Both the position numbers and the translations under genes were made by a program. Of a stretch of 64,000 bases of DNA, positions 1-64,000 are shown piece after piece. Below the pieces are notes generated by a model. The model saw only the letters and a list, made by a program, of their open reading frames with translations. It had not been told where the DNA came from and made no database searches. Position 1 is the stretch's first letter. Every line of letters starts with the position of its first letter. Where the stretch lies: assembly GCA_947497065.1 (NCBI GenBank), contig CANMEQ010000008.1, positions 1-64,000 of the forward strand, in the 5' to 3' direction. This DNA is from an uncultured Paracoccaceae bacterium. GTDB lineage: Bacteria; Pseudomonadota; Alphaproteobacteria; Rhodobacterales; Rhodobacteraceae.

Positions 1-3000
1 GGCGACGGCGATATCAGCGCGGCGGCGGATCAGCCGATCACTGTCACCGACACATCCCCAACAGCTGTGGATGATGTCGCGGTGAGTGTTGTAGAAGGCG
101 AGGGGCCTGTAGGATCCGCGGCTGGCGGCACGAATTTGCTAGCTAATGATGATGCGAGTGCTGATGGTGAGGCAGTTCATCAGGTGACCTATAAGGATGA
201 CAACGGTGTCAACCAGACAATCGTCATAGGCGCCTCTGGAACGACGGGTGCTCTTGCCGCCCAATATGGGGAATTGACAGTCAATGCGGACGGGACATGG
301 TCGTTCACCCCTGACGCCAGCGCAGCCCATGTAAATGGCGCGCCGCTCGATGCTGGGTTCTCGTATACTGTAATTGATAGTGATGGGAGCATCAGCACAT
401 CTGCGGCAGATCAATCGATTACTGTGACCGACACAGGGCCTGTTGCGAACGATGAAGAGCCTATTGTGCTGGAAGAAGGGGCCGCGAATGCTTCAGGCAA
501 TGTTATTACCAATGACACAGCATCTGCGGATGCGGGATCAGAAATTGACAGCTTTACCTATACCAATGCAGCCGGCGTAGAGACCACTTTCACTTTCACA
601 AATGGAGGTGCGACATCCGAGACGGTTGTAACTCCGACAGGTACGCTCACCGTAAATACGAGTGGCACATGGACTTTTGACCCATCCGATAGCTTTGATC
701 ACGATGAAGCCGGTGCTGATCCAACCGCAGGCAGTTTCACCTATGTGTTATCTGACGCAGATGGAAGCCTTTCAAACTCGGCCAGTCAGGTGATTACTGT
801 CACTGACACTGACCCGGTTTCTACCTCTGCATTACTCACGCTGGACGAAGCAGATTTGCCGACAGGATCAGCGATGGGGTCTGGTAACCCGTCTGTGACG
901 GACTCTCTCAGCATTGTTAAAGGGCAAGATGATATTGCCGATGTCATTTTCAATGCAGCAACGATTTCAGGGTTACCTGCGCTTTCATCCAATGGAACCG
1001 CATTGGTTTATGAAGTATCCGCGGATGGACATACTCTAACGGCGAGAGTAGGGGCGCTTGGCCCAGTGGCGTTCCTTTTGGAAATTAATAATCCAACGGA
1101 TGCAACCGGAACGAGCCAGTCTATTACTGCAACGTTGAACCAAGCGATTGATCAGCCGAACGCAGTGTTCTCATCAATGAATGTTTCGTACGAAGTGCAG
1201 GACGTAGATTCAGCGATCACAGGCAATGCGTCGTTCACGATGATTGATGATACACCACTTGTGCCGCAGAACGACGCTGGCATCACAATTGTAGAAGGCG
1301 GGGCGATAACCAATAGCTCAAATGGTGCCAACAATCTGCTGTTGAACGATACACTGGGGGCTGATGACCATTCCGGCACGAACGCAGGGAAAGTGTATGA
1401 CATTACCTATACGGACCGTTCTGGCACGCAGCAAACTGCATTGGTTCCGACCAGTGGGCTTGCAGTTGAGACACAATATGGTGACCTAACAGTCGACCAG
1501 AACGGTGATTGGACATATACGCCGATTTCGACTGCTGATCATGAACAGCCAGCGAATGATTTGGCTCTCAGTGATGATTTCACCTATCGTACTGTTGATA
1601 GCGATGGAGACATCTCGGGCGCTTCTGCGACGCAGCCGATCACAGTTACTGATACGGTTGCAACAATTGGCACACCGGGTGAGGCGACACTGACAGAGGC
1701 CTCGCTGCCGACCGGGTCTGCTCCAGATAGTGCTGCGCTGACCGCAACTGGAACACTTGATTTGAATCCAGGCGAAGACACTTACGATGTGACAATCACA
1801 TCTACGCCCAGTGGCCTCACGTCAAATGGTGTCGATCTAGAATACGTAACGCAACCTGATGGGCATAGCGTTATTGCGTATAGTGGTGCTGGCCGTACCG
1901 TCGCGGATCAAGTGTTTACGCTTGATTTGACTAACCCAACAGCCTCGAATGCTGGCTATAGCTTTACGCTCGTTGGCCCATTGGATCAGGGTACTGATCC
2001 ATCAATAGATCTGGATTTTGGTGTGACGGTCACAGATAGTGACGATGACACTGATGTAGATACAATCACGATTACGATCGAGGATGACAACGCACCGACT
2101 GCGATTGCACGGAGTGTCGACGAAGACGGAAATGTAGCGGTTCCCACATCAGCTGATGCAACGACCGCAAACACAACGATCTTCCAAAATGGAACGGCCA
2201 TAACTGGCGTCCCAGACGGGAACAACGTCGTCTATACAACGGAACACGGCACAGTCACCGTGTTGGCAGACGGATCGATCGATTATGAACCTGCGGATCA
2301 TTTCAGTGGTATCGAAGTCTTTACGTTCGAAACGAACGATGGCGGGACTGTGTCACCAACGGTCGTCACGATCACAGTCAATCCGATTTCTGATGCGCCG
2401 ACACTCACTGTCGACGAAGCCAACATCAATACATTGGAAGACACCCCAATCACCATGGGATTGAATGCACCAGTGATTGTGGACGATGGGTCCGCAGCGA
2501 CAAATAACGCGCTGACAGAAAGTCTTGGTTTAATCTCTCTGACGGGCTTACCTGCTGGCGCTCAAGTATTGAATGCTGCTGGCACTCCAGTATTCACATC
2601 TACCGGTGTTTCTGCACCATTCACGATCGAGATCAGCGACCAACCAACCTTGGCTAGCGCCTCGGGAACGGCTGACATTGTGTTGACGTCAGCGCAATAT
2701 GAAGCACTACAGGTTCTTCCGCCGGAACATGATCATGATGAATTCACTGTAACAGCCACAGTGAGTAGTTTTGAAACTGACTCTTCAGGGAACCAGCTGT
2801 CAGGTGTTCCGGGCGCTCAGTCAACCACCTCGGTGATTGTTGATGTTGAAGCAGTGACGGATGATGCTTCGCTTGTGTTTAATACTGGTGTTGATGCAGC
2901 CACGGCAGGCGTAAATGCAGTAACATACAACAGTTCAACGGACGCGACTGTCGAAATTGACGAAGACACCTCCTTCAACCTCAATGGTATTTTGACCGCT

Positions 3001-6000
3001 CAGTTCGCTGATCTTGATCAAAGTGAGGTGCGTTCGATCACAATCGAAAACAACTCAACGCAGCCTATGATTGTGGGATCAACGACGCTGGATCCAGGCG
3101 ATTCAATAACTATCGACGATCGTGCAAATGCTGCAGGTCAAACGGGTGGTATCTCTAGCTTCGATGATATTCTTATCAGCGCAGGTGAGAATGTATCAGG
3201 TGATTTGAGTGGGATTGAAATTACAATCAACGCTCAAGATATTGATAGTGATGGCTTCCTTGATGGTATGGGGGGTAATGTTGCTGGCCCAACCAATGGT
3301 GTTGCCGAAGCGAATACGGCCAACAACACTGTAACTCTCAACCTGCAAGTTGCTCCAAAGGCTGGGGATGTAACGGCTGAAGACACCAGCGGTTCTGAAA
3401 ATACTGCGATTAGTTTCTTGGAAGGTGTGCGTGTAACAGACGACACATCTGGTACAGAAATTATCGATGAGGTGTCCTTTACTGTGCCAACAGGTTGGAC
3501 CGTCACGCCACCTGCAGATACATCCCTCTTTACGGCCACAGAGACAGCTGGGGTCTACACGATTGATTTCACAGGCGGCACGAACGCGCAGCGAGAGTTG
3601 GCACTCGATGGGTTCACCATTACGCCTCCAGGGCATAGTAGCCTTGATGCAGATATTGAGTTGAACATTACGTCGACCGATACCGCCTCAGTTGGAGGTG
3701 GAAGCCTGTCTGATACAGTAACAACCCAAGTTGAAGTTACTGTGGAAGTCACCCCAGTCGCTGAAGAAATCGGCAATGGAAGCGTTATTGACACTGACAA
3801 TAACGGCAGTGCTGACCTGACGATGAATGATGATTTCACATACGCTGCAGTCCTAGACTCAGATCCGAACAACGTAACGGGCGTGTTTGGGACCGAAGAT
3901 GAATGGTTTGCGTTGAACCAAGGTGGTTTCGATTTCATGGCCCCTTGGGCAAATGAAGATTTGGACGAAGATACGTTTGCTCGCATTGTGCCTGAAATTG
4001 TCGGTGGCGATGCAAGTGATGCAATTGGGTCGATGTTCCGTTGGACAGATCCGACGACGGGCGTGCAAACCGAAACCTTCGTTGGCACAGGTATCGATAT
4101 TCCTATCGACGCATTAGATACCGTCGAATTCCTACCTGCACCGGACTTCGCGGGGGAAATGCAGTTCCGGGTAACCGCATTTACACAAGACTACGATGAC
4201 GATGCCGAAGGCGTGGGAACCCCTTCTGAGGCCGAAACGGGCGAGGCGATCATCGATGGTCTGGTTATTCTGCCAGTCGCCGATACACTCACTTTAACAC
4301 TTACGGCGCGGGTTAACGCTTTGGAGGATACACTTGTTCCTTTGATGATCCGCCCAAGTACACAAGATCCATCTGAAACGTTTGATATCTCTTTGAACGA
4401 TCTGCCCGTTGGTACAAAGATTTTCTATGATGGGATTGAGCAAACTGTCACCGCTGATCCGATGACGGGCTTGGGTACCGTTACGCTGCAGGATTTCGAT
4501 CGTTCGATTGATCTCGAACTCTTGCCGCCGCCAGACAGCAACGTGGATTTCCAAGTTCGGGTTGAGGCAAACTCGGTCGATGAGATTGATGTTGGGGGTA
4601 CGATTATCCGTGACACGTCCTTAATTGCGACGTTGCCGATCGACGTAGCCGTGCGCGGTGTCGCGGACGAGGCAACCGTTACGGTGACGCCAGCGACATA
4701 CTCTGAAGAGGATCTAGACAGCGGGTCTGAGACCGTCGTTTTGAGTGACCTTGTTTCTCTCGCATTGGGAGACGATGACACAAATAATGCGGGCGGAGAT
4801 TCCGAGGCGCTTACATTGCGCTTGCGTGGTTTGCCTGAGGGGTTCTCCCCGACCGAAGGCGCGCTTTTGACACCGCCGAGTGTAACTGGGGGTGATAGAA
4901 TTTGGTCACTCAACCCGGCGCAGCTTGCAGCAGCTGAGATTGATGTGCCTGACAACGTAAGCGGTGACGTTTCCTTCATTGTTGAAGCGGTTTCGACAGA
5001 AAATGATGGTAGTTCACTTACAGGTTCACCGGTTGCGGTAACATTCACTGTGACCCCAACACCGGAAGCACAGGTCACAACATCCGCGGTCTTGGTCGAA
5101 GACGAAATCAGCCCACTTGGCTTTGCGATTGTTCATCAAAACGGAGACACGGACGAAACGATTACCGGTGCCCGCGTGCCTGTATCACAAGCTACAGTTG
5201 CAGGTCAGTATACGCTTTATGACGGCATATCCGGGCTTCCACTTGATGATGCCGGACTAGCATTGCCGACTGTTACGGAAGGTGGCATTACTTTCTATCA
5301 ACTGACCGCGGATCAAGCTGCGAACTTGTCCGCTTTGCCTGCTGAACACATTGATGCGGCAACCCCGGGTTCTTTTGATATCTATTATGAAATCACCGAT
5401 CAGGAATTTGGTTCAAGTCAACCGTCAGGTACTGGCGTCGGATCGACACCGGTCGCGAGCCCGTATCAGATGACGACATTCACGATGACTGCGACACCTG
5501 TCACAGACACTCCGAGTGCGTCCATCACAAACATCACAGCCACGGATACTGCGGCGACCATAACGGATGATATCGCAGGCGACGATGCGATGCCTGATAC
5601 AGTTGTTCTAGAAAACGAGTCTGACATTACTGTTTTCTTGAACGTGACCTCACCTGATAGCGATGGGAGCGAGCATGTTGTCCGCGTTCTCATTACCAAC
5701 GTCCCAATTGGCGTGACCGTCGATGGCGGACAAATTGTTGGCGCTGACAGTTGGTTGGTGGTTCTTGATGGTTCCGATGCTGTTGCCGTCGATCCGACTG
5801 CTGGATTGGCCGTGACGTTCGATGTGAGCGATCAAGTCACCGGATCAGCGGTGCCCGCAACGATCAATATGGAAATACAAGTTCAGGATCGCGGGGACCA
5901 ATCCGCGCCCGGGACCAGCGTGCTTTCTGATACCGTTAGTTGGGTTCTGGACCATAACTTCCCAGGTGGCGCGTCTGGGGAAGACCCAGCTGATATTGTC

Positions 6001-8070
6001 GATTGGGTCTACACCGGCGAAGATGTAAGCGAGGACACAGCCTTTCTCTTGTCCGAACTTATTGATGGAACAGTGAATGCAACCGCACCCACTGTAAATA
6101 CGCTGACAATCCAGCTTACAGATTTACCGCCGGGTACAGTTGTTGCGGGTATGACACAGACTGTTATCAGTGGTGTCAACACATGGACAGCGTCGACTGA
6201 CACGAACTCAGCCGATGCGCAAACTGCGTTGGAAACTTTGCTCGATAGTATTGAAATCACACTTCCTGAACATTTCAATGACAATAATGACGCATCAGGT
6301 TTTGATCTCAATGCAACGCTGATTACATCTGTCCTTGGTGGCAATGGGATTGAAGAAGAGAGCATTTCGAATACTGTACCGGTTGTGCCTGAGGTTGATC
6401 TTGCGGATATTGAAATCACGATGGGCAACGCCGGTGAAGTTCTGGAATCAGACTCCGAAATCCCCATTACAATCGATATTTCGAATGCCGCAGATGGCTC
6501 TGCCGGCAGCATTGTGAACGGAGATCTCTATCTGCAAGTTGATGTGTCAAATCCAACATCGACGACCGGCACTCTTACAAGCGCTGATGGTAGCACCACT
6601 TACACGCTTCAGCCTGTATCCGGTATCGCCGGCATCCCAGATGGAGACTACTACGTAATCTCAGGGACCGCTTACGATACACCAGTCGAGTTGACCTTTA
6701 CCCCTGATACGACGGGGGTAGGTGACATCACAGTAGATGCCTTTATCGAAAACGTTGAAACGGGTGATCCTGACAGTATTGTTTCTTCAAACTCGGCCAC
6801 GTCGCCGATCGATGTCGCAAACGATGGTGTCGTGATTACGACTGCACCATCGGCAGGTTTCGAAGTCGCCGATAACATGTCTGCATCGGTTGTCGAATTG
6901 CTGGGGATTACAGTTACGCCCAACGACAATGATGGGTCTGAGGATTATGTTTCAATCTTGCTTGGCAATGTACCTGACGGGTTCCTGGTCACAGCAGGCG
7001 CGACTGCTGCGTCAGCTACAAGCGCTGTAGTTTCAAGTAACGCTGGCGGCGCTGCTGGTTTGAATACTTGGGTCTTGGCAGGAGAAGGGGAACCGTTACC
7101 CGCGTTTATATCTATCCAGCCTCCGGCCAATTGGAGTGGTACAATTTCCGGTTTGGAATTGCTTGTGACGACTGGCGAAACATCGCTGTCGGATGCGCGC
7201 ACTGACATAATTGTGTTGGACCCAGTGACAGTTGCACCAGTCGCAAATGGTATCGTTCTTATCCCGACAACGACATTCGGAGATGAAAACGCGATTGTAC
7301 CGTTCAACTTCAACGCGTCGATCACTGACGCATTGGATGTTTCTGTGGCAGGCGGTGTTGCGCCTGACTTGCACCAAGAAACCGCGACGATAAATCTAAC
7401 GGGACTTGGTGAAAACGCATCCATTTATGTTGGGTCAACGCAGCTCACGGACAACGTTAGCTACGACTCTGGGAGTGATACCTATACAGTAACGGGCCTG
7501 TCGCAGGCTGACATTGATAGCCTTGGGTTCCTTCAAGCGACGAATGAATTCACGGATCAAGATAGCGGAGAGGCTGGAATACAGCTTGGTGTGACAGCCT
7601 TTACGGTTGACGCAAGCGACACAGTTGCGACGGTTGACATATCAGCGACTGTTTCAAGCACGATCACTCTTGAAGTAACCGATCAACTGGCCACATCGGG
7701 CGATGATACACTCCTCTGGAATGGTATGGCGCTGGACGGGTTGGATGGTGAAGATACTGTCGCAATCCGCAACGACGAAGATGTCACGGGTACAGAGCTT
7801 GCGAGCAATTTGACAGATATTGAAGTCATTGACCTCGGAATTGAAGGTGCAAATCTCATCGACATCCTGACGCCTGACGACGTCGCGAACCTAACCGATG
7901 ATGACAACATCCTAGAAATTTTGGGTACGGCAGATGACACCGTCAATCTGTCCGGCAACTGGGTTCAGGATGCAGTGACAGGGATCTATACAGGCACAGT
8001 CGGAATAGGTGCGAACGCCGAGACAATCACTCTCGACATCGATGACGACGTCACAGTGTTTGAAATTTAA
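1..8070 (+). CDS. Giant repetitive T1SS-secreted adhesin, 3' part (5' end outside the window)
   Basis: The frame is open from base 1, and the first residues already match the internal repeats, so the gene begins left of the window; 2689 residues are visible. The protein is Asp/Thr/Ser/Gly-rich and almost free of Cys and Lys. It is built of tandem Ig-like/cadherin-like units of the VCBS, Big_9 and T1SS-143 kind. The linker motif ITVTDT recurs between units in the first part; later units carry 'EDTP', 'SDADGS' and 'LPxGxxV'-type strands. The last 120 residues are an acidic non-repetitive domain ending in hydrophobic VTVFEI, as expected for an uncleaved C-terminal type I secretion signal. The secretion genes follow directly downstream. 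Role inferred: surface or biofilm adhesin. Long reverse-strand open frames inside it are composition shadows. Confidence 0.9.
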   Translation, partial: GDGDISAAADQPITVTDTSPTAVDDVAVSVVEGEGPVGSAAGGTNLLANDDASADGEAVHQVTYKDDNGVNQTIVIGASGTTGALAAQYGELTVNADGTWSFTPDASAAHVNGAPLDAGFSYTVIDSDGSISTSAADQSITVTDTGPVANDEEPIVLEEGAANASGNVITNDTASADAGSEIDSFTYTNAAGVETTFTFTNGGATSETVVTPTGTLTVNTSGTWTFDPSDSFDHDEAGADPTAGSFTYVLSDADGSLSNSASQVITVTDTDPVSTSALLTLDEADLPTGSAMGSGNPSVTDSLSIVKGQDDIADVIFNAATISGLPALSSNGTALVYEVSADGHTLTARVGALGPVAFLLEINNPTDATGTSQSITATLNQAIDQPNAVFSSMNVSYEVQDVDSAITGNASFTMIDDTPLVPQNDAGITIVEGGAITNSSNGANNLLLNDTLGADDHSGTNAGKVYDITYTDRSGTQQTALVPTSGLAVETQYGDLTVDQNGDWTYTPISTADHEQPANDLALSDDFTYRTVDSDGDISGASATQPITVTDTVATIGTPGEATLTEASLPTGSAPDSAALTATGTLDLNPGEDTYDVTITSTPSGLTSNGVDLEYVTQPDGHSVIAYSGAGRTVADQVFTLDLTNPTASNAGYSFTLVGPLDQGTDPSIDLDFGVTVTDSDDDTDVDTITITIEDDNAPTAIARSVDEDGNVAVPTSADATTANTTIFQNGTAITGVPDGNNVVYTTEHGTVTVLADGSIDYEPADHFSGIEVFTFETNDGGTVSPTVVTITVNPISDAPTLTVDEANINTLEDTPITMGLNAPVIVDDGSAATNNALTESLGLISLTGLPAGAQVLNAAGTPVFTSTGVSAPFTIEISDQPTLASASGTADIVLTSAQYEALQVLPPEHDHDEFTVTATVSSFETDSSGNQLSGVPGAQSTTSVIVDVEAVTDDASLVFNTGVDAATAGVNAVTYNSSTDATVEIDEDTSFNLNGILTAQFADLDQSEVRSITIENNSTQPMIVGSTTLDPGDSITIDDRANAAGQTGGISSFDDILISAGENVSGDLSGIEITINAQDIDSDGFLDGMGGNVAGPTNGVAEANTANNTVTLNLQVAPKAGDVTAEDTSGSENTAISFLEGVRVTDDTSGTEIIDEVSFTVPTGWTVTPPADTSLFTATETAGVYTIDFTGGTNAQRELALDGFTITPPGHSSLDADIELNITSTDTASVGGGSLSDTVTTQVEVTVEVTPVAEEIGNGSVIDTDNNGSADLTMNDDFTYAAVLDSDPNNVTGVFGTEDEWFALNQGGFDFMAPWANEDLDEDTFARIVPEIVGGDASDAIGSMFRWTDPTTGVQTETFVGTGIDIPIDALDTVEFLPAPDFAGEMQFRVTAFTQDYDDDAEGVGTPSEAETGEAIIDGLVILPVADTLTLTLTARVNALEDTLVPLMIRPSTQDPSETFDISLNDLPVGTKIFYDGIEQTVTADPMTGLGTVTLQDFDRSIDLELLPPPDSNVDFQVRVEANSVDEIDVGGTIIRDTSLIATLPIDVAVRGVADEATVTVTPATYSEEDLDSGSETVVLSDLVSLALGDDDTNNAGGDSEALTLRLRGLPEGFSPTEGALLTPPSVTGGDRIWSLNPAQLAAAEIDVPDNVSGDVSFIVEAVSTENDGSSLTGSPVAVTFTVTPTPEAQVTTSAVLVEDEISPLGFAIVHQNGDTDETITGARVPVSQATVAGQYTLYDGISGLPLDDAGLALPTVTEGGITFYQLTADQAANLSALPAEHIDAATPGSFDIYYEITDQEFGSSQPSGTGVGSTPVASPYQMTTFTMTATPVTDTPSASITNITATDTAATITDDIAGDDAMPDTVVLENESDITVFLNVTSPDSDGSEHVVRVLITNVPIGVTVDGGQIVGADSWLVVLDGSDAVAVDPTAGLAVTFDVSDQVTGSAVPATINMEIQVQDRGDQSAPGTSVLSDTVSWVLDHNFPGGASGEDPADIVDWVYTGEDVSEDTAFLLSELIDGTVNATAPTVNTLTIQLTDLPPGTVVAGMTQTVISGVNTWTASTDTNSADAQTALETLLDSIEITLPEHFNDNNDASGFDLNATLITSVLGGNGIEEESISNTVPVVPEVDLADIEITMGNAGEVLESDSEIPITIDISNAADGSAGSIVNGDLYLQVDVSNPTSTTGTLTSADGSTTYTLQPVSGIAGIPDGDYYVISGTAYDTPVELTFTPDTTGVGDITVDAFIENVETGDPDSIVSSNSATSPIDVANDGVVITTAPSAGFEVADNMSASVVELLGITVTPNDNDGSEDYVSILLGNVPDGFLVTAGATAASATSAVVSSNAGGAAGLNTWVLAGEGEPLPAFISIQPPANWSGTISGLELLVTTGETSLSDARTDIIVLDPVTVAPVANGIVLIPTTTFGDENAIVPFNFNASITDALDVSVAGGVAPDLHQETATINLTGLGENASIYVGSTQLTDNVSYDSGSDTYTVTGLSQADIDSLGFLQATNEFTDQDSGEAGIQLGVTAFTVDASDTVATVDISATVSSTITLEVTDQLATSGDDTLLWNGMALDGLDGEDTVAIRNDEDVTGTELASNLTDIEVIDLGIEGANLIDILTPDDVANLTDDDNILEILGTADDTVNLSGNWVQDAVTGIYTGTVGIGANAETITLDIDDDVTVFEI

Positions 8071-8081
8071 ACAGCATTGCA

Positions 8082-8117
8082 GGGTGTCGTTGCCTGATTT
8101 GTCAAATAACGACACCC
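8082..8117 (+). terminator. Hairpin between adhesin and transporter genes
   Basis: A perfect 10-bp inverted repeat (GGGTGTCGTT / AACGACACCC) encloses 16 nt, part of which can extend the stem (ATTT-gtc-AAAT). It lies 11 nt after the adhesin stop and 20 nt before the ABC transporter start. No U-tract follows, so it is more likely an attenuator or an mRNA-stabilising 3' end than a full terminator. Confidence 0.5.
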
Positions 8118-8137
8118 GCTAAAGCAAGGGGTGACGG

Positions 8138-10285
8138 ATGTCTGTGGAAAGTGCGGCAAAGTCGAAAATGGATAGCCAATCGGCTTTAGCTGACGAAAAC
8201 TGGCTATTCGCTGTGTGCCGTATCGCGGCCCACTACCGTATCGCCGTGTCGCCAGAAACTATGCGGCTCAATATTGCTTGGAAGGGCAAACAATCTGTAT
8301 TGCGCCGTTTATGTCGGACAGCGGGATTGCGCGTTGAAGAAGTGGCGCTCAAAACGGGCGCGATTTCTGGAATGCGATTACCGTTGCTGGCGGAATTCAA
8401 GAACGGTGAAATCGGTGTAATTGAAGCGGAGACAAACGAGGGGTTTCGGATCGCATTTGGAGCAGATCAAGGTCTCCATACTGTTTTGCGGGCCTCCGCA
8501 TTGCTCAAAGAACTCGAAAATCTCTACGTCTTACGTCCTGCAGCAAACGTCGCAGACCGACGTATTGATGACTATATCGCACCTTGGCGGCCTGATTGGC
8601 TGCGCAGTATCGTGCTTTCTGATCTCAAGCCATATGCAGCAGTTCTGCTTGCGTCATGTGTAACCAATGTTCTGGCATTGGCGGGCATCATCTTTTCAAT
8701 GCAGGTTTATGATCGCGTTGTGCCCGGGCAATCATTGGAAACCCTTCACGTACTGTTTGGAGGTGTCGTTGTCGCAATATTGTTCGGCTTCTTGATGAAA
8801 ATATCTCGCAACAGGATCACCGATGCCGCAGCGCGCGAGGCGGATTTAAGGGTATCAGATAAGGTGTTCGGTCACGCCCTACGGGTTAGAAATACTGCAC
8901 GCCCAAGGGCGACCGGCACGTTTATCGCCCAAATCCGCGAGTTAGAACACGTTCGTGAGATAATGGCGTCCACAACAATCACAGCGGTAGCTGACTTGCC
9001 CTTTTTCTTCATGTTCTGTCTGCTGTTTTTCTACATTGCTGGGGGGTTGGTCTGGATCCCGTTAACGGCGATGGTGCTCCTGATTTTGCCAGGTCTGCTT
9101 GCACAAAGGCGATTGAGGCAGCTCGCCGAAGCCAGCTCACGCGAGAACTCTTTGCGGGGCGCTATGCTTGTTGAAGCCGTTCAAGGTTTGGACGATATCA
9201 AATCCCTGCAGGCAGAAGGCCAGTTTCAAAACCTTTGGAACCACTACACCGAAGTGACATCAGGTGCGTCGATGCAGCTGCGTGATCTGGTCAATCGTTT
9301 GTCCAGTTGGGCGCAAACCGTTCAAGGTGGCGTTTTTGCTGTGGTTGTTTTTTTCGGAGCACCGCTCGCGATGGAAGGTGAAATGAGCACCGGTGTCCTT
9401 GTTGCGGCGTCAATGTTGTCCTCGCGGATGCTCGCTCCGCTCGCGTCCGTCACCCAAATCATCAACCGATGGCAACAAGCGCGCGTTGCGCGCGAAGCTC
9501 TTGATGTCCTTCTCGCACTTCCTGTTGACACGCCGGAGGGTGAAAGACGCATTCACAAACCCATCATAGAAGGCCATTATGAAGCGAAGAACGCTGTTTT
9601 CGGGTACAACCCAGAAGCGCCGGTTCTTTCTGTTTCAAAGTTGGAGATAAAGCCGGGCGAGCGCATCGCAATTTTGGGGCGGAACGGAGCCGGCAAATCC
9701 ACACTTTTGTCTGCGCTGTCTGGGTTGCTGGAGCCATTGGATGGTTCCCTGAAAGTCGACGGGCTCACAATTGGTTTGATCGATCCGGCCGATCTGCGGC
9801 GCGATATCGGCTACATGGGCCAAAACGCGCGTCTGTTTCACGGAACGCTTCGCGAAAATTTGGCGCTAGGTGCGCCGATGGCGAGCGATGAGGAAATGAT
9901 CTCTACACTTGATAAGCTCGGGTTGGGAGGTTTTGTTGAAAAACTTCCTGATGGGCTAGACCACATGGTTCAAGAGGGAGGTCTTGGCCTTTCGGGGGGA
10001 CAGCGGCAAGGGCTGTTGCTGACTCGGCTCATGTTGCGACACCCACGTGTCTTGTTGCTGGATGAACCGACGGCAACGTTAGATGAAGTTGCCGAGAACA
10101 ATGTCATTAAGACGCTCGGAGAGATCGATAAAGATATGACGCTTATCATCGCAACACACCGACCTGCGGTCCTGAGCATCATTGACCGGTTCATTGTTGT
10201 CAGCGACGGCGCTGTTGTGCGGGATGGACCCAAAGCCGAGGTCATAGCTAGTCTGAAAACTAAAGCTGGAAAGTCTGCAGCATGA
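8138..10285 (+). CDS. Type I secretion ABC transporter (permease-ATPase, LapB/RtxB type)
   Basis: Inner-membrane exporter of 715 aa. The first ~130 residues resemble a peptidase-C39-like domain. I see no catalytic Cys-His pair there, so it is probably a substrate-docking domain. A six-helix transmembrane region follows (about 160-440, including a long hydrophobic stretch near 285-315). The C-terminal ATPase has Walker A GRNGAGKST near residue 514, signature LSGGQRQ near 617 and Walker B VLLLDEP near 638. The start is supported by AGCAAGGGG upstream. The stop overlaps the next ATG (ATGA), so it is translationally coupled to the HlyD gene. Its substrate is presumably the giant adhesin just upstream. 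Confidence 0.92.
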   Translation: MSVESAAKSKMDSQSALADENWLFAVCRIAAHYRIAVSPETMRLNIAWKGKQSVLRRLCRTAGLRVEEVALKTGAISGMRLPLLAEFKNGEIGVIEAETNEGFRIAFGADQGLHTVLRASALLKELENLYVLRPAANVADRRIDDYIAPWRPDWLRSIVLSDLKPYAAVLLASCVTNVLALAGIIFSMQVYDRVVPGQSLETLHVLFGGVVVAILFGFLMKISRNRITDAAAREADLRVSDKVFGHALRVRNTARPRATGTFIAQIRELEHVREIMASTTITAVADLPFFFMFCLLFFYIAGGLVWIPLTAMVLLILPGLLAQRRLRQLAEASSRENSLRGAMLVEAVQGLDDIKSLQAEGQFQNLWNHYTEVTSGASMQLRDLVNRLSSWAQTVQGGVFAVVVFFGAPLAMEGEMSTGVLVAASMLSSRMLAPLASVTQIINRWQQARVAREALDVLLALPVDTPEGERRIHKPIIEGHYEAKNAVFGYNPEAPVLSVSKLEIKPGERIAILGRNGAGKSTLLSALSGLLEPLDGSLKVDGLTIGLIDPADLRRDIGYMGQNARLFHGTLRENLALGAPMASDEEMISTLDKLGLGGFVEKLPDGLDHMVQEGGLGLSGGQRQGLLLTRLMLRHPRVLLLDEPTATLDEVAENNVIKTLGEIDKDMTLIIATHRPAVLSIIDRFIVVSDGAVVRDGPKAEVIASLKTKAGKSAA

Positions 10286-11463
10286 TGGGCGCATCTCTTG
10301 ATTTAACGACAGGCCGTACATCGTCACGCCGCGAACGTAGGCTGGTTTACTTGGTGGGCATTTTGCTTGCGATCTTTCTGGGATGGGCTGTGTATTTTCC
10401 GTTGGCCGAAGTTTCGAGCGGGCAGGGCACAGTGGTCCCAAGCTCGCGTGAGCAGGTCGTTCAATCTCTGGAAGGGGGCATAATCGCGTCACTTTCTGTG
10501 GGCGAGGGAAGTGTTGTCGAGGCTGACCAAGTTTTGGCTCAACTGGATCCTACAATATCAACTTCGAACGTCGACGAAGCTGCTGCAAAATACTCGGCAT
10601 CAATCGCCGCGGCTGCGCGCTTAAGGGCAGAAATCGAAGACGCAGACGAAGTTGTGTTTCCTGAAGCTATACTTGACCAACGTTTTGACGAGCTCCGTGC
10701 GAATGAAACGGCGTTGTTCAACTCCAGACGTGCAAACCTTGCGGATACTTTGCGTGGCCTGACGGAAGGTTTGCAACTCTTGGAACAAGAGTTGGAGATT
10801 ACTGAACGCTTACAAGCGAGTGGTGCAGCCAGTCGGGTAGAGCTCATAAGGCTACAACGTGAAGCGACTGAAACCCGTTTGGAAATCGCGCGATTAACGT
10901 CAGAGTTTCGGGTGACAGCGGGTGAAGAGCTGCAGCGCGTTAATGTCGAGGCAGAAGTGCAGCTATCCATTGTCCGTGGCCGTACGGATGAATTGTCACG
11001 GCTAACGTTTCGTGCACCTATGCGTGGTGTCGTCAAGGATGTTGCTGTGACGACGATTGGCGGCGTGATCCCTCCCGGTGGTCAGATGATGACGATCGTC
11101 CCGATTGACGACCAACTTTTGATTGAGGCTCGAATCTCGCCACGCGATATTGCGTTCATTCACCCTGGGCAGAACGCGTTGGTCAAGATTTCTGCGTATG
11201 ATTATGCGATCTTTGGCGGCATGCAGGGAGAGGTTGTCACGATATCTCCGAATACCGTTCGCGATGAAGTACGCCCAGAACAAGTGTACTATCGTGTTTT
11301 CATTCAAACTGAATCTGACCATCTAACAAATGCGAACGGAACACAGTTTCCTATCGTGCCGGGCATGATTGCCACCGTGGATATTCGCACCGGCGAAAAG
11401 ACAGTTTGGCAATATCTCATAAAACCATTCAACCGAGCGCAAGAAGCATTGAGAGAACGATGA
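10282..11463 (+). CDS. HlyD-family periplasmic adaptor of the type I secretion system
   Basis: A 393-aa membrane fusion protein that bridges the inner-membrane ABC transporter and the outer-membrane channel. There is a single N-terminal membrane anchor (about residues 20-42). A lipoyl/barrel-sandwich segment follows (GQGTVVPSSREQVVQSLEGG), then a long alpha-helical hairpin rich in Glu, Leu and Arg (about 95-235), and a beta-barrel domain starting near LTFRAPMRGVVKDV. The start overlaps the transporter stop by 4 bp. Length and domain order are typical of T1SS adaptors (PrtE/LapC/HlyD). Confidence 0.92.
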   Translation: MMGASLDLTTGRTSSRRERRLVYLVGILLAIFLGWAVYFPLAEVSSGQGTVVPSSREQVVQSLEGGIIASLSVGEGSVVEADQVLAQLDPTISTSNVDEAAAKYSASIAAAARLRAEIEDADEVVFPEAILDQRFDELRANETALFNSRRANLADTLRGLTEGLQLLEQELEITERLQASGAASRVELIRLQREATETRLEIARLTSEFRVTAGEELQRVNVEAEVQLSIVRGRTDELSRLTFRAPMRGVVKDVAVTTIGGVIPPGGQMMTIVPIDDQLLIEARISPRDIAFIHPGQNALVKISAYDYAIFGGMQGEVVTISPNTVRDEVRPEQVYYRVFIQTESDHLTNANGTQFPIVPGMIATVDIRTGEKTVWQYLIKPFNRAQEALRER

Positions 11464-11531
11464 ATGCCTTTGCATTATCCTTGAATGTTCGGCGCCAAAC
11501 AAATAACCGTTTTACCAGTGAGGAACCTAAA

Positions 11532-11954
11532 ATGTTGTCTTTTAAGCGTTGTTTATCAGTATTGGGGTTCGGGCTAGCTATAGCGTTTGCACCCGTAAGC
11601 TCTGCCTTTGCGGATGCCGTGACGGAGCTAAATGTTCTTGCAACTGACGCGTCATTCCCTCGCGTAAGTCGAGCATACACAGCTATGGATGAACGCTTTG
11701 AACGTAGAAGCCTCGTTCGAACTGTCGACCAAGTTAATCGTGTTGAGATCGGCATTACAAAAGCCGATCTTGTGAGAGCTGTTGGACAACCGGTATCTGC
11801 CTACGGTGACGGGTCGTGGAACTTCAATCTCGCGTTTCGGTTGCCTCAGGGGAACCGCATAGTTTGTCAATATCGTGTCTTTTTTGACGAAGACGAAGCT
11901 GTAGCTGGGACAATTTGGCGACGACCTCAGTGCGTCGATATAATGAATAGTTGA
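11532..11954 (+). CDS. Small exported protein with SmpA/BamE-like domain
   Basis: A 140-aa protein with a clear signal peptide (hydrophobic core FGLAIAFAPVSSAFA, cleavage expected near residue 25). The mature part contains a BamE/SmpA-like core with the pattern 'VEIGITKADLVRAVGQP' followed by SAYGDGSWNFN. In that family this fold is found in outer-membrane assembly accessory proteins. I chose this ATG rather than upstream in-frame starts because it follows GAGG and gives the signal peptide. It sits between the HlyD and outer-membrane factor genes, so an accessory role in outer-membrane assembly of the secretion channel or adhesin retention is an inference. Confidence 0.7.
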   Translation: MLSFKRCLSVLGFGLAIAFAPVSSAFADAVTELNVLATDASFPRVSRAYTAMDERFERRSLVRTVDQVNRVEIGITKADLVRAVGQPVSAYGDGSWNFNLAFRLPQGNRIVCQYRVFFDEDEAVAGTIWRRPQCVDIMNS

Positions 11955-11970
11955 AGGGATTAGGCATTAA

Positions 11971-13320
11971 ATGACACGGGTTAGCTGCTACTTACCAACG
12001 TCAAAAAAAAATGTATGGGGGATGATCGCGGGGTTTACAGCCTTGATGGGGTGTAGTCTCCCTGAGCCCGACGGAACAGAAGCCGTTTTGGCTGAACGGG
12101 CCGCAACGTTAGCGCCACTTACGCCTGGAGAGGGACGAAGTGTTCCGACAGTCTCAAGAAACGCACTCCTCTTAAGCCCCTCTGTTCGCGAGGCCGCAAG
12201 TGATATCCGCGCGAGCGCAGATGAAGTTCGCATACAACGGGCCGCACTGTTCCCAAGTCTCAGCCTGGCCGTTGGAGCGGGCATTGGTGATGCGGGGCAA
12301 TCCCAAGATACGATTTCACTTACTGGGCGACAGTTGGTCCTGGATTTCGGACAAACCGAACGTGAAATTACGGCAGCTGATATTGAACTGCAGTCGAACT
12401 ATGTAACTTTTCAACAAGCAGTTGATGATTCAATTGTTGAAGTCTTAGAGACATACGACGAAGTCCGGATGCACGTTGAAACCCTTGCTGTTTGGCGCCG
12501 GCAATTAAATGCGATGCGTGAGCTGCAAGCGTTGATTGTTGAACGAAATGAAATTGGTGCAGCTCCGATTTCGGATGTTCTTGAAACACGTAAACGCGTT
12601 CAAGCGGCCGAGTTTTCTGTTTTAGACGCTGAGCTTACACTTGCGGAAGCAAGGGAGCGTTTAACGCAGTTGAGCGGTCAACCGAGGGGCGGGAGCATTC
12701 CCCAAATGTCGAATGGGTCCTGTTCGTCAAACGCGAATACTGACGCGCTTTTATTGGCTCAGCTTGATCTCCTGCAAGCACAGGTCGAGCTAACGGTTGC
12801 TGAAAACGCGCGTGTTCCGCGCGCCTATATTGAACCCGTTGTTCGAAACGAAATCGGAACCTCGGGCTTGGACGTAGGTTTAAATGTCGGTGTGAATTCT
12901 GATTTGTTGCAAGGCGGTGCGTTGACTGCCGCCGTAAATGCGGCTCGCAACACTTTAAATGCGGCTGCCGCAAATGTTGCCGCCGTTCGTCGCGATGACG
13001 CGATCGAGGCGGGGCGTTTACGCCGCGAAATAGCCGCTGCACAGCAAAGAACCGAAATGCTAAGGCGGCAGATTTCTCTTCTGCAACAAACGCGTGAATT
13101 GTACCGCGATCAGTATTTTGATTTGGGGACGCGAGAAATTTCGGAGCTTCTTGAGAACGAAGAAGAGTACTATAACAGACAGGCTGAGTTGATCGAAGTT
13201 GGGTCTGAATTGGCAACGAACCGAGTTTCTTGTGCGATCCTAGAACGTTCACTGCGTCCCGCAATCGGCATAGATGAACATAGCCTCTATGGATATCCGC
13301 TATCTGATGATGTCCTGTAA
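11971..13320 (+). CDS. TolC-family outer membrane factor (lipoprotein) of the T1SS operon
   Basis: A 449-aa outer-membrane efflux/secretion channel subunit. A lipobox (LMGC, Cys near residue 29) suggests lipidation, as in the NodT/OprM branch. The body is made of long amphipathic helices with two repeated halves ('LSPSVREAASDIRASADEVRIQRAALFP' is split across helix and strand; 'LLQGGALTAAVNAARNTL' in the second half), which is the TolC duplication. It is the last gene of the operon and probably forms the dedicated exit duct for the adhesin. A second, unlipidated TolC protein lies at 60209-61573. Confidence 0.85.
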   Translation: MTRVSCYLPTSKKNVWGMIAGFTALMGCSLPEPDGTEAVLAERAATLAPLTPGEGRSVPTVSRNALLLSPSVREAASDIRASADEVRIQRAALFPSLSLAVGAGIGDAGQSQDTISLTGRQLVLDFGQTEREITAADIELQSNYVTFQQAVDDSIVEVLETYDEVRMHVETLAVWRRQLNAMRELQALIVERNEIGAAPISDVLETRKRVQAAEFSVLDAELTLAEARERLTQLSGQPRGGSIPQMSNGSCSSNANTDALLLAQLDLLQAQVELTVAENARVPRAYIEPVVRNEIGTSGLDVGLNVGVNSDLLQGGALTAAVNAARNTLNAAAANVAAVRRDDAIEAGRLRREIAAAQQRTEMLRRQISLLQQTRELYRDQYFDLGTREISELLENEEEYYNRQAELIEVGSELATNRVSCAILERSLRPAIGIDEHSLYGYPLSDDVL

Positions 13321-13614
13321 TCGCCGGAACAATTAAGTCGTTTGAGAATTGTACGAGCGTAGTTTTGGCGATCATTTTGCCTTACACTATTGTGGAACGC
13401 ATCGTTCGCTTCTGAGAAACATTCCTCAAAGAGGCTTCGCGCAAACTTAGGATGTCCCCGTTTGTTCGAAAGCGGCTCAAAAGTCATCGAGAGTTATAGG
13501 GTCATTGCCAACAACTCACTATGGCCCAAGCTATCATCTATGATGCCGGCCAAGAGCGGGTGGAGATTCTCGTTATTCAATTGATATACTGAGACAAGTC
13601 CTAGATGGATCATT

Positions 13615-13662
13615 TGGAGGCGAGTACCGGAATCGAACCGGTGTACACGGATTTGCAATCCG
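13615..13662 (+). repeat. attL: displaced 3' half of tRNA-Cys
   Basis: 48 bp identical to 59257-59304, covering the T arm, variable region, the 3' acceptor strand with encoded CCA and the anticodon loop of tRNA-Cys. Identity ends at 13663 (G here, C in the intact gene). Without the 5' half this copy cannot make a tRNA. Confidence 0.93.
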
Positions 13663-13692
13663 GAAAATTTCTTTGATTTCAAAGGGAAAAAT

Positions 13693-13753
13693 TGTAAACG
13701 GACTTGTTTCGTTCAGGGTCGCTTTTCAATAGGTTACGAGGCCCAAGTAAACG
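13693..13753 (+). repeat. Left GTAAACG pair (candidate integrase arm sites)
   Basis: GTAAACG occurs at 13694-13700 and 13747-13753, just inside the left end. The same heptamer occurs twice just inside the right end (59191-59197 and 59203-59209), all in the same orientation. This arrangement around both att sites is what arm-type integrase or excisionase binding sites look like; binding is inferred. Confidence 0.45.
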
Positions 13754-13898
13754 GTTTTTCACAGGCTCTTGCTCTGACGAAAAGGCAAAGAAAAACCGCT
13801 GAGGGGGCGGCCACCCACCTCAACGGCATAGAAGAATATTTCCGTCCCACTACCTACGGCATTTCCGGTCTGACCTCAACCCAATTGGCGGTGATCCA

Positions 13899-14762
13899 AT
13901 GAGTTGGCGCATCGCAAACGAATGCGCCGAGCGCCGCTTTGGCAGCGCCGCGCGCAAGCAGATCATCATGTTCCTGGCTGATAAGGCGAGCGATGATGGC
14001 TCAGGTATCTGGTGTTCCAAGGGGACGATCCAGCGCCACACAGAGCTCAGCGAAAGCACGGTGAAGCGCACCATCATCGACTTCCTGCGAGAAGGTATTC
14101 TGATCGAGACGGGGCGGCGACACTGCAAGAATGGCTACACGGTCATTTACCGCATCGTTCTGGAACGTGTGGCGGCGCTCGACCCCACGGCCGAGCCCGA
14201 TATTGAGACGGGGGTCACTGTGAACCCCGTCCAGCCTGAACCCGGTACGGGGTCCACGGTGAACGGGGTACGGGGTTCACGGTGGACCCCAAACCATCCT
14301 AAAACCATCCATAAACCACCTACGCGCAGGCGCGAGGCGGCGGAGGAGGTTGAAGATGTTGAATCTGAGAAGATCTTGGCGGCCTATCCAGAAGACAGGA
14401 TCCGAGACCGGCGGACTACTCTGCGCCTGATCGCAGGGGCCGTGAAAGCCGGAGTGAAGCCCGATGACCTGCTTCAGGCGGTCAAAGCCTATGCGAAGGA
14501 AAGCGAGGGCTACACGCGCAGCAAGGTCTGTTTCTCGGACAACTGGTTCAAGATGCGGCGTTGGGAAAAGGGGCTGGCCCAGATCCAGGCCGACCGCGAG
14601 AAAGCGCGAGAGGCCGAAGCCAAGGGGCGCGCCAGCCTCGCCGAGTGGATCCACGAGCGCCATCCCTTGTGCCGCCATATCACGAACCGCCAGATCGAGG
14701 ATTTGATCGCTTCAAAGCTAGTGACGCCTGAGCAGGTGCGCGCTGCGGGGCTGCAGGCATGA
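13899..14762 (+). CDS. Lambda-O-like replication initiator (winged-helix DNA-binding protein)
   Basis: A 287-aa protein. The N-terminal ~90 residues form a winged-helix/HTH domain (CSKGTIQRHTELSESTVKRT is the recognition region near 40-60), as in phage replication O-like proteins and HTH_36 family members. A Pro/Thr/Gly-rich linker (about 100-145) and a basic helical C-terminal part follow. The linker-coding DNA contains inverted and direct repeats (see the repeat at 14212-14290), as lambda O contains its own origin. First gene inside the left end. The role in autonomous replication or maintenance of the excised form is inferred. The start has only a weak GGCGG upstream. Confidence 0.6.
   Translation: MSWRIANECAERRFGSAARKQIIMFLADKASDDGSGIWCSKGTIQRHTELSESTVKRTIIDFLREGILIETGRRHCKNGYTVIYRIVLERVAALDPTAEPDIETGVTVNPVQPEPGTGSTVNGVRGSRWTPNHPKTIHKPPTRRREAAEEVEDVESEKILAAYPEDRIRDRRTTLRLIAGAVKAGVKPDDLLQAVKAYAKESEGYTRSKVCFSDNWFKMRRWEKGLAQIQADREKAREAEAKGRASLAEWIHERHPLCRHITNRQIEDLIASKLVTPEQVRAAGLQA
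14212..14290 (+). repeat. Origin-like repeat cluster inside the replication gene
   Basis: Arms 14249-14264 (GGGGTCCACGGTGAAC) and 14275-14290 (GTTCACGGTGGACCCC) are an inverted repeat with one mismatched pair of positions and a 10-nt G-rich spacer. A related copy GGGGTCACTGTGAACCCC lies at about 14212-14229. Together they give three half-conserved GGGGTnCACnGTG elements within the linker region of the coding sequence. Confidence 0.5.
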
Positions 14763-14935
14763 CTTTCGTAGGAAGGTGACGCAATCGCTTCGTTCGAGCA
14801 GACGCGTTGTATGAGTGTGGTGAGGTGACCGGGCTGTGTTTCGTAATGCTAACCTTAATGCGCCCAACGTATGCTGAGATAACATAAGGTTTGAATGGTG
14901 TGGCAGCGTTGGGTTATGGAGCTAAGCGGTGGAAA

Positions 14936-14965
14936 TTGACATTAATGTTTTATCGGCGTAACATT
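14936..14965 (+). promoter_or_regulatory. hipBA promoter with overlapping inverted repeat
   Basis: TTGACA at 14936-14941 and TAACAT at 14959-14964 are spaced 17 bp. An inverted repeat AATGTT (14944-14949) / AACATT (14960-14965) covers the spacer and -10, a likely operator for autorepression by HipB. Confidence 0.65.
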
Positions 14966-14996
14966 GCTGAACTTAGTGTCGCCTGGAGATATCATT

Positions 14997-15299
14997 ATGG
15001 CTGTTCCGATCAAAATGCCCAGGGCGGCACGTAAGGAGCTCGTGACACTTGGGGAAAACATTCGTGTTGCGCGACTGCGCCGCAAACTGACCGCCGAGAT
15101 TGTTGCGCAGCGCGCTGGCACAACGCGGCAGACCATTGCCAAGATCGAAAGCGGAAACCCGGCAGTCAAGATCGGCACTTACGTGGGTGTACTGCAAGCA
15201 CTTGGCCTTCTGAAAGGCTGGGGGGATATCGATGACCCGGTCGGCGACCAGTTGGCTCTGGATGACCTCCCGCAGCGCGCGAGACTAAAAAATGGTTGA
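14997..15299 (+). CDS. hipB: HipB-type XRE antitoxin
   Basis: A 100-aa XRE-family DNA-binding protein. The HTH lies about residues 17-70 (VAQRAGTTRQTIAKIESG is the recognition unit), followed by a short tail. It should neutralise HipA and repress the operon. The start is the ATG 7 nt after GGAGA (14985-14989); an in-frame ATG at 14964 lies within the -10 element and is rejected. It overlaps hipA by 8 bp, the usual antitoxin-first coupling. On an ICE such a pair typically favours retention of the element. Confidence 0.82.
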   Translation: MAVPIKMPRAARKELVTLGENIRVARLRRKLTAEIVAQRAGTTRQTIAKIESGNPAVKIGTYVGVLQALGLLKGWGDIDDPVGDQLALDDLPQRARLKNG

Positions 15300-16512
15300 G
15301 GTCTGGATTGACTGGAAGGGGCTGAAACGGGTCGGCACGCTCCACCGCACAGCGGGGCGCGGCCGAGAGCGGGTGTCCTTTACCTATCATGACGACTGGC
15401 TTGCCGACGAAAACGCCTTCGGGCTTTCGCCGGACATGCCACTCGGCAAAGGGCAATTCGTGCCTGAGGCTGGGCAGGACATGCTTGCACCGCTTGGGGA
15501 TTCTGCTCCTGATACCTGGGGCCGAACGGTGATGCGGCGCTATGAGGGGCGCATGGCAGAGGCTGAGGGGCGACGTCCGAGAGTGCTGCAAGAAACCGAC
15601 TACCTGCTTGGCGTAAATGACGAGACCCGTTTGGGTGCGCTGCGCTTCAAGGTTGATAGCGAGTTTCAAGCGCGCGAAGGCATCGGCGTGCCTGCGCTCG
15701 TGAGCCTCGGGGATTTGCTTCATGCGTCTCAGCGCGTTCTGCGCGGGGAGGAGACCGCTGAGGACCTCAAGATGCTGTTTGCACCGGGCAGCTCGCTAGG
15801 TGGCGCACGGCCGAAGGTCAGCATTCTTGACCAGCACGGACGTCTTTCTGTCGCCAAGTTCCCAAAAGAGACGGACGCCTATTGCGTGGAACGCTGGGAA
15901 GCCATTGCACTGGAATTGGCAAGACGCGCTGGAATCACTGTTTCGGATCACACGCTTGAGATGGCGGGCGACAAGCCTGTTTTCTTGTCCCATCGGTTTG
16001 ACCGGAACGATGACGGCATGATCCCGTTCATTTCAGCCATGGCGATGCTGGGCGGCAAAGATGGCGACAGCTACAGCTATTTGGACTTGGCAGATATTAT
16101 CACCTCGGAAAGCGTCACTCCCGACCAAGACCGTGAGGAGCTCTACCGGCGGGTCGCCTTTTCCATTCTCGTCACGAACCTCGATGACCATATGCGCAAT
16201 CACGGATTTCTGCGTGGACGGGGCGGATGGCACCTCTCACCGGCCTACGACATCAACCCTGTTCCGAACCAACCACGCATGCTCAAAAGCTACGTTGATG
16301 ACGACAATCCGGATGCCAGTATTGCTCTGCACCGCGCGCAACATGAATCCTATCTTCTCGAACGCGGCGAGGCAGATCGCATCATTGCCGAGGTGGCCGC
16401 AGCGACTATGGCTTGGCGTGTCGTTGCCCGTACATTGGGGGCTCCGAAGAGGGAGATCAACGAGATGGCGACAGCCTTCGAGCACGAGGAAGCTGATCTG
16501 GCGCGTGCGTGA
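15292..16512 (+). CDS. hipA: HipA-type serine/threonine kinase toxin
   Basis: A 406-aa HipA-family kinase. The N-terminal 'couple_hipA' region ends around LGVNDETRLGALRF. An ATP-loop-like GSSLGGARPKV segment follows near residue 165. The catalytic loop TNLDDHMRNHGF is near 295-306, and a DFG-equivalent metal-binding motif (SPAYDIN) lies just after. Known HipA proteins phosphorylate glutamyl-tRNA synthetase or related targets and cause dormancy; the target here is unknown. All key kinase motifs are present, so the toxin looks functional. Confidence 0.88.
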   Translation: MVEVWIDWKGLKRVGTLHRTAGRGRERVSFTYHDDWLADENAFGLSPDMPLGKGQFVPEAGQDMLAPLGDSAPDTWGRTVMRRYEGRMAEAEGRRPRVLQETDYLLGVNDETRLGALRFKVDSEFQAREGIGVPALVSLGDLLHASQRVLRGEETAEDLKMLFAPGSSLGGARPKVSILDQHGRLSVAKFPKETDAYCVERWEAIALELARRAGITVSDHTLEMAGDKPVFLSHRFDRNDDGMIPFISAMAMLGGKDGDSYSYLDLADIITSESVTPDQDREELYRRVAFSILVTNLDDHMRNHGFLRGRGGWHLSPAYDINPVPNQPRMLKSYVDDDNPDASIALHRAQHESYLLERGEADRIIAEVAAATMAWRVVARTLGAPKREINEMATAFEHEEADLARA

Positions 16513-16820
16513 GCTGGGGCCGCTGTTGAATTGGATTGACCGAAAGCCGTTTGGCAGCAACGGGATTTTGAGGTCCTTGGCCATTCCGATGCGTGATGAC
16601 GTGGCAGGTCGATTTTGGAGTGCCGAACTCAGACCCTCAACGCTGTGTTTCTGATTGCTGAACATAAGCGGGCAGCCGTGCCGGACGCGGGGCAAGCCCC
16701 GATTCAACAAGAAAATTCCCCTGCGCCAGCGCATTCCTCGCGAGGCAAGTTTCTCGCTGACAGCCCCTTGGTGCCAGCTTTGGGCATGTTCATCGAAACA
16801 CTCAAAGTGAGGATCAAAAC
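16513..16820. other. Intergenic stretch after hipA; hairpin and conserved leader-like block
   Basis: No convincing gene. A GC hairpin CGGGGC-aa-GCCCCG is at 16688-16701. The block around 16715-16765 (TTCCCCTG, then CATTCCTCGCGAGGCAA, then CTGACAGCCCC) resembles a diverged copy at about 33051-33150 upstream of ardC. It probably holds the leader of the small gene at 16821. Confidence 0.4.
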
Positions 16821-17018
16821 ATGGCTACTCAAACTCTGAAACTGAACGTCAAATCCGGCGAAAAAGACGGCAAGAACTTCTGGGACCGCTGCGGCGTCCT
16901 CTTCGTGAACACCGACGACAGCGGCAACATCACGTCGATCAATGTCAAACACAGCATGTTCCCCGATGTCGAAATGGTCGCCTTCTCGCGCCGCGATGAA
17001 GATCCGGTCACCGAGTGA
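16821..17018 (+). CDS. Small protein of unknown function, ICE backbone
   Basis: A 65-aa acidic-polar protein beginning MATQTLKLNVKSGEKDG, with alternating strand-like hydrophobics and a single Trp and Cys. It is not recognised as a named family. A good GTGAGGA upstream, a strong hairpin 8 nt after the stop and clean codon use support it as real. The size and beta-rich pattern resemble small DUF736-like proteins common on alphaproteobacterial plasmids, but I cannot assign it. Confidence 0.6.
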   Translation: MATQTLKLNVKSGEKDGKNFWDRCGVLFVNTDDSGNITSINVKHSMFPDVEMVAFSRRDEDPVTE

Positions 17019-17025
17019 CCTTAGC

Positions 17026-17050
17026 GCCAGGGCGGGTTTCCTGCCCTGGC
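17026..17050 (+). terminator. Strong hairpin after the 65-aa gene
   Basis: GCCAGGGCGGG-ttt-CCTGCCCTGGC: an 11-bp stem with one G-T pair and a 3-nt loop, starting 7 nt after the stop codon. No U-tract follows. Confidence 0.55.
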
Positions 17051-17260
17051 AATCTGCGAGATTACAGACAGCTCTCTTGCGGTTCACCTGTCCCGATATA
17101 TTGGAAGAAGCGCCTGCAGGTTGCCTGTGAAATCGGATGGGGACTTGTTGCTCAAAATGATCAAAGTGCCTTGTTTAGGATTGTTGATCGGCAGCTCATG
17201 TTGCCAGAAAAGATGGCTGAGAATTGGTTGGTGGCAGTACTTTTTTCGCGGAAGTTGCGA

Positions 17261-17300
17261 CTTAATCCGACTTATTCATGCTTATTCCTGTTTACTCAGG
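17261..17300 (+). repeat. Four helically phased 10-bp repeats upstream of the DISARM operon
   Basis: Consecutive decamers CTTAATCCGA, CTTATTCATG, CTTATTCCTG and TTTACTCAGG share CTTAyTC at exact 10-bp spacing. They end 58 bp before the start of the HTH gene, so they are a candidate binding site for that protein. Confidence 0.45.
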
Positions 17301-17358
17301 CGACGTAGAGTGCAAGGTTTGCGTCAAGTTAATAGTCTGGACCTGAAAGGGCCGAACG

Positions 17359-17547
17359 ATGACTGATCGATGGCTCTCCGTTGAGGAGATTGCAGATTAC
17401 CTAGGTGTCAGCAAAGACACGGTTTATGGGTGGATCTCCAAGCGCGAAATGCCAGCGCACAAGGTCGGCAGGTTTTGGAAATTCAAGGCCGATGAGGTCG
17501 ACGAATGGGTCAGGAACGGCAAGGCTGGTGACGAATTTCAGGCGTGA
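17359..17547 (+). CDS. Excisionase-fold HTH regulator heading the defence operon
   Basis: A 62-aa protein that is nearly all one HTH_17/excisionase-family winged helix: LSVEEIADYLGVSKDTVYGW followed by the wing HKVGRFWKFKADEVDEW. Such proteins bind DNA as regulators; this one is far from the integrase and lies 31 bp before a methyltransferase gene, so transcriptional control of the defence operon is more likely than excision. The phased repeats at 17261-17300 are its plausible site. Confidence 0.75.
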   Translation: MTDRWLSVEEIADYLGVSKDTVYGWISKREMPAHKVGRFWKFKADEVDEWVRNGKAGDEFQA

Positions 17548-17578
17548 GGCCAAAGGTGCTTGAGGAGTAGTAACAAGA

Positions 17579-18676
17579 ATGAAGGACGTGAAATGCATTG
17601 ACCTTTTTTGTGGTGCAGGGGGGCTTACTCATGGCCTGCAAAAGGAGGGTATTGATGTTGTCGCTGGTGTCGACGTTGAAGAGAGTTGCCGGCACCCCTT
17701 CGAATTCAATAACTCCGCCAAATTTATTAACGAAGACGTCAGTAAGATACTAGGCGAGCAGTTGGACGCTTTGTTCGGGAAAAGTGAAATCAAGGTTCTG
17801 GCAGGCTGCGCACCTTGCCAGCCGTTTTCGACCTATTCCCAACGGTATGATGTTTTGAGTAGTCCTCGCTGGGGCCTCCTTTACCAATTCGACCGCCTCG
17901 TCAAAGAAACGCGGCCCCATTTGGTGACTATGGAGAACGTCCCGACGGTCGCCAAGCATGCGGTCTTCGACGATTTCGCAACTTCGCTTATGGACCAAGG
18001 GTACTACGTCCATCGAAGTGTGGTCGATTGCACGAAGTACGGCCTCCCTCAAACCAGGCGACGTATGGTGCTGCTCGCTTCAAGGCTGGGGCCGATTGAG
18101 ATTGTCGCGCCGGAACCTGAAAACAAGAGCACGGTACGAGACGCGATTGGCGGGCTCGCTCCACTTTCCAACGGTGAAACATTCCATGCCGACGTCATGC
18201 ATACCTCATCCAGGCTCTCTCCCCTTAATGTAGAGCGAATACGCGCATCAAGGCCGGGCGGTACCTGGAGGGATTGGCCTGAACACCTGGTTGCGGCCTG
18301 CCATCGCAAGGACACAGGTCGTACTTACCCTGGCGTTTATGGGAGGATGGAGTGGGATTCTCCCTCTCCTACACTTACCACCCAATATTACGGGTTCGGC
18401 AACGGCAGGTTCGGACACCCGGACCAAGAGCGTGCAATCTCGTTACGAGAGGGTGCTATTCTGCAAGGGTTTCCAACCTCGTATTCATTTGTCCCCGATG
18501 GGAGCCCAATTCACTTCAAAGCGTTAGGTCGGATGATCGGCAATGCCGTCCCTGTAACGCTTGGCGAGGTTATAGGCCGAAGCATCAATCAACACCTCGG
18601 CACAATGTATCAAGAACGCCCTGAGAAAAGGGAGAGAGCCTACAAAAATGAAGAACAAAAGCCCCTGGTCGCATGA
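17579..18676 (+). CDS. C5-cytosine DNA methyltransferase (DrmMII- or Dcm-like)
   Basis: A 365-aa enzyme that transfers methyl from S-adenosylmethionine to cytosine C5. Motif I DLFCGAGGLTHG is near residue 7; motif IV with the catalytic Cys is AGCAPCQPFS near 78; motif VI is ENVP; motif VIII is QTRRRMVLLA near 158; a variable target-recognition region follows; motif X GNAVPVTLGEV is near 320. All motifs are intact. GAGGAG precedes the start. Downstream comes a Vsr remnant and then class 1 DISARM genes. It could be the DISARM cytosine methylase or the survivor of a separate dcm-vsr cassette. Confidence 0.88.
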   Translation: MKDVKCIDLFCGAGGLTHGLQKEGIDVVAGVDVEESCRHPFEFNNSAKFINEDVSKILGEQLDALFGKSEIKVLAGCAPCQPFSTYSQRYDVLSSPRWGLLYQFDRLVKETRPHLVTMENVPTVAKHAVFDDFATSLMDQGYYVHRSVVDCTKYGLPQTRRRMVLLASRLGPIEIVAPEPENKSTVRDAIGGLAPLSNGETFHADVMHTSSRLSPLNVERIRASRPGGTWRDWPEHLVAACHRKDTGRTYPGVYGRMEWDSPSPTLTTQYYGFGNGRFGHPDQERAISLREGAILQGFPTSYSFVPDGSPIHFKALGRMIGNAVPVTLGEVIGRSINQHLGTMYQERPEKRERAYKNEEQKPLVA

Positions 18677-18878
18677 GGCCAGTCCCGGAATGGTGCGCGT
18701 GCGGCAGAAAGGCGCGCGTTATGAGTTGGAGTGTGAGCAGTCTTTGCATGCCAGCGGGTTGCTCTATCGATTAAAAGTTCCATTTTTGTTCCCACCCCTA
18801 AGGGTCGCAAACGTTGGCTCTGAAAGTATTGCAGAGCTGATCCCGTTAACGAAGAATGGAATTAGCCCATGTCGATGA
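18648..18878 (+). pseudogene. Truncated Vsr-type endonuclease remnant
   Basis: A 76-aa open frame overlapping the methyltransferase end by 29 bp, with GGGAGAG upstream. Residues ~13-50 (VRVRQKGARYELE, then SLHASGLLYRLKVPFLF) match the N-terminal region of very-short-patch repair endonucleases, which read like 'RVRQKGT-PELxLRxxLHxxGLRYRL'. The conserved catalytic part (VFVDGCFWHGC region) is missing: after LRVANV the reading is unrelated and ends at the drmD start. Vsr genes classically follow dcm-type methyltransferase genes, which supports the call. It could still be translated but should be inactive. Confidence 0.5.
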
Positions 18879-21800
18879 CTGCTGATGAAATTACTTTTGG
18901 GACTGCGCCGGAACCAGGCCAACTCGTCGATGTCAGGCGTCGGCAATGGATAGTATCCGAAGTGAACGCCGACGCTATCGCCCCTGGACGAGCAAAACAA
19001 CACCTCGTCCGCCTCGCATCAATCGATGAAGATTCACTCGGCGAAGAGATCGAAGTCTTATGGGAGCTCGAACCTGGCGCGCATGTGATTGAACGTGCAG
19101 GGCTCCCACGCATGACTGGGCTGGACGACGCGCAGACATTGCAGGCGTTTCTCGACGCAGTCGTTTGGGGTGCTGCCACCAATGCAGATCGCGGTTATCT
19201 TCAAGCCCCATTCCGCAGCGGCGTAAGCATTGAGGATTTTCAGCTTGATCCCCTTGTGCGTGCGATCGACATGGCGCGCACAAATCTCCTGATTGCAGAT
19301 GATGTGGGCCTCGGCAAAACCATTGAGGCTGGTCTAGTCGTTCAAGAGATGTTGCTTCGTCATCGTGCTAGGACCGTTCTTGTCCTTTGCCCAGCCTCCC
19401 TCCAGGAAAAATGGCGGGCCGAGATGCAAGAGAAGTTCGGGCTCGAGTTCCGGATTGTCGACACCGAATATGTGAAAAACTTGCGACGGGAGCGTGGCTT
19501 GCATGCCAACCCCTGGACTTCATTTCCTCGCCTTATCACTTCTATGGATTGGGCAAAACAAGGCGAAGGTCTGCGGCTCTTGAGAGACGCTCTACCTCCA
19601 CACGTGAGCCATCCTCGAAAATTCGATCTGCTGATTATCGATGAAGCACATAACATCTCCCCCACGGTCGGCCGCTATGCCGTGGAAAGCCTGCGAACAC
19701 GACTGGTCCGTCTTGCGGCACCTCATTTCCAGCATAAGCTTTTTCTTACAGCAACGCCGCACGATGGCTACACGGAATCCTTCACGGCGCTCTTGGAGCT
19801 ACTGGATGACCAACGCTTTGCCCGAAACGTGCTGCCCAGTGATCAGCAACTCGCGCGGGTCATGGTTCGGCGGCTCAAGAGCGACCTAGTCGACGCAAAT
19901 CGAAAACCGCTCTATCCGAAACGCCGACTGGAACCTTTGCCTATCGATTATTCTGCTGAAGAACGGGACGCGCGCCGAAAGCTTGAGGAATTCGTAAAAG
20001 CACGAGAGAGCTCTACAGAGGACGGCCGAGCCGTTGATCATTTTGTGCATCAACTGCTTCGGAAGCGATTGTCTTCCTGTCCAGCGGCATTCGCCGCTAC
20101 ACTCGAACGTCACATTGAAACGATTGAGGGACATCGACGCGCAGAAAACGGCAAGAAGAAATTCGATGATCGGATTCTTAGGCGTGCCATTTCGAAAACC
20201 GAAGAAAACTATGCCGACGACGCTCAGCGCGACGCAGCCGAAGCGGAGGCGATTGAAGAAGCTGGTAAGCACATTCGCCCGCCAAATGGCAAGGAGAGCG
20301 AAATGCTCGGTGAGCTTCGATCGTGGGCACAGCAAGCAGCTCGACGCTCAGACGCCAAATCGGAAGCCATCCTACAATGGCTGACCCAGCATCTGCGCGA
20401 GGGTGATAGCTGGACTGACGAGCGCGTGATCCTCTTCACGGAATACCGCGCGACGCAGCAATGGATGCAGGAGATCTTGGTCGCCAATGGCTTTGGTGGC
20501 GACCGTTTGGCCTTGATCTACGGGGGTATGGACCCGAAGGACCGAGAGGACGTAAAGGCTGCGTTTCAGGCCAGCCCGTCGGTTGCTCCCGTCAGAATCC
20601 TGTTGGCGACGGATGCAGCTTCCGAAGGCATTGACCTTCAGAACCACTGCCATCTGATGATCCACCTTGAAATACCCTACAACCCAAACGTCATGGAGCA
20701 GCGAAACGGTCGTATCGATCGCCACGGACAGAGAGCCAGTGAGGTCGTCATATGGCACCCCGTGGATGCCGAGGGCGGACATGGTGATGACATTTTGCGC
20801 GCTCTGCGAAAGCTTGATGCGATGCGGGCCGATATGGGCAGCGTAAATCCCGTTATTACACCACAGCTGCCCGATTTACTTGAGGGCCGCCGCAAAGACC
20901 TGGATACGCGCGGCGCGGAAGCCAGGATGGAGAAAACTCGCCGCTTCGTGAAAGCTGAACGAGATCTGCGTGATCGCGTGGCAAAGCTTCACGATCGTCT
21001 GAGCGAAACGCGTCGCGAACAGAGCCTGTTTCCGGATCACATCCAACGCGCTGTCAGTACTGCTCTCAAGCTTGCGGACAAACCAGACCTGGAGCCTATC
21101 AGCGTACACGATGCACCGGACGGAACAGTTTTCCGCATGCCCTCCCTTTCGGGTTCATGGTCACGATGCCTTGAAGGTCTCCAGCACCCTTACACCCAGA
21201 AGGTCCGCCCCATAACGTTCGACCATGATGTTGCCAAAGGCCGTGATGACGTCGTTCTGGTTCATCTGAACCACAGACTGGTCCAGATGAGCCTGCGGCT
21301 ACTTCGGGCAGAAATCTGGGCACGCGATGATATCAAAAAACTCCATCGCATCACGGTTCGCTCTCTTCCTAATGAGCAGTTGGATGGCCCGGCTGTTGTC
21401 GTTTTGTCCCGGCTGATCGTGACTGGTGGACACCACCACCGCCTACACGAAGAACTCACTGAGGCGGGCGGATACCTGCGTGAGACAGGTTTCCGCAGGG
21501 AAGACCGAGTTACGGAGATTAGGCGCTGGCTCGACACCTCGCAGCCTGCTGCCGTGTCTAGCGCAACGCTCGAAGCTCTGCGCACCCGTTTTGACAAACA
21601 GCGCGACTCCATTCTTGCAACTGTTGAAGCGCGATCAAAAGACAGGCTGCGTTTTCTCGGAAACACCATCGAAGGTCGCAAGAAAAAGGAAACCGAAGAT
21701 ATCCGGCAGGTTTTGGATGATTTGGAGAAGGCTCTGAAATCCGAAATCAAAGCGGAAGAGCAGCCGGTCCAACTATCTCTTTTCACCGAAGACGAACGTA

Positions 21801-21976
21801 CTCAGCTAAAGCTTGACCTTGCTGCATTGGAAGCGCGTCTGGCTCGACTGCCAAAGGAACGGCAGCAAGAAGTACAGGCTGTCGAGGACCGATATTCAAA
21901 TACCATTGAGCACACCTTCCCCGTCGCTGTCGTGCTCCTAGTGCCGAGCAAGCTCTCCTCGGAGGAACCCAAATGA
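18869..21976 (+). CDS. drmD: DISARM SNF2-like helicase DrmD
   Basis: A 1035-aa SF2/SNF2-type helicase. Walker A DVGLGKT is near residue 144; the DEAH box (IIDEAH) is near 256; the TATP motif is near 294. The C-terminal helicase domain has ATDAASEGID near 580 and QRNGRIDRHGQ near 611. A long charged helical C-terminal region follows. DrmD is the marker of class 1 DISARM, a multi-gene defence system that blocks incoming phage DNA. The ATG overlaps the preceding remnant by 10 bp; the stop overlaps drmMI (ATGA). A second ATG two codons in is possible. Confidence 0.88.
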   Translation: MSMTADEITFGTAPEPGQLVDVRRRQWIVSEVNADAIAPGRAKQHLVRLASIDEDSLGEEIEVLWELEPGAHVIERAGLPRMTGLDDAQTLQAFLDAVVWGAATNADRGYLQAPFRSGVSIEDFQLDPLVRAIDMARTNLLIADDVGLGKTIEAGLVVQEMLLRHRARTVLVLCPASLQEKWRAEMQEKFGLEFRIVDTEYVKNLRRERGLHANPWTSFPRLITSMDWAKQGEGLRLLRDALPPHVSHPRKFDLLIIDEAHNISPTVGRYAVESLRTRLVRLAAPHFQHKLFLTATPHDGYTESFTALLELLDDQRFARNVLPSDQQLARVMVRRLKSDLVDANRKPLYPKRRLEPLPIDYSAEERDARRKLEEFVKARESSTEDGRAVDHFVHQLLRKRLSSCPAAFAATLERHIETIEGHRRAENGKKKFDDRILRRAISKTEENYADDAQRDAAEAEAIEEAGKHIRPPNGKESEMLGELRSWAQQAARRSDAKSEAILQWLTQHLREGDSWTDERVILFTEYRATQQWMQEILVANGFGGDRLALIYGGMDPKDREDVKAAFQASPSVAPVRILLATDAASEGIDLQNHCHLMIHLEIPYNPNVMEQRNGRIDRHGQRASEVVIWHPVDAEGGHGDDILRALRKLDAMRADMGSVNPVITPQLPDLLEGRRKDLDTRGAEARMEKTRRFVKAERDLRDRVAKLHDRLSETRREQSLFPDHIQRAVSTALKLADKPDLEPISVHDAPDGTVFRMPSLSGSWSRCLEGLQHPYTQKVRPITFDHDVAKGRDDVVLVHLNHRLVQMSLRLLRAEIWARDDIKKLHRITVRSLPNEQLDGPAVVVLSRLIVTGGHHHRLHEELTEAGGYLRETGFRREDRVTEIRRWLDTSQPAAVSSATLEALRTRFDKQRDSILATVEARSKDRLRFLGNTIEGRKKKETEDIRQVLDDLEKALKSEIKAEEQPVQLSLFTEDERTQLKLDLAALEARLARLPKERQQEVQAVEDRYSNTIEHTFPVAVVLLVPSKLSSEEPK

Positions 21977-24900
21977 GTAACGATCACGAGTGGCTCAACC
22001 TCGTCGAAGTGTCGGGGCCCTTCTTGGCTTTTCCCATTCTTAAAGACGTATTTCCCCAAGGGCTTGAAGCTCTAGGTTCTGGCCACCCGCAGCGCCTTCG
22101 CAGGACATACGAAGAATGGCGGGAAGCGGTAGAAGTCCAGGATATCGATTTGACAGAGCTCCACGCCGCTTGGGTGAAAGAGGTTCTGTCAACCGCTCTC
22201 GAGATAGACGACGCCGTTCTACGCAGTGGCGATAGCCTCCCTGCGAGCTTAACCATGATGATTCCGGAACATGGGACAACGATTACGCCAGATTTGGCAG
22301 TCGTGAATCCGACGAATGCTGACGAACCTTTGCTTCTCATTCACGTCTACGCACCAGATACTAACCTTGAAGCGACCCATCGTTTTGGCGGACTAGCCAT
22401 TGCGCCGGGAGACCGGATGGTCTCACTGCTCCGGGCGACCGGGTGTCCCATAGGCTTGGTCACCAATGGGGAGCGCTGGATGCTAGTTCACGCTCCGGTT
22501 GGCGCTGTCGCAGGTTTTGCAAGCTGGTACGCGCGGCTTTGGGGGCAAGAGCCTGAAACGTTGCGCGCCTTCGTCAGCTTACTAGGTGTTCGCCGTTTCT
22601 TTGGACCCGAAGATGGCAGGCTGACCGCACTCTACGAACGCTCCTTGAAGCATCAGGACGACGTCACCGAAGCTCTTGGGGAGCAGGTGAGGCGGGCGGT
22701 CGAGGTTCTTGTGCAGTCGCTAGACCGTGCCAATCAAGACCGCAACCAAGAGCTTCTTCGAGATGTCGAGCCGCGAGAGCTCTATGAGGCCAGCCTGACT
22801 GTCATGATGCGGTTGGTCTTCCTAATGGCCGCTGAAGAGCGTGGGCTGCTCTTGCTCGACGATCCTCGCTACGATTCGTTCTACGCCATTTCAAGCCTAC
22901 GTATGCAGCTCCGGTCGGACTCCGAGGAAATCCTGGAGCGCCGCCGCTCTGCGTGGTCACGCCTACTCGGATTGTTCCGCGGTGTATTTGGTGGCATTGA
23001 ACACCCCAACCTCCGGTTACCAGCGCTCGGAGGTTCGCTGTTTGATCCAGACCGTTATCCGTTCCTCGAAGGACGAAAGAAGGGCACCTTCTGGCGGACC
23101 GATCCGTCAGAACCGCTTCCGATCGACGACAGGACCGTTCTGCTTCTGTTGGAGGCCATTCAAACTTTCCAGGGCCGTGCGTTGTCCTATCGTGCGCTTG
23201 ATGTGGAGCAGATTGGGCACGTCTATGAAGGCCTGCTCGAACGTACCGTCAAGCGGGTCGGTGACGTAACATTGGAGCTCGACGGTGGTTCAAAGGCAAA
23301 GAGCCCTCGGATCACGCTTGGAGAGATGGAATCCGCGCGGCTGGATGGATCGTCTAGGGTCGTGGAACTCCTCAAAGAGCGGAGCGAACGTTCCGAAGCT
23401 GCCATTCAAAATGCCCTTGAACGGCAGGTCGATGATCGCCTGGCAGCTCGCCTTCTTACCGTCTGTCGTGGGGATATCTCGCTTCGCGACCGAATTCTTT
23501 CCGTGGCTAACCTGCTGCGGACCGACCCGTGGGGTTACCCTCTTGTCCATCACAAAGGCGCGTTTGTGGTTGTAGTTAGCTCGGACCGAAGCGAGAGCGG
23601 AACGCACTACACGCCAAAGATCCTAACTGAGAAGATCGTAGAAGAAACCCTATCACCAGTCGCCTATTTGGGTCCGGCTGAAGGTAAACCACCCCAAGAA
23701 TGGGAATTGAAGAGTGCAGAGGATCTGCTGGACCTCAAGGTCTGCGATCCAGCGATGGGTTCGGGAGCTTTCCTGGTCCAGGCCTGCCGATGGCTCTCGG
23801 AGCGACTGGTTGAAGCCTGGTCGGCAAGCGAGATGAGCGGCAGAAGGATCGACGGTGAGGGGCGCATCGTCGATGACGAGGCATCCGAGGGCTTTGATCC
23901 TCTGCCGCAGGACATTGAGGAACGCGCCATCGTTGCCCGCCGCCTCGTCGCGGAAAGGTGCCTCTATGGCGTGGACAAAAATCCGCTTGCCGTGGAACTG
24001 GCGAAGCTGTCGCTTTGGCTGACCACAATGTCCAAAGGACGCCCCTTCGGTTTTCTAGACCACAACCTACGCAGCGGCGACAGTCTGCTCGGAATCCACG
24101 ACATCCGGCAATTGACCGAGTTAAGTATGGCACCGAAGGGCTTGAAACAGCTCAGGCTCTTTGGTCGAAGTATCCACTCTGCCGTAGAAAATGCGATCAA
24201 GTTGCGGACCCGTCTGCGTTCTATACCAATCCGGGACATTGGAGATGTGGATGCGATGGCCGCTCTGGATGCTGAGTCTCGGCAGGCGTTGCTGCTCCCG
24301 CAGGCAGTGGCCGATTCCTTTGTCGGTATCATTCTTGCAGAAACGCGTGCGACTGAACGAAAGGATCGGCTACAGGCCCTAGAGGCCTTAGCTGATGCAG
24401 CCGCCAATGGGGTCGAATCTGCAATCGACCAACTTCGCCGGGATGCAATGACCGACCTGCGAATTGATGCGCCCGATGGTCTAGCTCGCGACCCTTTCCA
24501 CTGGCCACTGGAATTTCCCGAAGTCTTCGGCGATGAAAAAAACGGTTTCGATGCTCTAATCGGGAATCCCCCGTTCCTTGGGGGGCAAAAGATTACGGGC
24601 GCGATGGGAACCGCTTTCCGCGAATACCTTGTCGAACATGTCGCTGAGGGGATGCGGGGATCGGCGGACTTCGTCGCCTATTTCTTTCTACGAGCTTTCT
24701 CAATGCTGTCGGAGCGTGGTCTCTTTGGTTTGATCGCTGTGAATACCATTGCGGAGGGAGATACGAGAGACGTTGGGCTTGGGCAGCTCTTGCAGGCTGG
24801 TGGGCAGATCATTGCGGCATATCCAAACGAGGTTTGGCCTGGGGCCGCGAATGTTGTAACTAGCCGCGTTCACATGGCGAAATCGTCCTGGGCCGGAACG

Positions 24901-26286
24901 CGGTTGCTGAACGGAAAGGCCGTCGCATATGTGAGTTCGCACCTGGGCGAGGTCGAGGCATGGTCCCCGAAGAAATTGAAAAGCAATGCTGGGCTGGTGT
25001 TCCAAGGCAGCATTATTCTTGGTGATGGCTTCCTCGTTGAGGAAGACTTTGTCGCCACTGCACTCGCTGAAGATACTCAATATGAACAGGTTCTCTATCC
25101 GTACTTGATCGGCAGAGAAGTCAATCAACATCCGGAACATGAACCTGGACGGAAGGTGATCAATTTCTTTGATTGGCCCGAGGACACCGCACGCTGTTTT
25201 TCTTCAGCTTTCTCAATTGTTGAACGAGAGGTGAAGCCGAGCAGAGAAAAACAGAAGGATGCTGGTGCAAAACGCACGTGGTGGCTACATCTTCGACCAC
25301 GCCCCGAATTATACCACAAGATTGGCCGTGGTGCGCTGTTCCAATCACATCCAGCTGACTGGATTGATGACAACCATCGGCTGGAGCGGGTGATCGTGTT
25401 TGCAACCGGTGCCACCAAGTATCCGTGCTTCACGATGGTTCCAAATGAATACATCTACGCCAACACGGTTTGTGTAGTTGCAAGCGACAGCTTCGGACTT
25501 CTTGGCTGTCTGTCATCTGATATCCACGCGGTTTGGGCTTGGGAGCAAGGTTCCCGAATGAAGCAGGATCTTCGATATACCCATGGTGACATTTTCGAAA
25601 CATTTCCACTACTAGAGGGTCTGCTTGAGGCTGAGACGGGCCGTCTCTCCGAGTTGGGCGGAGAATTATTCCGCACGAGAAGAGAAGTGATGCGCGTCGA
25701 GCAAAAAGGCTTAACCAGCTTCTACAACGATTTTCACAACCCCGAATTTCAACGCCAGGATTTTGGTCGCAGCAGAGAAATTCAAGCGGCGCTCAACGAA
25801 GCCGTCCTCGAAGCCTATGGCCTTGACCAAATTGATCTGGAGCTCGGCTTCCATGAAGTCGGCTATTTGCCCGAAGGAAAGAACACCCGCTTTACGATGA
25901 GCGAGAGGGCGCGACGTAAGGTCCTAGATGGGCTGAGTGAAATAAACAGATTACGCTACCTTGAGCAAGAAGAGCGAAAGGCTTCAGAGAGCAAAGCACC
26001 CAAAAAGCGAAAACGAAACGTTCCCTCTATTGAACAAGCACAACTGAACCTAGATGTCCCAGCGAAGCCTCGACGTGGCAGCTTGGATGCTGATGGCGCG
26101 GCCTCTGAAATCGCTTCCCACCTTAAATCGCGGCGTTCCTGGCTGAGCAAGTCAGACATACTCGCGTATGTCGACATCCCGGGTGGGCAATGGAATGCTG
26201 CGATCAACGAACTGTTGTTGGGCGGTATGGTCGAACGTCGCGGCGAACGCAGTAGTGTTCAGTATAAATTTAAAGAAAGAAATTGA
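21973..26286 (+). CDS. drmMI: DISARM adenine methyltransferase DrmMI
   Basis: A 1437-aa N6-adenine DNA methyltransferase. The SAM-binding motif CDPAMGSGAFL is near residue 590 and the catalytic NPPF motif near 864, the order and spacing of gamma-type/type IIG-like enzymes. The N-terminal ~200 residues resemble a restriction-type PD-(D/E)XK fold (TPDLAVV near 105; ATGCPIGLVTNGERW later), but the usual ExK is replaced by IHVY, so this part looks non-catalytic. A C-terminal target-recognition region and a charged tail with a winged-helix-like end follow. In DISARM the methylation marks self DNA. Coupled to drmD by 4 bp. Confidence 0.88.
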   Translation: MSNDHEWLNLVEVSGPFLAFPILKDVFPQGLEALGSGHPQRLRRTYEEWREAVEVQDIDLTELHAAWVKEVLSTALEIDDAVLRSGDSLPASLTMMIPEHGTTITPDLAVVNPTNADEPLLLIHVYAPDTNLEATHRFGGLAIAPGDRMVSLLRATGCPIGLVTNGERWMLVHAPVGAVAGFASWYARLWGQEPETLRAFVSLLGVRRFFGPEDGRLTALYERSLKHQDDVTEALGEQVRRAVEVLVQSLDRANQDRNQELLRDVEPRELYEASLTVMMRLVFLMAAEERGLLLLDDPRYDSFYAISSLRMQLRSDSEEILERRRSAWSRLLGLFRGVFGGIEHPNLRLPALGGSLFDPDRYPFLEGRKKGTFWRTDPSEPLPIDDRTVLLLLEAIQTFQGRALSYRALDVEQIGHVYEGLLERTVKRVGDVTLELDGGSKAKSPRITLGEMESARLDGSSRVVELLKERSERSEAAIQNALERQVDDRLAARLLTVCRGDISLRDRILSVANLLRTDPWGYPLVHHKGAFVVVVSSDRSESGTHYTPKILTEKIVEETLSPVAYLGPAEGKPPQEWELKSAEDLLDLKVCDPAMGSGAFLVQACRWLSERLVEAWSASEMSGRRIDGEGRIVDDEASEGFDPLPQDIEERAIVARRLVAERCLYGVDKNPLAVELAKLSLWLTTMSKGRPFGFLDHNLRSGDSLLGIHDIRQLTELSMAPKGLKQLRLFGRSIHSAVENAIKLRTRLRSIPIRDIGDVDAMAALDAESRQALLLPQAVADSFVGIILAETRATERKDRLQALEALADAAANGVESAIDQLRRDAMTDLRIDAPDGLARDPFHWPLEFPEVFGDEKNGFDALIGNPPFLGGQKITGAMGTAFREYLVEHVAEGMRGSADFVAYFFLRAFSMLSERGLFGLIAVNTIAEGDTRDVGLGQLLQAGGQIIAAYPNEVWPGAANVVTSRVHMAKSSWAGTRLLNGKAVAYVSSHLGEVEAWSPKKLKSNAGLVFQGSIILGDGFLVEEDFVATALAEDTQYEQVLYPYLIGREVNQHPEHEPGRKVINFFDWPEDTARCFSSAFSIVEREVKPSREKQKDAGAKRTWWLHLRPRPELYHKIGRGALFQSHPADWIDDNHRLERVIVFATGATKYPCFTMVPNEYIYANTVCVVASDSFGLLGCLSSDIHAVWAWEQGSRMKQDLRYTHGDIFETFPLLEGLLEAETGRLSELGGELFRTRREVMRVEQKGLTSFYNDFHNPEFQRQDFGRSREIQAALNEAVLEAYGLDQIDLELGFHEVGYLPEGKNTRFTMSERARRKVLDGLSEINRLRYLEQEERKASESKAPKKRKRNVPSIEQAQLNLDVPAKPRRGSLDADGAASEIASHLKSRRSWLSKSDILAYVDIPGGQWNAAINELLLGGMVERRGERSSVQYKFKERN

Positions 26287-26288
26287 GA

Positions 26289-29200
26289 ATGAATGAGACA
26301 ACCGCAGCCTCCGAGCCCCCGCAATCCGCCTGGCTGATTAAAGGAAAAGCAACAGACCTACCTCTCGCTTTCGATATTGACATCGGTCCGACCAATCAAA
26401 GCGCTATTGGGCCTGGCGACTGGGCGTTCTTCCTGGATGAAAATGAATACATCTCGTCAGTCGGTCGGATCCTTCGCATCCGCTCGGACATCAAGGGCAG
26501 AACGATCTATTGCGATCAGTTCCAGACCATTGATCCGAAGACACCTCTCTCCAAGCTCGGCCTGACTATACCCACCGCACCGGTGACGCGTCTGCCTTGG
26601 GACGATTTTCTGCATGCGCTTCCACTACTCGGCGTTGCGACCCCCGAGGCGGTGCCGTTGAGCAATGATGTGAACTATGTTCGCGATCTCCTTGAGTTGT
26701 CGGTCCGCGACGATCTGCTTGGTCCAGCCGAGGGCCCTCATGAACTGATCAAGGACATGAGTGTCCGAGATCGCTATTTGGTAGGAAAACTGGCCCCGCG
26801 ACGGCCTGACGAAGACCAGACTTCACAGGTCGAGCCAGCTTCTTCTGCGAATGAGGCCGGAGACCTTGAGGACGAACGCACGGCATCTTTGCATGAACCC
26901 GGCGCTGAATTTGCCAGCGCGACCGGGCGTGTCGTGCCAGAAGACGATACGCTGGACGAAATCGACACGACCAATAATCAGTCACTCGTGCCTTCCAGCA
27001 TGGGTCTGACATTTTGCGTCGCTCCCGGCGTGGAAATACTGAATGTAGATGCTCGATGGGGACGCTATGATCGGGTTCCCAATGATGAACATGACATCGT
27101 CAAAACTCGACGCAATCGTCAAACCGGTCGCGAAGAGGAGGTCAAGGTCAGAGTATGGCAGCGCCTCCCATGTGGTGGGCCTGTTAGGCTGCCTTTGGTG
27201 GATGGTCAGATCAAGCCATCAGTTCCTGATCCCGACCAGCCAGACGTAAGACTGCAAGGTACGGTTAGAACAAATCAGAAAGGCGAACGCCTCGTAACGG
27301 TCTTTCTCGTGAACGGCCAAGTCGAGCCGAGCGACAACAAAGACCGCGCTTGGCTGTTTCAGCCTGAGATCGCAGTAGAATCCATTGAAGATAGCCCTGA
27401 CAAATCGGTTTTCAGGCGTCGTCCATCCAACGAGGTCGTGGTCGACGATGAGGAACGCGATCGGCTTGCTCTAATCTATCGCAACCGATTGGAGTTCGCG
27501 GTGGGACATGGCGTATCGGTTCACGTCGATGTAACGCCAAATGACCCTACGACTGCCCTACGAGTAGCAACACAAATCATCCCAAGCTACGAAGTAGCCG
27601 TTACGGAGACTCCAGGTCTCGACCAGCGTGACCGCCCGGCCATGCGACGCATGATCGACGAGGGCTGGCTCGACATGTCGAGACTGGCAGAGATGGAGCC
27701 AGATGCGTTGCGCGACGCTCTCAGCTGCCTAATCGACGATTATGCCATGTGGATCGACGAACAGAAGGCGAGACTGGGTAGCGAAATCTTGGGTTTTGAT
27801 GATCCAGGCAAAGACGTCATCGCTCGTTGTGAAGAAATACAGATCCGCCTGCGGGAGGGAATGGAAACCCTGCTCACAGACGCCGATGCGCTAAACGCGT
27901 TCCGCTTTGCAAACCGGTCCATGGCCATGCAGCGCGTACGAAGCATCTTCGCCCTCAAGCGCAGACGGAACGAGGCGGTCGACGTTGTCTCTTTGAACGT
28001 CCCCAAAAACAGATCGTGGCGACCTTTTCAGCTCGCATTCGTGCTGCTGTCGATCCCGTCCCTGGCAGATCCAGAACACCCAGATAGGACAAACCCAATC
28101 GAGGCTTTTGCTGACCTGCTTTGGTTCCCAACGGGTGGCGGCAAGACCGAAGCTTATCTGGGTGTCGCAGCTTTTACGATGGCGATGCGACGTTTGAAGA
28201 ATGACTTGGGAGGTCTCGACGCTTCGCGAGGCCTTGCCGTCATTATGCGCTATACGTTGAGACTCCTGACGTTGCAGCAGTTCCAGAGGGCAACCACGCT
28301 TCTATGTGCGATGGAGGTTATCCGACGCTCAGACGATACGATTTGGGGCAAGGAACCGTTCACGCTTGGCTTGTGGGTTGGCAATCGCGTCACCCCTGGG
28401 TCTACCGACGCATCCCACCAGGCGATCGGCGCAATTCGCAACAACGACCGCAGCAAGTCCGGCATTGCATCACCTGCACAGTTGACCAGTTGCCCCTGGT
28501 GTGGCTCCGAAATTTCTGGCGGCCGCGACATCGAGGTGGACAAGATTGGTGGTAGAACGCTGATCCATTGTGGCGACAAGCTCGGCAGTTGCGACTTTTC
28601 AAAAGCGAAATCGAACAGTCAGCTCCATCCGGGCTTGCCTGTGAAAGTGGTCGACGAGGAAATTTATCATCGGCCACCTACGATGATGATCGCTACGGTG
28701 GACAAATTCGCCATGATGGCATGGCGGCCAGAAGTTCGCGCTCTTTTCGGTAGAGTTGAACAAGAATGTTCGCGCCATGGCTTACTGTGGCCAAGTCATG
28801 ATTGTGGCACCGGGCACCGAGCTGCTGGAGCGTATCCCGCCGCCAAAGTGAAACCGATCCGGGCCATACGCCCACCGGATCTTATTATCCAAGATGAGTT
28901 TCACCTCATCAGCGGTCCGCTTGGCACGATGGTAGGCCTTTATGAAACGTCAGTGGATGAACTAAGCAGTTGGAAGCTTGGGGAGAAAACGGTGCGTCCA
29001 AAGATTGTCGCATCCACTGCGACGGTGCGGCGCGCTGATGATCAAGTACGCAACGTATTCATGCGTAGGACTTCAGTTTTTCCGCCATCTGGGCTTGATG
29101 TTGAAGACAATTTTTTCTCGGTTCAGAGGCCAATCCACGAGAAGCCAGGGCGGCGCTACATAGGGCTCTGCGCACCAGGCAGTTCGCGGCCAGCGGTACT

Positions 29201-30278
29201 TATCAGGACCTATACGGCCTTCCTTACCGCAGCTCAGGCACTGTTCGATCGGTTCGGACCGGTGGCCGACCCCTATATGACGTTGGTTGGCTATTTCAAT
29301 TCGCTGCGTGAGCTTGGTGGAATGAAACGATTGGCAGAGGACGATGTTCAGACACGATCCTTCCGAGTCAACATGAGCTTGGTGGATCGCCCGGGACTTT
29401 CCCAGAGGCGGGTCGAGGAAATCAGCGAATTGACATCGCGGGTCTCCAGTCAAGACATACCTAGATACCTTGATCAGCTGGAAGTTCCATTCGAGGGCAC
29501 CTTTGATCCGGTTCAGGATAAGTGGATGACCAATAGGACACCTGGCGACGCTAAACCCATTGACGCGGTCTTGGCTACAAACATGCTTTCCGTCGGTGTT
29601 GATGTGAACCGTCTAGGGATAATGGTAGTAAACGGTCAGCCCAAAGGGACGGCGGAGTACATTCAGGCTACTAGCCGTGTAGGCCGAGCGTCACCAGGCC
29701 TCGTTGCAACCGTTCTGACCTGGGCGCGTCCTCGCGACCTTTCGCACTATGAAACCTATGAAAACTACCATGCGACGTTCTATCAGCACGTTGAGGCCCA
29801 GTCTGCTACACCATTCTCACCGCGTGCGTTGGACCGAGGGCTAACTGGCGCAATGCTTTCACTCATGCGCCATACCTACGATCCATTTTCTTCAAATGAA
29901 GGTGCAGGGGCAATGACCAGCCCTAGCCGCAATGAGATGCTGGAGACGATCAGTGCAATCAGCGCACGAACGTGGGAAGTGACCGAAAACTCTGCGAAGA
30001 AGGGCTTGACCGAAGACGAAATGAAAAGCCGAGCCGACGATTGGGCCAATGAGGCAGGCGTCGGAGGTAGAACACTAGTCTACCAAAAACATGGTGCCGG
30101 TCCAACATCCTACCCGCTCCTTGCAAAGCCAGGGATAAAGCCATGGACCGATTGGACCGTCCCGATGTCCATGCGAGAAGTTGAACCCGGTGTAAGGCTC
30201 ATCATGGAGGACGATCGTTCGAACACTGATCCAACTTGGCGACCGCGAATTACGACGGACGAGGAGGACTCAGAATGA
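26289..30278 (+). CDS. drmA: DISARM core helicase DrmA
   Basis: A 1329-aa SF2-type helicase core of DISARM. Walker A PTGGGKT is near residue 613. A zinc-binding insertion lies near 735-765 (CPWCGS, then HCGDKLGSCDF). The DEFH box (IQDEFHLISGPLG) is near 868, then ASTATVRR, then SVGVDVNRLG near 1100 and the motif VI-like ATSRVGR. The N-terminal 500 residues contain an acidic Glu/Asp-rich segment (about 170-240). I take the ATG two bases after the drmMI stop rather than an in-frame TTG overlapping it. The stop overlaps drmB. DrmA with DrmB is the DNA-translocating core in the described system. Confidence 0.9.
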   Translation: MNETTAASEPPQSAWLIKGKATDLPLAFDIDIGPTNQSAIGPGDWAFFLDENEYISSVGRILRIRSDIKGRTIYCDQFQTIDPKTPLSKLGLTIPTAPVTRLPWDDFLHALPLLGVATPEAVPLSNDVNYVRDLLELSVRDDLLGPAEGPHELIKDMSVRDRYLVGKLAPRRPDEDQTSQVEPASSANEAGDLEDERTASLHEPGAEFASATGRVVPEDDTLDEIDTTNNQSLVPSSMGLTFCVAPGVEILNVDARWGRYDRVPNDEHDIVKTRRNRQTGREEEVKVRVWQRLPCGGPVRLPLVDGQIKPSVPDPDQPDVRLQGTVRTNQKGERLVTVFLVNGQVEPSDNKDRAWLFQPEIAVESIEDSPDKSVFRRRPSNEVVVDDEERDRLALIYRNRLEFAVGHGVSVHVDVTPNDPTTALRVATQIIPSYEVAVTETPGLDQRDRPAMRRMIDEGWLDMSRLAEMEPDALRDALSCLIDDYAMWIDEQKARLGSEILGFDDPGKDVIARCEEIQIRLREGMETLLTDADALNAFRFANRSMAMQRVRSIFALKRRRNEAVDVVSLNVPKNRSWRPFQLAFVLLSIPSLADPEHPDRTNPIEAFADLLWFPTGGGKTEAYLGVAAFTMAMRRLKNDLGGLDASRGLAVIMRYTLRLLTLQQFQRATTLLCAMEVIRRSDDTIWGKEPFTLGLWVGNRVTPGSTDASHQAIGAIRNNDRSKSGIASPAQLTSCPWCGSEISGGRDIEVDKIGGRTLIHCGDKLGSCDFSKAKSNSQLHPGLPVKVVDEEIYHRPPTMMIATVDKFAMMAWRPEVRALFGRVEQECSRHGLLWPSHDCGTGHRAAGAYPAAKVKPIRAIRPPDLIIQDEFHLISGPLGTMVGLYETSVDELSSWKLGEKTVRPKIVASTATVRRADDQVRNVFMRRTSVFPPSGLDVEDNFFSVQRPIHEKPGRRYIGLCAPGSSRPAVLIRTYTAFLTAAQALFDRFGPVADPYMTLVGYFNSLRELGGMKRLAEDDVQTRSFRVNMSLVDRPGLSQRRVEEISELTSRVSSQDIPRYLDQLEVPFEGTFDPVQDKWMTNRTPGDAKPIDAVLATNMLSVGVDVNRLGIMVVNGQPKGTAEYIQATSRVGRASPGLVATVLTWARPRDLSHYETYENYHATFYQHVEAQSATPFSPRALDRGLTGAMLSLMRHTYDPFSSNEGAGAMTSPSRNEMLETISAISARTWEVTENSAKKGLTEDEMKSRADDWANEAGVGGRTLVYQKHGAGPTSYPLLAKPGIKPWTDWTVPMSMREVEPGVRLIMEDDRSNTDPTWRPRITTDEEDSE

Positions 30279-32116
30279 GCAGGACACCCGTTGGAGAAAT
30301 CCGCCCTAGCCAGCTTCTTTGGACCTATGGTCCTGGTGCACTCATCGACCTGCCAAACCTATCGGTCGTCACAATGGGCATTGATCGCTGGGAAAAAGAC
30401 ACATGTCAGCCCATCCAAGAAGCACGCCTCCTGGCAAATGTAAGAAGCGTTCTTGGGCCACAGGTCGAAGCACTGCGAATGCCACCAGTTGGAGAGGGCG
30501 ATGCAGTGGATCCATTCTCGGCCGCCGCACTCATAGGCGTCCCGGTCAAGCCTTTTCCTAGGTGGCTGCGCTGCGTAAAATGCGGATTGCTGTCCCCATA
30601 CGACGCAGGCTTGTTCAAGCTGCGTGAAAATAGATACCGGCCAGAGCTCACGCGTTTTGTTCACGAGGGTTGCAGAGGTTCAAAAAACGATCAGAGAGCG
30701 CGAGATGCGGACGCCGTTCCGGCTCGTTTCCTAATGGCCTGCCGCGCAGGTCATTTGGATGATTTCGCTTGGGACTGGTTCGTGCATAGCGGTCCGAGTT
30801 CGTGTCGGGCAACTCTAAGGTTCTTTGAAAGTGGGGCCTCCTTGCAGACTGAAAATCTTTGGGTGAAATGTGACGGCTGTGGAGCGTCGAAAAATATGGC
30901 GCAAGCATTCGGCCAGGCTGGGCGTGACAACTTACCAGCGTGTCGCGGACGCCACCCGCACGTCGACCGTTTCGAAGACGATTGCCAAGAAGCTCCGCGA
31001 GCAATCTTGTTGGGAGCGACCAATAGTTGGTTTCCAGTCACCCTGTCGGCCTTGGCGATCCCTCAATCCGGCGATCCGCTATTACAGATCATTGCCGATG
31101 GCTGGACCTTCTTTGAAGACACTAGCTCGGAAGCCGAGGTTGGCTTTGTGGTTAAGACCTTGAAGAAGACTGCACAGCTTCCGGGGATTGAACAGTTCAC
31201 CAAAGAGCAGATCTGGGCGGCGGTAGAAAACCATCGCGCGGGCGGCTCCGCGGTCGAGCAAAGCGATCTAAAGGGTCCCGAATGGGATGCTCTGACCGCT
31301 GCTAAACCTCCTACTGATTACCCCCACTTTATGAGCAAGAAAGTAGGGGTTCCCAAAGGTTTCAGCTCAGCCATCTCTGGGGTGCTGCTCTTAGAGCGCC
31401 TTCGTGAGGTGAACGCACTATTGGGCTTTACGAGAGTGGAATCACCGGAGGAAGGTGCTGGCGATGAGGCCGCACCACGTGCGCCCCTTGGTCGAAGTGC
31501 GCCCAGTTGGGTGCCAGCAACCCAGGTGCATGGTGAAGGAATATTCATTCGCTTAGACTCAGCGATCCTGCAGACGTGGGCAGACAAAGCGGCTGTCAAG
31601 GCGGTAGATGAACGACTTCGGCAAGGGCACCGTGGGTGGCGACACAAGCGAAACCTTGATCCCCAAGTAGGCTATCCCGGCATCCGGTATGTGATGCTTC
31701 ATACACTCGCGCACATGTTGATCCGCGAGCTTGCCCTTGAGTGCGGTTATAATGCCGCAAGTATTCGCGAACGAATTTACGCAGATGTTGAAGATGAAAA
31801 CGACCAAGCCGGATTTCTCATTTACACGGCTGCCGCCGACTCTGATGGCACCCTCGGAGGCCTTGTGGAGTTAGGAAAACCTGAAAACCTTGGTCGACTA
31901 CTGCGCCAGGCACTTGAGCGAGCACATGTTTGTGCGTCGGATCCGTTGTGTTCGGAGCATGACCCCAGCAAAGATCAATCTCTGCACGGTGCCGCGTGTC
32001 ATGCTTGCTCGTTCGTCTCAGAGACATCATGTGAAATGGGAAATCGGCACCTTGATCGCTCGCTCGTCGTGCCGACGCTCGAAAACCCTGATGCAGCTTT
32101 CTTTGAGGCGATCTGA
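30275..32116 (+). CDS. drmB: DISARM protein DrmB (DUF1998)
   Basis: A 613-aa protein with Cys clusters. CVKCG is near residue 100 and CDGCG near 200, both zinc-ribbon-like. The C-terminal DUF1998 domain (from about 470: YVMLHTLAHMLIRELALECG) ends with the conserved Cys cluster CHACSFVSETSCEMGN near 575-590. DUF1998 proteins act as helicase partners; in DISARM DrmB binds DrmA. The start is the ATG overlapping the drmA stop, after GAGGAGGA; an in-frame upstream start is rejected. The stop overlaps the drmC start (TGATG). Confidence 0.9.
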   Translation: MSRTPVGEIRPSQLLWTYGPGALIDLPNLSVVTMGIDRWEKDTCQPIQEARLLANVRSVLGPQVEALRMPPVGEGDAVDPFSAAALIGVPVKPFPRWLRCVKCGLLSPYDAGLFKLRENRYRPELTRFVHEGCRGSKNDQRARDADAVPARFLMACRAGHLDDFAWDWFVHSGPSSCRATLRFFESGASLQTENLWVKCDGCGASKNMAQAFGQAGRDNLPACRGRHPHVDRFEDDCQEAPRAILLGATNSWFPVTLSALAIPQSGDPLLQIIADGWTFFEDTSSEAEVGFVVKTLKKTAQLPGIEQFTKEQIWAAVENHRAGGSAVEQSDLKGPEWDALTAAKPPTDYPHFMSKKVGVPKGFSSAISGVLLLERLREVNALLGFTRVESPEEGAGDEAAPRAPLGRSAPSWVPATQVHGEGIFIRLDSAILQTWADKAAVKAVDERLRQGHRGWRHKRNLDPQVGYPGIRYVMLHTLAHMLIRELALECGYNAASIRERIYADVEDENDQAGFLIYTAAADSDGTLGGLVELGKPENLGRLLRQALERAHVCASDPLCSEHDPSKDQSLHGAACHACSFVSETSCEMGNRHLDRSLVVPTLENPDAAFFEAI

Positions 32117-32877
32117 TGGAACCGCTCCTGCTTGCCGTGACAGAAATTGTCTCTTTGCTTCCTCCCTCTCGAGTGCAGTCAATTGCTGAACGGATCCGTG
32201 TTTCAACCCCTGAGGGTGCTGGGCGGACCTTTCACCAGCTTGTAAGTACTCCTGGTGCGCGCGCGGCATTGGATGACCTCGTGTCGAACTGGAAGACATC
32301 TGCGATTTCTGGAGAGCATCTGTCGGGTTTGCTAATTGGTGCCGCCCATTTGCGTGGCCATACACTTCAAGAAGGCAACGTCGAACTTGTTTGGACCGGT
32401 CCTCAAACCCCGTTCGTCCCGACACGCCGAACAGAACAAGTGTTACTGGATCTCATAAATCGAGCGAAGACCGACATATTCCTCGTCAGTTTCGTTGCAT
32501 TTGACTTTCCAACTGTGGTCGATGCATTGAATGCAGCAATCTCGCGCGACGTGAATGTCAAAGTGCTGTTGGAGAGCTCAGTCTTTCATGGTGGCAGTCT
32601 CTCGGTAGATCCAGTCGCTACCATGCGAAAGCACGTTCCTGTTGCATCTCTTTTTGCTTGGACTGATAGAGCAGCACCCTTCGCAGATGGCAAAGTCCAC
32701 GCAAAGGTTGTTGTCGCCGATGGGGAAATTGCTTTTCTGACCAGTGCAAACTTGACTGGACACGCGCTGGAAAAAAACATGGAAGCAGGCGTGGTTATAG
32801 ATGGAGGTAAGGTCCCTCAGGACCTTCGCGCTCATCTTGAGGCACTGATTGCAACCAAGGTTATCCGTAGGCTTTAA
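32116..32877 (+). CDS. drmC: DISARM phospholipase-D-like protein DrmC
   Basis: A 253-aa PLD-superfamily protein with a single HKD motif (HAKVVVADGEIAFLTSANLT, about residues 195-214); PLD nucleases with one motif act as dimers. The N-terminal ~90 residues are helical. Last gene of the drmDMIABC string. In the described system DrmC is associated with all DISARM loci but is reported as dispensable for protection in at least one tested system. The motif is intact here. Confidence 0.9.
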   Translation: MEPLLLAVTEIVSLLPPSRVQSIAERIRVSTPEGAGRTFHQLVSTPGARAALDDLVSNWKTSAISGEHLSGLLIGAAHLRGHTLQEGNVELVWTGPQTPFVPTRRTEQVLLDLINRAKTDIFLVSFVAFDFPTVVDALNAAISRDVNVKVLLESSVFHGGSLSVDPVATMRKHVPVASLFAWTDRAAPFADGKVHAKVVVADGEIAFLTSANLTGHALEKNMEAGVVIDGGKVPQDLRAHLEALIATKVIRRL

Positions 32878-33299
32878 CTTGATAGTTTAAGCCGTAGTGC
32901 TCGGCGCAGAGATTTAGATAGACTGCATCAGGGCTCAACGGGCCTTCGGCCCGCTCACCCCGATCCAGACATCATTCTTTTTTGTTTGGTCCGCCCAACA
33001 TCCCTGACCGTGGCGGTCAACCTTAGTCCATCCCCAAAATCAGCCACCAATTTCCCCTGTCTCGCGGGCGAGCCATTCCTCGCGGGGCAAATTGGCGTCT
33101 GATTTTGGCGCAGACATTTTCTTCGCAAATGTGGCCGATTGACAGCCCCCTTCAGGGCCGTGGGTCGGGCTTTGCCCTCTCCCACTCTGTTCCGCCGAAT
33201 ACATGCGTATTCGGTCAGATCAGGTGGCCGAGGCGCAGCCCATCGGCGGAAAGTGGGCGCACAGCCTCACCCGCGTCACTTTGATTGAGGAGGCCACAA
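32878..33299. other. Intergenic stretch between drmC and ardC
   Basis: No gene seen. It contains the hairpin CGGGCC-ttc-GGCCCG (32939-32953) 61 nt after drmC, which could end the DISARM transcript. It also contains a diverged copy of the leader block of 16715-16765 (about 33051-33150) and a palindrome at 33195-33214. The ardC promoter should lie here. Confidence 0.5.
33195..33214 (+). promoter_or_regulatory. Perfect palindrome upstream of ardC (candidate operator)
   Basis: CCGAATAC-atgc-GTATTCGG: 8-bp perfect arms with a 4-nt centre, 85 bp before the ardC start. Symmetry suggests a dimeric repressor site controlling the early-entry antirestriction operon. Confidence 0.45.
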
Positions 33300-34178
33300 A
33301 TGGCACCGAAGTTTGATGTTTATGCCCATGTCACCGAAACTATTATTGCAGAGATCGAGGTAGGCACGCCGCCGTGGCGCAAGCCGTGGACTGGAAGCGC
33401 GTCCGGCATTGCCCTGCCGACACGGCACAACGGCGAGGAGTATCGCGGGATTAATATCCTGATGCTCTGGGTCATGGCGGCCAAGCATGGCTATGTGTCC
33501 AGCCGCTGGATGACCTACAAACAGGCGCAGGAGCTGGGCGGACAGGTCCGCAAAGGTGAAACGTCGTCGACCGTGGTCAAATACGGGACGTTCACCCGAG
33601 AGAATGAGTTGGGCATCGAGGAAGAGCTGCCCTATGCGCGCGCATACCGCGTGTTCAATGCCGATCAGATCGAGGGTTTGCCGGAGGACTACTACATCCG
33701 GCCTGAGGCCCCGCGCGATCTTGGGACGGCGAAAGATCCAGCGCTTGAGGCGTTTTTCAGCCGAACGGGGGCGGAGATCCTCACCAGCGACGACCCACGC
33801 GCTTATTACAGCCCCGCCAAAGATCACATCCACATGCCGCCGATTGCCACGTTTCACGATGCGGCAGGCTACTATGGGACCTTGGCCCATGAGGTGATCC
33901 ATTGGACTGGTAGCGAAAAGCGGCTGGAGCGGATCAAGAAGTTTGCGAACCGCGAAGCCTATGCCTTTGAAGAGTTGGTGGCAGAAATTGGTGCTTGTTT
34001 CCTCGGTGCCCAGATTGGTGTTGCGCCGGAATTCGGCCAAAGCGCCGCTTATGTCGAAGGGTGGTTGAAAGCGCTCAAAGAGGACAAGCGGGCGATTTTT
34101 CGCGCGGCGTCCGAGGCGCAGAAAGCTGCCGACTTTGTTTTGCACGCAGCAGGTCAGAGCAAGGAGGTGGCGGCATGA
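33300..34178 (+). CDS. ardC: ArdC-like antirestriction protein (ssDNA-binding plus zincin metallopeptidase)
   Basis: A 292-aa protein. The N-terminal ArdC domain (about residues 1-130; contains PPWRKPWTG and GINILMLW) is a ssDNA-binding module. The C-terminal zincin-like metallopeptidase domain has the HExxH motif HEVIHW near residue 197 and a downstream Glu-rich helix AFEELVAEIGACF. ArdC proteins protect conjugatively transferred DNA from restriction. The start is the ATG after GGAGG; an upstream in-frame TTG is rejected. Three small genes follow with overlaps. A reverse open frame across it is a shadow. Confidence 0.9.
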   Translation: MAPKFDVYAHVTETIIAEIEVGTPPWRKPWTGSASGIALPTRHNGEEYRGINILMLWVMAAKHGYVSSRWMTYKQAQELGGQVRKGETSSTVVKYGTFTRENELGIEEELPYARAYRVFNADQIEGLPEDYYIRPEAPRDLGTAKDPALEAFFSRTGAEILTSDDPRAYYSPAKDHIHMPPIATFHDAAGYYGTLAHEVIHWTGSEKRLERIKKFANREAYAFEELVAEIGACFLGAQIGVAPEFGQSAAYVEGWLKALKEDKRAIFRAASEAQKAADFVLHAAGQSKEVAA

Positions 34179-34378
34179 CCCCGGACTACCACAGCGATGA
34201 TTTTGCGACCGCGCGTCTGGAAGATACGGTCAGCCTGCGAAGCGCCGCCCGTGAGGCGCGCGCCACGCTTTACGCGGTGTTGAACCGGCTGGAGCTGAAC
34301 GATCTGGACGGGGAGGAGCAGCTCTATATCGATGACTGTCTTGGGGCGCTCGCAATCCTTGAGGAGGCGCTGCGATGA
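34175..34378 (+). CDS. Small acidic protein downstream of ardC
   Basis: A 67-aa, helix-rich acidic protein (SLRSAAREARATLYAVLNRL). Its ATG overlaps the ardC stop (ATGA) after AAGGAGGTGG, a near-ideal ribosome site, so it is translated with ardC. Family not recognised. The next gene overlaps its stop by 4 bp. Confidence 0.65.
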   Translation: MTPDYHSDDFATARLEDTVSLRSAAREARATLYAVLNRLELNDLDGEEQLYIDDCLGALAILEEALR

Positions 34379-34599
34379 CCTTGGAAGGCATCAAAGCAGC
34401 AGTGGACGCGGGCAACCGCGTTCACTGGGTCAACAGCGGGTATGTGGTGACGCGTGATGGCCTCGGGCAATACCTCATCACCTTCACACGGAATGGGTCA
34501 GCTATCGGCTTGACCAGTCGGGATGGCACTCGCCTGAACGGCGAGCCTGACGAATTTTTCATTAAGGAAAGTGCAGAGGTTCAACATGAAGTATTCTGA
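34375..34599 (+). CDS. Small hypothetical protein of the ardC operon
   Basis: A 74-aa protein. Its N-terminus (MTLEGIKAAVDAGNRVHWVN) is a pattern seen in short plasmid-borne proteins, followed by alternating strands. It overlaps both neighbours, so the four genes are one translational unit. No function is known to me. Confidence 0.65.
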   Translation: MTLEGIKAAVDAGNRVHWVNSGYVVTRDGLGQYLITFTRNGSAIGLTSRDGTRLNGEPDEFFIKESAEVQHEVF

Positions 34600-34867
34600 C
34601 ATCAAGCAAGCGGCCCGAGAGGGCCGCGCCAGCGTGCATCTTCATGGGTTCTGCAATCTGCCCGATGGCGGGCAGGAGTATTGTGATGATCCAGCACTGA
34701 TCGATGGCTGGGCGATCTATGTCCGAGTAGAGACCCCAGAGGACCCGCAACAGCCCTTTGATTTATACGAGCTGCCCGATCATCAAACCTATGCCAGCGC
34801 CGACGGCGCGGCCTGCGCAATAGCGCTGCAATTGCTTGGCGATGCTGAGGCGTGGAACCACGACTAG
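34586..34867 (+). CDS. Small hypothetical protein, last gene of the ardC operon
   Basis: A 93-aa acidic protein starting MKYSDIKQAAREGRASVHLH. It has three Cys and no known motif. I took the internal ATG after AGAGG rather than an upstream in-frame start. Paired hairpins follow the stop, so it ends the transcript. Confidence 0.65.
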   Translation: MKYSDIKQAAREGRASVHLHGFCNLPDGGQEYCDDPALIDGWAIYVRVETPEDPQQPFDLYELPDHQTYASADGAACAIALQLLGDAEAWNHD

Positions 34868-34890
34868 TGGTGCCATGCCTTGCGCATGTG

Positions 34891-34926
34891 GCCGGGCTTT
34901 GCCCGGCGGTCGCAGCCTAAGGCTGC
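34891..34926 (+). terminator. Tandem hairpins ending the ardC operon
   Basis: GCCGGGC-ttt-GCCCGGC (34891-34907) and GCAGCC-taa-GGCTGC (34912-34926) lie 24 and 45 nt after the last stop. Both are perfect; neither has a U-tract. Confidence 0.55.
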
Positions 34927-34939
34927 TCCAAACGGAATA

Positions 34940-35005
34940 CAGGCAGTTGATGCAATAATATAATATTGAATCAATTATGGCAAAATGCCATAACAGGGCT
35001 GCCTG
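34940..35005 (+). other. Candidate oriT and mob control region
   Basis: It lies just upstream of mobC and relaxase. Nested inverted repeats: CAGGCAG (34940-34946) with CTGCCTG (34999-35005), and TTATGGCA-aaa-TGCCATAA (34975-34993). It is AT-rich relative to its surroundings. Position and nested symmetry fit a MOBP oriT; I cannot place the nick. Confidence 0.45.
34947..34972 (+). promoter_or_regulatory. Operator-like palindrome of the mob operon (shared with virB operon)
   Basis: The core CAATAATATAATATTG (34953-34968) contains TATAAT and has CAATA/TATTG symmetry. 14 of 16 bases match the reverse-strand element at 53693-53708 before the virB operon, and both are preceded by TTGAT and followed by ATC. 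Confidence 0.55.
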
Positions 35006-35041
35006 TATGATGCTGGCAAGAAATAGGGGTGATTACTTCAC

Positions 35042-35632
35042 ATGCGCCGACCGCACGCACCACGGCACAAGCGACTGACGCAAAACCAGCGTTTTGCCAT
35101 CGTGCGCAAGCGCGCCGAAGGGGTGCCGATCGAGGATCTGGCCCGTGAATTCGGCGTCACGACGCGCAGCATCTTCTACACATTGAAGGCCGATCAAAGC
35201 CGCAAGCTCGACGCGCGTGTGCGCTCCGAACTGGTGAATGTCCGACTCACGCCAAAGGAGCTGGCGAGCTTTGATGCAGTGCTGGCGCGGCATGAAATTA
35301 CCAGCCGGGCGGAGGGACTGCGGCGGCTGATCCATGCCTCAAACGATCTCTTTGTTCCCGACGATGAGCTGGCGAACCAGATGCAGGGTCTGTCGGCCTC
35401 GCTCAATCGCACCGGCAACAACATCAACCAGATCGCACAGCGCATGAACGAGGCAAAGCGCCAGGGCAAGACGCCGCCTTATGGGAATTCCGCCCATGCT
35501 CAGGTCCGCGCTTTGGCCGGGCTGATCTTCGATATCGCCGACCAGGTTCAGGGCATGGCGCAGCGTCGTCGAAGTGCGCTGTCCGGCGAGGTTGCCCGCG
35601 TTCTGGGAGGCTTCGCCGATGGCCCGAAATAG
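35042..35632 (+). CDS. mobC: MobC-like relaxosome accessory protein
   Basis: A 196-aa DNA-binding protein. A basic N-terminal HTH-like part (FGVTTRSIFYTLKADQSRKL) is followed by a ribbon-helix-helix/MobC-type region (VNVRLTPKELASFDAVLAR) and the conserved relaxosome stretch GLSASLNRTGNNINQIAQRM. MobC-type proteins open oriT and help the relaxase. First gene of mobC-relaxase-virD4. Its stop lies 14 bp inside the relaxase gene. Confidence 0.85.
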   Translation: MRRPHAPRHKRLTQNQRFAIVRKRAEGVPIEDLAREFGVTTRSIFYTLKADQSRKLDARVRSELVNVRLTPKELASFDAVLARHEITSRAEGLRRLIHASNDLFVPDDELANQMQGLSASLNRTGNNINQIAQRMNEAKRQGKTPPYGNSAHAQVRALAGLIFDIADQVQGMAQRRRSALSGEVARVLGGFADGPK

Positions 35633-37427
35633 CGCCGTTGCCGCCGCGCAGGAGGCCTTTTTCGATCGTGACTGGAGCCGTATTCGCGGCAGCGTTCCAC
35701 GTGCCCGTGCCAAGCAAATGACGCGCGCCGCCATGGGCCATTCCCCCGCGATCTTCAAAGCCATTCGTGGCGGCGGCACGCACAACAAAGCGCAGCTGCG
35801 CAACCAGCTGGAATACCTGACCACCAAGTCGAGCTTCATTATCGACAGTCGTGGGACCTATGACGGCCAAGGCGTTCTGTCAGCCAAAGAGATCGAGCAG
35901 GTCACACGCCGGTTTTCAGCGCAGTGGAATGAGGGGTTCTATCCCAAGCTGGGGCACACCTCGCATCTCTTGATGGCCTTTCCGATTGGCACGCGCGGCG
36001 AAGATGTTGCCGAGATTACGCGCGAAATCTGCGAGCGGTTCTTTCAGGGTGAAGGCAGCCACTTTGACTACATCGCCACCGTGCATGAGGACCGGGATCA
36101 CCCTCACGCCCATATCGTTCTGAACCGGCGCAGCAAGGACGGCGAGTTCTTCTTTCTGAAAGATGGGCACCACTTCAACTACGACAGTTTTCGCGAGGCC
36201 ATGGTGGAGGTGTCCGACCGCTATGGGCTGCGGCTTGAGGCGACGCGAAAGCTGGAGCGTGGGATCACGACGAAGAGGCCAAGCGATGTAGACCAACGTC
36301 GTGCAGAAGCCACGGGGCAGAAGCTGACCGAGCGTGAGCGCGTGGGGCCGGAGCTTGACCGTGCCTTGGCTGACGTGGCGCAGAACGCGCGGCTTTATCG
36401 CGGCTTGGCTGCCGAGGCCTCGCGCGAGAACCAGCATGACATTGCAGCAGCTTTGGGTAAGGCAGCCACGCTCTTGGCGCAGGGCAAACCAATTGAAGCA
36501 GATGGAAAGGTATATGGCATGGCCGAAGAACAGCATTCCTTTGATGAGGTCGTGGATGCCTTTCACGACAAGATCAACCAGGCCGAACGCATTGTGGCGG
36601 ACGCGCCTGTAGAGCGGCGTGCGGCGCTCGAGCATGAACTGAACGACATCTATCGCTCCTTGTCGCATCTGAGCCCCATGGGAACGCAGTCCCATACCTT
36701 GCTCGAAGACGCGTCCCAAAGTGGGATCTATTCCGCTTCGAATATACGGGCCGAGGCCCAAGGCGCTTTGCAGGATCCAGCTCTGGCAGAACGTCTTCAG
36801 CAGGCTTTGAAAGGCACCGGCATCGGCGCGCAAGAGGTGACGCGCCGCGTCGAAATCGGAGCGGACAACGCCGCGCTGGAGCGGCAATGGCTTGGACAGG
36901 ATCTGAAGGCGATTGTCGAGAAGGAAGGCTTTGACCTGTCACGCGTCGAAGAGCTCGAGAAAGCGATCGACCGCCTTGACCAGGTGCACAGTGATCTGGG
37001 CCGTTTGTTGGCCGATGCTGAAGTTCTTAAGGACAGTGGGGCGGTGGAAGCCGACCGGCAGGAAGCCATAGTCGACAGGTTGCCGCCTATCACCGCTGAT
37101 ATCCTGAGCCGTATAAGGGACGACCCGATCGCAGATCCATTCCGCAGCGATCTGGAGCGCGAGAGCTTGCGGACCGAGCTGGAGGAACTGGTCGGCGAAG
37201 AGGGTGTCTCGGACTTGGCGATTGGAGATGAGACCACGCTGGAGGAACATATCGAAGACCGCCTGGACCGGCTCTATGCGGCCAAGGCCTATCTGCAGAG
37301 CGATGCCGCTCTGGCGAACAGTGTGGCGATGGAGCACGTCCTCGACGAAATCGCCAATGAAGAAATTGATGTTCAACGCGAGCGGCATGTCGATAGCGAT
37401 GGCGAAAAGGGTGTGACGCATGGGTAA
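35619..37427 (+). CDS. MOBP relaxase (VirD2/TraI-like)
   Basis: A 602-aa transesterase that nicks oriT and pilots the strand. Candidate motif I Tyr is at residue ~66 (LEYLTTKS); motif III HEDRDHPHAH at ~156-165 provides the metal-binding histidines. The C-terminal ~400 residues are helical and acidic with long Glu/Lys stretches, likely the translocation signal and coupling-protein contact. The start is the ATG after GGGAGG; the longer open frame runs back into mobC. It overlaps virD4 by 8 bp. Confidence 0.9.
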   Translation: MARNSAVAAAQEAFFDRDWSRIRGSVPRARAKQMTRAAMGHSPAIFKAIRGGGTHNKAQLRNQLEYLTTKSSFIIDSRGTYDGQGVLSAKEIEQVTRRFSAQWNEGFYPKLGHTSHLLMAFPIGTRGEDVAEITREICERFFQGEGSHFDYIATVHEDRDHPHAHIVLNRRSKDGEFFFLKDGHHFNYDSFREAMVEVSDRYGLRLEATRKLERGITTKRPSDVDQRRAEATGQKLTERERVGPELDRALADVAQNARLYRGLAAEASRENQHDIAAALGKAATLLAQGKPIEADGKVYGMAEEQHSFDEVVDAFHDKINQAERIVADAPVERRAALEHELNDIYRSLSHLSPMGTQSHTLLEDASQSGIYSASNIRAEAQGALQDPALAERLQQALKGTGIGAQEVTRRVEIGADNAALERQWLGQDLKAIVEKEGFDLSRVEELEKAIDRLDQVHSDLGRLLADAEVLKDSGAVEADRQEAIVDRLPPITADILSRIRDDPIADPFRSDLERESLRTELEELVGEEGVSDLAIGDETTLEEHIEDRLDRLYAAKAYLQSDAALANSVAMEHVLDEIANEEIDVQRERHVDSDGEKGVTHG

Positions 37428-39312
37428 GACGCGGATCGCACTCGGCGTCTTGAGCTTTGCTCTTCTCGGCGCGGTGCTGGGGTATGTTCTGGCGTCGGCC
37501 TTTCTGTCGTTCCGCTGGTTCGGTGTCGGGGCGGAGATCGATTTCTTGATGCTGGCGCGCAGCTATGGGGTTCTCCGAATGACCCATCCGGGCGATATGC
37601 AGATTGTTCACTTGATCGCGGGGATCTGCACTTGTGCCGGTGTTTTGCTCAGCGCTGTATTGATGAACGACGCGCTGACCAAGTTCGGTGAAACCCACTG
37701 GCAGCAGATGTCCGAGATGAAGCGGAATGGCTTTTTCGGGAAGCCGGGCCATGGCTTCGTCCTCGGCAAGATGGGCAAGCCCAAGAGCCGCAAACCCTTC
37801 GTTATGTCCAAGGTCTTTCCCCATGCCTTGATCGTCGCCCCGACCGGGCGCGGCAAGACAACAGGATTCGTCATTCCGAACCTACTGACCTATCAGGGCA
37901 GTGCAGTGGTGTTGGACGTAAAAGGCGAAAATTTCGAGGCGACAGCGCGCCACAGGGTAGCGCAAGGTGACAAGGTGTTCCGGTTTGCGCCCACTGATTG
38001 GAAAGACGGCCGCTCGCACCACTACAATCCCTTGCTGCGCATATCGGCGCTGGAAAACATCGACCGCCAGCAGATGGAGCTGCAACTTCTGGCTTCGCTG
38101 TTCTTGCAAGCTGATAATGATCGGGTTCAGGGGCTTCTTGATGGCGGCATTGACTTATTCGTGGCGGCGGGACTTTTGGCGTTCGAGCGCAAGCGGCCGA
38201 CCCTGGGTGAGATTTACCGCATCACCGCGTCTGGCGGGGACAAGCAGAAGGAATATCGCCGCCGCGTCGATGAAGTGGTCAACCCAGCCGCCAAGTTGAT
38301 CTTCATGCGCATGGCATCAACCAACAACGACACGCTAACGTCCTACCTGTCGCTCTTGATGACATCTGGCCTCAAGCAGTGGTCAAACCCAGCGATCGAC
38401 CGCGCAACCGCGACGTCAGACTTCGATTTTCGCGACATCCGAAAAACGCCGTTTTCGGTCTACCTCGTGGTGGAGCCGCTGATGGTCAAACCCCTCGCGC
38501 CACTGATCCGCTTGTTCTTCTCGGACTTGTTGGCATCGCTGCAAGACCATGAGCCCGGCAAGGACGAGCCTTGGCCGGTGATGATTATGCTAGATGAGTT
38601 CAACCGCCTCGGTAAAATGCCCATCGTTCTGGACAGCATCGAAACCCTCCGATCTTACCGCGCCAACCTCGCGATCGTCACTCAGACGATCCCTGCGCTT
38701 GATGAAATCTACGGCGAAAATGCCCGCCGCGCGCTGCAGGGCAACGCAGGCATCAAGCTCTATCTGACCCCCTCAGATGAAAAGACCATCGAAGAGCTGA
38801 GCAAAGCCGTCGGCAAAACCACCAAACGGGTTGTGACCCGCTCGCGCTCAGTCGGCCGAAACCCATTTGCCGGGCGCAGCATGTCCGAGCGGACCGAAGA
38901 GACGCCTTTGTTACCTGAGGATGAGGCCCGTCGCATGGATCTTGATGACATCGTTCTGGTGGTCGACGCGCAAATGCCCGTGCGCGCCAAACGGATCAAA
39001 TACTATGATGACCGGTTCTTTAAGCAAATCTTCGACAAACAGACCGGTGATCTGCCATATCCGTCAGCCGGAGACCAGATGCGCGGGCTGCAAGGGCAGA
39101 TCAAGGCGCTGGAGGCTAAGATTGGAGCGCTTGAGATGCCGAGAGCGGTTTCAGGTGACGGCTCTGAAGGTGGTGGGAAACGGCGCGAAGAGATTGAGGA
39201 TTTGGTCAGCGAACAGCGTGAGGCAACGTCCGGCGAGAAACCGAGTCCGGACGAGTATCAGGCAGGAACAAAGAGGGTGGAGAGATTTATGGAAAAGGCG
39301 ACACGGGGATAA
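37420..39312 (+). CDS. virD4: Type IV coupling protein VirD4/TraG
   Basis: A 630-aa hexameric ATPase that couples the relaxosome to the secretion channel. Two N-terminal membrane helices (about 5-28 and 62-85), Walker A APTGRGKTTG near residue 140, Walker B MIMLDEFNRLG near 388, and conserved TQTIPALDEIYG after it. The charged C-terminal tail with KxxE-type repeats may bind the relaxase. It ends the mob transcript; the T4SS operon is separated from it by cargo. Confidence 0.92.
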   Translation: MGKTRIALGVLSFALLGAVLGYVLASAFLSFRWFGVGAEIDFLMLARSYGVLRMTHPGDMQIVHLIAGICTCAGVLLSAVLMNDALTKFGETHWQQMSEMKRNGFFGKPGHGFVLGKMGKPKSRKPFVMSKVFPHALIVAPTGRGKTTGFVIPNLLTYQGSAVVLDVKGENFEATARHRVAQGDKVFRFAPTDWKDGRSHHYNPLLRISALENIDRQQMELQLLASLFLQADNDRVQGLLDGGIDLFVAAGLLAFERKRPTLGEIYRITASGGDKQKEYRRRVDEVVNPAAKLIFMRMASTNNDTLTSYLSLLMTSGLKQWSNPAIDRATATSDFDFRDIRKTPFSVYLVVEPLMVKPLAPLIRLFFSDLLASLQDHEPGKDEPWPVMIMLDEFNRLGKMPIVLDSIETLRSYRANLAIVTQTIPALDEIYGENARRALQGNAGIKLYLTPSDEKTIEELSKAVGKTTKRVVTRSRSVGRNPFAGRSMSERTEETPLLPEDEARRMDLDDIVLVVDAQMPVRAKRIKYYDDRFFKQIFDKQTGDLPYPSAGDQMRGLQGQIKALEAKIGALEMPRAVSGDGSEGGGKRREEIEDLVSEQREATSGEKPSPDEYQAGTKRVERFMEKATRG

Positions 39313-39746
39313 AAGTGGAAGGAGAAAGTTCGTTGAATGTTTGCATGGAATATGGACATGACACAAATCCGGACGTTCAAATCCCGCCTGCACAACCGCT
39401 CGCTCATCGCCTACTCGGAAACAAAGCTCTCGCCAGGCCTTTTTCTCAACGAACCATCTGCGGTTGCGAAGACCATTTACGCTTCGGAACTGGGTGGTTC
39501 GCGGGAGCCTGTTCTCCCAGCTCCATTGTCTCTTTCAGCCCACCCTTAAACCTCATCAAGACGGTTGCAAATACCCTAGAACTCTTACCGAAATGACGAG
39601 ATCGCCCTGCGCCTTGGTTCCAAGAGTGCCGACGTTTGTTGATTAAGGCAAAGACGTAGCATAGGCAGCATGGCAGCTCATTGAACTCCGGGGTATTGCG
39701 CGAAGTCTCTGATGACAAACGCACTTTCTGGACCTATTCTGGCTTC
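39313..39746. other. Gap between virD4 and the DUF3883 gene
   Basis: Short open frames exist on both strands, but none has a convincing ribosome site or recognisable family. The base composition is less GC-rich than the virD4 gene. It probably marks the junction between backbone and inserted cargo. Confidence 0.4.
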
Positions 39747-40583
39747 ATGTCGAACAAGCCTTGGACAGATAATGAGAACGATTTGATCGTCGCGGATTAC
39801 TTCGCGATGCTGGCCGACGACATTTCTGGCCGCCCTTACAACAAGGCCGAACACCGGCGCCGACTCTTGCCGATGTTGAATGGTCGGTCTGAGGGATCAG
39901 TTGAGTTCAAGCATCAGAATATCAGCGCCGTGCTGAAAGGGCTGGGAGGGGACTGGATCCAGGGTTACAAACCGGCCTTTAATTTCCAGATGACGCTGGT
40001 TGATGCGGTGGCACGTTGGCTGGCGCTAAACACGGCTTGGCTAGGTCGCCATTCCGCCGCGCGAGCTCTGACGGGCATCGCTGAGGCGAGGTCGATCTGG
40101 GTCGGGTCACCGCCGACGCTGTCGAACCAGCCTCAGCCGCAGGAGCTGGAGCAGATGCTACACATCGCCCGAAAGTTTGATGTCGCAGCGAGAGACGAGC
40201 GAAACCGTGCCCTCGGTCGTGCTGGTGAGGAGTGCGTTTTGGCGCGTGAGCGTGCAGTCCTGAAATCTGCGGGCTGCGATGACCTTGCGCGGAACGTGCG
40301 GTGGGTATCGGAAGAGGATGGCGATGGAGTTGGTTACGATATCGCCAGCTTCGCGCTAGACGGCCGTCCGCGCCTGATTGAGGTGAAGACGACGAATGGC
40401 TGGGAGCGCACGCCTTTCCATATCAGTCGCAACGAACTCTCTGTGGCCGAAGATCGGCGCTCGGAGTGGTGCTTGTTCCGGCTTTGGAATTTCGGTCGTG
40501 ACCCGAAGGCGTTCGAGCTGCACCCGCCGTTGGATGCGCATGTCTCGCTAACGGCGACGTCCTTTCAGGCGAGTTTTTCCTGA
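39747..40583 (+). CDS. DUF3883-domain, PD-(D/E)XK-like protein (orphan nuclease candidate)
   Basis: A 278-aa protein. The N-terminal part (about 1-150) is helical, starting MSNKPWTDNENDLIVADYF. The C-terminal DUF3883 domain (about 150-278) has GRAGEE, then GYDIASF near 197 and IEVKTTNG near 211, i.e. the D...ExK pattern of restriction-type nucleases. Such proteins are frequent in defence loci, but the substrate is unknown. The start is chosen at the ATG where the conserved-looking part begins; an upstream start would add 22 residues. It converges on the PIN gene with 24 bp between stops. Confidence 0.7.
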   Translation: MSNKPWTDNENDLIVADYFAMLADDISGRPYNKAEHRRRLLPMLNGRSEGSVEFKHQNISAVLKGLGGDWIQGYKPAFNFQMTLVDAVARWLALNTAWLGRHSAARALTGIAEARSIWVGSPPTLSNQPQPQELEQMLHIARKFDVAARDERNRALGRAGEECVLARERAVLKSAGCDDLARNVRWVSEEDGDGVGYDIASFALDGRPRLIEVKTTNGWERTPFHISRNELSVAEDRRSEWCLFRLWNFGRDPKAFELHPPLDAHVSLTATSFQASFS

Positions 40584-40607
40584 ATGGCTTCTTTTTTCAA
40601 CAGCCAA

Positions 40608-41108
40608 TTAGTGCACGCCAAGCGTAAACTTGATTCTAATATCGCTCAGCCAGCTTTCCTGATAATGCCCCTTTAGATTTGTGGTTCCAACATTCAGTAC
40701 GGAAAGCGCTTGTTCCAGGGAAACCAGCTTTTCTTTTTGACCTGCCTGACAGCCGAACTTCATGCTTGCGCGATCAGGGCCGCAAAGGAACCAAGTATCA
40801 TCTCGCTGCAATGCGTGTATCCAAAGATCAAGCTCTCCGGCGTCAAGAGCAGGCATGTCACCTTCAAAACTCGCTGCGTGCATAGCTCTTTCTAAATCTG
40901 TCACGGCATATATGCTGTGGAAGCAGCTCCGCAGTTCTGCATCAAGTATTTGTTGGTTTATCCTGTTTGCTTTCCCAGTTTGCGCTTCAACAATACACGT
41001 TTCGACGGTTTCGAGCGCAAAGCCCTTGTGTAACGCTGCCCATGTCCCTGTGCGATGCGCCTCAATGATAACGCAGGCGTCAACAAGTATAACATCGCCA
41101 CGTTTCAT
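40608..41108 (-). CDS. PIN-like (DUF4411-type) protein, probable toxin
   Basis: A 166-aa protein. The N-terminal strand ILVDACVIIEAHRTG holds the first acidic residue (D10) of a PIN-type fold. DAGELDLWIHA near 90 and CGPDRASMKF near 108 supply the other acidic positions. It starts directly after the stop of the upstream XRE-ImmA gene with no gap, so the two are coupled. DUF4411/ImmA pairs are known as toxin-antitoxin-like modules. RNase activity is inferred. Confidence 0.65.
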   Translation of the reverse strand: MKRGDVILVDACVIIEAHRTGTWAALHKGFALETVETCIVEAQTGKANRINQQILDAELRSCFHSIYAVTDLERAMHAASFEGDMPALDAGELDLWIHALQRDDTWFLCGPDRASMKFGCQAGQKEKLVSLEQALSVLNVGTTNLKGHYQESWLSDIRIKFTLGVH

Positions 41109-42200
41109 TTACAGTCCTAGCGGGTTGTCGAGGCCATGTTGGTTATATAGATCAATCAGCTCCTCAAAGGACAAATCCAATAGTGAGGCAAATCTCCGCT
41201 CTGAAATTAAACCTTCCTGTAATGCGCAAGCAAGTAGTACAAGAAACTTCTTGCTCATAAGTGGCGGCGTTTCATTTTGTAAAAGCCCACCATTGTATGA
41301 AAACCAATCTGTTTCCGTGAAGTCTTTGCATGTGCCGCGATTGAGTTTTCCAAGGTCAACCAAACGCCACAGAAGCGCTTGCGACGACACCATAAGTTCA
41401 GTGGCAACTTCGTTCACACGCTGGACAAAATCTTTCCCTTGGACATCAAGCTTATCCAGGTGCTTTTCCATTACGAACGATGGCAGTAAAAGCCCAGAGG
41501 CGAACTTGTCGGCTAGCTGTTCGACACGGGTTTTCGCTTTGTTCATCCCGTCAAGATAATCTGGAGGCATAGCTTCCCAAGTTAGGATGTGAAAAATCTC
41601 GTGCGCCAGATCGAAGCTGCGTCGGGAAAGAGGCTCTTGACGATTAATTATTATGGCATTCATTTCGGGAAGCCGGCATGCCGCCCCGGAGATACCCTTT
41701 TGAGGATCTGCCATCAGAACAATAGCGTCAAGTTTCTTCTCGGCGGCATCAACAAGCGCTGCTGCCGGTACATCCCCAAGCTCTAGCTCTGCTGCGACAG
41801 CTTCACCAGTTGCAACTGCATCTTCATAGGAGGATTGTTTTGTAAGCCGAACCTCAGCTAGCAACGCGCTAGGCTTCTGATTTAGCTTGTCTCTCAATAC
41901 GCGATATGCACCGATCCACTCGCTTGCAGTGGTTTCGAAAGCATATAGATCCTGGGTATCGACTCCTGATTGACGCCACGAAAAGGCCCCTTGGCCAGCG
42001 AGAAGGTATGGGTTCGTAAAAAAGTCTAGTTTGACGTCAAAGATTTCTGTACAGGCAACGAGCTCTTCTCCGGACATTCGCCGAACTCCGTTTTCTATAT
42101 TCGACACGATCTGACGGCTCTCAAACTTCAAGAGCTCAGCGAGATCGGCCTGCGACATGCCTCGCTGTTCGCGCAGGTGTTTTAATCTATCACCATACAT
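41109..42200 (-). CDS. XRE regulator fused to ImmA/IrrE metallopeptidase
   Basis: A 363-aa protein. The N-terminal HTH (about 5-60: LREQRGMSQADLAELLKFES) is followed by a zincin peptidase domain with HEIFH near residue 200. ImmA/IrrE enzymes cut repressors in response to signals; in this arrangement the protein may act as antitoxin or regulator for the PIN partner. I took the ATG preceded by GGAGCGG; the open frame extends another 106 codons but lacks family-like sequence. The gene pair is visibly AT-richer than the T4SS genes, so it was probably acquired separately. Confidence 0.75.
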   Translation of the reverse strand: MYGDRLKHLREQRGMSQADLAELLKFESRQIVSNIENGVRRMSGEELVACTEIFDVKLDFFTNPYLLAGQGAFSWRQSGVDTQDLYAFETTASEWIGAYRVLRDKLNQKPSALLAEVRLTKQSSYEDAVATGEAVAAELELGDVPAAALVDAAEKKLDAIVLMADPQKGISGAACRLPEMNAIIINRQEPLSRRSFDLAHEIFHILTWEAMPPDYLDGMNKAKTRVEQLADKFASGLLLPSFVMEKHLDKLDVQGKDFVQRVNEVATELMVSSQALLWRLVDLGKLNRGTCKDFTETDWFSYNGGLLQNETPPLMSKKFLVLLACALQEGLISERRFASLLDLSFEELIDLYNQHGLDNPLGL

Positions 42201-42813
42201 TTGCCGCTCCATCCTGCTCGTTCGAAGGAAATCTATCTTGCAAAAGTGAAAAGCGCAAGAAAACCTTGCGGTCCAGTAGTCTTGTCGCACCAACTTGTCT
42301 AGCAAAAATCTCACCGAATGGATGCCGTCCAGCTTATAAATTGCTACGCGGCGGGCACTGCGCTGCAAGCTGACGGAGCACTCGAGTGGAGCCGATGAGA
42401 ACCTTGGAAGCTCATCAGGGATAAGACCTTTTGTAAGGCAGTGATTGACCTGGCACTGTACAGGCGAACACCGGCACAGCCTACTCCCGCCGCTCACGGT
42501 TCTGCCGCCAGAAAGCACTGGCTGTAGTGGCTAACCGCCGCCGCCTCGCTGCCGCAAGTCTCACGCTTGCGCAGCGCGGATGCCAGGTAGGTGAGGTGCT
42601 GCTCGCATATGACATGGCGCTCGGTCAAACCTACGGCCTCGGCCTGTTCCTTGAGCCCTGCGAATCCCCGTGCCTCCATGTCGCAAGAGGAGCGATCATC
42701 TCTCTTCGCTGAAAATTACCCCCGGAATGTGCCGCATTACGCTCCGAATGTCGTGTTTGGGTAAAGTGTACTGAAATGACAGTATGCTCTCTACCGCCCG
42801 CTCAGAGTCGAGT
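42201..42813. other. Gap between XRE-ImmA gene and virB6, possible gene relic
   Basis: No intact gene recognised. A minus-strand open frame at 42494-42679 (61 codons, beginning MEARGFAGLKEQAEAVGLTE) has island-like codon use and may be a gene fragment. A 13-bp direct repeat, CGCCCGCTCAGAG, is at 42795-42807 and again at 42829-42841 in the 3' end of virB6. Confidence 0.35.
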
Positions 42814-43812
42814 TCACTTCAATCTTTTCGCCCGCTCAGAGACCCGCTGAACCATTGAAATAGTCGCACTGCCCGCCTGCCGTATTCCAGCCCCTGCGAT
42901 CTCCGCATTTGACCTCGTCCCAAACCGTGCCCGCGCCCGTGAACCCTTGGTTCCGATCAAGCCCTTTGCGAACCCGCCGGGACCGGGAATGCTCGGTGGT
43001 CCGGCCATCATGAAGTTGCCTGAGATAGAGCGGACGATCAGCGGAGTGGCGATGATCATGCCGCCTGCAAGGAACATCATCATGAAAAAGGGCACCAGTG
43101 CGCCGATATTGCTCGCGCCGGAAGGATCTCCGAGCTCGGACATCAAAGAGCGCGACATGCCGACGACCGTGGAAAACACCCCTGCGATTACGAGGGGGTA
43201 GAGCGCATAGGATACTGTGCTGGACAGCCAGCGGTGGAAATAATCCTTGCTGACGTCGAACAGCGACAGCGCGATCATGATTGGGGCGATGCCGATCATA
43301 AATGCCAGCATGATCTTCGCGAAGATCAGGACAAGGCCGCAGAGCGCGCCGATGACGCCTAGGAGGAATGCGCCGATCGCACCGATCAGGGCACCGGCCA
43401 TCCAATGCATGTTGTCTCCGGCGGCGTTCAGGTAGTCACCAAATTCTTCGATGAGATCGTCGAAGGCCTCGGCAAAGTAGGATGCGCCTGCACCGCCGCC
43501 GCCAAGCCCTGCCACCATACCGCCCGCGAGCTGGTCGAGCCCATTGATGAGCGCGTTGGCCACGGCGTTGAATTCGACCCAGTTCATCGCAAACAGGGAG
43601 ATGAGCATGAGCTTGAGGGCGAACCAGAAGGCCGTTCGTCCATCCATGGATTTGTATTGAAACACCATGTTGATGAAGACACCGATCACGGCGAGTGTCG
43701 AAGCGACAGCAATAACGCCGCCCAGCTGACCAGCGACGTTGCCAAAAGTGGTTTGGGCCGCATCTTCCAGAAAGTTGTCGGTTGTCTCAACCATCCAGGT
43801 GACAACGCCCAT
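42814..43812 (-). CDS. virB6: T4SS inner-membrane protein VirB6/TrbL
   Basis: A 332-aa polytopic membrane protein with about six hydrophobic segments (for example near 33-53, 63-85, 130-185 and 225-250) and a Gly-rich loop at 98-106, typical of VirB6. It forms part of the inner-membrane channel of the conjugation machine. Strong GAGGAGG upstream. Last gene of the virB operon, after virB11 and a small gene. Confidence 0.85.
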   Translation of the reverse strand: MGVVTWMVETTDNFLEDAAQTTFGNVAGQLGGVIAVASTLAVIGVFINMVFQYKSMDGRTAFWFALKLMLISLFAMNWVEFNAVANALINGLDQLAGGMVAGLGGGGAGASYFAEAFDDLIEEFGDYLNAAGDNMHWMAGALIGAIGAFLLGVIGALCGLVLIFAKIMLAFMIGIAPIMIALSLFDVSKDYFHRWLSSTVSYALYPLVIAGVFSTVVGMSRSLMSELGDPSGASNIGALVPFFMMMFLAGGMIIATPLIVRSISGNFMMAGPPSIPGPGGFAKGLIGTKGSRARARFGTRSNAEIAGAGIRQAGSATISMVQRVSERAKRLK

Positions 43813-43832
43813 CAGATCCTCCTCGGTTGGAT

Positions 43833-44009
43833 TTAGACGTTCGAGGCGGTGCGACGCTTCAGGAAGGCCTTCAGGATGTGCTCGCCGTCGAAATCCGGCA
43901 CGACGGAGACCAGCTCCCAGCCATCCTGACCAAGGGCGGTCAGCTGCGCCTCGATCTTTGGCGGCTTCGTCTTGGCGGTGTTAATCTGTTCAATCTTGTA
44001 TTCAAACAT
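43833..44009 (-). CDS. Small DUF4177-like protein between virB11 and virB6
   Basis: A 58-aa protein: MFEYKIEQIN, then IEAQLTALGQDGWELVSVVP, then a basic end. The 'LxxLGxxGWELVxV' core is the DUF4177 signature. It overlaps the virB11 stop by 8 bp, so it is co-translated. Its role in the transfer operon is unknown. Confidence 0.7.
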   Translation of the reverse strand: MFEYKIEQINTAKTKPPKIEAQLTALGQDGWELVSVVPDFDGEHILKAFLKRRTASNV

Positions 44010-44997
44010 GGGCTGTTTCCTTAGTATGGGCCGGATCAATCGGCAGGTAAAATTCGGTAATGCCGCGCGCGCCCTCATGGCGACCGGCCTGAATGATCAC
44101 ATCGATCGAGCGGGTGATGTAGTCGTTCATGTCCTGGTAGGTCATGGGCACATCGGTTTTCAGTGCGGCGATGGCGAGGCGCTGCACTGCCAGCTGAGGT
44201 GTTTCAGCGTGTAGCGTGGTGAGAGAGCCGCCGTGGCCGGTGTTGATGGCCTCGAGGAAGGTCATGGCCTCTTTGCCGCGTACTTCGCCTAGAACGATGC
44301 GGTCCGGCCGCATGCGGAGGGTAGAGGTCAGAAGGACATCCGCGCTGCGCGTGGCTTCGTCCCGGTCAGACATCAGCGTGACGACATTGGGTTGCTTCGG
44401 TCGCAGTTCAGCGGCCTCTTCAATGGTGATGATACGCTCGTCGTCGGGCACGAAGGAGAGGATCTTGCGGGCCGTGACGGTCTTGCCGGTCGAAGTGCCG
44501 CCCGAGACGATCATGTTGAGCTTGTGCGTGACGCAGAACTTGATCGCGGCGTCGATGTCGCCTGTGGCCACGACATCGCGCAACTCGGCATTGCGCTTGT
44601 GTCTTGCACCCTCGTTGCTGCGCTCTTTTCCGAACAGGTAGGACAGTTTGATCTGATCCAATGGCAGGTCGGCGAAGAACCGAAGGGAAATCGCGTAATC
44701 GCCATCAACGGCGGGAGGCTGGATGACTTGCGCCCGGATTGGGCGGTCTCGGTAGGTAATGCTGACCGAGACGATGGGCTTCGCTCGGCTGAGCGTGGTG
44801 TTCGCGGCGGAGGCAATCTGATTTCCCAGGTCCTTGATCTCATTCGCCGAAAGCTGTCGATTGACGTTCCGCATGAAGTGATCCCCCTGAAACTCCGCCC
44901 AAAGCGAACCATCAGGATTGACGCAAAGCTCGATAAGCTTTGGATCACGCGCCTCGGGGATCTTGTCCATTGAGCTTTGCAGATAGCTGGCCGCCAT
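44002..44997 (-). CDS. virB11: T4SS ATPase VirB11
   Basis: A 331-aa hexameric traffic ATPase. Walker A SGGTSTGKTVTARK is near residue 163; the Asp box and EEAAELRPKQPNV follow near 192; Walker B/His-box region VLGEVRGKEAMTFLEAINTGH near 250-270. It powers pilus assembly and substrate transfer with VirB4 and VirD4. The start lies 2 bp from the virB10 stop. Confidence 0.92.
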   Translation of the reverse strand: MAASYLQSSMDKIPEARDPKLIELCVNPDGSLWAEFQGDHFMRNVNRQLSANEIKDLGNQIASAANTTLSRAKPIVSVSITYRDRPIRAQVIQPPAVDGDYAISLRFFADLPLDQIKLSYLFGKERSNEGARHKRNAELRDVVATGDIDAAIKFCVTHKLNMIVSGGTSTGKTVTARKILSFVPDDERIITIEEAAELRPKQPNVVTLMSDRDEATRSADVLLTSTLRMRPDRIVLGEVRGKEAMTFLEAINTGHGGSLTTLHAETPQLAVQRLAIAALKTDVPMTYQDMNDYITRSIDVIIQAGRHEGARGITEFYLPIDPAHTKETAHV

Positions 44998-44999
44998 GA

Positions 45000-46313
45000 T
45001 CAGAAGATCTCCAGATCGCGGTCGACCATCACGGTGACGCGGGCACCCTGATCCACATAGATCACCGGCGAGACGGAGAGATATTCGCCGATCACGCTTT
45101 GCGCGCTGTCTTGCAGGTCTTCGCCAATGCCCTCGAGCACATCTGAGGCGATCTCATCTTCTGTGTTCTGGGCGGCCACGGCGGGCAAGGCTCCGATCAG
45201 GGATATCAGGGCGGCAGAACCGAACCGTGTGCCAAAGCGGCTGTCGACGAAACCTGTTGTGCCGGACCGCCCCAGTTCATCACCACCAAAGGCGCTGATC
45301 TCGACGGTCTGATTGCTTGGTAGGATGACCCGGTCCCAGGCGATCGTCACACGTTGCTGTGCGATATCGAGGCCGGATTGATACCGCCCGATAAGACGCG
45401 CGCCGCGCGGGATCAGGATTCGCGAGCCGTCATAGGCATGGACATCCTCGGACACCATCGCGCGGACTTGACCGGCGAGCGAGCTGTCGATCGCTGTCTC
45501 GAGAACGGCCTGGATCAACGTACCCTGAACAACCGTGTTTGACGGGTTCACGATCAATTGGGCCTGCGTCACCTCAGCGGGTTCTGCGCCATAGCGGACA
45601 AAGTCTGTGTCGCCATCCAGCCTTCGCTGCTGCGCGGCGGTTTCATTGTTGCCGCCTCCGGAGCCGCCAAAGGCGATGATCGGGCTGACGATACGGGCTT
45701 GCAGCTCCTCAAGTTCGGCTTGCCGCCGCCGCTCGAGCTCCTGAAGGCGCAGTTCTTCGGCCGAGGGGCCGGTTGGTGCGGGCGCGCGCGGCGTTTCCAG
45801 GCGTGCAAGCTCAAGATCGTTCTGCAGTCGCTGGATTTGTCGGGCGCGTTCTTCCAACTCTTCGCGCAAAGCGGCTTGCGTTGCTGCCGCCTCGCTTCGC
45901 AGGGCATCGATCTCTGCGCCTAAGGTATTCAGCGCTTCAGTATCGATGGTTGGGGCTTCAGGTGCCGGTGCGTTACGTAGGGCTTCGAGCTCGGATCGCA
46001 TGGCGTCCATTTGCGCGCGCAGCTCTTCTGTTTCGCTGTCTGTTTCCGGCTCCGGCGGTGGGGATGTGTTTATCGGTGCTGGTGTAGGATCAAGCGTGCC
46101 AAAACCCGGTCCCGCCGCTTGGAATTCATCCGGTGAAGCGGTTTGCAGGCTATCGGGTTCAGAGCCGCCAGAGAACAATAGTATGAGCCCGCCAAGGGCG
46201 GCGATTGCCCCGATGCTCAAGGCAATAGCGACAAATGATGGCCGCGATTTTCGGTTTTCTGGTTTGTCTCCAAGCGCTTCGAGGCGCTTCTTAAGCTCAG
46301 CTGCTTCACTCAC
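45000..46313 (-). CDS. virB10: T4SS core-complex protein VirB10
   Basis: A 437-aa protein with a GTG start. One N-terminal membrane helix (about 27-48) is followed by a Pro/Glu-rich periplasmic region and a coiled coil (about 95-215, Glu/Arg/Leu/Gln-rich). The C-terminal TrbI/VirB10 barrel (from about 240: VVQGTLIQAVLETAIDSSLAGQ split by strands) forms the outer-membrane core with VirB9 and VirB7. It overlaps virB9 by 8 bp. Confidence 0.92.
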   Translation of the reverse strand: MSEAAELKKRLEALGDKPENRKSRPSFVAIALSIGAIAALGGLILLFSGGSEPDSLQTASPDEFQAAGPGFGTLDPTPAPINTSPPPEPETDSETEELRAQMDAMRSELEALRNAPAPEAPTIDTEALNTLGAEIDALRSEAAATQAALREELEERARQIQRLQNDLELARLETPRAPAPTGPSAEELRLQELERRRQAELEELQARIVSPIIAFGGSGGGNNETAAQQRRLDGDTDFVRYGAEPAEVTQAQLIVNPSNTVVQGTLIQAVLETAIDSSLAGQVRAMVSEDVHAYDGSRILIPRGARLIGRYQSGLDIAQQRVTIAWDRVILPSNQTVEISAFGGDELGRSGTTGFVDSRFGTRFGSAALISLIGALPAVAAQNTEDEIASDVLEGIGEDLQDSAQSVIGEYLSVSPVIYVDQGARVTVMVDRDLEIF

Positions 46314-47001
46314 TTTGGTTTGCCTCGCTCATCTCTTGGACGCAGATCTCGTCCTCGCCAAGCCGGAGAACCCACCGATCACTGACACCTGAAACGCGGA
46401 TCACGCCGTCTGGCCGCGCTTGCGCGTTCACACTCCGCTCATTCCCACCCGACCATCGAAAGATCGCAGGTAGCGGTGCGTTCGCGGCAAAGCGGAAATA
46501 GGTGAAGGTCCCGTCGTCCCAAATCTCGCGCGGGGTGATCTCGGATCGCGCGCTGACGCCGTATGCGTGGTTTGCAGGTTGGCTTGCGGCCACACGCGAT
46601 TGCGATGGTGCTGCTTCGGGATAGGTAAAACGTATGACGTAGAAGGTTGGCGAACTCGCCTCGGTCACGTTGAAATAATAGCTGCGCCGGTTGGTGTAGA
46701 CGGTGATGTTGGTGTGTGCGCCGGACGTGACGGGTTTGATCGCAAAGGCCTGACCGCCGGGCACGCCGTCGAGAAGGAAGCCTTCAGTGTCGCCAGCGAT
46801 GATCGAGCGGATGGTCTCGCCTTGGCCGAACTCTATGCTGGTCACATGGGTCAGGCTCGTTCGGATGCGATAGACCTGCCCATCCTGATAGGTGGCCAGC
46901 CGGACGCGAGCATCATAGGGGCCTTGGCGCGGCTGCGTTTCGGCATTGGCGATGCCAGCAAGCGGAACGAGGAAAACAAGGATAAGGAACAGGCGGCGCA
47001 T
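46306..47001 (-). CDS. virB9: T4SS core-complex protein VirB9
   Basis: A 231-aa periplasmic/outer-membrane protein with signal peptide (LFLILVFLVPLAGIANA). The beta-rich VirB9/CagX fold has the conserved early strand DARVRLATYQDGQVYRI and the late block EITPREIWDDGTFTYFRF. It forms the outer ring with VirB10 and a VirB7-type lipoprotein. Confidence 0.92.
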   Translation of the reverse strand: MRRLFLILVFLVPLAGIANAETQPRQGPYDARVRLATYQDGQVYRIRTSLTHVTSIEFGQGETIRSIIAGDTEGFLLDGVPGGQAFAIKPVTSGAHTNITVYTNRRSYYFNVTEASSPTFYVIRFTYPEAAPSQSRVAASQPANHAYGVSARSEITPREIWDDGTFTYFRFAANAPLPAIFRWSGGNERSVNAQARPDGVIRVSGVSDRWVLRLGEDEICVQEMSEANQSE

Positions 47002-47004
47002 TGG

Positions 47005-47655
47005 TTACTCCAGACGATCCGAGCGGATCGCGTATTCGGTGACGGTGAAGCCGAAAGGGTTCTGCCAGACATCGTCGATCGACCGGCTATTCTCGGGCCG
47101 AAACTCAAACATCAGCGTTGCGGTGAAGAGCCCGTTTTGAGTGCCGCGCGGCGAGTTCAAGCGCTTGCGCAGACGCACCTGGGCACGGTTGGCGCTGATA
47201 TGAGTGATCGACAGAACCTCGACATCAAGCCGGGCATCTGCGCCATAGCTGTCCGGCGGATAGGCCTCATGGCCGCTGGTCCAAAGCGCGCGCAGACCAG
47301 CAGCGGCCGCGCCGTCCGACTGGTCCAGGACCCGCCGCACACGCACGTCATTGTCGAGCTGATTATACGTCTCTCGATCAATGACGTAGCGGTAGACCTG
47401 GGCCTCGATGATAGCGGGGCGTTCCGTGAGTGAGACCGCTTCAACCAAGGCATTGGGGAGGGCCATGCCGGTTTCGCTATCAAAGGGCACGATCATGGGC
47501 GGCGGGTCCACGTCAAGCAGGGCCACGAGGGCAGCGCCGAGGCAACCTGCCATGCCAAACGCCATGCCTGTCAGCCCCAATTTCTGCCACATGAGCTCGC
47601 GTCTTCGTGCGCCGTAGACAAGCTCTTCTTCGATAATTTCTGCCTCGCTGTTCAT
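47005..47655 (-). CDS. virB8: T4SS assembly protein VirB8
   Basis: A 216-aa bitopic inner-membrane protein. A short cytoplasmic tail with the YGARRREL stretch precedes the membrane helix (about 28-50). The periplasmic NTF2-like domain includes VYRYVIDRETYN near 95 and NPFGFTVTEYAI at the end. The start is taken at MNSEAEI, 4 bp after virB5; a longer open frame reaches into virB5. Confidence 0.9.
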   Translation of the reverse strand: MNSEAEIIEEELVYGARRRELMWQKLGLTGMAFGMAGCLGAALVALLDVDPPPMIVPFDSETGMALPNALVEAVSLTERPAIIEAQVYRYVIDRETYNQLDNDVRVRRVLDQSDGAAAAGLRALWTSGHEAYPPDSYGADARLDVEVLSITHISANRAQVRLRKRLNSPRGTQNGLFTATLMFEFRPENSRSIDDVWQNPFGFTVTEYAIRSDRLE

Positions 47656-47659
47656 GGGG

Positions 47660-48439
47660 TCATTCCGCGCGTAGGTCGGGCAGAGTGAAATCCATGTAGC
47701 GGCGCTCTTCGGCCAGCGTGGCAGCATCCACCACGCCGGATTGGCCCGCGCCGACGGTCTGGATGGCTTCGAGCTCCCACATGCGCGTCATGGCGATGGC
47801 CAGCTCGGCGGTGACGCGAGTGTTGTGATCGACGGCTTCCTTGAGCGTTTCCATGTCCGGGATTAGCGAAACCAGTTGCTCGACCCGTGCCAGAGATTGC
47901 GCGGCCTCGTCATAGCTGTTCTCTGCAGCCGCCGACATCACCGACCCGGTGCCCGCCTGACTGGCAATGCGTTCCGCGCCCGGATTGCCGCTGCTGGCCA
48001 TTTCGGAGAGGGTATCTTGGTCGAAGCCTGCATCTTCTAGGGCTTGCGTCATGCGGCCTTCCATCAGAGGGGCGGCATTGCCGATGAGGCCGCTGAAGTC
48101 ACCGCTTTGGATTTGACGGATGGTGCCGAGGAGATCGCCGAATTCCTGATCGAGAAGCCCGTCGAGATCACCACCCATGGCCATCTCGATGATGTCTGTC
48201 GCGCCGGTCAGGGCCGCGTAGGTCTCATTGAGCGTGTCGAGTTGCTGCTGCACCAGATCGAGCTGTTCGAGGAGTGTGTCGAGCTGGTCGGTCTGGATCC
48301 CGAAATCCTCCAGCATTTGCTGCAGCTGGCGAATTTCTTGGGCGATGTTGCGTGTGTCGACCGTGGGAACGCCTTGAGCAGTTGCAGGAGACGCAACCAA
48401 CAATGCGCAGGTGGCTACAGTAGAAAGAAAGCGGATCAT
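47660..48439 (-). CDS. virB5: T4SS minor pilus protein VirB5
   Basis: A 259-aa exported protein with signal peptide (FLSTVATCALLVASPATA). The mature part is alpha-helical with long Gln/Leu/Glu-rich coiled coils (about 30-75), as in the VirB5/TrbJ family, which sits at the pilus tip. The start overlaps the preceding gene stop by 4 bp. Confidence 0.8.
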   Translation of the reverse strand: MIRFLSTVATCALLVASPATAQGVPTVDTRNIAQEIRQLQQMLEDFGIQTDQLDTLLEQLDLVQQQLDTLNETYAALTGATDIIEMAMGGDLDGLLDQEFGDLLGTIRQIQSGDFSGLIGNAAPLMEGRMTQALEDAGFDQDTLSEMASSGNPGAERIASQAGTGSVMSAAAENSYDEAAQSLARVEQLVSLIPDMETLKEAVDHNTRVTAELAIAMTRMWELEAIQTVGAGQSGVVDAATLAEERRYMDFTLPDLRAE

Positions 48440-49584
48440 CGGAGGGCCTCCAGATCGAATTGCATGAAGTCTTGTTCGTGGGTCTGCGCGGCTGCCGTGG
48501 CCAGCTCTGCTGCGCTGAGCGGGCGGATATGAGCGGCCTTGAGGCGCGTGCGGATGGCGATCAAGCGGGCAAGTTCCGCCCGCGCATAGGTGTTGAGCGA
48601 CATGGCCGCGTGAATGTCGTCGGTTTCGCCAATGCGGTTTATGATGTCCTGTACGCGCAGCGCGGCTGTTTGCACGGAGACCAAGGAGTAATCGCCGTAG
48701 ACCCCTGCGCCGAAAGAGGTGAGGCTCATGGTGGAGTTGGCGAGCAAAACTGGATCAATGGTGCCAAGCGCGTCGACGCCGCCAACGCGGGCAAGGTAGA
48801 GATTGTAGCGCTCGGGGATCACCTGAACGTAGTGCTGGGTCTCGGCAAAGGGCGGCACGCCGCCGTAGCGCTGCACGTTGCCCGGACCGGCATTGTAGGC
48901 GGCGAGCCCGTGAATGATGTTGCCATCAAACATGGCCAGCATCTGCGCCAGATAGCGGGCGCCGCCGGTGACCTGGATGTAGGGGGTTTCATAATAGACC
49001 GGGTAAATCCCGAGGTCCCGTGCTGTGCCGGGCATGATCTGGGTGAGGCCAAACGCGCCAACAGGTGAGCGCGCGCCGATGGTGAAACGGCTTTCTTGCC
49101 AGATCAGCGCCTGCAACAGACAACGCCACTGCTTGGGCGATAGACCCGCTGCGCGCACGCCAGACATGTGGTGCGTTTCTTGCGCGGCACGAATGATCAG
49201 CTCTTCAATCGATCCCGAGGCATCGCCGAACATCTGGGCTGCACCTGGGTTCGGGTCGACCGAACCATAGAGCGTCTCTGCGGCGCTTTCAGGTGATGAA
49301 CCAGCTTCCAGGCTTGCGACTAGTGCGCCTGAGTTCCCGCTGGCCAACGACGTGGCATCGAGGATATCGTCCAGCGCTTGAAGTTGTTCTTGCTCGAGCT
49401 CTTCAAGCTCTTCCTCTTTGGTCGACCGATCCCGCTGTAGCGCCAGATCTAGTTCGCCTTGCTGCAAGACACGCTCGCGCTGCAGGAACATGCCCGCATC
49501 AAATGTGGGCACGCCTTGGGCATAGGCCAATGGCGTGGCGAACCACATCAAGCCCGCAAGGATATGCAGGCGGTGCTTATTCAC
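48436..49584 (-). CDS. Second lytic transglycosylase of the T4SS operon
   Basis: A 382-aa exported protein (GTG start, signal peptide HILAGLMWFATPLAYA). A Glu-rich coiled coil (about 45-70) precedes the SLT domain (about 150-260): catalytic-Glu segment LIWQESRF, then GLTQIMPGTARDLG and GLAAYNAGPGNVQRYGG. It cuts peptidoglycan to let the channel pass. It sits between the lipoprotein and virB5 genes, where other systems have only small genes. The start is weakly supported; the longer frame overlaps virB4. Confidence 0.8.
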   Translation of the reverse strand: MNKHRLHILAGLMWFATPLAYAQGVPTFDAGMFLQRERVLQQGELDLALQRDRSTKEEELEELEQEQLQALDDILDATSLASGNSGALVASLEAGSSPESAAETLYGSVDPNPGAAQMFGDASGSIEELIIRAAQETHHMSGVRAAGLSPKQWRCLLQALIWQESRFTIGARSPVGAFGLTQIMPGTARDLGIYPVYYETPYIQVTGGARYLAQMLAMFDGNIIHGLAAYNAGPGNVQRYGGVPPFAETQHYVQVIPERYNLYLARVGGVDALGTIDPVLLANSTMSLTSFGAGVYGDYSLVSVQTAALRVQDIINRIGETDDIHAAMSLNTYARAELARLIAIRTRLKAAHIRPLSAAELATAAAQTHEQDFMQFDLEALR

Positions 49585-49735
49585 GGAGACTAACAATCGG
49601 CCCGAGCAGCTCGAAATTGCAGTTGCTGCGGCTGACCTCGGCAAAGGAGTTGAAGCATTCCGCTTCAGACGGCCGATATTCCGCGCAGGCTGTCAGGGTC
49701 AAAAGGGTGAGGGTCAGCACGCAAAGTCTACGCAT
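49577..49735 (-). CDS. Small lipoprotein, VirB7/TrwH-like
   Basis: A 52-aa lipoprotein: hydrophobic signal LCVLTLTLLTLTAC with lipobox Cys17, then an acidic mature part with two Cys. Size, lipobox and place in the operon fit VirB7, which anchors VirB9 in the outer membrane. It overlaps virB4 and the transglycosylase gene by 8 bp each. Confidence 0.7.
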   Translation of the reverse strand: MRRLCVLTLTLLTLTACAEYRPSEAECFNSFAEVSRSNCNFELLGPIVSLRE

Positions 49736-52094
49736 CAATGGGTCTCCAAAATTCCGGGTTCTGGCGGTAATCCGCGCCGACCAGCGCCTCGCCTTTTTCC
49801 ATGCCGCCAAGGATCGTGAGGTAGGGGCCAAGGGCGCTGAGATCGGCATCGATCACGACGGAGCCTTGATCGTCTCGCACCAGCGCCAAACGGGAGTTTC
49901 TGCCTGTGCCGAGCAATACGCTGAGCTCTTTTTCAGTGAGGCCCAGCATGGTGTAGTCGCTGGCCGAAGCGCGGATGTTGGGAAGCAGGAGCTGCGTCGG
50001 AACGGCCTCGATAATCGTTTTGCCAGTTCGAGTTTTCTCAAGCTGGCTTGCGTATTGGGTCATCATCACGACAACCGCGTTCTGTTTGCGCGCCGTGACC
50101 AGCCAGTTGCTGAGCCGGTCTGCGAAATACGGGTTGTCGAGCGCCTTCCAGGCCTCATCGATGATGATTAATGTCGGTTTGCGGTCCTCGATCACGCGCT
50201 CCACCCGCCGAAACAGGTAGGACAGGACAGCCATGCGTTCCTTTTCGCTTTCGCTGTCGAGAATGCCGGTAAGGTCGAAGCCCACGACATCACCATCGAG
50301 CGAAAAGGTATCCTCGGCGCTTTGCCCAAAGATCCAGCCGTAGCGGCCATCTGCGGTCCATTCCTGAATCCGCTCGAACAGATCCCCTTCATCTGCCCCC
50401 GCCACAAAGAGTGAGGCCAGGTCTTGCCAGTTGCGCAGGGCGGCATCGCTCGCCCCGGCGTTCTGGCGCACCACTTCTTGGATGCGATTGATCTGAACAG
50501 GGCTCAGGGGCTTGTCAGCGCGATGCAACAGCGTGGCCAGCCAATCGGAGAGCCAGGCTTGGCCGCGCCCATCGATTTCTGTGCGCAGTGGATTGAGACC
50601 GGTTGTTTCACCCGCCTTGATGGCGCTGTAGCGCCCGCCATTGGCCCGCACAGCCATTTCCATGCCTGCGCGGTAGTCGAAGACAAAGACGCGCGCGTCG
50701 CAGCGACGGGCTTGGGTCATGAGGAAAGCCGACAGCACTGACTTGCCTGAGCCAGGACGGCCGAGGATCAAGGTGTGCCCGCCCGTCGGCTCTTTTTCTG
50801 GCTGACCCGTCTCATGGTAGTTGAACAGGAAGCCCGAGCGTTCAGGTGTCGGGAATAGAGTAATCGGCTTGCCCCATGGCACTCTGTGTCCGGGCTTGCC
50901 CAGTTGACCGCGATGTAGCGCCGCGAGGTCGGCAAAGTTTGTGTTGGTGATGGCGGCCTTGCGGCTGCGAATCTGTCCGTTGCCGGGATGCTGTGCGAAA
51001 TAATGGGTGCGCGCGGCAAAGCTCTCATTCACCAGATTTACGCCTTCACTGGCAGCGATGTTGCGCACCTCGGCGGCGATTGCTTCCAGCTTTTCCTCGG
51101 TCTCGGCAAAAACTGTGACCGTCATGTGATGATCGCCGAAGCTGAGACGCTTGGACTCCAGATCATCCAGCGCGTCGACCAGTTCTTCGGCGAGGGAAAT
51201 CGCGCCATCATCGCTGGCCTTCATCAGGCGCTGTTGGCGCTTGATCCGACTGGCCATGATATTGCTGTTGATCGGCGTGAAAGAATGCGTGACCACCATG
51301 TCGACGGGCAGGTTCAGCTCATCGAACATGGTGCAGCTGGTTTTGGCGGGGTAGGTCTTGATCGCAAAGCTCGTACCAAACCGCTTGCCCGCCGTCCCGT
51401 CGTCCAGCGTAAAGCCTCGCCCCTGAAACGTGACGCGCGTATTGGCCACATCTTCGGCAATGACGCCAAAGCGCGATTTTGCGAAGAGCGGTCGCTCTTG
51501 GCCGATGTTGAGCGCCCCGAGGAACCCGAGTAGCTCGCCGCTTTCGGCCCCAAGAAGGCGCGGGTTCATCTCGGCAAAAGACGACATCAGAAAACCGACG
51601 ACCTCCTCGAGCTTGCGCAGTTGTTTGGCTGTCTGGTCTTTCAGCTGCGCGATGGAGTCTGAACGTTTCAGACGCAGCCGCGCGCCGAGGGGCGGACGTT
51701 TCAGTACCGTGAGCGTGAGAGTCTTGTCCCGCAGACTTGCCCGCGCCATTGCCATTTGCCAACGGCTGTCCAGGGCTTGGGCAAACCCCTCATTGGGCAC
51801 TGGTGGCAAGGCGGTCTTGATCGCTTTTGAAACCTTGTGAACGTAGAAACTGTAATCTGGTCCGATCTGCGCGATGATTGCTGCAAAGAGCGCGCGGATC
51901 TTTTCCAGATGCGCGTCTTCGCTGGTCATGCTGTTGACCCCGTCGAGGCGGATGCACTGGAACAGCGCATTGCCGCGCGTGCGGATCGTCACATCATTCA
52001 CGAGGCTGACATAGGGCAGCATGCTGGCCATCGGGCGCTCTTTGCGCGCCCAGTCGGGCAGCATCGCAAGGTCATCCGAAGGGTCATGGAGCAT
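49728..52094 (-). CDS. virB4: T4SS ATPase VirB4
   Basis: A 788-aa ATPase with the CagE_TrbE_VirB N-terminal domain (about 175-380) and a C-terminal ATPase domain: Walker A LGRPGSGKSVLSAF near 443 and Walker B LIIIDEAWKAL near 638. It is the largest conjugation ATPase and energises pilus assembly. It overlaps virB3 by 11 bp. Confidence 0.93.
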   Translation of the reverse strand: MLHDPSDDLAMLPDWARKERPMASMLPYVSLVNDVTIRTRGNALFQCIRLDGVNSMTSEDAHLEKIRALFAAIIAQIGPDYSFYVHKVSKAIKTALPPVPNEGFAQALDSRWQMAMARASLRDKTLTLTVLKRPPLGARLRLKRSDSIAQLKDQTAKQLRKLEEVVGFLMSSFAEMNPRLLGAESGELLGFLGALNIGQERPLFAKSRFGVIAEDVANTRVTFQGRGFTLDDGTAGKRFGTSFAIKTYPAKTSCTMFDELNLPVDMVVTHSFTPINSNIMASRIKRQQRLMKASDDGAISLAEELVDALDDLESKRLSFGDHHMTVTVFAETEEKLEAIAAEVRNIAASEGVNLVNESFAARTHYFAQHPGNGQIRSRKAAITNTNFADLAALHRGQLGKPGHRVPWGKPITLFPTPERSGFLFNYHETGQPEKEPTGGHTLILGRPGSGKSVLSAFLMTQARRCDARVFVFDYRAGMEMAVRANGGRYSAIKAGETTGLNPLRTEIDGRGQAWLSDWLATLLHRADKPLSPVQINRIQEVVRQNAGASDAALRNWQDLASLFVAGADEGDLFERIQEWTADGRYGWIFGQSAEDTFSLDGDVVGFDLTGILDSESEKERMAVLSYLFRRVERVIEDRKPTLIIIDEAWKALDNPYFADRLSNWLVTARKQNAVVVMMTQYASQLEKTRTGKTIIEAVPTQLLLPNIRASASDYTMLGLTEKELSVLLGTGRNSRLALVRDDQGSVVIDADLSALGPYLTILGGMEKGEALVGADYRQNPEFWRPIDA

Positions 52095-52362
52095 AGCTGT
52101 CCCCCGAATGGATCTTGCGGTTCGGGGTGGGCGGCGTTTCCTGCAATGATGTTACCATCACCTCAAGAAAGGCCGGATCCCAGTCTGCCGCTTTCCACAG
52201 CGCGGGATAGGCCAGCGCGGCGATGATGATCACCGGCCAGCTCTGGACCCAAAGAAACAGCAATACAAACCCGAAGAGCCACACCATGGCATACATGATC
52301 GGCAAGCCGATGAGTTTTGGCGGCCGGATCAGACCGAGGAAGAGACGAGTTTGCGTTGCCAT
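52084..52362 (-). CDS. virB3: T4SS protein VirB3
   Basis: A 92-aa inner-membrane protein. Start TRLFLGLIRPPKLIGLPIMY, followed by two hydrophobic helices (about 17-55), the VirB3 pattern. It assists VirB4 in pilus assembly and overlaps the virB4 start. Confidence 0.88.
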   Translation of the reverse strand: MATQTRLFLGLIRPPKLIGLPIMYAMVWLFGFVLLFLWVQSWPVIIIAALAYPALWKAADWDPAFLEVMVTSLQETPPTPNRKIHSGDSYAP

Positions 52363-52369
52363 GCCGGAT

Positions 52370-52660
52370 TTACGCGCCCCAGATGGCTGTCACGATGGTC
52401 GGCGCAGCTGCGATGCCCGCGATAGCGACCAGCACCCAGAGGGCCTGGCGGAAGTCCAGAATGCCGAAAAGCCAGGAGAGGAACACACCGATCAAGGCCA
52501 AGGTGCCGATGACAATGCCCAAGGGGCCGGTGATCGTGTCGACGATGCCTTGCAACAGGTTTTGGACTGGCGAGAGGTCGATGCTCTGCGCAAGCGCGGG
52601 GTTGGCAAACATTAAGCTGACCAGAGCCAGCGACAGGATCGTGCGGAATTGTATGTGCAT
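52370..52660 (-). CDS. virB2: T4SS pilin VirB2
   Basis: A 96-aa pilin precursor with long signal peptide (cleavage near AQ-SID at 25), two hydrophobic helices with a Gly-rich loop (TGPLGIVIGTLALIGVFLSW region) and a small polar turn. Typical TrbC/VirB2 size. It begins where virB1 stops. Confidence 0.88.
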   Translation of the reverse strand: MHIQFRTILSLALVSLMFANPALAQSIDLSPVQNLLQGIVDTITGPLGIVIGTLALIGVFLSWLFGILDFRQALWVLVAIAGIAAAPTIVTAIWGA

Positions 52661-53373
52661 CAGGAGGCTCCAGTCAGTCGATCACGCACCGCCATGACGC
52701 GGCGCACGTGATTTTGGGTTTCTTGGTAAGGAGGGATGCCGCCATAGCGCGCGACCGCGTCTGGTCCCGCGTTGTAGGCAGCGAGCGCGAGTTCGGGCGT
52801 GCCGAACTGCGCCAACATCATGAGGAGGTAACGAGCCGAGCCATCGAGATTGGCCTGCCAGTCATGCGGATCAACGCCGAGCTGCGCGGCCGTCGCGGGC
52901 ATCAACTGACCGAGGCCGATCGCGCCTGCAGAACTGCGTGCATTCGGGCCATAGGCGCTTTCGATCTCGATATTGGCTTGAAAGAGCGCCTGCCACTCCG
53001 TCACCGAGAGACCGGCGCGGCGCAACGCAGGGTGCCCGCCATAACGATGCGCGGTGCTTTCAAGTGCTGTGAGGATTTGGGGGCGGGGAACTGCGCGGGC
53101 GGGTGCGGGAGGCGATGTCTCAGGCTGAGGCGCTGAGAAAACGATCAGTTCTAGTGGGTTTGCGCCAATCCCGTCGACATATCTTTGGGCGAAACCCGAT
53201 TGGGGGGCTTTGGTCTCTAGCTGGCCATCGGCCCGCATGGAGAGCACGAAGCCTTCAGAATAGGCGGGTGCAGCAAGGAATGCTGCGAGGACGGAAAGTG
53301 GCTTAGCCCGCGTCGTCCAACTTGTGAGAGGCGATCTTTCCTTCGAGCATCGGGATCGAGACGATCGAGACAC
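52660..53373 (-). CDS. virB1: T4SS lytic transglycosylase VirB1 (start uncertain)
   Basis: A protein of about 237 aa with an SLT domain: catalytic-Glu segment ANIEIESAYGPN, then GLGQLMPATAAQLGVDP and LAAYNAGPDAVARYGG. A signal-peptide-like stretch (KPLSVLAAFLAAPAYS) lies near 28-45. No ATG, GTG or TTG stands immediately before it; the nearest is the GTG chosen here, within the upstream gene, giving a basic 25-residue lead. Either this unusual start is used or the start is non-canonical. Confidence 0.75.
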   Translation of the reverse strand: MSRSSRSRCSKERSPLTSWTTRAKPLSVLAAFLAAPAYSEGFVLSMRADGQLETKAPQSGFAQRYVDGIGANPLELIVFSAPQPETSPPAPARAVPRPQILTALESTAHRYGGHPALRRAGLSVTEWQALFQANIEIESAYGPNARSSAGAIGLGQLMPATAAQLGVDPHDWQANLDGSARYLLMMLAQFGTPELALAAYNAGPDAVARYGGIPPYQETQNHVRRVMAVRDRLTGAS

Positions 53374-53656
53374 CAAGTCCAGCAAGGAAGCTGGATAAGC
53401 CGTTGATTGTCTTGAACTCTCGGGCAGCCATGTTGTTGCGTGCAGTGACGAGCAGGCGACGCGTCTCGCCATCTGGCGAGACGCAATGCACGGTCCAAAC
53501 TCCGGACCACTGAGCACCTGTACGTTTGGGCGTAACCCGGCACACAACATCCGCCGAATGACCCTCGGCAAGCAGCGTGCGCAGCCCGTCTTCACTGACA
53601 ACATTGGGGGCGTCTTGCATCAAATTCATAGGATCGAGCCTTGCAGAATTGTGCAT
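53303..53656 (-). CDS. First gene of the virB operon, function unknown
   Basis: A 117-aa protein with strand-rich middle (WSGVWTVHCVSPDGETRRLL) and helical end (TINGLSSFLAGLGVSIVSIP). Not recognised. Its start is 40 bp from the TATAAT element, so it is the leading gene of the transfer operon. Its last ~70 bp overlap virB1 as annotated. Confidence 0.6.
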   Translation of the reverse strand: MHNSARLDPMNLMQDAPNVVSEDGLRTLLAEGHSADVVCRVTPKRTGAQWSGVWTVHCVSPDGETRRLLVTARNNMAAREFKTINGLSSFLAGLGVSIVSIPMLEGKIASHKLDDAG

Positions 53657-53688
53657 TAGCCCGGCAGTCCCTCATGGACTACCGAACC

Positions 53689-53724
53689 GATACAATATTA
53701 TAATCTTGCAATCAATAGGTGCAA
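53689..53724 (-). promoter_or_regulatory. virB operon promoter with shared palindrome
   Basis: On the minus strand, TTGCAC (53719-53724) and TATAAT (53697-53702) are 16 bp apart. TATAAT lies inside CAAGATTATAATATTG (53693-53708), matching the mob element at 34953-34968 in 14 of 16 bases, with the same TTGAT and ATC flanks. Confidence 0.6.
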
Positions 53725-53812
53725 TTTGAGTTGTTGCGCCCTTCATGCGTTGAAACAAATTTACTGCAACGGAGTGGCTGAGCCAAGATAATATGGCGCT
53801 TTTGAAACAAAC

Positions 53813-54064
53813 ATGGGCGGCAATGGTCGTTCTGCCGCGATCGCAGGCAGTTGCCAGCCGCCTGCGCCGCCCTGGATGCCGACCGACTCCGCTGATTTTC
53901 AGGCCTACGCGGACCTGCTAAAGCGCGATGCGGAGGCATATTTCACCGATGTTGAGCAGTACTACCGTTGTCTGGATGAGGAGCGTCGTGAGGTCTTCGA
54001 GCGAGCGCGCGCGGCCAGCGAAGACTACGCACGCGTCTTGGAGCCTCTGGATGCTGGAAGATAA
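53813..54064 (+). CDS. Small hypothetical protein divergent from the virB operon
   Basis: An 83-aa protein, mostly acidic helix (YADLLKRDAEAYFTDVEQYY, then EERREVFERARAASEDYARV). No family recognised. It diverges from the virB operon across its promoter region. GC and codon use match the backbone. The start has no strong ribosome site, so the N-terminus is uncertain. Confidence 0.5.
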   Translation: MGGNGRSAAIAGSCQPPAPPWMPTDSADFQAYADLLKRDAEAYFTDVEQYYRCLDEERREVFERARAASEDYARVLEPLDAGR

Positions 54065-54328
54065 ACAAACTTTTCGTCAGGGAGTGATGCTGTCGTTCGA
54101 TAGCTGTGCGGCAATGGCCGCACTGAGCCCAGAGCGCTGTCGGTGTTGTTTGTAGGCTTCTTCGCAGCGCAGTTCACTCATTGATGTGACTGGCTCTCAT
54201 GAAATGGACTCGTTTCGGCGCTCGCCTATTGCTCCTTCGGTGCAACTGCTCAAAACTCAAAGGTGGACTTACGCAACTTTTGCGTGAAGATCGGTGGCGC
54301 AAAGAAACAGTTTTCATGTGAGGGTATT

Positions 54329-56035
54329 TTGAAGCTTGTAAAAGTTCGCATTGAGAAGTTCAGGGGTATTCGGAGGGCCGAGATCGATGTGGGGATGGAG
54401 CTTGCGCTGGTAGGTCAGAACAGTGGCGGTAAATCTTCAATCTTGCGGGCGCTTAATGCCTTCTTCAATTTTGAAGATGAACGTGAGCATTTCGAAGCAT
54501 CCAGGCATGCTTTTCAGAAGACATCGACGGCTATTATTGATTTGGAGTTTTCGGATACCCCGGCCGCGTGCGACTTGCCGAGGGCAGTCGCGGGTGGCAG
54601 CAGTGTTCGAATTCGATTGAAGTACAAGAAGACGGCCAACTGGGAGTTATTTAATAACGGGGTTTGGCAGACGCCTCCGCAAGGCTTCCTAGAAGCTTTG
54701 AAATCTCACATTCGCTATGTCTACATTCCGGTGGGTCGCACCGACGCTGTTTTCCAGTGGGGTAAAGAAAGCACTCTTCAAGCTGCGGTAAGAACCTGGG
54801 TGAAGGACTACACAAAGAAAAGGGACAACATCTCTCCGAAGGTGGCGAACGCTACAACGATCATTAAGGAACGCGCCTTCAAGGGGCTGAGCAAGCATCT
54901 GAGAGGGCTTACTCACCTCAACGGATCTTTTGAGTTCGAATTGGACTATTCCTCGCCCCCTGATTACGGCCTGTTGATTCAGGATCTTGTTTTGCGTGTC
55001 GTGGATGGACAGACATCTGTGGACATTTCCGACTGTGGAAGCGGCACCCAGAGCCTTGCTGCAATCGGCCTTTATTCCTATCTGGCCGAAGCATTGGGTG
55101 GAACATACATCTTGGGAGTCGAGGAACCTGAACAGAACTTGCACCCCCAAGCTCAGCGATCACTACTTGCGGCGTTAAAGGAACTTCCGCTTCAGGTGCT
55201 GTTCACTACCCATTCGACCGTAATGCTCGACAGTCTAGAGCACGAAGAGGTCGCGCTATGCCGAAGGGTATCCTCCAATACTCGCGGGTTTGAAATCACA
55301 GTTACCCAGCTGCCGGGCGGGTTCTGGGCAGAAAAGGGCATCGATAGGGAAAGATACTATAACTTTCATCGCCGACGAAATTCCGAATTCTTCTTCGCCG
55401 ACTACGTGATACTAACCGAGGGCCCGATCGATGCGGAGCTGGTGCGCTACTTGGCAGAAGACGGTGGGCTAAGTTTCGCGGAACACAGTGTGTCTATCAT
55501 CAGCCTTGATAGCGTCGACTCACTGCCGCACGCCTTTTATCTGCTGAGAGAGCTAAGGATCAATTTCGCGTCCGTCGTCGATAAGGACTATTTCTTGCCC
55601 TACCTAAACGATGAGTTGTCCTCCAGCCGCGACGCCAACGGTTTCCCTCGATACAGGCGGGAGTACAAAGACTCATGCCTTATCGAAGAAATGCTGCCCG
55701 ATGAGGGAGCGAGGGAGCAATTGCTCGATTACTTCTTCACCAACCACTCACGTGCCATGCCGCTTCTTGAAGCCGTTGGCGTGTTTTGCTTCCGCTGGTC
55801 GATGGACATTGACCTTGTCGGCTCAGAGACGGCCAAGAACATTCTATATGACAGGCTGGGCATGCCCGCCGCAGAGCGTTCATCCGAAGGAATTCTAGTT
55901 AATCGCAGAAAACAACTAAAGCGTCAGGATTCCGTCCTTGGAGCGACCAGAGGGCTGCATCCACGAGGTCTTCCTAATTCATACAAAAGGATAAGGCGGG
56001 GACTGCCTGAAATAATAAAGCAATCTAAGGCGTAG
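54329..56035 (+). CDS. OLD-family ATPase-TOPRIM nuclease
   Basis: A 568-aa protein. An SMC/AAA-type ATPase has Walker A VGQNSGGKSSIL near residue 28, signature region SDCGSGTQSL near 230 and Walker B GVEEPEQNLHP near 265. A C-terminal TOPRIM nuclease has LTEGPIDAELV near 361 and the metal pair VVDKDY near 415. OLD proteins are phage-exclusion nucleases; GajA of Gabija is a relative, but no UvrD-like GajB gene is next to it. I took a TTG start after GAGGG giving MKLVKVRIEKFRG, the family's usual beginning. Free-standing cargo between backbone genes. Confidence 0.82.
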   Translation: MKLVKVRIEKFRGIRRAEIDVGMELALVGQNSGGKSSILRALNAFFNFEDEREHFEASRHAFQKTSTAIIDLEFSDTPAACDLPRAVAGGSSVRIRLKYKKTANWELFNNGVWQTPPQGFLEALKSHIRYVYIPVGRTDAVFQWGKESTLQAAVRTWVKDYTKKRDNISPKVANATTIIKERAFKGLSKHLRGLTHLNGSFEFELDYSSPPDYGLLIQDLVLRVVDGQTSVDISDCGSGTQSLAAIGLYSYLAEALGGTYILGVEEPEQNLHPQAQRSLLAALKELPLQVLFTTHSTVMLDSLEHEEVALCRRVSSNTRGFEITVTQLPGGFWAEKGIDRERYYNFHRRRNSEFFFADYVILTEGPIDAELVRYLAEDGGLSFAEHSVSIISLDSVDSLPHAFYLLRELRINFASVVDKDYFLPYLNDELSSSRDANGFPRYRREYKDSCLIEEMLPDEGAREQLLDYFFTNHSRAMPLLEAVGVFCFRWSMDIDLVGSETAKNILYDRLGMPAAERSSEGILVNRRKQLKRQDSVLGATRGLHPRGLPNSYKRIRRGLPEIIKQSKA

Positions 56036-56124
56036 GTTTATCTACGGCGTCGTTCTTTCATCCAAGCCTTCGGCCGACGCTTCAGCGAGCGCAAAGTTCC
56101 ATCAAGGCGTGCTCTTCCCATTCC

Positions 56125-56325
56125 TTAGCTGCGCTTTGCGGAAAGGCTCTGTTCAGAGACCTGATTTTGGCAGCCTAGAGACTCGGTTGAGCCGTCCTCA
56201 TAAATCGCGGCCTGCGTCTTGCCGTTGTCCCACTGATACAGAAGGCCGATTTCTTCGCCTGTCTTGATGCACGTAATGCGGCCAATGGCTTCGGCCGTTG
56301 TGCGAACACTCGTAATTTCGGGCAA
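56125..56325 (-). CDS. Small protein coupled to the XRE regulator
   Basis: A 66-aa protein with a TTG start after AGAGGGG, 2 bp after the XRE stop. Strand-rich (IGRITCIKTGEEIGLLYQWD). Not recognised. Co-translation suggests it works with or modifies the regulator. Confidence 0.55.
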   Translation of the reverse strand: MPEITSVRTTAEAIGRITCIKTGEEIGLLYQWDNGKTQAAIYEDGSTESLGCQNQVSEQSLSAKRS

Positions 56326-56327
56326 TA

Positions 56328-56540
56328 TCAGCCCCTCTTGTTAAATAACTCTTGTGGGTCGACTTCGAGAGCAAGCGCGATACGCTCCAGAACATCGACC
56401 GATGCTGAATTCTTGGCGAGTTCGATCTCGCTGATATAGCTGCGATCTACGTCGGCAGCCAACGCTAGCTGTTCTTGGCTCAATCTTCTGGAACTTCTTA
56501 TATTCCGGACATTTAACCCTACTCGTTCCCGTAAATTCAT
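56328..56540 (-). CDS. XRE-family transcriptional regulator
   Basis: A 70-aa single-domain Cro/CI-type repressor (VRNIRSSRRLSQEQLALAAD, then RSYISEIELAKNS). Start at MNLRERVG; the upstream extension is not family-like. Placed near the right end between the OLD nuclease and transfer-associated genes, it is a candidate controller of transfer or excision. Confidence 0.78.
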   Translation of the reverse strand: MNLRERVGLNVRNIRSSRRLSQEQLALAADVDRSYISEIELAKNSASVDVLERIALALEVDPQELFNKRG

Positions 56541-56691
56541 GGCCTGTCTTCGGCCAAACAACGAGGTTCTCTCTACGGAATATATTCCACAAAACGCGCG
56601 AGAGCTGTTCTCGGCGGTTGCCCGCATATGGTGTGAAGGCAAAGATTGAGAGATTATTGCAATACTATCCTTATGTTAACAAAAGGAGTTA

Positions 56692-57339
56692 ATGGGCATG
56701 GTGAGTAGGTTGTTTGAAAACTGGTTCTGTGCATTGGTCATGACTGTCTTGGCAAGCTGGGCTCCACAGACGGCGAAAGCCTACCAAGTTGACTGCGCCA
56801 TTCTTCTTTGCCTGGCTGGTGGGTGGCCCGCGTCAGCAGAATGTGCCCACGCCCGTGCAGTGTTTATCCGCCGGATCTCGCCCTGGCCGATTGAGCCGCC
56901 TTTGCAAATCTGGCGTTGCCCGATGGGTATTTCTGAGCGCGTGCCTTTGCAAAGCGCGGTCCCGAAGATTTGGGAGGCCAGCAACCAAACAGGTCAGACG
57001 CTCGGCCAAGTCATTCTGACACAAGTGGTTGAGGGAGGTGCCGATATCGATATCAGCGGTCAGGAATTCGATTTCGTGCGCTCGATCCGCGTCTGGGATG
57101 TTCGGCACTACAGCCATCGCGAACGTGGCCGCGACGATGATTGCTCTGAGAGTTACAACATGCGCCTCGGGACCTACGGCACGCTGGGCGAATTCGGCTG
57201 GCAACGCACCACACCAGCCGCCGCCCCGCAATGGGTACTGCCGTCGCGACGCTGTTCGTCATCGAGTTGGCGGCGTGGAGTAGGTGTCGAATGGGAAGAT
57301 CACGAGGGCAACCACGGATATGAATGGGTAGCCTACTAA
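56692..57339 (+). CDS. Exported protein of unknown function, ICE backbone
   Basis: A 215-aa protein with signal peptide (ALVMTVLASWAPQTAKA, cleavage near 30). The mature part has a Cys-containing stretch (YQVDCAILLCLAGGWPASAE) and RISPWPIEPPLQIWRCP, a combination I associate with unnamed proteins on alphaproteobacterial plasmids. Possible disulfides. Role unknown, perhaps periplasmic in transfer. Confidence 0.7.
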   Translation: MGMVSRLFENWFCALVMTVLASWAPQTAKAYQVDCAILLCLAGGWPASAECAHARAVFIRRISPWPIEPPLQIWRCPMGISERVPLQSAVPKIWEASNQTGQTLGQVILTQVVEGGADIDISGQEFDFVRSIRVWDVRHYSHRERGRDDDCSESYNMRLGTYGTLGEFGWQRTTPAAAPQWVLPSRRCSSSSWRRGVGVEWEDHEGNHGYEWVAY

Positions 57340-57341
57340 GG

Positions 57342-57647
57342 CTATTCGCCGATGTCCTTCATGCGTTCCGCGATATCGCCTGCAATGCGCTCATACAGGG
57401 CGGCTTGTTTGTCCCTTGGCGTCCCAGGCTTTGGGTTTCTTCGACGGATGCGTTTGGCAAGCCAGAAGAGCAGCCGTGCTGCTGGATCAGACGTCGCATC
57501 CGGTTCTGTAGCCGGATACTTCTCCTCTAGGGCGACGACGATTTCCTGAGACAGGCTGCGCCGGTTCAGTGTGGCATGCGTTTCCAGACGCTTCTTCAGC
57601 GCGGCTGGAAGCAAGAGTTTGAATTGGATCAAGGCTTCTTCTTTCAT
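57342..57647 (-). CDS. Ribbon-helix-helix (Arc-like) repressor
   Basis: A 101-aa protein. The N-terminal Arc/MetJ-type domain IQFKLLLPAALKKRLETHA then RRSLSQEIVVALEEKY is the strand-helix-helix unit. A basic C-terminal tail follows. Start at MKEEALI, 12 bp from the first palindrome at 57659. Divergent from a second ribbon-helix-helix gene. Confidence 0.75.
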   Translation of the reverse strand: MKEEALIQFKLLLPAALKKRLETHATLNRRSLSQEIVVALEEKYPATEPDATSDPAARLLFWLAKRIRRRNPKPGTPRDKQAALYERIAGDIAERMKDIGE

Positions 57648-57658
57648 GATTGCATGAT

Positions 57659-57698
57659 GGACAATATTTGTCCTCAATGATATGGACATTTTATGTCC
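57659..57698. promoter_or_regulatory. Twin palindromic operators between divergent RHH genes
   Basis: GGACAATATTTGTCC (57659-57673) and GGACATTTTATGTCC (57684-57698) are two perfect-armed 15-bp palindromes (6-bp arms), 25 bp centre to centre, in the 68-bp gap between the divergent genes. Confidence 0.7.
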
Positions 57699-57715
57699 TT
57701 TTTTGAGGTGTAAAT

Positions 57716-57877
57716 ATGAAGACAACCCAGTTCAAACTTAACCTTCCAGCGGACGTGAAAGCCTGGCTCGAAGAGGAGGCTGTGCGGAACTTACGCTCAC
57801 AGGGCGCTCAGGTGGTGTCCTGTTTGCGGGCAGCCATGTCGCGGCAAGAAGCCGTGGGTGAGAGGGCTGAAAAATGA
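57716..57877 (+). CDS. 53-aa ribbon-helix-helix protein, first gene of the excision module
   Basis: A 53-aa Arc-like protein: FKLNLPADVKAWLEEEAVRN is the strand and first helix, and SQGAQVVSCLRAAMS the second helix. Its ATG is 17 bp from the second palindrome. The stop overlaps the next ATG (ATGA). Together with the opposite gene it forms a likely two-repressor switch for xis-int expression. Confidence 0.7.
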   Translation: MKTTQFKLNLPADVKAWLEEEAVRNLRSQGAQVVSCLRAAMSRQEAVGERAEK

Positions 57878-58131
57878 GCCCAAGCCATATTCAGCTGATT
57901 CCCACCCCTGAGCTCGCGCTTCTCTTCGGCTACAGCGAGCCGAGCGCGTCCTTCTATGACTTCTGCCGTAGGACGGGTATCGCTCCGGTGCCAGGACGGC
58001 GCGGGTGGTATGATCCGAAACTCATCCGCGCGCGATTGGATGCTGTTCAGGGCATCAGCGCGGCAGAACGCGAGGCTACTTCGCAACCGAGCCTCGTTGC
58101 ACAGCGGAGAGCACGCCGTGCCCAGAAGTAA
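57874..58131 (+). CDS. Excisionase-like small DNA-binding protein
   Basis: An 85-aa basic protein: IPTPELALLFGYSEPSASFY, then RRTGIAPVPGRRGWYDPKLI resembles a MerR/excisionase winged helix with the wing 'GRRGWYDP'. It is immediately upstream of and overlapping the integrase gene (14 bp), the usual place for xis. Function inferred from fold-like pattern and position. Confidence 0.65.
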   Translation: MSPSHIQLIPTPELALLFGYSEPSASFYDFCRRTGIAPVPGRRGWYDPKLIRARLDAVQGISAAEREATSQPSLVAQRRARRAQK

Positions 58132-59194
58132 CCTTCCCAAGGGTGTCCATCGTGTCCGGCGCAAGGTCGTGTCTGGTGTGCGCTACCATTTCTATGCCTG
58201 GCGGGGCGGCCCCAAATTTTGGGAAGGGACGGACCCGAACCCAAAGGAACCCGAATTCTTCCATGCGTTTTCACAGTGCGGTACGCCCGTGAGCCCGGCT
58301 GAATATCTGACGACTCAGTTGGTCGACGATTTTCTGTCCAGCGCGTCCTTGCCCAAGGCTGAGCGTTCGAAGGCTGATATCCGCAAATGGCTGGAGTTGT
58401 TCCGCGAGGAGTTCGGTGCAGATCCCGTCGCGATGTTCGAAGAGCGCGCCTCGCGGGGCGAGGTTAACAATTGGCGCAAGAAGTGGCTCCATTCCCCCAA
58501 GCAGCACGACATGGCGGGCACCCATGCCACACGCGTCCTCAATTGGGCGGTGGAAGAGGGAAAGCTGAAAGAGCATCACTGCCACAAGCTCAAGAAGCTC
58601 TACCAATCGAACCGCACAGAGATCATCTGGACGAGCGGCGACATCGCTCAGTTCAATAAGTACGCGCCGAAATGGGTCCAGAGGATCCTGACCGCAGGAT
58701 GCGAAACCGGTTTGCGGGCAGCTGATCTGGTTCAGGTCAAAATGGACCAATTCGAAGACACGCCGCACGGCAAGCGCCTTCGTTTCAGGACCAGTAAGCG
58801 CGGCCAGATCGCATATATCCCGGCCACATCGGCCCTTGAGAGATTGATTGCAGAGACGCCGGAAGGCCAAGATGTGCTGCTGGTGTCAGAGCTTGGCAGG
58901 CCTTTGACGGCCCGTTGGGCGTCGAACCAGATCACTAAATGGCGACGCGAAGCGCAGATCCCCCCTTGGATCGATGGCAGGGAGAAGACTCTGTCTGATA
59001 CGCGCGGAACGGCGGCGACAAGATTGCTGAATGCCGATTTGTCCTTGCGCCAGATTGCGGTGCTGATGGGGTGGTCGGTTCGCTACGCGGCGCAAGTTAT
59101 CGAGCATTACGCGCAGGTTAGCCCGGACGAAAGCGATGCGGTTTTGCGCAAGCTCAATCGAGCAAAATCACTGTCTCAAGACACAAAAATGTAA
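58118..59194 (+). CDS. int: Tyrosine-type integrase of the ICE
   Basis: A 358-aa phage-type integrase. GTG start after GGAGA; the longer frame overlaps the upstream gene. An N-terminal SAM-like DNA-binding region (about 60-160) is followed by the catalytic domain: R200 (ETGLRAADL), R296 (SDTRGTAAT), W319 (MGWS) and nucleophile Y331 (EHYAQ). The usual first His of box II is Ser293 here and the second His is Trp, as seen in a subset of the family. It ends 62 bp from the tRNA-Cys. Confidence 0.92.
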   Translation: MPRSNLPKGVHRVRRKVVSGVRYHFYAWRGGPKFWEGTDPNPKEPEFFHAFSQCGTPVSPAEYLTTQLVDDFLSSASLPKAERSKADIRKWLELFREEFGADPVAMFEERASRGEVNNWRKKWLHSPKQHDMAGTHATRVLNWAVEEGKLKEHHCHKLKKLYQSNRTEIIWTSGDIAQFNKYAPKWVQRILTAGCETGLRAADLVQVKMDQFEDTPHGKRLRFRTSKRGQIAYIPATSALERLIAETPEGQDVLLVSELGRPLTARWASNQITKWRREAQIPPWIDGREKTLSDTRGTAATRLLNADLSLRQIAVLMGWSVRYAAQVIEHYAQVSPDESDAVLRKLNRAKSLSQDTKM

Positions 59195-59209
59195 ACGCCC
59201 CTGTAAACG
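59191..59209 (+). repeat. Right GTAAACG pair (candidate integrase arm sites)
   Basis: GTAAACG at 59191-59197 (overlapping the int stop codon) and 59203-59209; the matching pair is at the left end. Confidence 0.45.
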
Positions 59210-59256
59210 CGGGGCCTCAAACACGGCAAGGAGTGATGTAAGTGATTGTTTTTAAA

Positions 59257-59304
59257 TGGAGGCGAGTACCGGAATCGAACCGGTGTACACGGATTTGCAA
59301 TCCG
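59257..59304 (+). repeat. attR: 3' part of the intact tRNA-Cys
   Basis: 48 bp identical to 13615-13662, from the tRNA 3' CCA end through the anticodon loop. The ICE copy restores the gene after integration. Confidence 0.93.
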
Positions 59305-59330
59305 CTGCGTCACCACTCCGCCAACTCGCC
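59257..59330 (-). tRNA. tRNA-Cys (GCA)
   Basis: 74 nt with 3' CCA encoded. Acceptor stem GGCGAGT/ACTCGCC, anticodon stem GCGGA/TCCGT around loop TTGCAAA (anticodon complement at 59296-59298), T loop GGTTCGATTCC. All arms pair. Confidence 0.97.
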
Positions 59331-59348
59331 GCCTATGGTGCAGCGCTC

Positions 59349-59376
59349 GTTTAGCGGCGAATGTCGGCTGGTTCAA
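59349..59376 (-). promoter_or_regulatory. Possible tRNA-Cys promoter
   Basis: On the minus strand, TTGAAC (59371-59376) and CTAAAC (59349-59354) are 16 bp apart, 18 bp before the tRNA 5' end. Weak match to consensus. Confidence 0.35.
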
Positions 59377-59503
59377 TAGCACAAAAGCGCAATCTGTCTT
59401 TATCTTGCAAACAATGCTGCGAAACGATGCCGATGGGACATTGCGGCACCGCAACCGGTATGGCATGTATGACGCGTAGATTCTGAACGAAAGAGTTTAG
59501 CTC

Positions 59504-60157
59504 GTGGCCGACTATACATCCCGCCGTATCATGATGGTTGATACTCAAGTACGCCCATCTGATGTAACGAAATTCCCAATTATCGACGCCTTGCTGTCGG
59601 TTCCGCGTGAAGACTATGTGCCGGACCACAAACGTGAAGCCGCATATATCGGTGAGAACATTGATATTGGCGATGGCCGTGTCATGCTTGAGCCCCGCAC
59701 ATTGGGCAAGATGCTGGACGCGATCGATATTCAACCCACTGACGTTGTGCTCGACCTGGGCTGCGGGCTTGGGTATTCGACAGCGGTCTTGGCGCAGATG
59801 GCAGATTTTGTCGTCGCGGTTGAAGATACCGCAGGCCGCGCTGAAGAGGCTCAATCGATTTTGTCATCGCAGGGCGTTGATAACGCAGCTGTTTTCGAAG
59901 GTCCTCTGACAGAGGGTGCAGCGAAGAACGGCCCCTACGATGCAGTCATTCTTCAAGGCGCTGTCGAAGTTTTGCCAGATACGCTTCTGGCACAGGTCAA
60001 AGAGGGCGGCCGGATTATCGCGATCTTCGCGCAAGGCGCTTTGGGCGAGGTCCGCATTGGCCGTAAAATTGACGGTGTCGTAAACTGGCGCATGTCCTTC
60101 AATGCAGGCGCGCCCTTGCTGACAGGTTTTGCAAAAGACGCCGAATTCAGTTTCTAA
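59504..60157 (+). CDS. pcm: Protein-L-isoaspartate O-methyltransferase family protein
   Basis: A 217-aa SAM-dependent methyltransferase of the PCMT family. The SAM-binding motif VLDLGCGLGYSTAVLA is near residue 83, with VPREDYVP near 33. Members repair isoaspartyl residues in aged proteins, but some alphaproteobacterial copies are diverged and the exact substrate is open. GTG start; next to tolC, an arrangement I associate with roseobacters. Confidence 0.8.
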   Translation: MADYTSRRIMMVDTQVRPSDVTKFPIIDALLSVPREDYVPDHKREAAYIGENIDIGDGRVMLEPRTLGKMLDAIDIQPTDVVLDLGCGLGYSTAVLAQMADFVVAVEDTAGRAEEAQSILSSQGVDNAAVFEGPLTEGAAKNGPYDAVILQGAVEVLPDTLLAQVKEGGRIIAIFAQGALGEVRIGRKIDGVVNWRMSFNAGAPLLTGFAKDAEFSF

Positions 60158-60208
60158 CACGCTGGCCCCCCCAACGCCCCGCAAGGTGAATTTAGGAGAG
60201 ATTTTGAA

Positions 60209-61573
60209 ATGACCTTTGGACGCATCTTTGTGGCTGGAATTGTCGCTCTTACGGCGCTTTCCACATCCGTGCAGGCGGAAACTTTGGCGGATAGCTTGCG
60301 TGATGCCTACCACAATTCGGGGCTCTTGGATCAAAACCGCGCGGTGTTGCGGGCTGCGGATGAAGGGGTTGCGCAATCCTTGGCCGCCTTGCGGCCGGTT
60401 GTCGCGTGGGAAGCGGAAGCTGCCTACGGTCGCGTGACAGGGTCGGGCGCGTTTATTTCTGACAGTTTGAGCGGCTCTTTGACCGTCTCTGCCAGCCTTT
60501 TGTTATACGATCATGGTGCAAGTGAACTGGCCACCGAGGTGCAAAAGGCGCTGGTGCTGCAAACCCGCCAAGGCCTGATTTCTGTGGAACAAGACGTTTT
60601 GCTGCGCGCAGTGTCAGCCTACATGAATGTGCGCCGCGCGTCGGAGTTTTTGGCGTTGCGCCGGAGCAATGTCACCGTCATTCAACGTGAATTGCAGGCG
60701 GCACGGGATCGTTTCGAAGTTGGTGAAGTAACACGAACAGATGTGTCACTGGCCGAGGCGGAATTGGCCGCTGCTCGCAGCCTCCTTGCAGCCGCTGAAG
60801 GCGATCTGGTTCAGGCTAACGAGGAATTCCGCGCGGCTGTTGGGCGCAAACCAGGCGGGTTAAACGTGGTTTCGCCCGCTCGCGTCGAATCGAACGTTGA
60901 AAACGCGCGCTCTTATGCACAACAAAACCACCCTGATGTGATTGCTGCCCAACACGGTGTCACAGCCGCTGAATTGAATATCCGCCGCGCACAGGCCAGC
61001 TTGAACCCCTCCCTGTCCTTGGGCGGTTCGCTAAGCGCCGATGACGACGGTGACGTGACGCAAGGCCTAAGCCTGAGCTATGGCGGCACTGTTTATGCAG
61101 GCGGGCAACTCCAATCCTTGATCCGCGAAGCACAGGCCAACCGCGATCAAAGCCGCGCTGGGTTGCACTTGGCGGCGCAGGCGGTCAGCCAGAACCTTGG
61201 CAACGCCTATGCGATTTTGCAGGTGGCACAGGCCAGCAGCCAGGCAACAGATTTGCAGATTCGCGCCGCGCAAACCGCCTTCCGCGGCATTCGCGAAGAA
61301 GCGACCTTGGGCGCACGCACGACACTGGATGTCCTGAATGCAGAACAAGATTTGCTCGATGCGCGTGTGGCGAAAGTCTCCGCAGATGCGGATGCCGTTA
61401 TTGCAAGCTATCAGGTCTTGGCCGCGATGGGCCTTCTGACGGCGGAGCATTTGCAACTCGGGGTGCAAACCTATGATCCGGCAGCCTATTACAATTTGGT
61501 TAACGAAGCACCGGCCACCTATTCTCGTCAGGGCCAAGCGCTGGACCGCGTTTTGCGCGCGATCGGAGAATAG
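60209..61573 (+). CDS. tolC: TolC-family outer membrane channel
   Basis: A 454-aa outer-membrane protein with signal peptide (VAGIVALTALSTSVQA, cleavage near 23). Two repeated helical halves (VSAYMNVRRASEFLALRRSN in the first; NLGNAYAILQVAQASSQ in the second) as in TolC. AGGAG precedes the ATG. It serves type I secretion and efflux; unlike the operon copy at 11971 it has no lipobox. Confidence 0.9.
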   Translation: MTFGRIFVAGIVALTALSTSVQAETLADSLRDAYHNSGLLDQNRAVLRAADEGVAQSLAALRPVVAWEAEAAYGRVTGSGAFISDSLSGSLTVSASLLLYDHGASELATEVQKALVLQTRQGLISVEQDVLLRAVSAYMNVRRASEFLALRRSNVTVIQRELQAARDRFEVGEVTRTDVSLAEAELAAARSLLAAAEGDLVQANEEFRAAVGRKPGGLNVVSPARVESNVENARSYAQQNHPDVIAAQHGVTAAELNIRRAQASLNPSLSLGGSLSADDDGDVTQGLSLSYGGTVYAGGQLQSLIREAQANRDQSRAGLHLAAQAVSQNLGNAYAILQVAQASSQATDLQIRAAQTAFRGIREEATLGARTTLDVLNAEQDLLDARVAKVSADADAVIASYQVLAAMGLLTAEHLQLGVQTYDPAAYYNLVNEAPATYSRQGQALDRVLRAIGE

Positions 61574-61661
61574 ATCAAAAGCGGACTATCGGTTGTCTGG
61601 AATCATGCGGCACGTTAAGGTCTGATCTTGAGGCAAAGCAAAACCAACCGCAGGATAGATT

Positions 61662-62672
61662 ATGTCCGATCCCGTTACGAATGTCGAAATTGAGGATGTC
61701 TTGTCCTCCATCCGTAGGCTCGTGAGCCACGGTGACGCTGCGCGGTCGCCTGATGCGCCTGTTGGCACGCAGGGCGGGGCTGCGTCTGAAACGGCTGTTC
61801 AATCTCCAGCAGGTGCTGCTTCTGATAAATTCGTTTTGACGCCCGCTTTGATGGTTGTCGAAAACACACCAGCTTTTGACAACCCCGATGAGGTTGTTGT
61901 CGAAGAGGGCACAGATGATGGTTGGTACCGGTCGGAGCCTGCGCCGAACGACGCGTCGGGTGATGCGGGCCCATCAGTCACGGCGCTGGTTGGCGAGGCA
62001 GATGCGCCAAGCGAGAGCGATTTTGGTGCGCAAACCGGAAGTTCTTTCGAAGATGAGGGCCCGCTGGAGCTGACCAATTTGGTCTGGGAACCTATTGAAG
62101 AGGCGACCGAGGATGCGGGCGAAACCGCTACGTCTTTGGGCGCCGATGAAGGAACAACAGATGACGGTCCTCAAACCGTGCCAGACAGGTCCGATTTGGT
62201 GGCAACAATTGCCGAGTTGGAAGCCGCTGTTGGGGTCGATACCGACGATTTCGAGCCTGACGGCAGCGAAGTTGCCGCGCAAACAATCGAATGGCCCGGT
62301 GCCGCCGCACGTAGCAGCTTGGACACGATCGAAGATGCGCAGGTCGAAACTAGCCTCGAAGACGGTCCTCGTACACAGGAACAGACCTCCAACGATACGA
62401 CCGAAGAACCCGTTTTCGCCCACCGCAGTGAAAGCGTCGCGGGGGCTGAACCACAAGATGCATTCGAACGGCCTGCGTCCGAAGACGACGATCTGGATGG
62501 TTTGCTTGAGGCGGGCGGCATGGCTTTGGATGAAGAAGCGCTGCGCGCTTTGGTATCTGAAGTTGTCCGCGAGGAGCTGACCGGCCCTCTTGGCGAGCGG
62601 ATCACACGAAACGTGCGCAAACTTGTTCGGCGAGAAATTCACCGCATCCTAAACAGCCAGGATTTTGACTAA
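61662..62672 (+). CDS. DUF2497 / PopZ-like polar organising protein
   Basis: A 336-aa highly acidic protein. The conserved N-terminus (VEIEDVLSSIRRLV) and C-terminus (LDEEALRALVSEVVREEL, then VRKLVRREIHRIL) flank a long disordered acidic middle (about 40-285). This is the PopZ/DUF2497 design: a multimerising C-terminal helix and an adaptor-binding N-terminal helix. Its end overlaps the convergent cobQ end by 4 bp. Confidence 0.85.
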   Translation: MSDPVTNVEIEDVLSSIRRLVSHGDAARSPDAPVGTQGGAASETAVQSPAGAASDKFVLTPALMVVENTPAFDNPDEVVVEEGTDDGWYRSEPAPNDASGDAGPSVTALVGEADAPSESDFGAQTGSSFEDEGPLELTNLVWEPIEEATEDAGETATSLGADEGTTDDGPQTVPDRSDLVATIAELEAAVGVDTDDFEPDGSEVAAQTIEWPGAAARSSLDTIEDAQVETSLEDGPRTQEQTSNDTTEEPVFAHRSESVAGAEPQDAFERPASEDDDLDGLLEAGGMALDEEALRALVSEVVREELTGPLGERITRNVRKLVRREIHRILNSQDFD

Positions 62673-64000
62673 ACCGGCACATGGGCCGCGAGGTCGAATA
62701 TCTGGTCGATGTCCAAACATGCCTCGAGGTGCGCGGCGAGCCGATCTAGCGTCGCATCAACATCGGCCTCATAGGTCATTGCCTGAACAGGTGCGCCAAT
62801 CTCGGCCATAAATGCCTGACGGAAGTCATCAGCGGCAAAAAGTCCGTGCAAATAGCATCCCTTAACGCGCCCATTCGCGCTCGCCGCACCCTCTGGCCGG
62901 CCACCTTGCGTCAACCACGCATTGTCACGGTCAGGGCCGGTCGTTTCGCCGATATGAATTTCATACCCTGACAGTTGGGCCCCACTGGCAACATGCACCG
63001 CATCACTCAGGGCGAGGCGTTTGTGGGGCGACATCACGGTCGTCACATCCAAGAGCCCCAAGCCACGCACATGGGTCGCCGCACCTTCGATGCCCTCTGG
63101 ATCAGAAATTTCGCGACCAAGCATTTGATACCCGCCGCAAATACCCAAAACATGCCCGCCGCGTCTGACGTGGGCCAAAAGATCGGTATCCCATCCTTGC
63201 GCCCGAAAATGCGCCAAATCAGCGATGGTGGATTTTGAACCGGGGATCAGAACCAAATCGGCGTCACCGGGCAACGGTTGGCCTGCCTCGATGATGTCGA
63301 CGGTCACATCAGGCTGTGCGGCCAGCGGGTCTAGATCATCGAAGTTGGCAATCCTGTTGAGGCGCGGAACGACAACTTTAATCGCGCCGCCTTTTCGGGT
63401 CGCGACATCCATCACGTCTTCCGCGGGCAATTTCCACGCATCGGCGAACCATGGCACAATCCCCAAGGGCGACCAGCCCGTATGGTCGGCGATCGCTGTC
63501 ATACCCTCATCGAACAAGGATGTATCGCCACGGAACTTGTTGATTGCAAAGGCCTTGATCCGTGCGCGATCTTCAGGTGGCAGGATCACATCGGTGCCAA
63601 CCAGTTGCGCAATAACCCCGCCACGGTCGATGTCGCCCACCAAAATGACGGGGCACTGCGCGGCCTCGGCGAAGCCCATATTTGCAATATCACCAGCCCG
63701 TAGATTGATTTCCGCAGGTGAGCCTGCGCCCTCGATCAGAACCAAATCATGCTTTGCCGCCAACCGTCTATAGCTTTCTAAAACACGCGGGATCAGATCC
63801 GCTTTGCGGGTCCCGTATTCGCGTGCTTTCATCGTCGCGAACCGCTTGCCCTGCACAATGACCTGCGCTCCAACATCGGTTTCTGGCTTTAGCAACACGG
63901 GGTTCATATCCGTATGGGGCAACAGGCCACAGGCACGGGCCTGCAAGGCTTGCGCGCGGCCAATTTCACCACCATCCTCGGTGACCGCAGCATTGTTGGA
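62669..64000 (-). CDS. cobQ: Cobyric acid synthase CobQ, 3' part (5' end outside the window)
   Basis: The frame is open to the right edge; 443 residues are visible. It amidates four carboxyl groups of the corrin ring in vitamin B12 synthesis. NNAAVTEDGGEIGRAQALQA near the N-terminal edge and HTDMNPVLLKPETD match the CobQ ATP-binding domain; the glutamine amidotransferase domain has GSKSTIADLAHFRAQGWD and the catalytic Cys in VLGICGGYQMLG. The true N-terminus lies to the right. Confidence 0.93.
   Translation of the reverse strand, partial: SNNAAVTEDGGEIGRAQALQARACGLLPHTDMNPVLLKPETDVGAQVIVQGKRFATMKAREYGTRKADLIPRVLESYRRLAAKHDLVLIEGAGSPAEINLRAGDIANMGFAEAAQCPVILVGDIDRGGVIAQLVGTDVILPPEDRARIKAFAINKFRGDTSLFDEGMTAIADHTGWSPLGIVPWFADAWKLPAEDVMDVATRKGGAIKVVVPRLNRIANFDDLDPLAAQPDVTVDIIEAGQPLPGDADLVLIPGSKSTIADLAHFRAQGWDTDLLAHVRRGGHVLGICGGYQMLGREISDPEGIEGAATHVRGLGLLDVTTVMSPHKRLALSDAVHVASGAQLSGYEIHIGETTGPDRDNAWLTQGGRPEGAASANGRVKGCYLHGLFAADDFRQAFMAEIGAPVQAMTYEADVDATLDRLAAHLEACLDIDQIFDLAAHVPV

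Follow-up and report, generated by a model that had tools for sequence, protein, structure and literature searches.

The window, by which the whole stretch of 64,000 nucleotides analysed here is meant, contains on one strand a closely packed run of defence genes preceded by a periodic promoter region (Table 1). Family matches for every gene named in the original prediction confirmed the identities, the coordinates and the single strand that it had given, although the vsr remnant and the promoter-like repeat region at 17261-17319 had been overlooked in that gene list. The HTH and C5 genes are separated by a gap of 31 bp, the vsr remnant fills the interval between the C5 gene and drmD, and the frames overlap from drmD through drmC. 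PADLOC defines class 1 DISARM by the joint presence of drmA, drmB, drmC, drmD and drmMI, as given in PMC9252829, and all five were found, as predicted without drmE, for which a profile search (NF038316) of the genome (99% complete) gave no match at E ≤ 0.001; from class 2, which combines drmE with drmMII, only a drmMII-type gene is thus represented. The operon is a complete class 1 DISARM, an ordinary phage-defence system which would mark its own DNA in two ways, and looks like cargo of an integrative conjugative element.

Table 1. Features of the DISARM locus and its promoter region, with positions in the window.
Feature	Position	Strand	Basis and remarks
Four tandem 10-bp direct repeats, likely operator	17261-17270, 17271-17280, 17281-17290, 17291-17300	+	Read directly
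-35-like TTTACT	17291-17296	+	Inside the fourth 10-bp repeat
-10-like hexamer AAGGTT	17314-17319	+	17 nt after TTTACT; position inferred, 23 loci in register on TTTAC
HTH gene	17359-17547	+	62 aa, HTH_17 / MAD1-like regulator; PF12728 68 bits; NF047737 86 bits; PADLOC mad1
C5-cytosine methyltransferase, drmMII-type	17579-18676	+	PF00145 178 bits, profile 2-323 of 324; PADLOC DrmMII 5e-87
vsr remnant	18648-18878	+	76 aa; overlaps C5 gene end and drmD start; alignments with relatives
drmD, SNF2-like helicase	18869-21976	+	NF038317 1344 bits
drmMI, MmeI/PglX-like adenine methyltransferase	21973-26286	+	PADLOC DrmMI 1766 bits; Pfam Eco57I and MmeI domains
drmA helicase	26283-30278	+	NF038325 1450 bits; Serratia DrmA structure 7s9v 1734 bits
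drmB (DUF1998 / MZB)	30236-32116	+	NF038324 757 bits; PF09369 MZB
drmC, PLD-family nuclease	32116-32877	+	NF038319 240 bits

A hybrid of class 1 and class 2, as had been suggested for this locus, is ruled out because drmE is absent and most of the counted relatives share the layout. Both kinds of methyltransferase, N6-adenine and C5-cytosine, are moreover described for the DISARM operon of Serratia sp. SCBI (PMC9142583), whose DrmA, with a trigger loop cited as a class 1 feature in PMC12458937, has in the window DrmA a clear homologue. The same order of HTH, C5, vsr, drmD, MmeI-like gene, drmA, drmB and drmC is annotated in RefSeq on the Microvirga terrae plasmid pR24_2 (NZ_CP102847), which differs in an intact vsr and in two further genes that separate drmA from the MmeI-like gene. 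Since DISARM with both methyltransferases has already been published, the locus alone adds little.

For comparison, 37 loci were collected by short DrmD peptide patterns, a sample in which close relatives are over-represented (identity of the best segment 63-96%, in one case 50%) and which contains several near-identical cassettes; four of them (L013, L014, L021 and L031) were dropped for short upstream sequence, which leaves 33 as the denominator of the counts below. Within the sample analysed, this DISARM branch is found mostly in Alphaproteobacteria.

The HTH protein passes the equivalog cut-off of the MAD1 family NF047737 (80 bits), and its gene was found in 23 of the 33 relatives, 22 times in a close form and once, in L007, in a divergent one; as it was not found in the remaining 10, it is optional. 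With 21 of the 22 close carriers, the window and L099 aligned in register, and L003 added separately, repeats overlapping the promoter are seen in the aligned carriers but are missing from 13 loci without this HTH (upstream stretches of nine of the 10, without L032, together with L007, L100, L101 and L103), where the array matrix scores ≤ -5.7. Over 16 distinct blocks, the window included, the periodicity reaches a z of 11.8 at lag 10, with an identity of 0.47 vs 0.25 in shuffled sequence, the controls of this and the following lag tests preserving base composition only. An 11-bp period was replaced by 10 bp from the lag analysis. The -10 hexamer of the window is weak, several relatives being closer to consensus, and a consensus promoter scan did not report the candidate promoter at 17291; the scan gave fewer sigma-70-like sites than shuffles but, because it misses this candidate, says little about internal promoters.

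Lag 10 is the best lag in 17/17 of the DISARM set, which is not an independent test because the array was found in that set. Outside it, among 17 other loci with HTH relatives (the 14 best matches besides the window's own and three weaker ones), lag 10 is best in 12, vs 16 of 150 control regions taken upstream of other genes, and the other five have a different best lag; z exceeds 3 in four of the controls, but one of these, from L009, is again the DISARM array, which there precedes an opposite-strand gene. The repeat pattern was derived from L147 and L148, so that only 15 of these loci test it: five match with ≤4 mismatches (0.015 expected per locus) and ten do not. The HTH frame of L161 is interrupted by a stop, and where it starts is uncertain. 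Judged from sequence, the array before the HTH gene is likely the operator of the HTH protein. A second match to the window operator fragment was not found in the genome, hence no wider regulon was found at the sensitivity used, and the literature searched (titles and abstract starts) describes no DISARM regulator or operator.

The HTH protein would most likely bind cooperatively to the four repeats across the -35 region and determine how strongly the whole operon is expressed, autorepression being more likely than activation. The closest published analogue, the RMS-proximal repressor RptR, is likewise a small single-domain protein encoded by the first gene of a methylation-based defence operon and, as PMC12255303 describes it, represses at direct repeats in its own promoter; those are three repeats of 9 bp with a TAGCTA palindrome, whereas the units in the window are of 10 bp and of other sequence. 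The RptR structure 9R2Z was not among the five PDB matches of the HTH protein at E ≤ 1, in a PDB copy that may not include it. That the protein acts instead as an activator, or switches on defence only once methylation has been established, is possible but doubtful: the -35-like element, at which the array ends, is a place that activators can occupy too, but the genes for the methyltransferases and the effectors all lie behind this array in a single closely spaced or overlapping series, so that the HTH protein alone gives no delay between them, and the timing role originally proposed is unsupported.

The C5 methyltransferase is intact, covering nearly the full PF00145 profile and retaining catalytic-type motifs, and it sits in the operon as had been claimed, close behind the HTH gene and joined to drmD by the overlapping remnant. 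No terminator was reported between C5 and drmD by a scan, whose terminator-like sites in the region (21 vs 16.4 in shuffles) are near the shuffled number, and the genes would be transcribed together. A chance neighbour had been expected to be almost never present at homologous loci; 30 of the 33 relatives have the C5 gene upstream of drmD, at a distance of up to about 2.2 kb, by which this reading is mostly rejected, and the gene is a regular part of this DISARM branch. In L035 it is inverted, and at a Deinococcus class 1 operon C5 and vsr are found at the opposite end, so that the association with DISARM outlasts rearrangement. On the other hand, three of five plasmid records of more distant class 1 loci, and five of nine other over-cut-off genomes with such loci, showed neither C5 nor vsr near drmD; class 1 therefore does not require them.

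Synonymous divergence from the nearest relative is larger for HTH (0.84), C5 (0.69) and vsr (0.50) than for drmD (0.21), drmA (0.29) and drmB (0.16), which points to a partly separate history of the front cassette, and for this reason the HTH-C5 pair is still weighed as an independent solitary methylation cassette that came to lie beside DISARM by chance and has no part in it. Its absence from distant class 1 loci and the C5 relatives of 52-60% identity outside DISARM, three of four in plasmid neighbourhoods with a HEPN-like nuclease and a DUF262 gene and one without, are consistent with such a cassette. We consider it improbable, however, as the adjacency recurs in 30 of the 33 closer relatives, which by record title belong to several orders, the vsr frame extends into the C5 gene on one side and into drmD on the other, in the window as in many relatives, the pairing recurs in another arrangement in Deinococcus, and the Serratia operon as reported has both enzymes (PMC9142583).

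The dcm-vsr cassette surmised in the original prediction agrees with the gene order in the relatives: in 30 of the 33 (26 aligned together, the other four checked separately), drmD is immediately preceded by a gene for a Vsr-type endonuclease. Like Dcm-Vsr cassettes, the relatives pair a C5 gene with Vsr, but inside DISARM; that the window copy is broken had escaped notice. Alignment with relatives shows an in-frame internal loss of about 70 codons, catalytic part included, and a Pfam search of the remnant gave no match; the intact relative L099 gives PF03852 Vsr with 61 bits and also matches E. coli Vsr 1cw0. Compared with L001, dN/dS of the remnant is 0.58, vs 0.03-0.13 for HTH, C5, DrmD, DrmA and DrmB and 0.30 for DrmMI, the latter inflated because its C-terminus is exchanged. 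Elsewhere in the genome, another vsr (G000:C2:373441-373650) adjoins a second C5 gene and could in principle stand in for the broken copy. There is very little probability that Vsr acts, or once acted, as a restriction-like effector of DISARM and that losing it has made the system in the window less costly: vsr keeps its place before drmD even with C5 inverted (L035) or not found (L034), and PMC12907096 reports a DNA damage response that a Caulobacter Vsr-like protein provokes in the absence of its cytosine methylation, but the authors suggest accidental breaks during mismatch repair and give C5-vsr linkage as the usual arrangement, and L012, without vsr, still keeps C5 and the drm genes.

With considerable confidence, the locus is best explained as a class 1 DISARM with dual self-marking, a front HTH-C5-vsr layout in which vsr is broken, and HTH control through the repeats. 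DrmMI would mark self DNA at adenine and the C5 enzyme at cytosine, and unmarked incoming DNA would be acted upon by DrmA-DrmB with DrmD, DrmC serving as an accessory nuclease, roles that are taken from published work on relatives. In this branch the operon usually begins with the HTH gene, followed by those for the C5 methyltransferase and Vsr, the last of which probably serves to repair T:G mismatches that arise from deaminated 5-methylcytosine.

The two marks seem to differ in constancy. Most of the target-recognition region of the C5 enzyme is well conserved across 21 loci, and by bin identities the C-terminal target-recognition part of DrmMI is hypervariable between relatives; going by these regions, the cytosine mark is probably fixed and the adenine mark changeable. 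Structural work describes a reduced DrmAB ATPase on 5-methylcytosine DNA (PMC9142583), which would fit a constant cytosine mark that is read by the core complex.

The MAD1 HTH is common to the window operon and the methylation-associated defence system MADS, the rest of the operon being DISARM; among the PADLOC matches listed, which for four of the ten proteins extend to 25 at most, no other mad family lies in the operon. Weak mad3 and mad8 matches in the genome lie outside it, and the literature searched yielded no paper devoted to the MADS genes. Relatives of this HTH are also the first genes of BREX and R-M operons, and several of them have a similar periodic array. It may equally well be true or not that MAD1-like HTH proteins are a very small single-domain regulator family common to class 1 DISARM, BREX, type I and type III-like R-M and MADS, each acting via a 10-bp direct-repeat array across its own operon promoter, with array sequence and recognition helix changing together, a concordance noticed only by eye.

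What is new is the likely repeat-array switch before a DISARM operon; related regulators seem to use switches of this type in front of other defence systems. With a brief, precisely delimited candidate operator and a candidate protein to bind it, the regulation of DISARM becomes testable, and the locus does the same for the question of why one mark, on cytosine, seems constant and the other, on adenine, is exchanged. If true, the shared HTH family would provide a common layer of transcriptional control to defences that must not run ahead of self-methylation.

This class 1 DISARM locus belongs to a common branch; its gene for very short patch repair endonuclease (vsr) has decayed, and its candidate operator is well supported. 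As the original prediction observed, an HTH gene and a C5-cytosine methyltransferase gene (C5) precede the class 1 genes, all placed there by family models on the same strand; 31 bp separate HTH from C5, adjacent frames overlap all along from drmD to drmC, and DrmA is clearly homologous to the Serratia DrmA of solved structure (7s9v, 1734 bits). Its reading as a hybrid is unneeded, as no match to drmE was found in the window's genome and C5 is regular in this class 1 branch. The flanks comprise relaxase, coupling protein, TrbE, TrbI and an integrase adjoining tRNA-Cys, and the surrounding element looks like an integrative conjugative element. The same element carries an ArdC-type anti-restriction gene about 400 bp past drmC, and an OLD-family nuclease gene is located close to its integrase end. 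Elsewhere in the window, a HipA-like kinase gene, its start overlapped by a small HTH-type gene, possibly forms a HipBA toxin-antitoxin pair with it, one product strongly matches a PADLOC candidate defence protein, and an HTH and IrrE-like metallopeptidase protein may regulate the element under the control of cleavage.

Features of the DISARM locus and of its surroundings (window coordinates)
Feature	Position	Strand	Basis
Small HTH-type gene	14964-15299	+	
HipA-like kinase gene	15292-16512	+	
Candidate operator, four 10-bp units	17261-17300		units in register
HTH	17359-17547	+	family models
C5-cytosine methyltransferase	17579-18676	+	family models
drmD, drmMI, drmA, drmB, drmC	run ends 32877	+	family models
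ArdC-type anti-restriction gene	33285-34178	+	ArdcN + MPTase-PolyVal
Candidate defence protein	39681-40583	+	PADLOC PDC-S36, 428 bits
HTH + IrrE-like metallopeptidase protein	41109-42518	-	resembles PADLOC RmrA and CapP
OLD-family nuclease	54263-56035	+	PADLOC Old, GajA-like

The order HTH, C5, drmD was sought in relatives and recurs. A DrmD scan of genome contigs yielded 37 loci, and counts rest on 33 after L013, L014, L021 and L031, with too short upstream sequence, were left out. C5 lies within about 2.2 kb 5′ of drmD in 30 of the 33 (29 on the drmD strand, L035 inverted; the copy of L030 is broken) and was not found upstream of drmD in L024, L032 and L034, a vsr-like frame lies immediately 5′ of drmD in 30 (exceptions L012, L024 and L032), and HTH is present in 23, with at least 75% identity in 22 and 35% in L007. 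In L019, a DISARM locus where no HTH was found, a small frame ahead of C5 (8264-8464) is by eye Phd-type antitoxin-like. DrmD scores above the cut-off in 4/385 genomes of the class and 7/398 of the phylum, the window's own counted in both; of the other nine, C5 and vsr are present in G295 and in G698, which is apparently the genome of L010, G637 has a remote C5 match only (27% identity), neither gene was matched in G131, G399, G716, G582 and G091, and the contig of G466 is too short to judge. Five of 15 plasmid records were examined: for a Microvirga plasmid RefSeq gives the same order, a ‘very short patch repair endonuclease’ separating C5 from drmD; on a Deinococcus plasmid, C5 and vsr directly follow drmC; and the stretches examined of the more distant class 1 loci on Oscillatoria, Sphingomonas and Rhodococcus plasmids hold neither. 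The C5-vsr cassette is thus a regular part of one class 1 branch, not of all class 1. The DISARM-like operon of a Sphingomonas plasmid (L102 9317-26715) lies inside a type I-E CRISPR locus, with cas3 on one side and casA on the other. Plasmid relatives of C5 (54-60% identity) adjoin a different partner, a DUF262 protein and an MAE_28990/MAE_18760 HEPN-like nuclease (L174 3995-6880, L175 2146-5032, L176 2161-5056).

In relatives the Vsr frame before drmD spans about 141-184 aa (26 aligned, four more checked; start approximate in L020 and L027), and the intact copy of L099 matches Pfam Vsr (61 bits) and E. coli Vsr (1cw0, E 9e-12). The window retains 76 codons, in frame, without a Pfam match, about 70 internal codons including the catalytic part being missing; that the frame has stayed uninterrupted may be of importance for translation continuing into drmD. 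Compared with the nearest relative L001 (DrmD 96% identical, vsr full-length), dN/dS is 0.58 for the remnant, 0.03 for HTH, 0.07 for C5 and DrmD, 0.13 for DrmA, 0.09 for DrmB and 0.30 for DrmMI, the latter inflated by an exchanged C-terminus. Because synonymous divergence is higher in HTH (0.84), C5 (0.69) and vsr (0.50) than in drmD (0.21), drmA (0.29) and drmB (0.16), this front cassette was probably exchanged as a unit. A literature search covering titles and abstract openings found no description of vsr within DISARM; passages of PMC12458937 describe Vsr domains in the related systems ARMADA and Druantia, not this gene. At G000:C2:372386-373650 (within L115 and L166) of the window's genome, a second C5 methyltransferase is followed by a vsr match above the family cut-off.

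The target-recognition region of C5 presumably lies between motifs at 158-162 and 289-299. Over 21 loci including the window, residues 211-300 are among the protein's most conserved (mean identity to the window 0.80-0.91); part of the region is variable, as identity is just 0.45 over 181-210. DrmMI identity to the window is 0.63-0.92 up to residue 780 and 0.16-0.37 past residue 960, the site of the MmeI-type target-recognition domain, with a sharp break against L001 at about residue 780. The likely arrangement suggested by the alignments is that a single cytosine motif is conserved and adenine motifs are exchanged. For the two Serratia DISARM enzymes, PMC9142583 gives ACAC(mA)G and YMT(mC)GAKR, its ‘respectively’ crossing the pairing.

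The last unit of the candidate operator contains TTTACT, followed after 17 nt by a weak −10-like hexamer, and TTTAC recurs 64 to 71 nt ahead of the HTH start in 23/23 loci set in register and in L003, with a second, farther TTTAC in L001. Over 16 distinct blocks, identity is 0.47 at lag 10 (z 11.8) and 0.45 at lag 20 (z 9.6) against 0.25 shuffled. Matrices built without the tested block score 22.7-56.4 in 15/16 blocks; that of L030, its array apparently out of register, fails (−20.7). The best score is −5.7 in the upstream stretches searched of 13 loci without this HTH, which comprise nine where no HTH was found, L007 with its divergent one, and L100, L101 and L103. Three of the 13, L019, L023 and L025, match the window's DrmD as closely as most HTH carriers do. 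L007 also has best lag 10, its unit differing by eye. Within the window the array scores 58.7 with its own block in the matrix (42.1 when left out), the next site 1.7.

A search for MAD1-like HTH in 289 genomes of the class matched 72, three above the cut-off including the window's. Among 17 HTH loci (the 14 best besides the window's and three weaker), PADLOC matched nine proteins from seven, with BREX BrxC downstream of HTH in L149 and L155 and type I restriction enzymes in L151, L154 and L158; in L147 and L148 type III-like methyltransferases follow behind a DrmD/BrxH-like helicase. Lag 10 is best in 12/17 of these loci versus 10/148 random stretches and 16/150 upstream regions of other genes, and in 17/17 DISARM-linked HTH genes, the set in which the array was found; z at this lag exceeds 3 in 6/17, 2/148, 4/150 and 11/17, respectively. 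With up to four mismatches, a 15-base element of L147/L148 occurs 45 to 56 nt before HTH in five of the 15 other loci and was not matched in L149, L150, L153, L155 and L158-L163.

By analogy with work on relatives, unmarked incoming DNA would be attacked by a DrmA-DrmB complex with DrmD, and self DNA would carry marks at a cytosine site that is largely constant and at an adenine site that varies. The HTH protein would bind the array cooperatively and tune the operon. It resembles RptR, described in PMC12255303 as a repressor, in being a tiny first-gene regulator with direct repeats, three in RptR; RptR is not among its five PDB matches. Since the repeats cover a −35-like element and RptR is a repressor, HTH is most likely an autorepressor. 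The proposal that it delays effectors behind the methyltransferases finds no footing here, autorepression alone giving no delay if all share this promoter. Autorepression would lead to an expression burst on entering a new cell and a low dose later.
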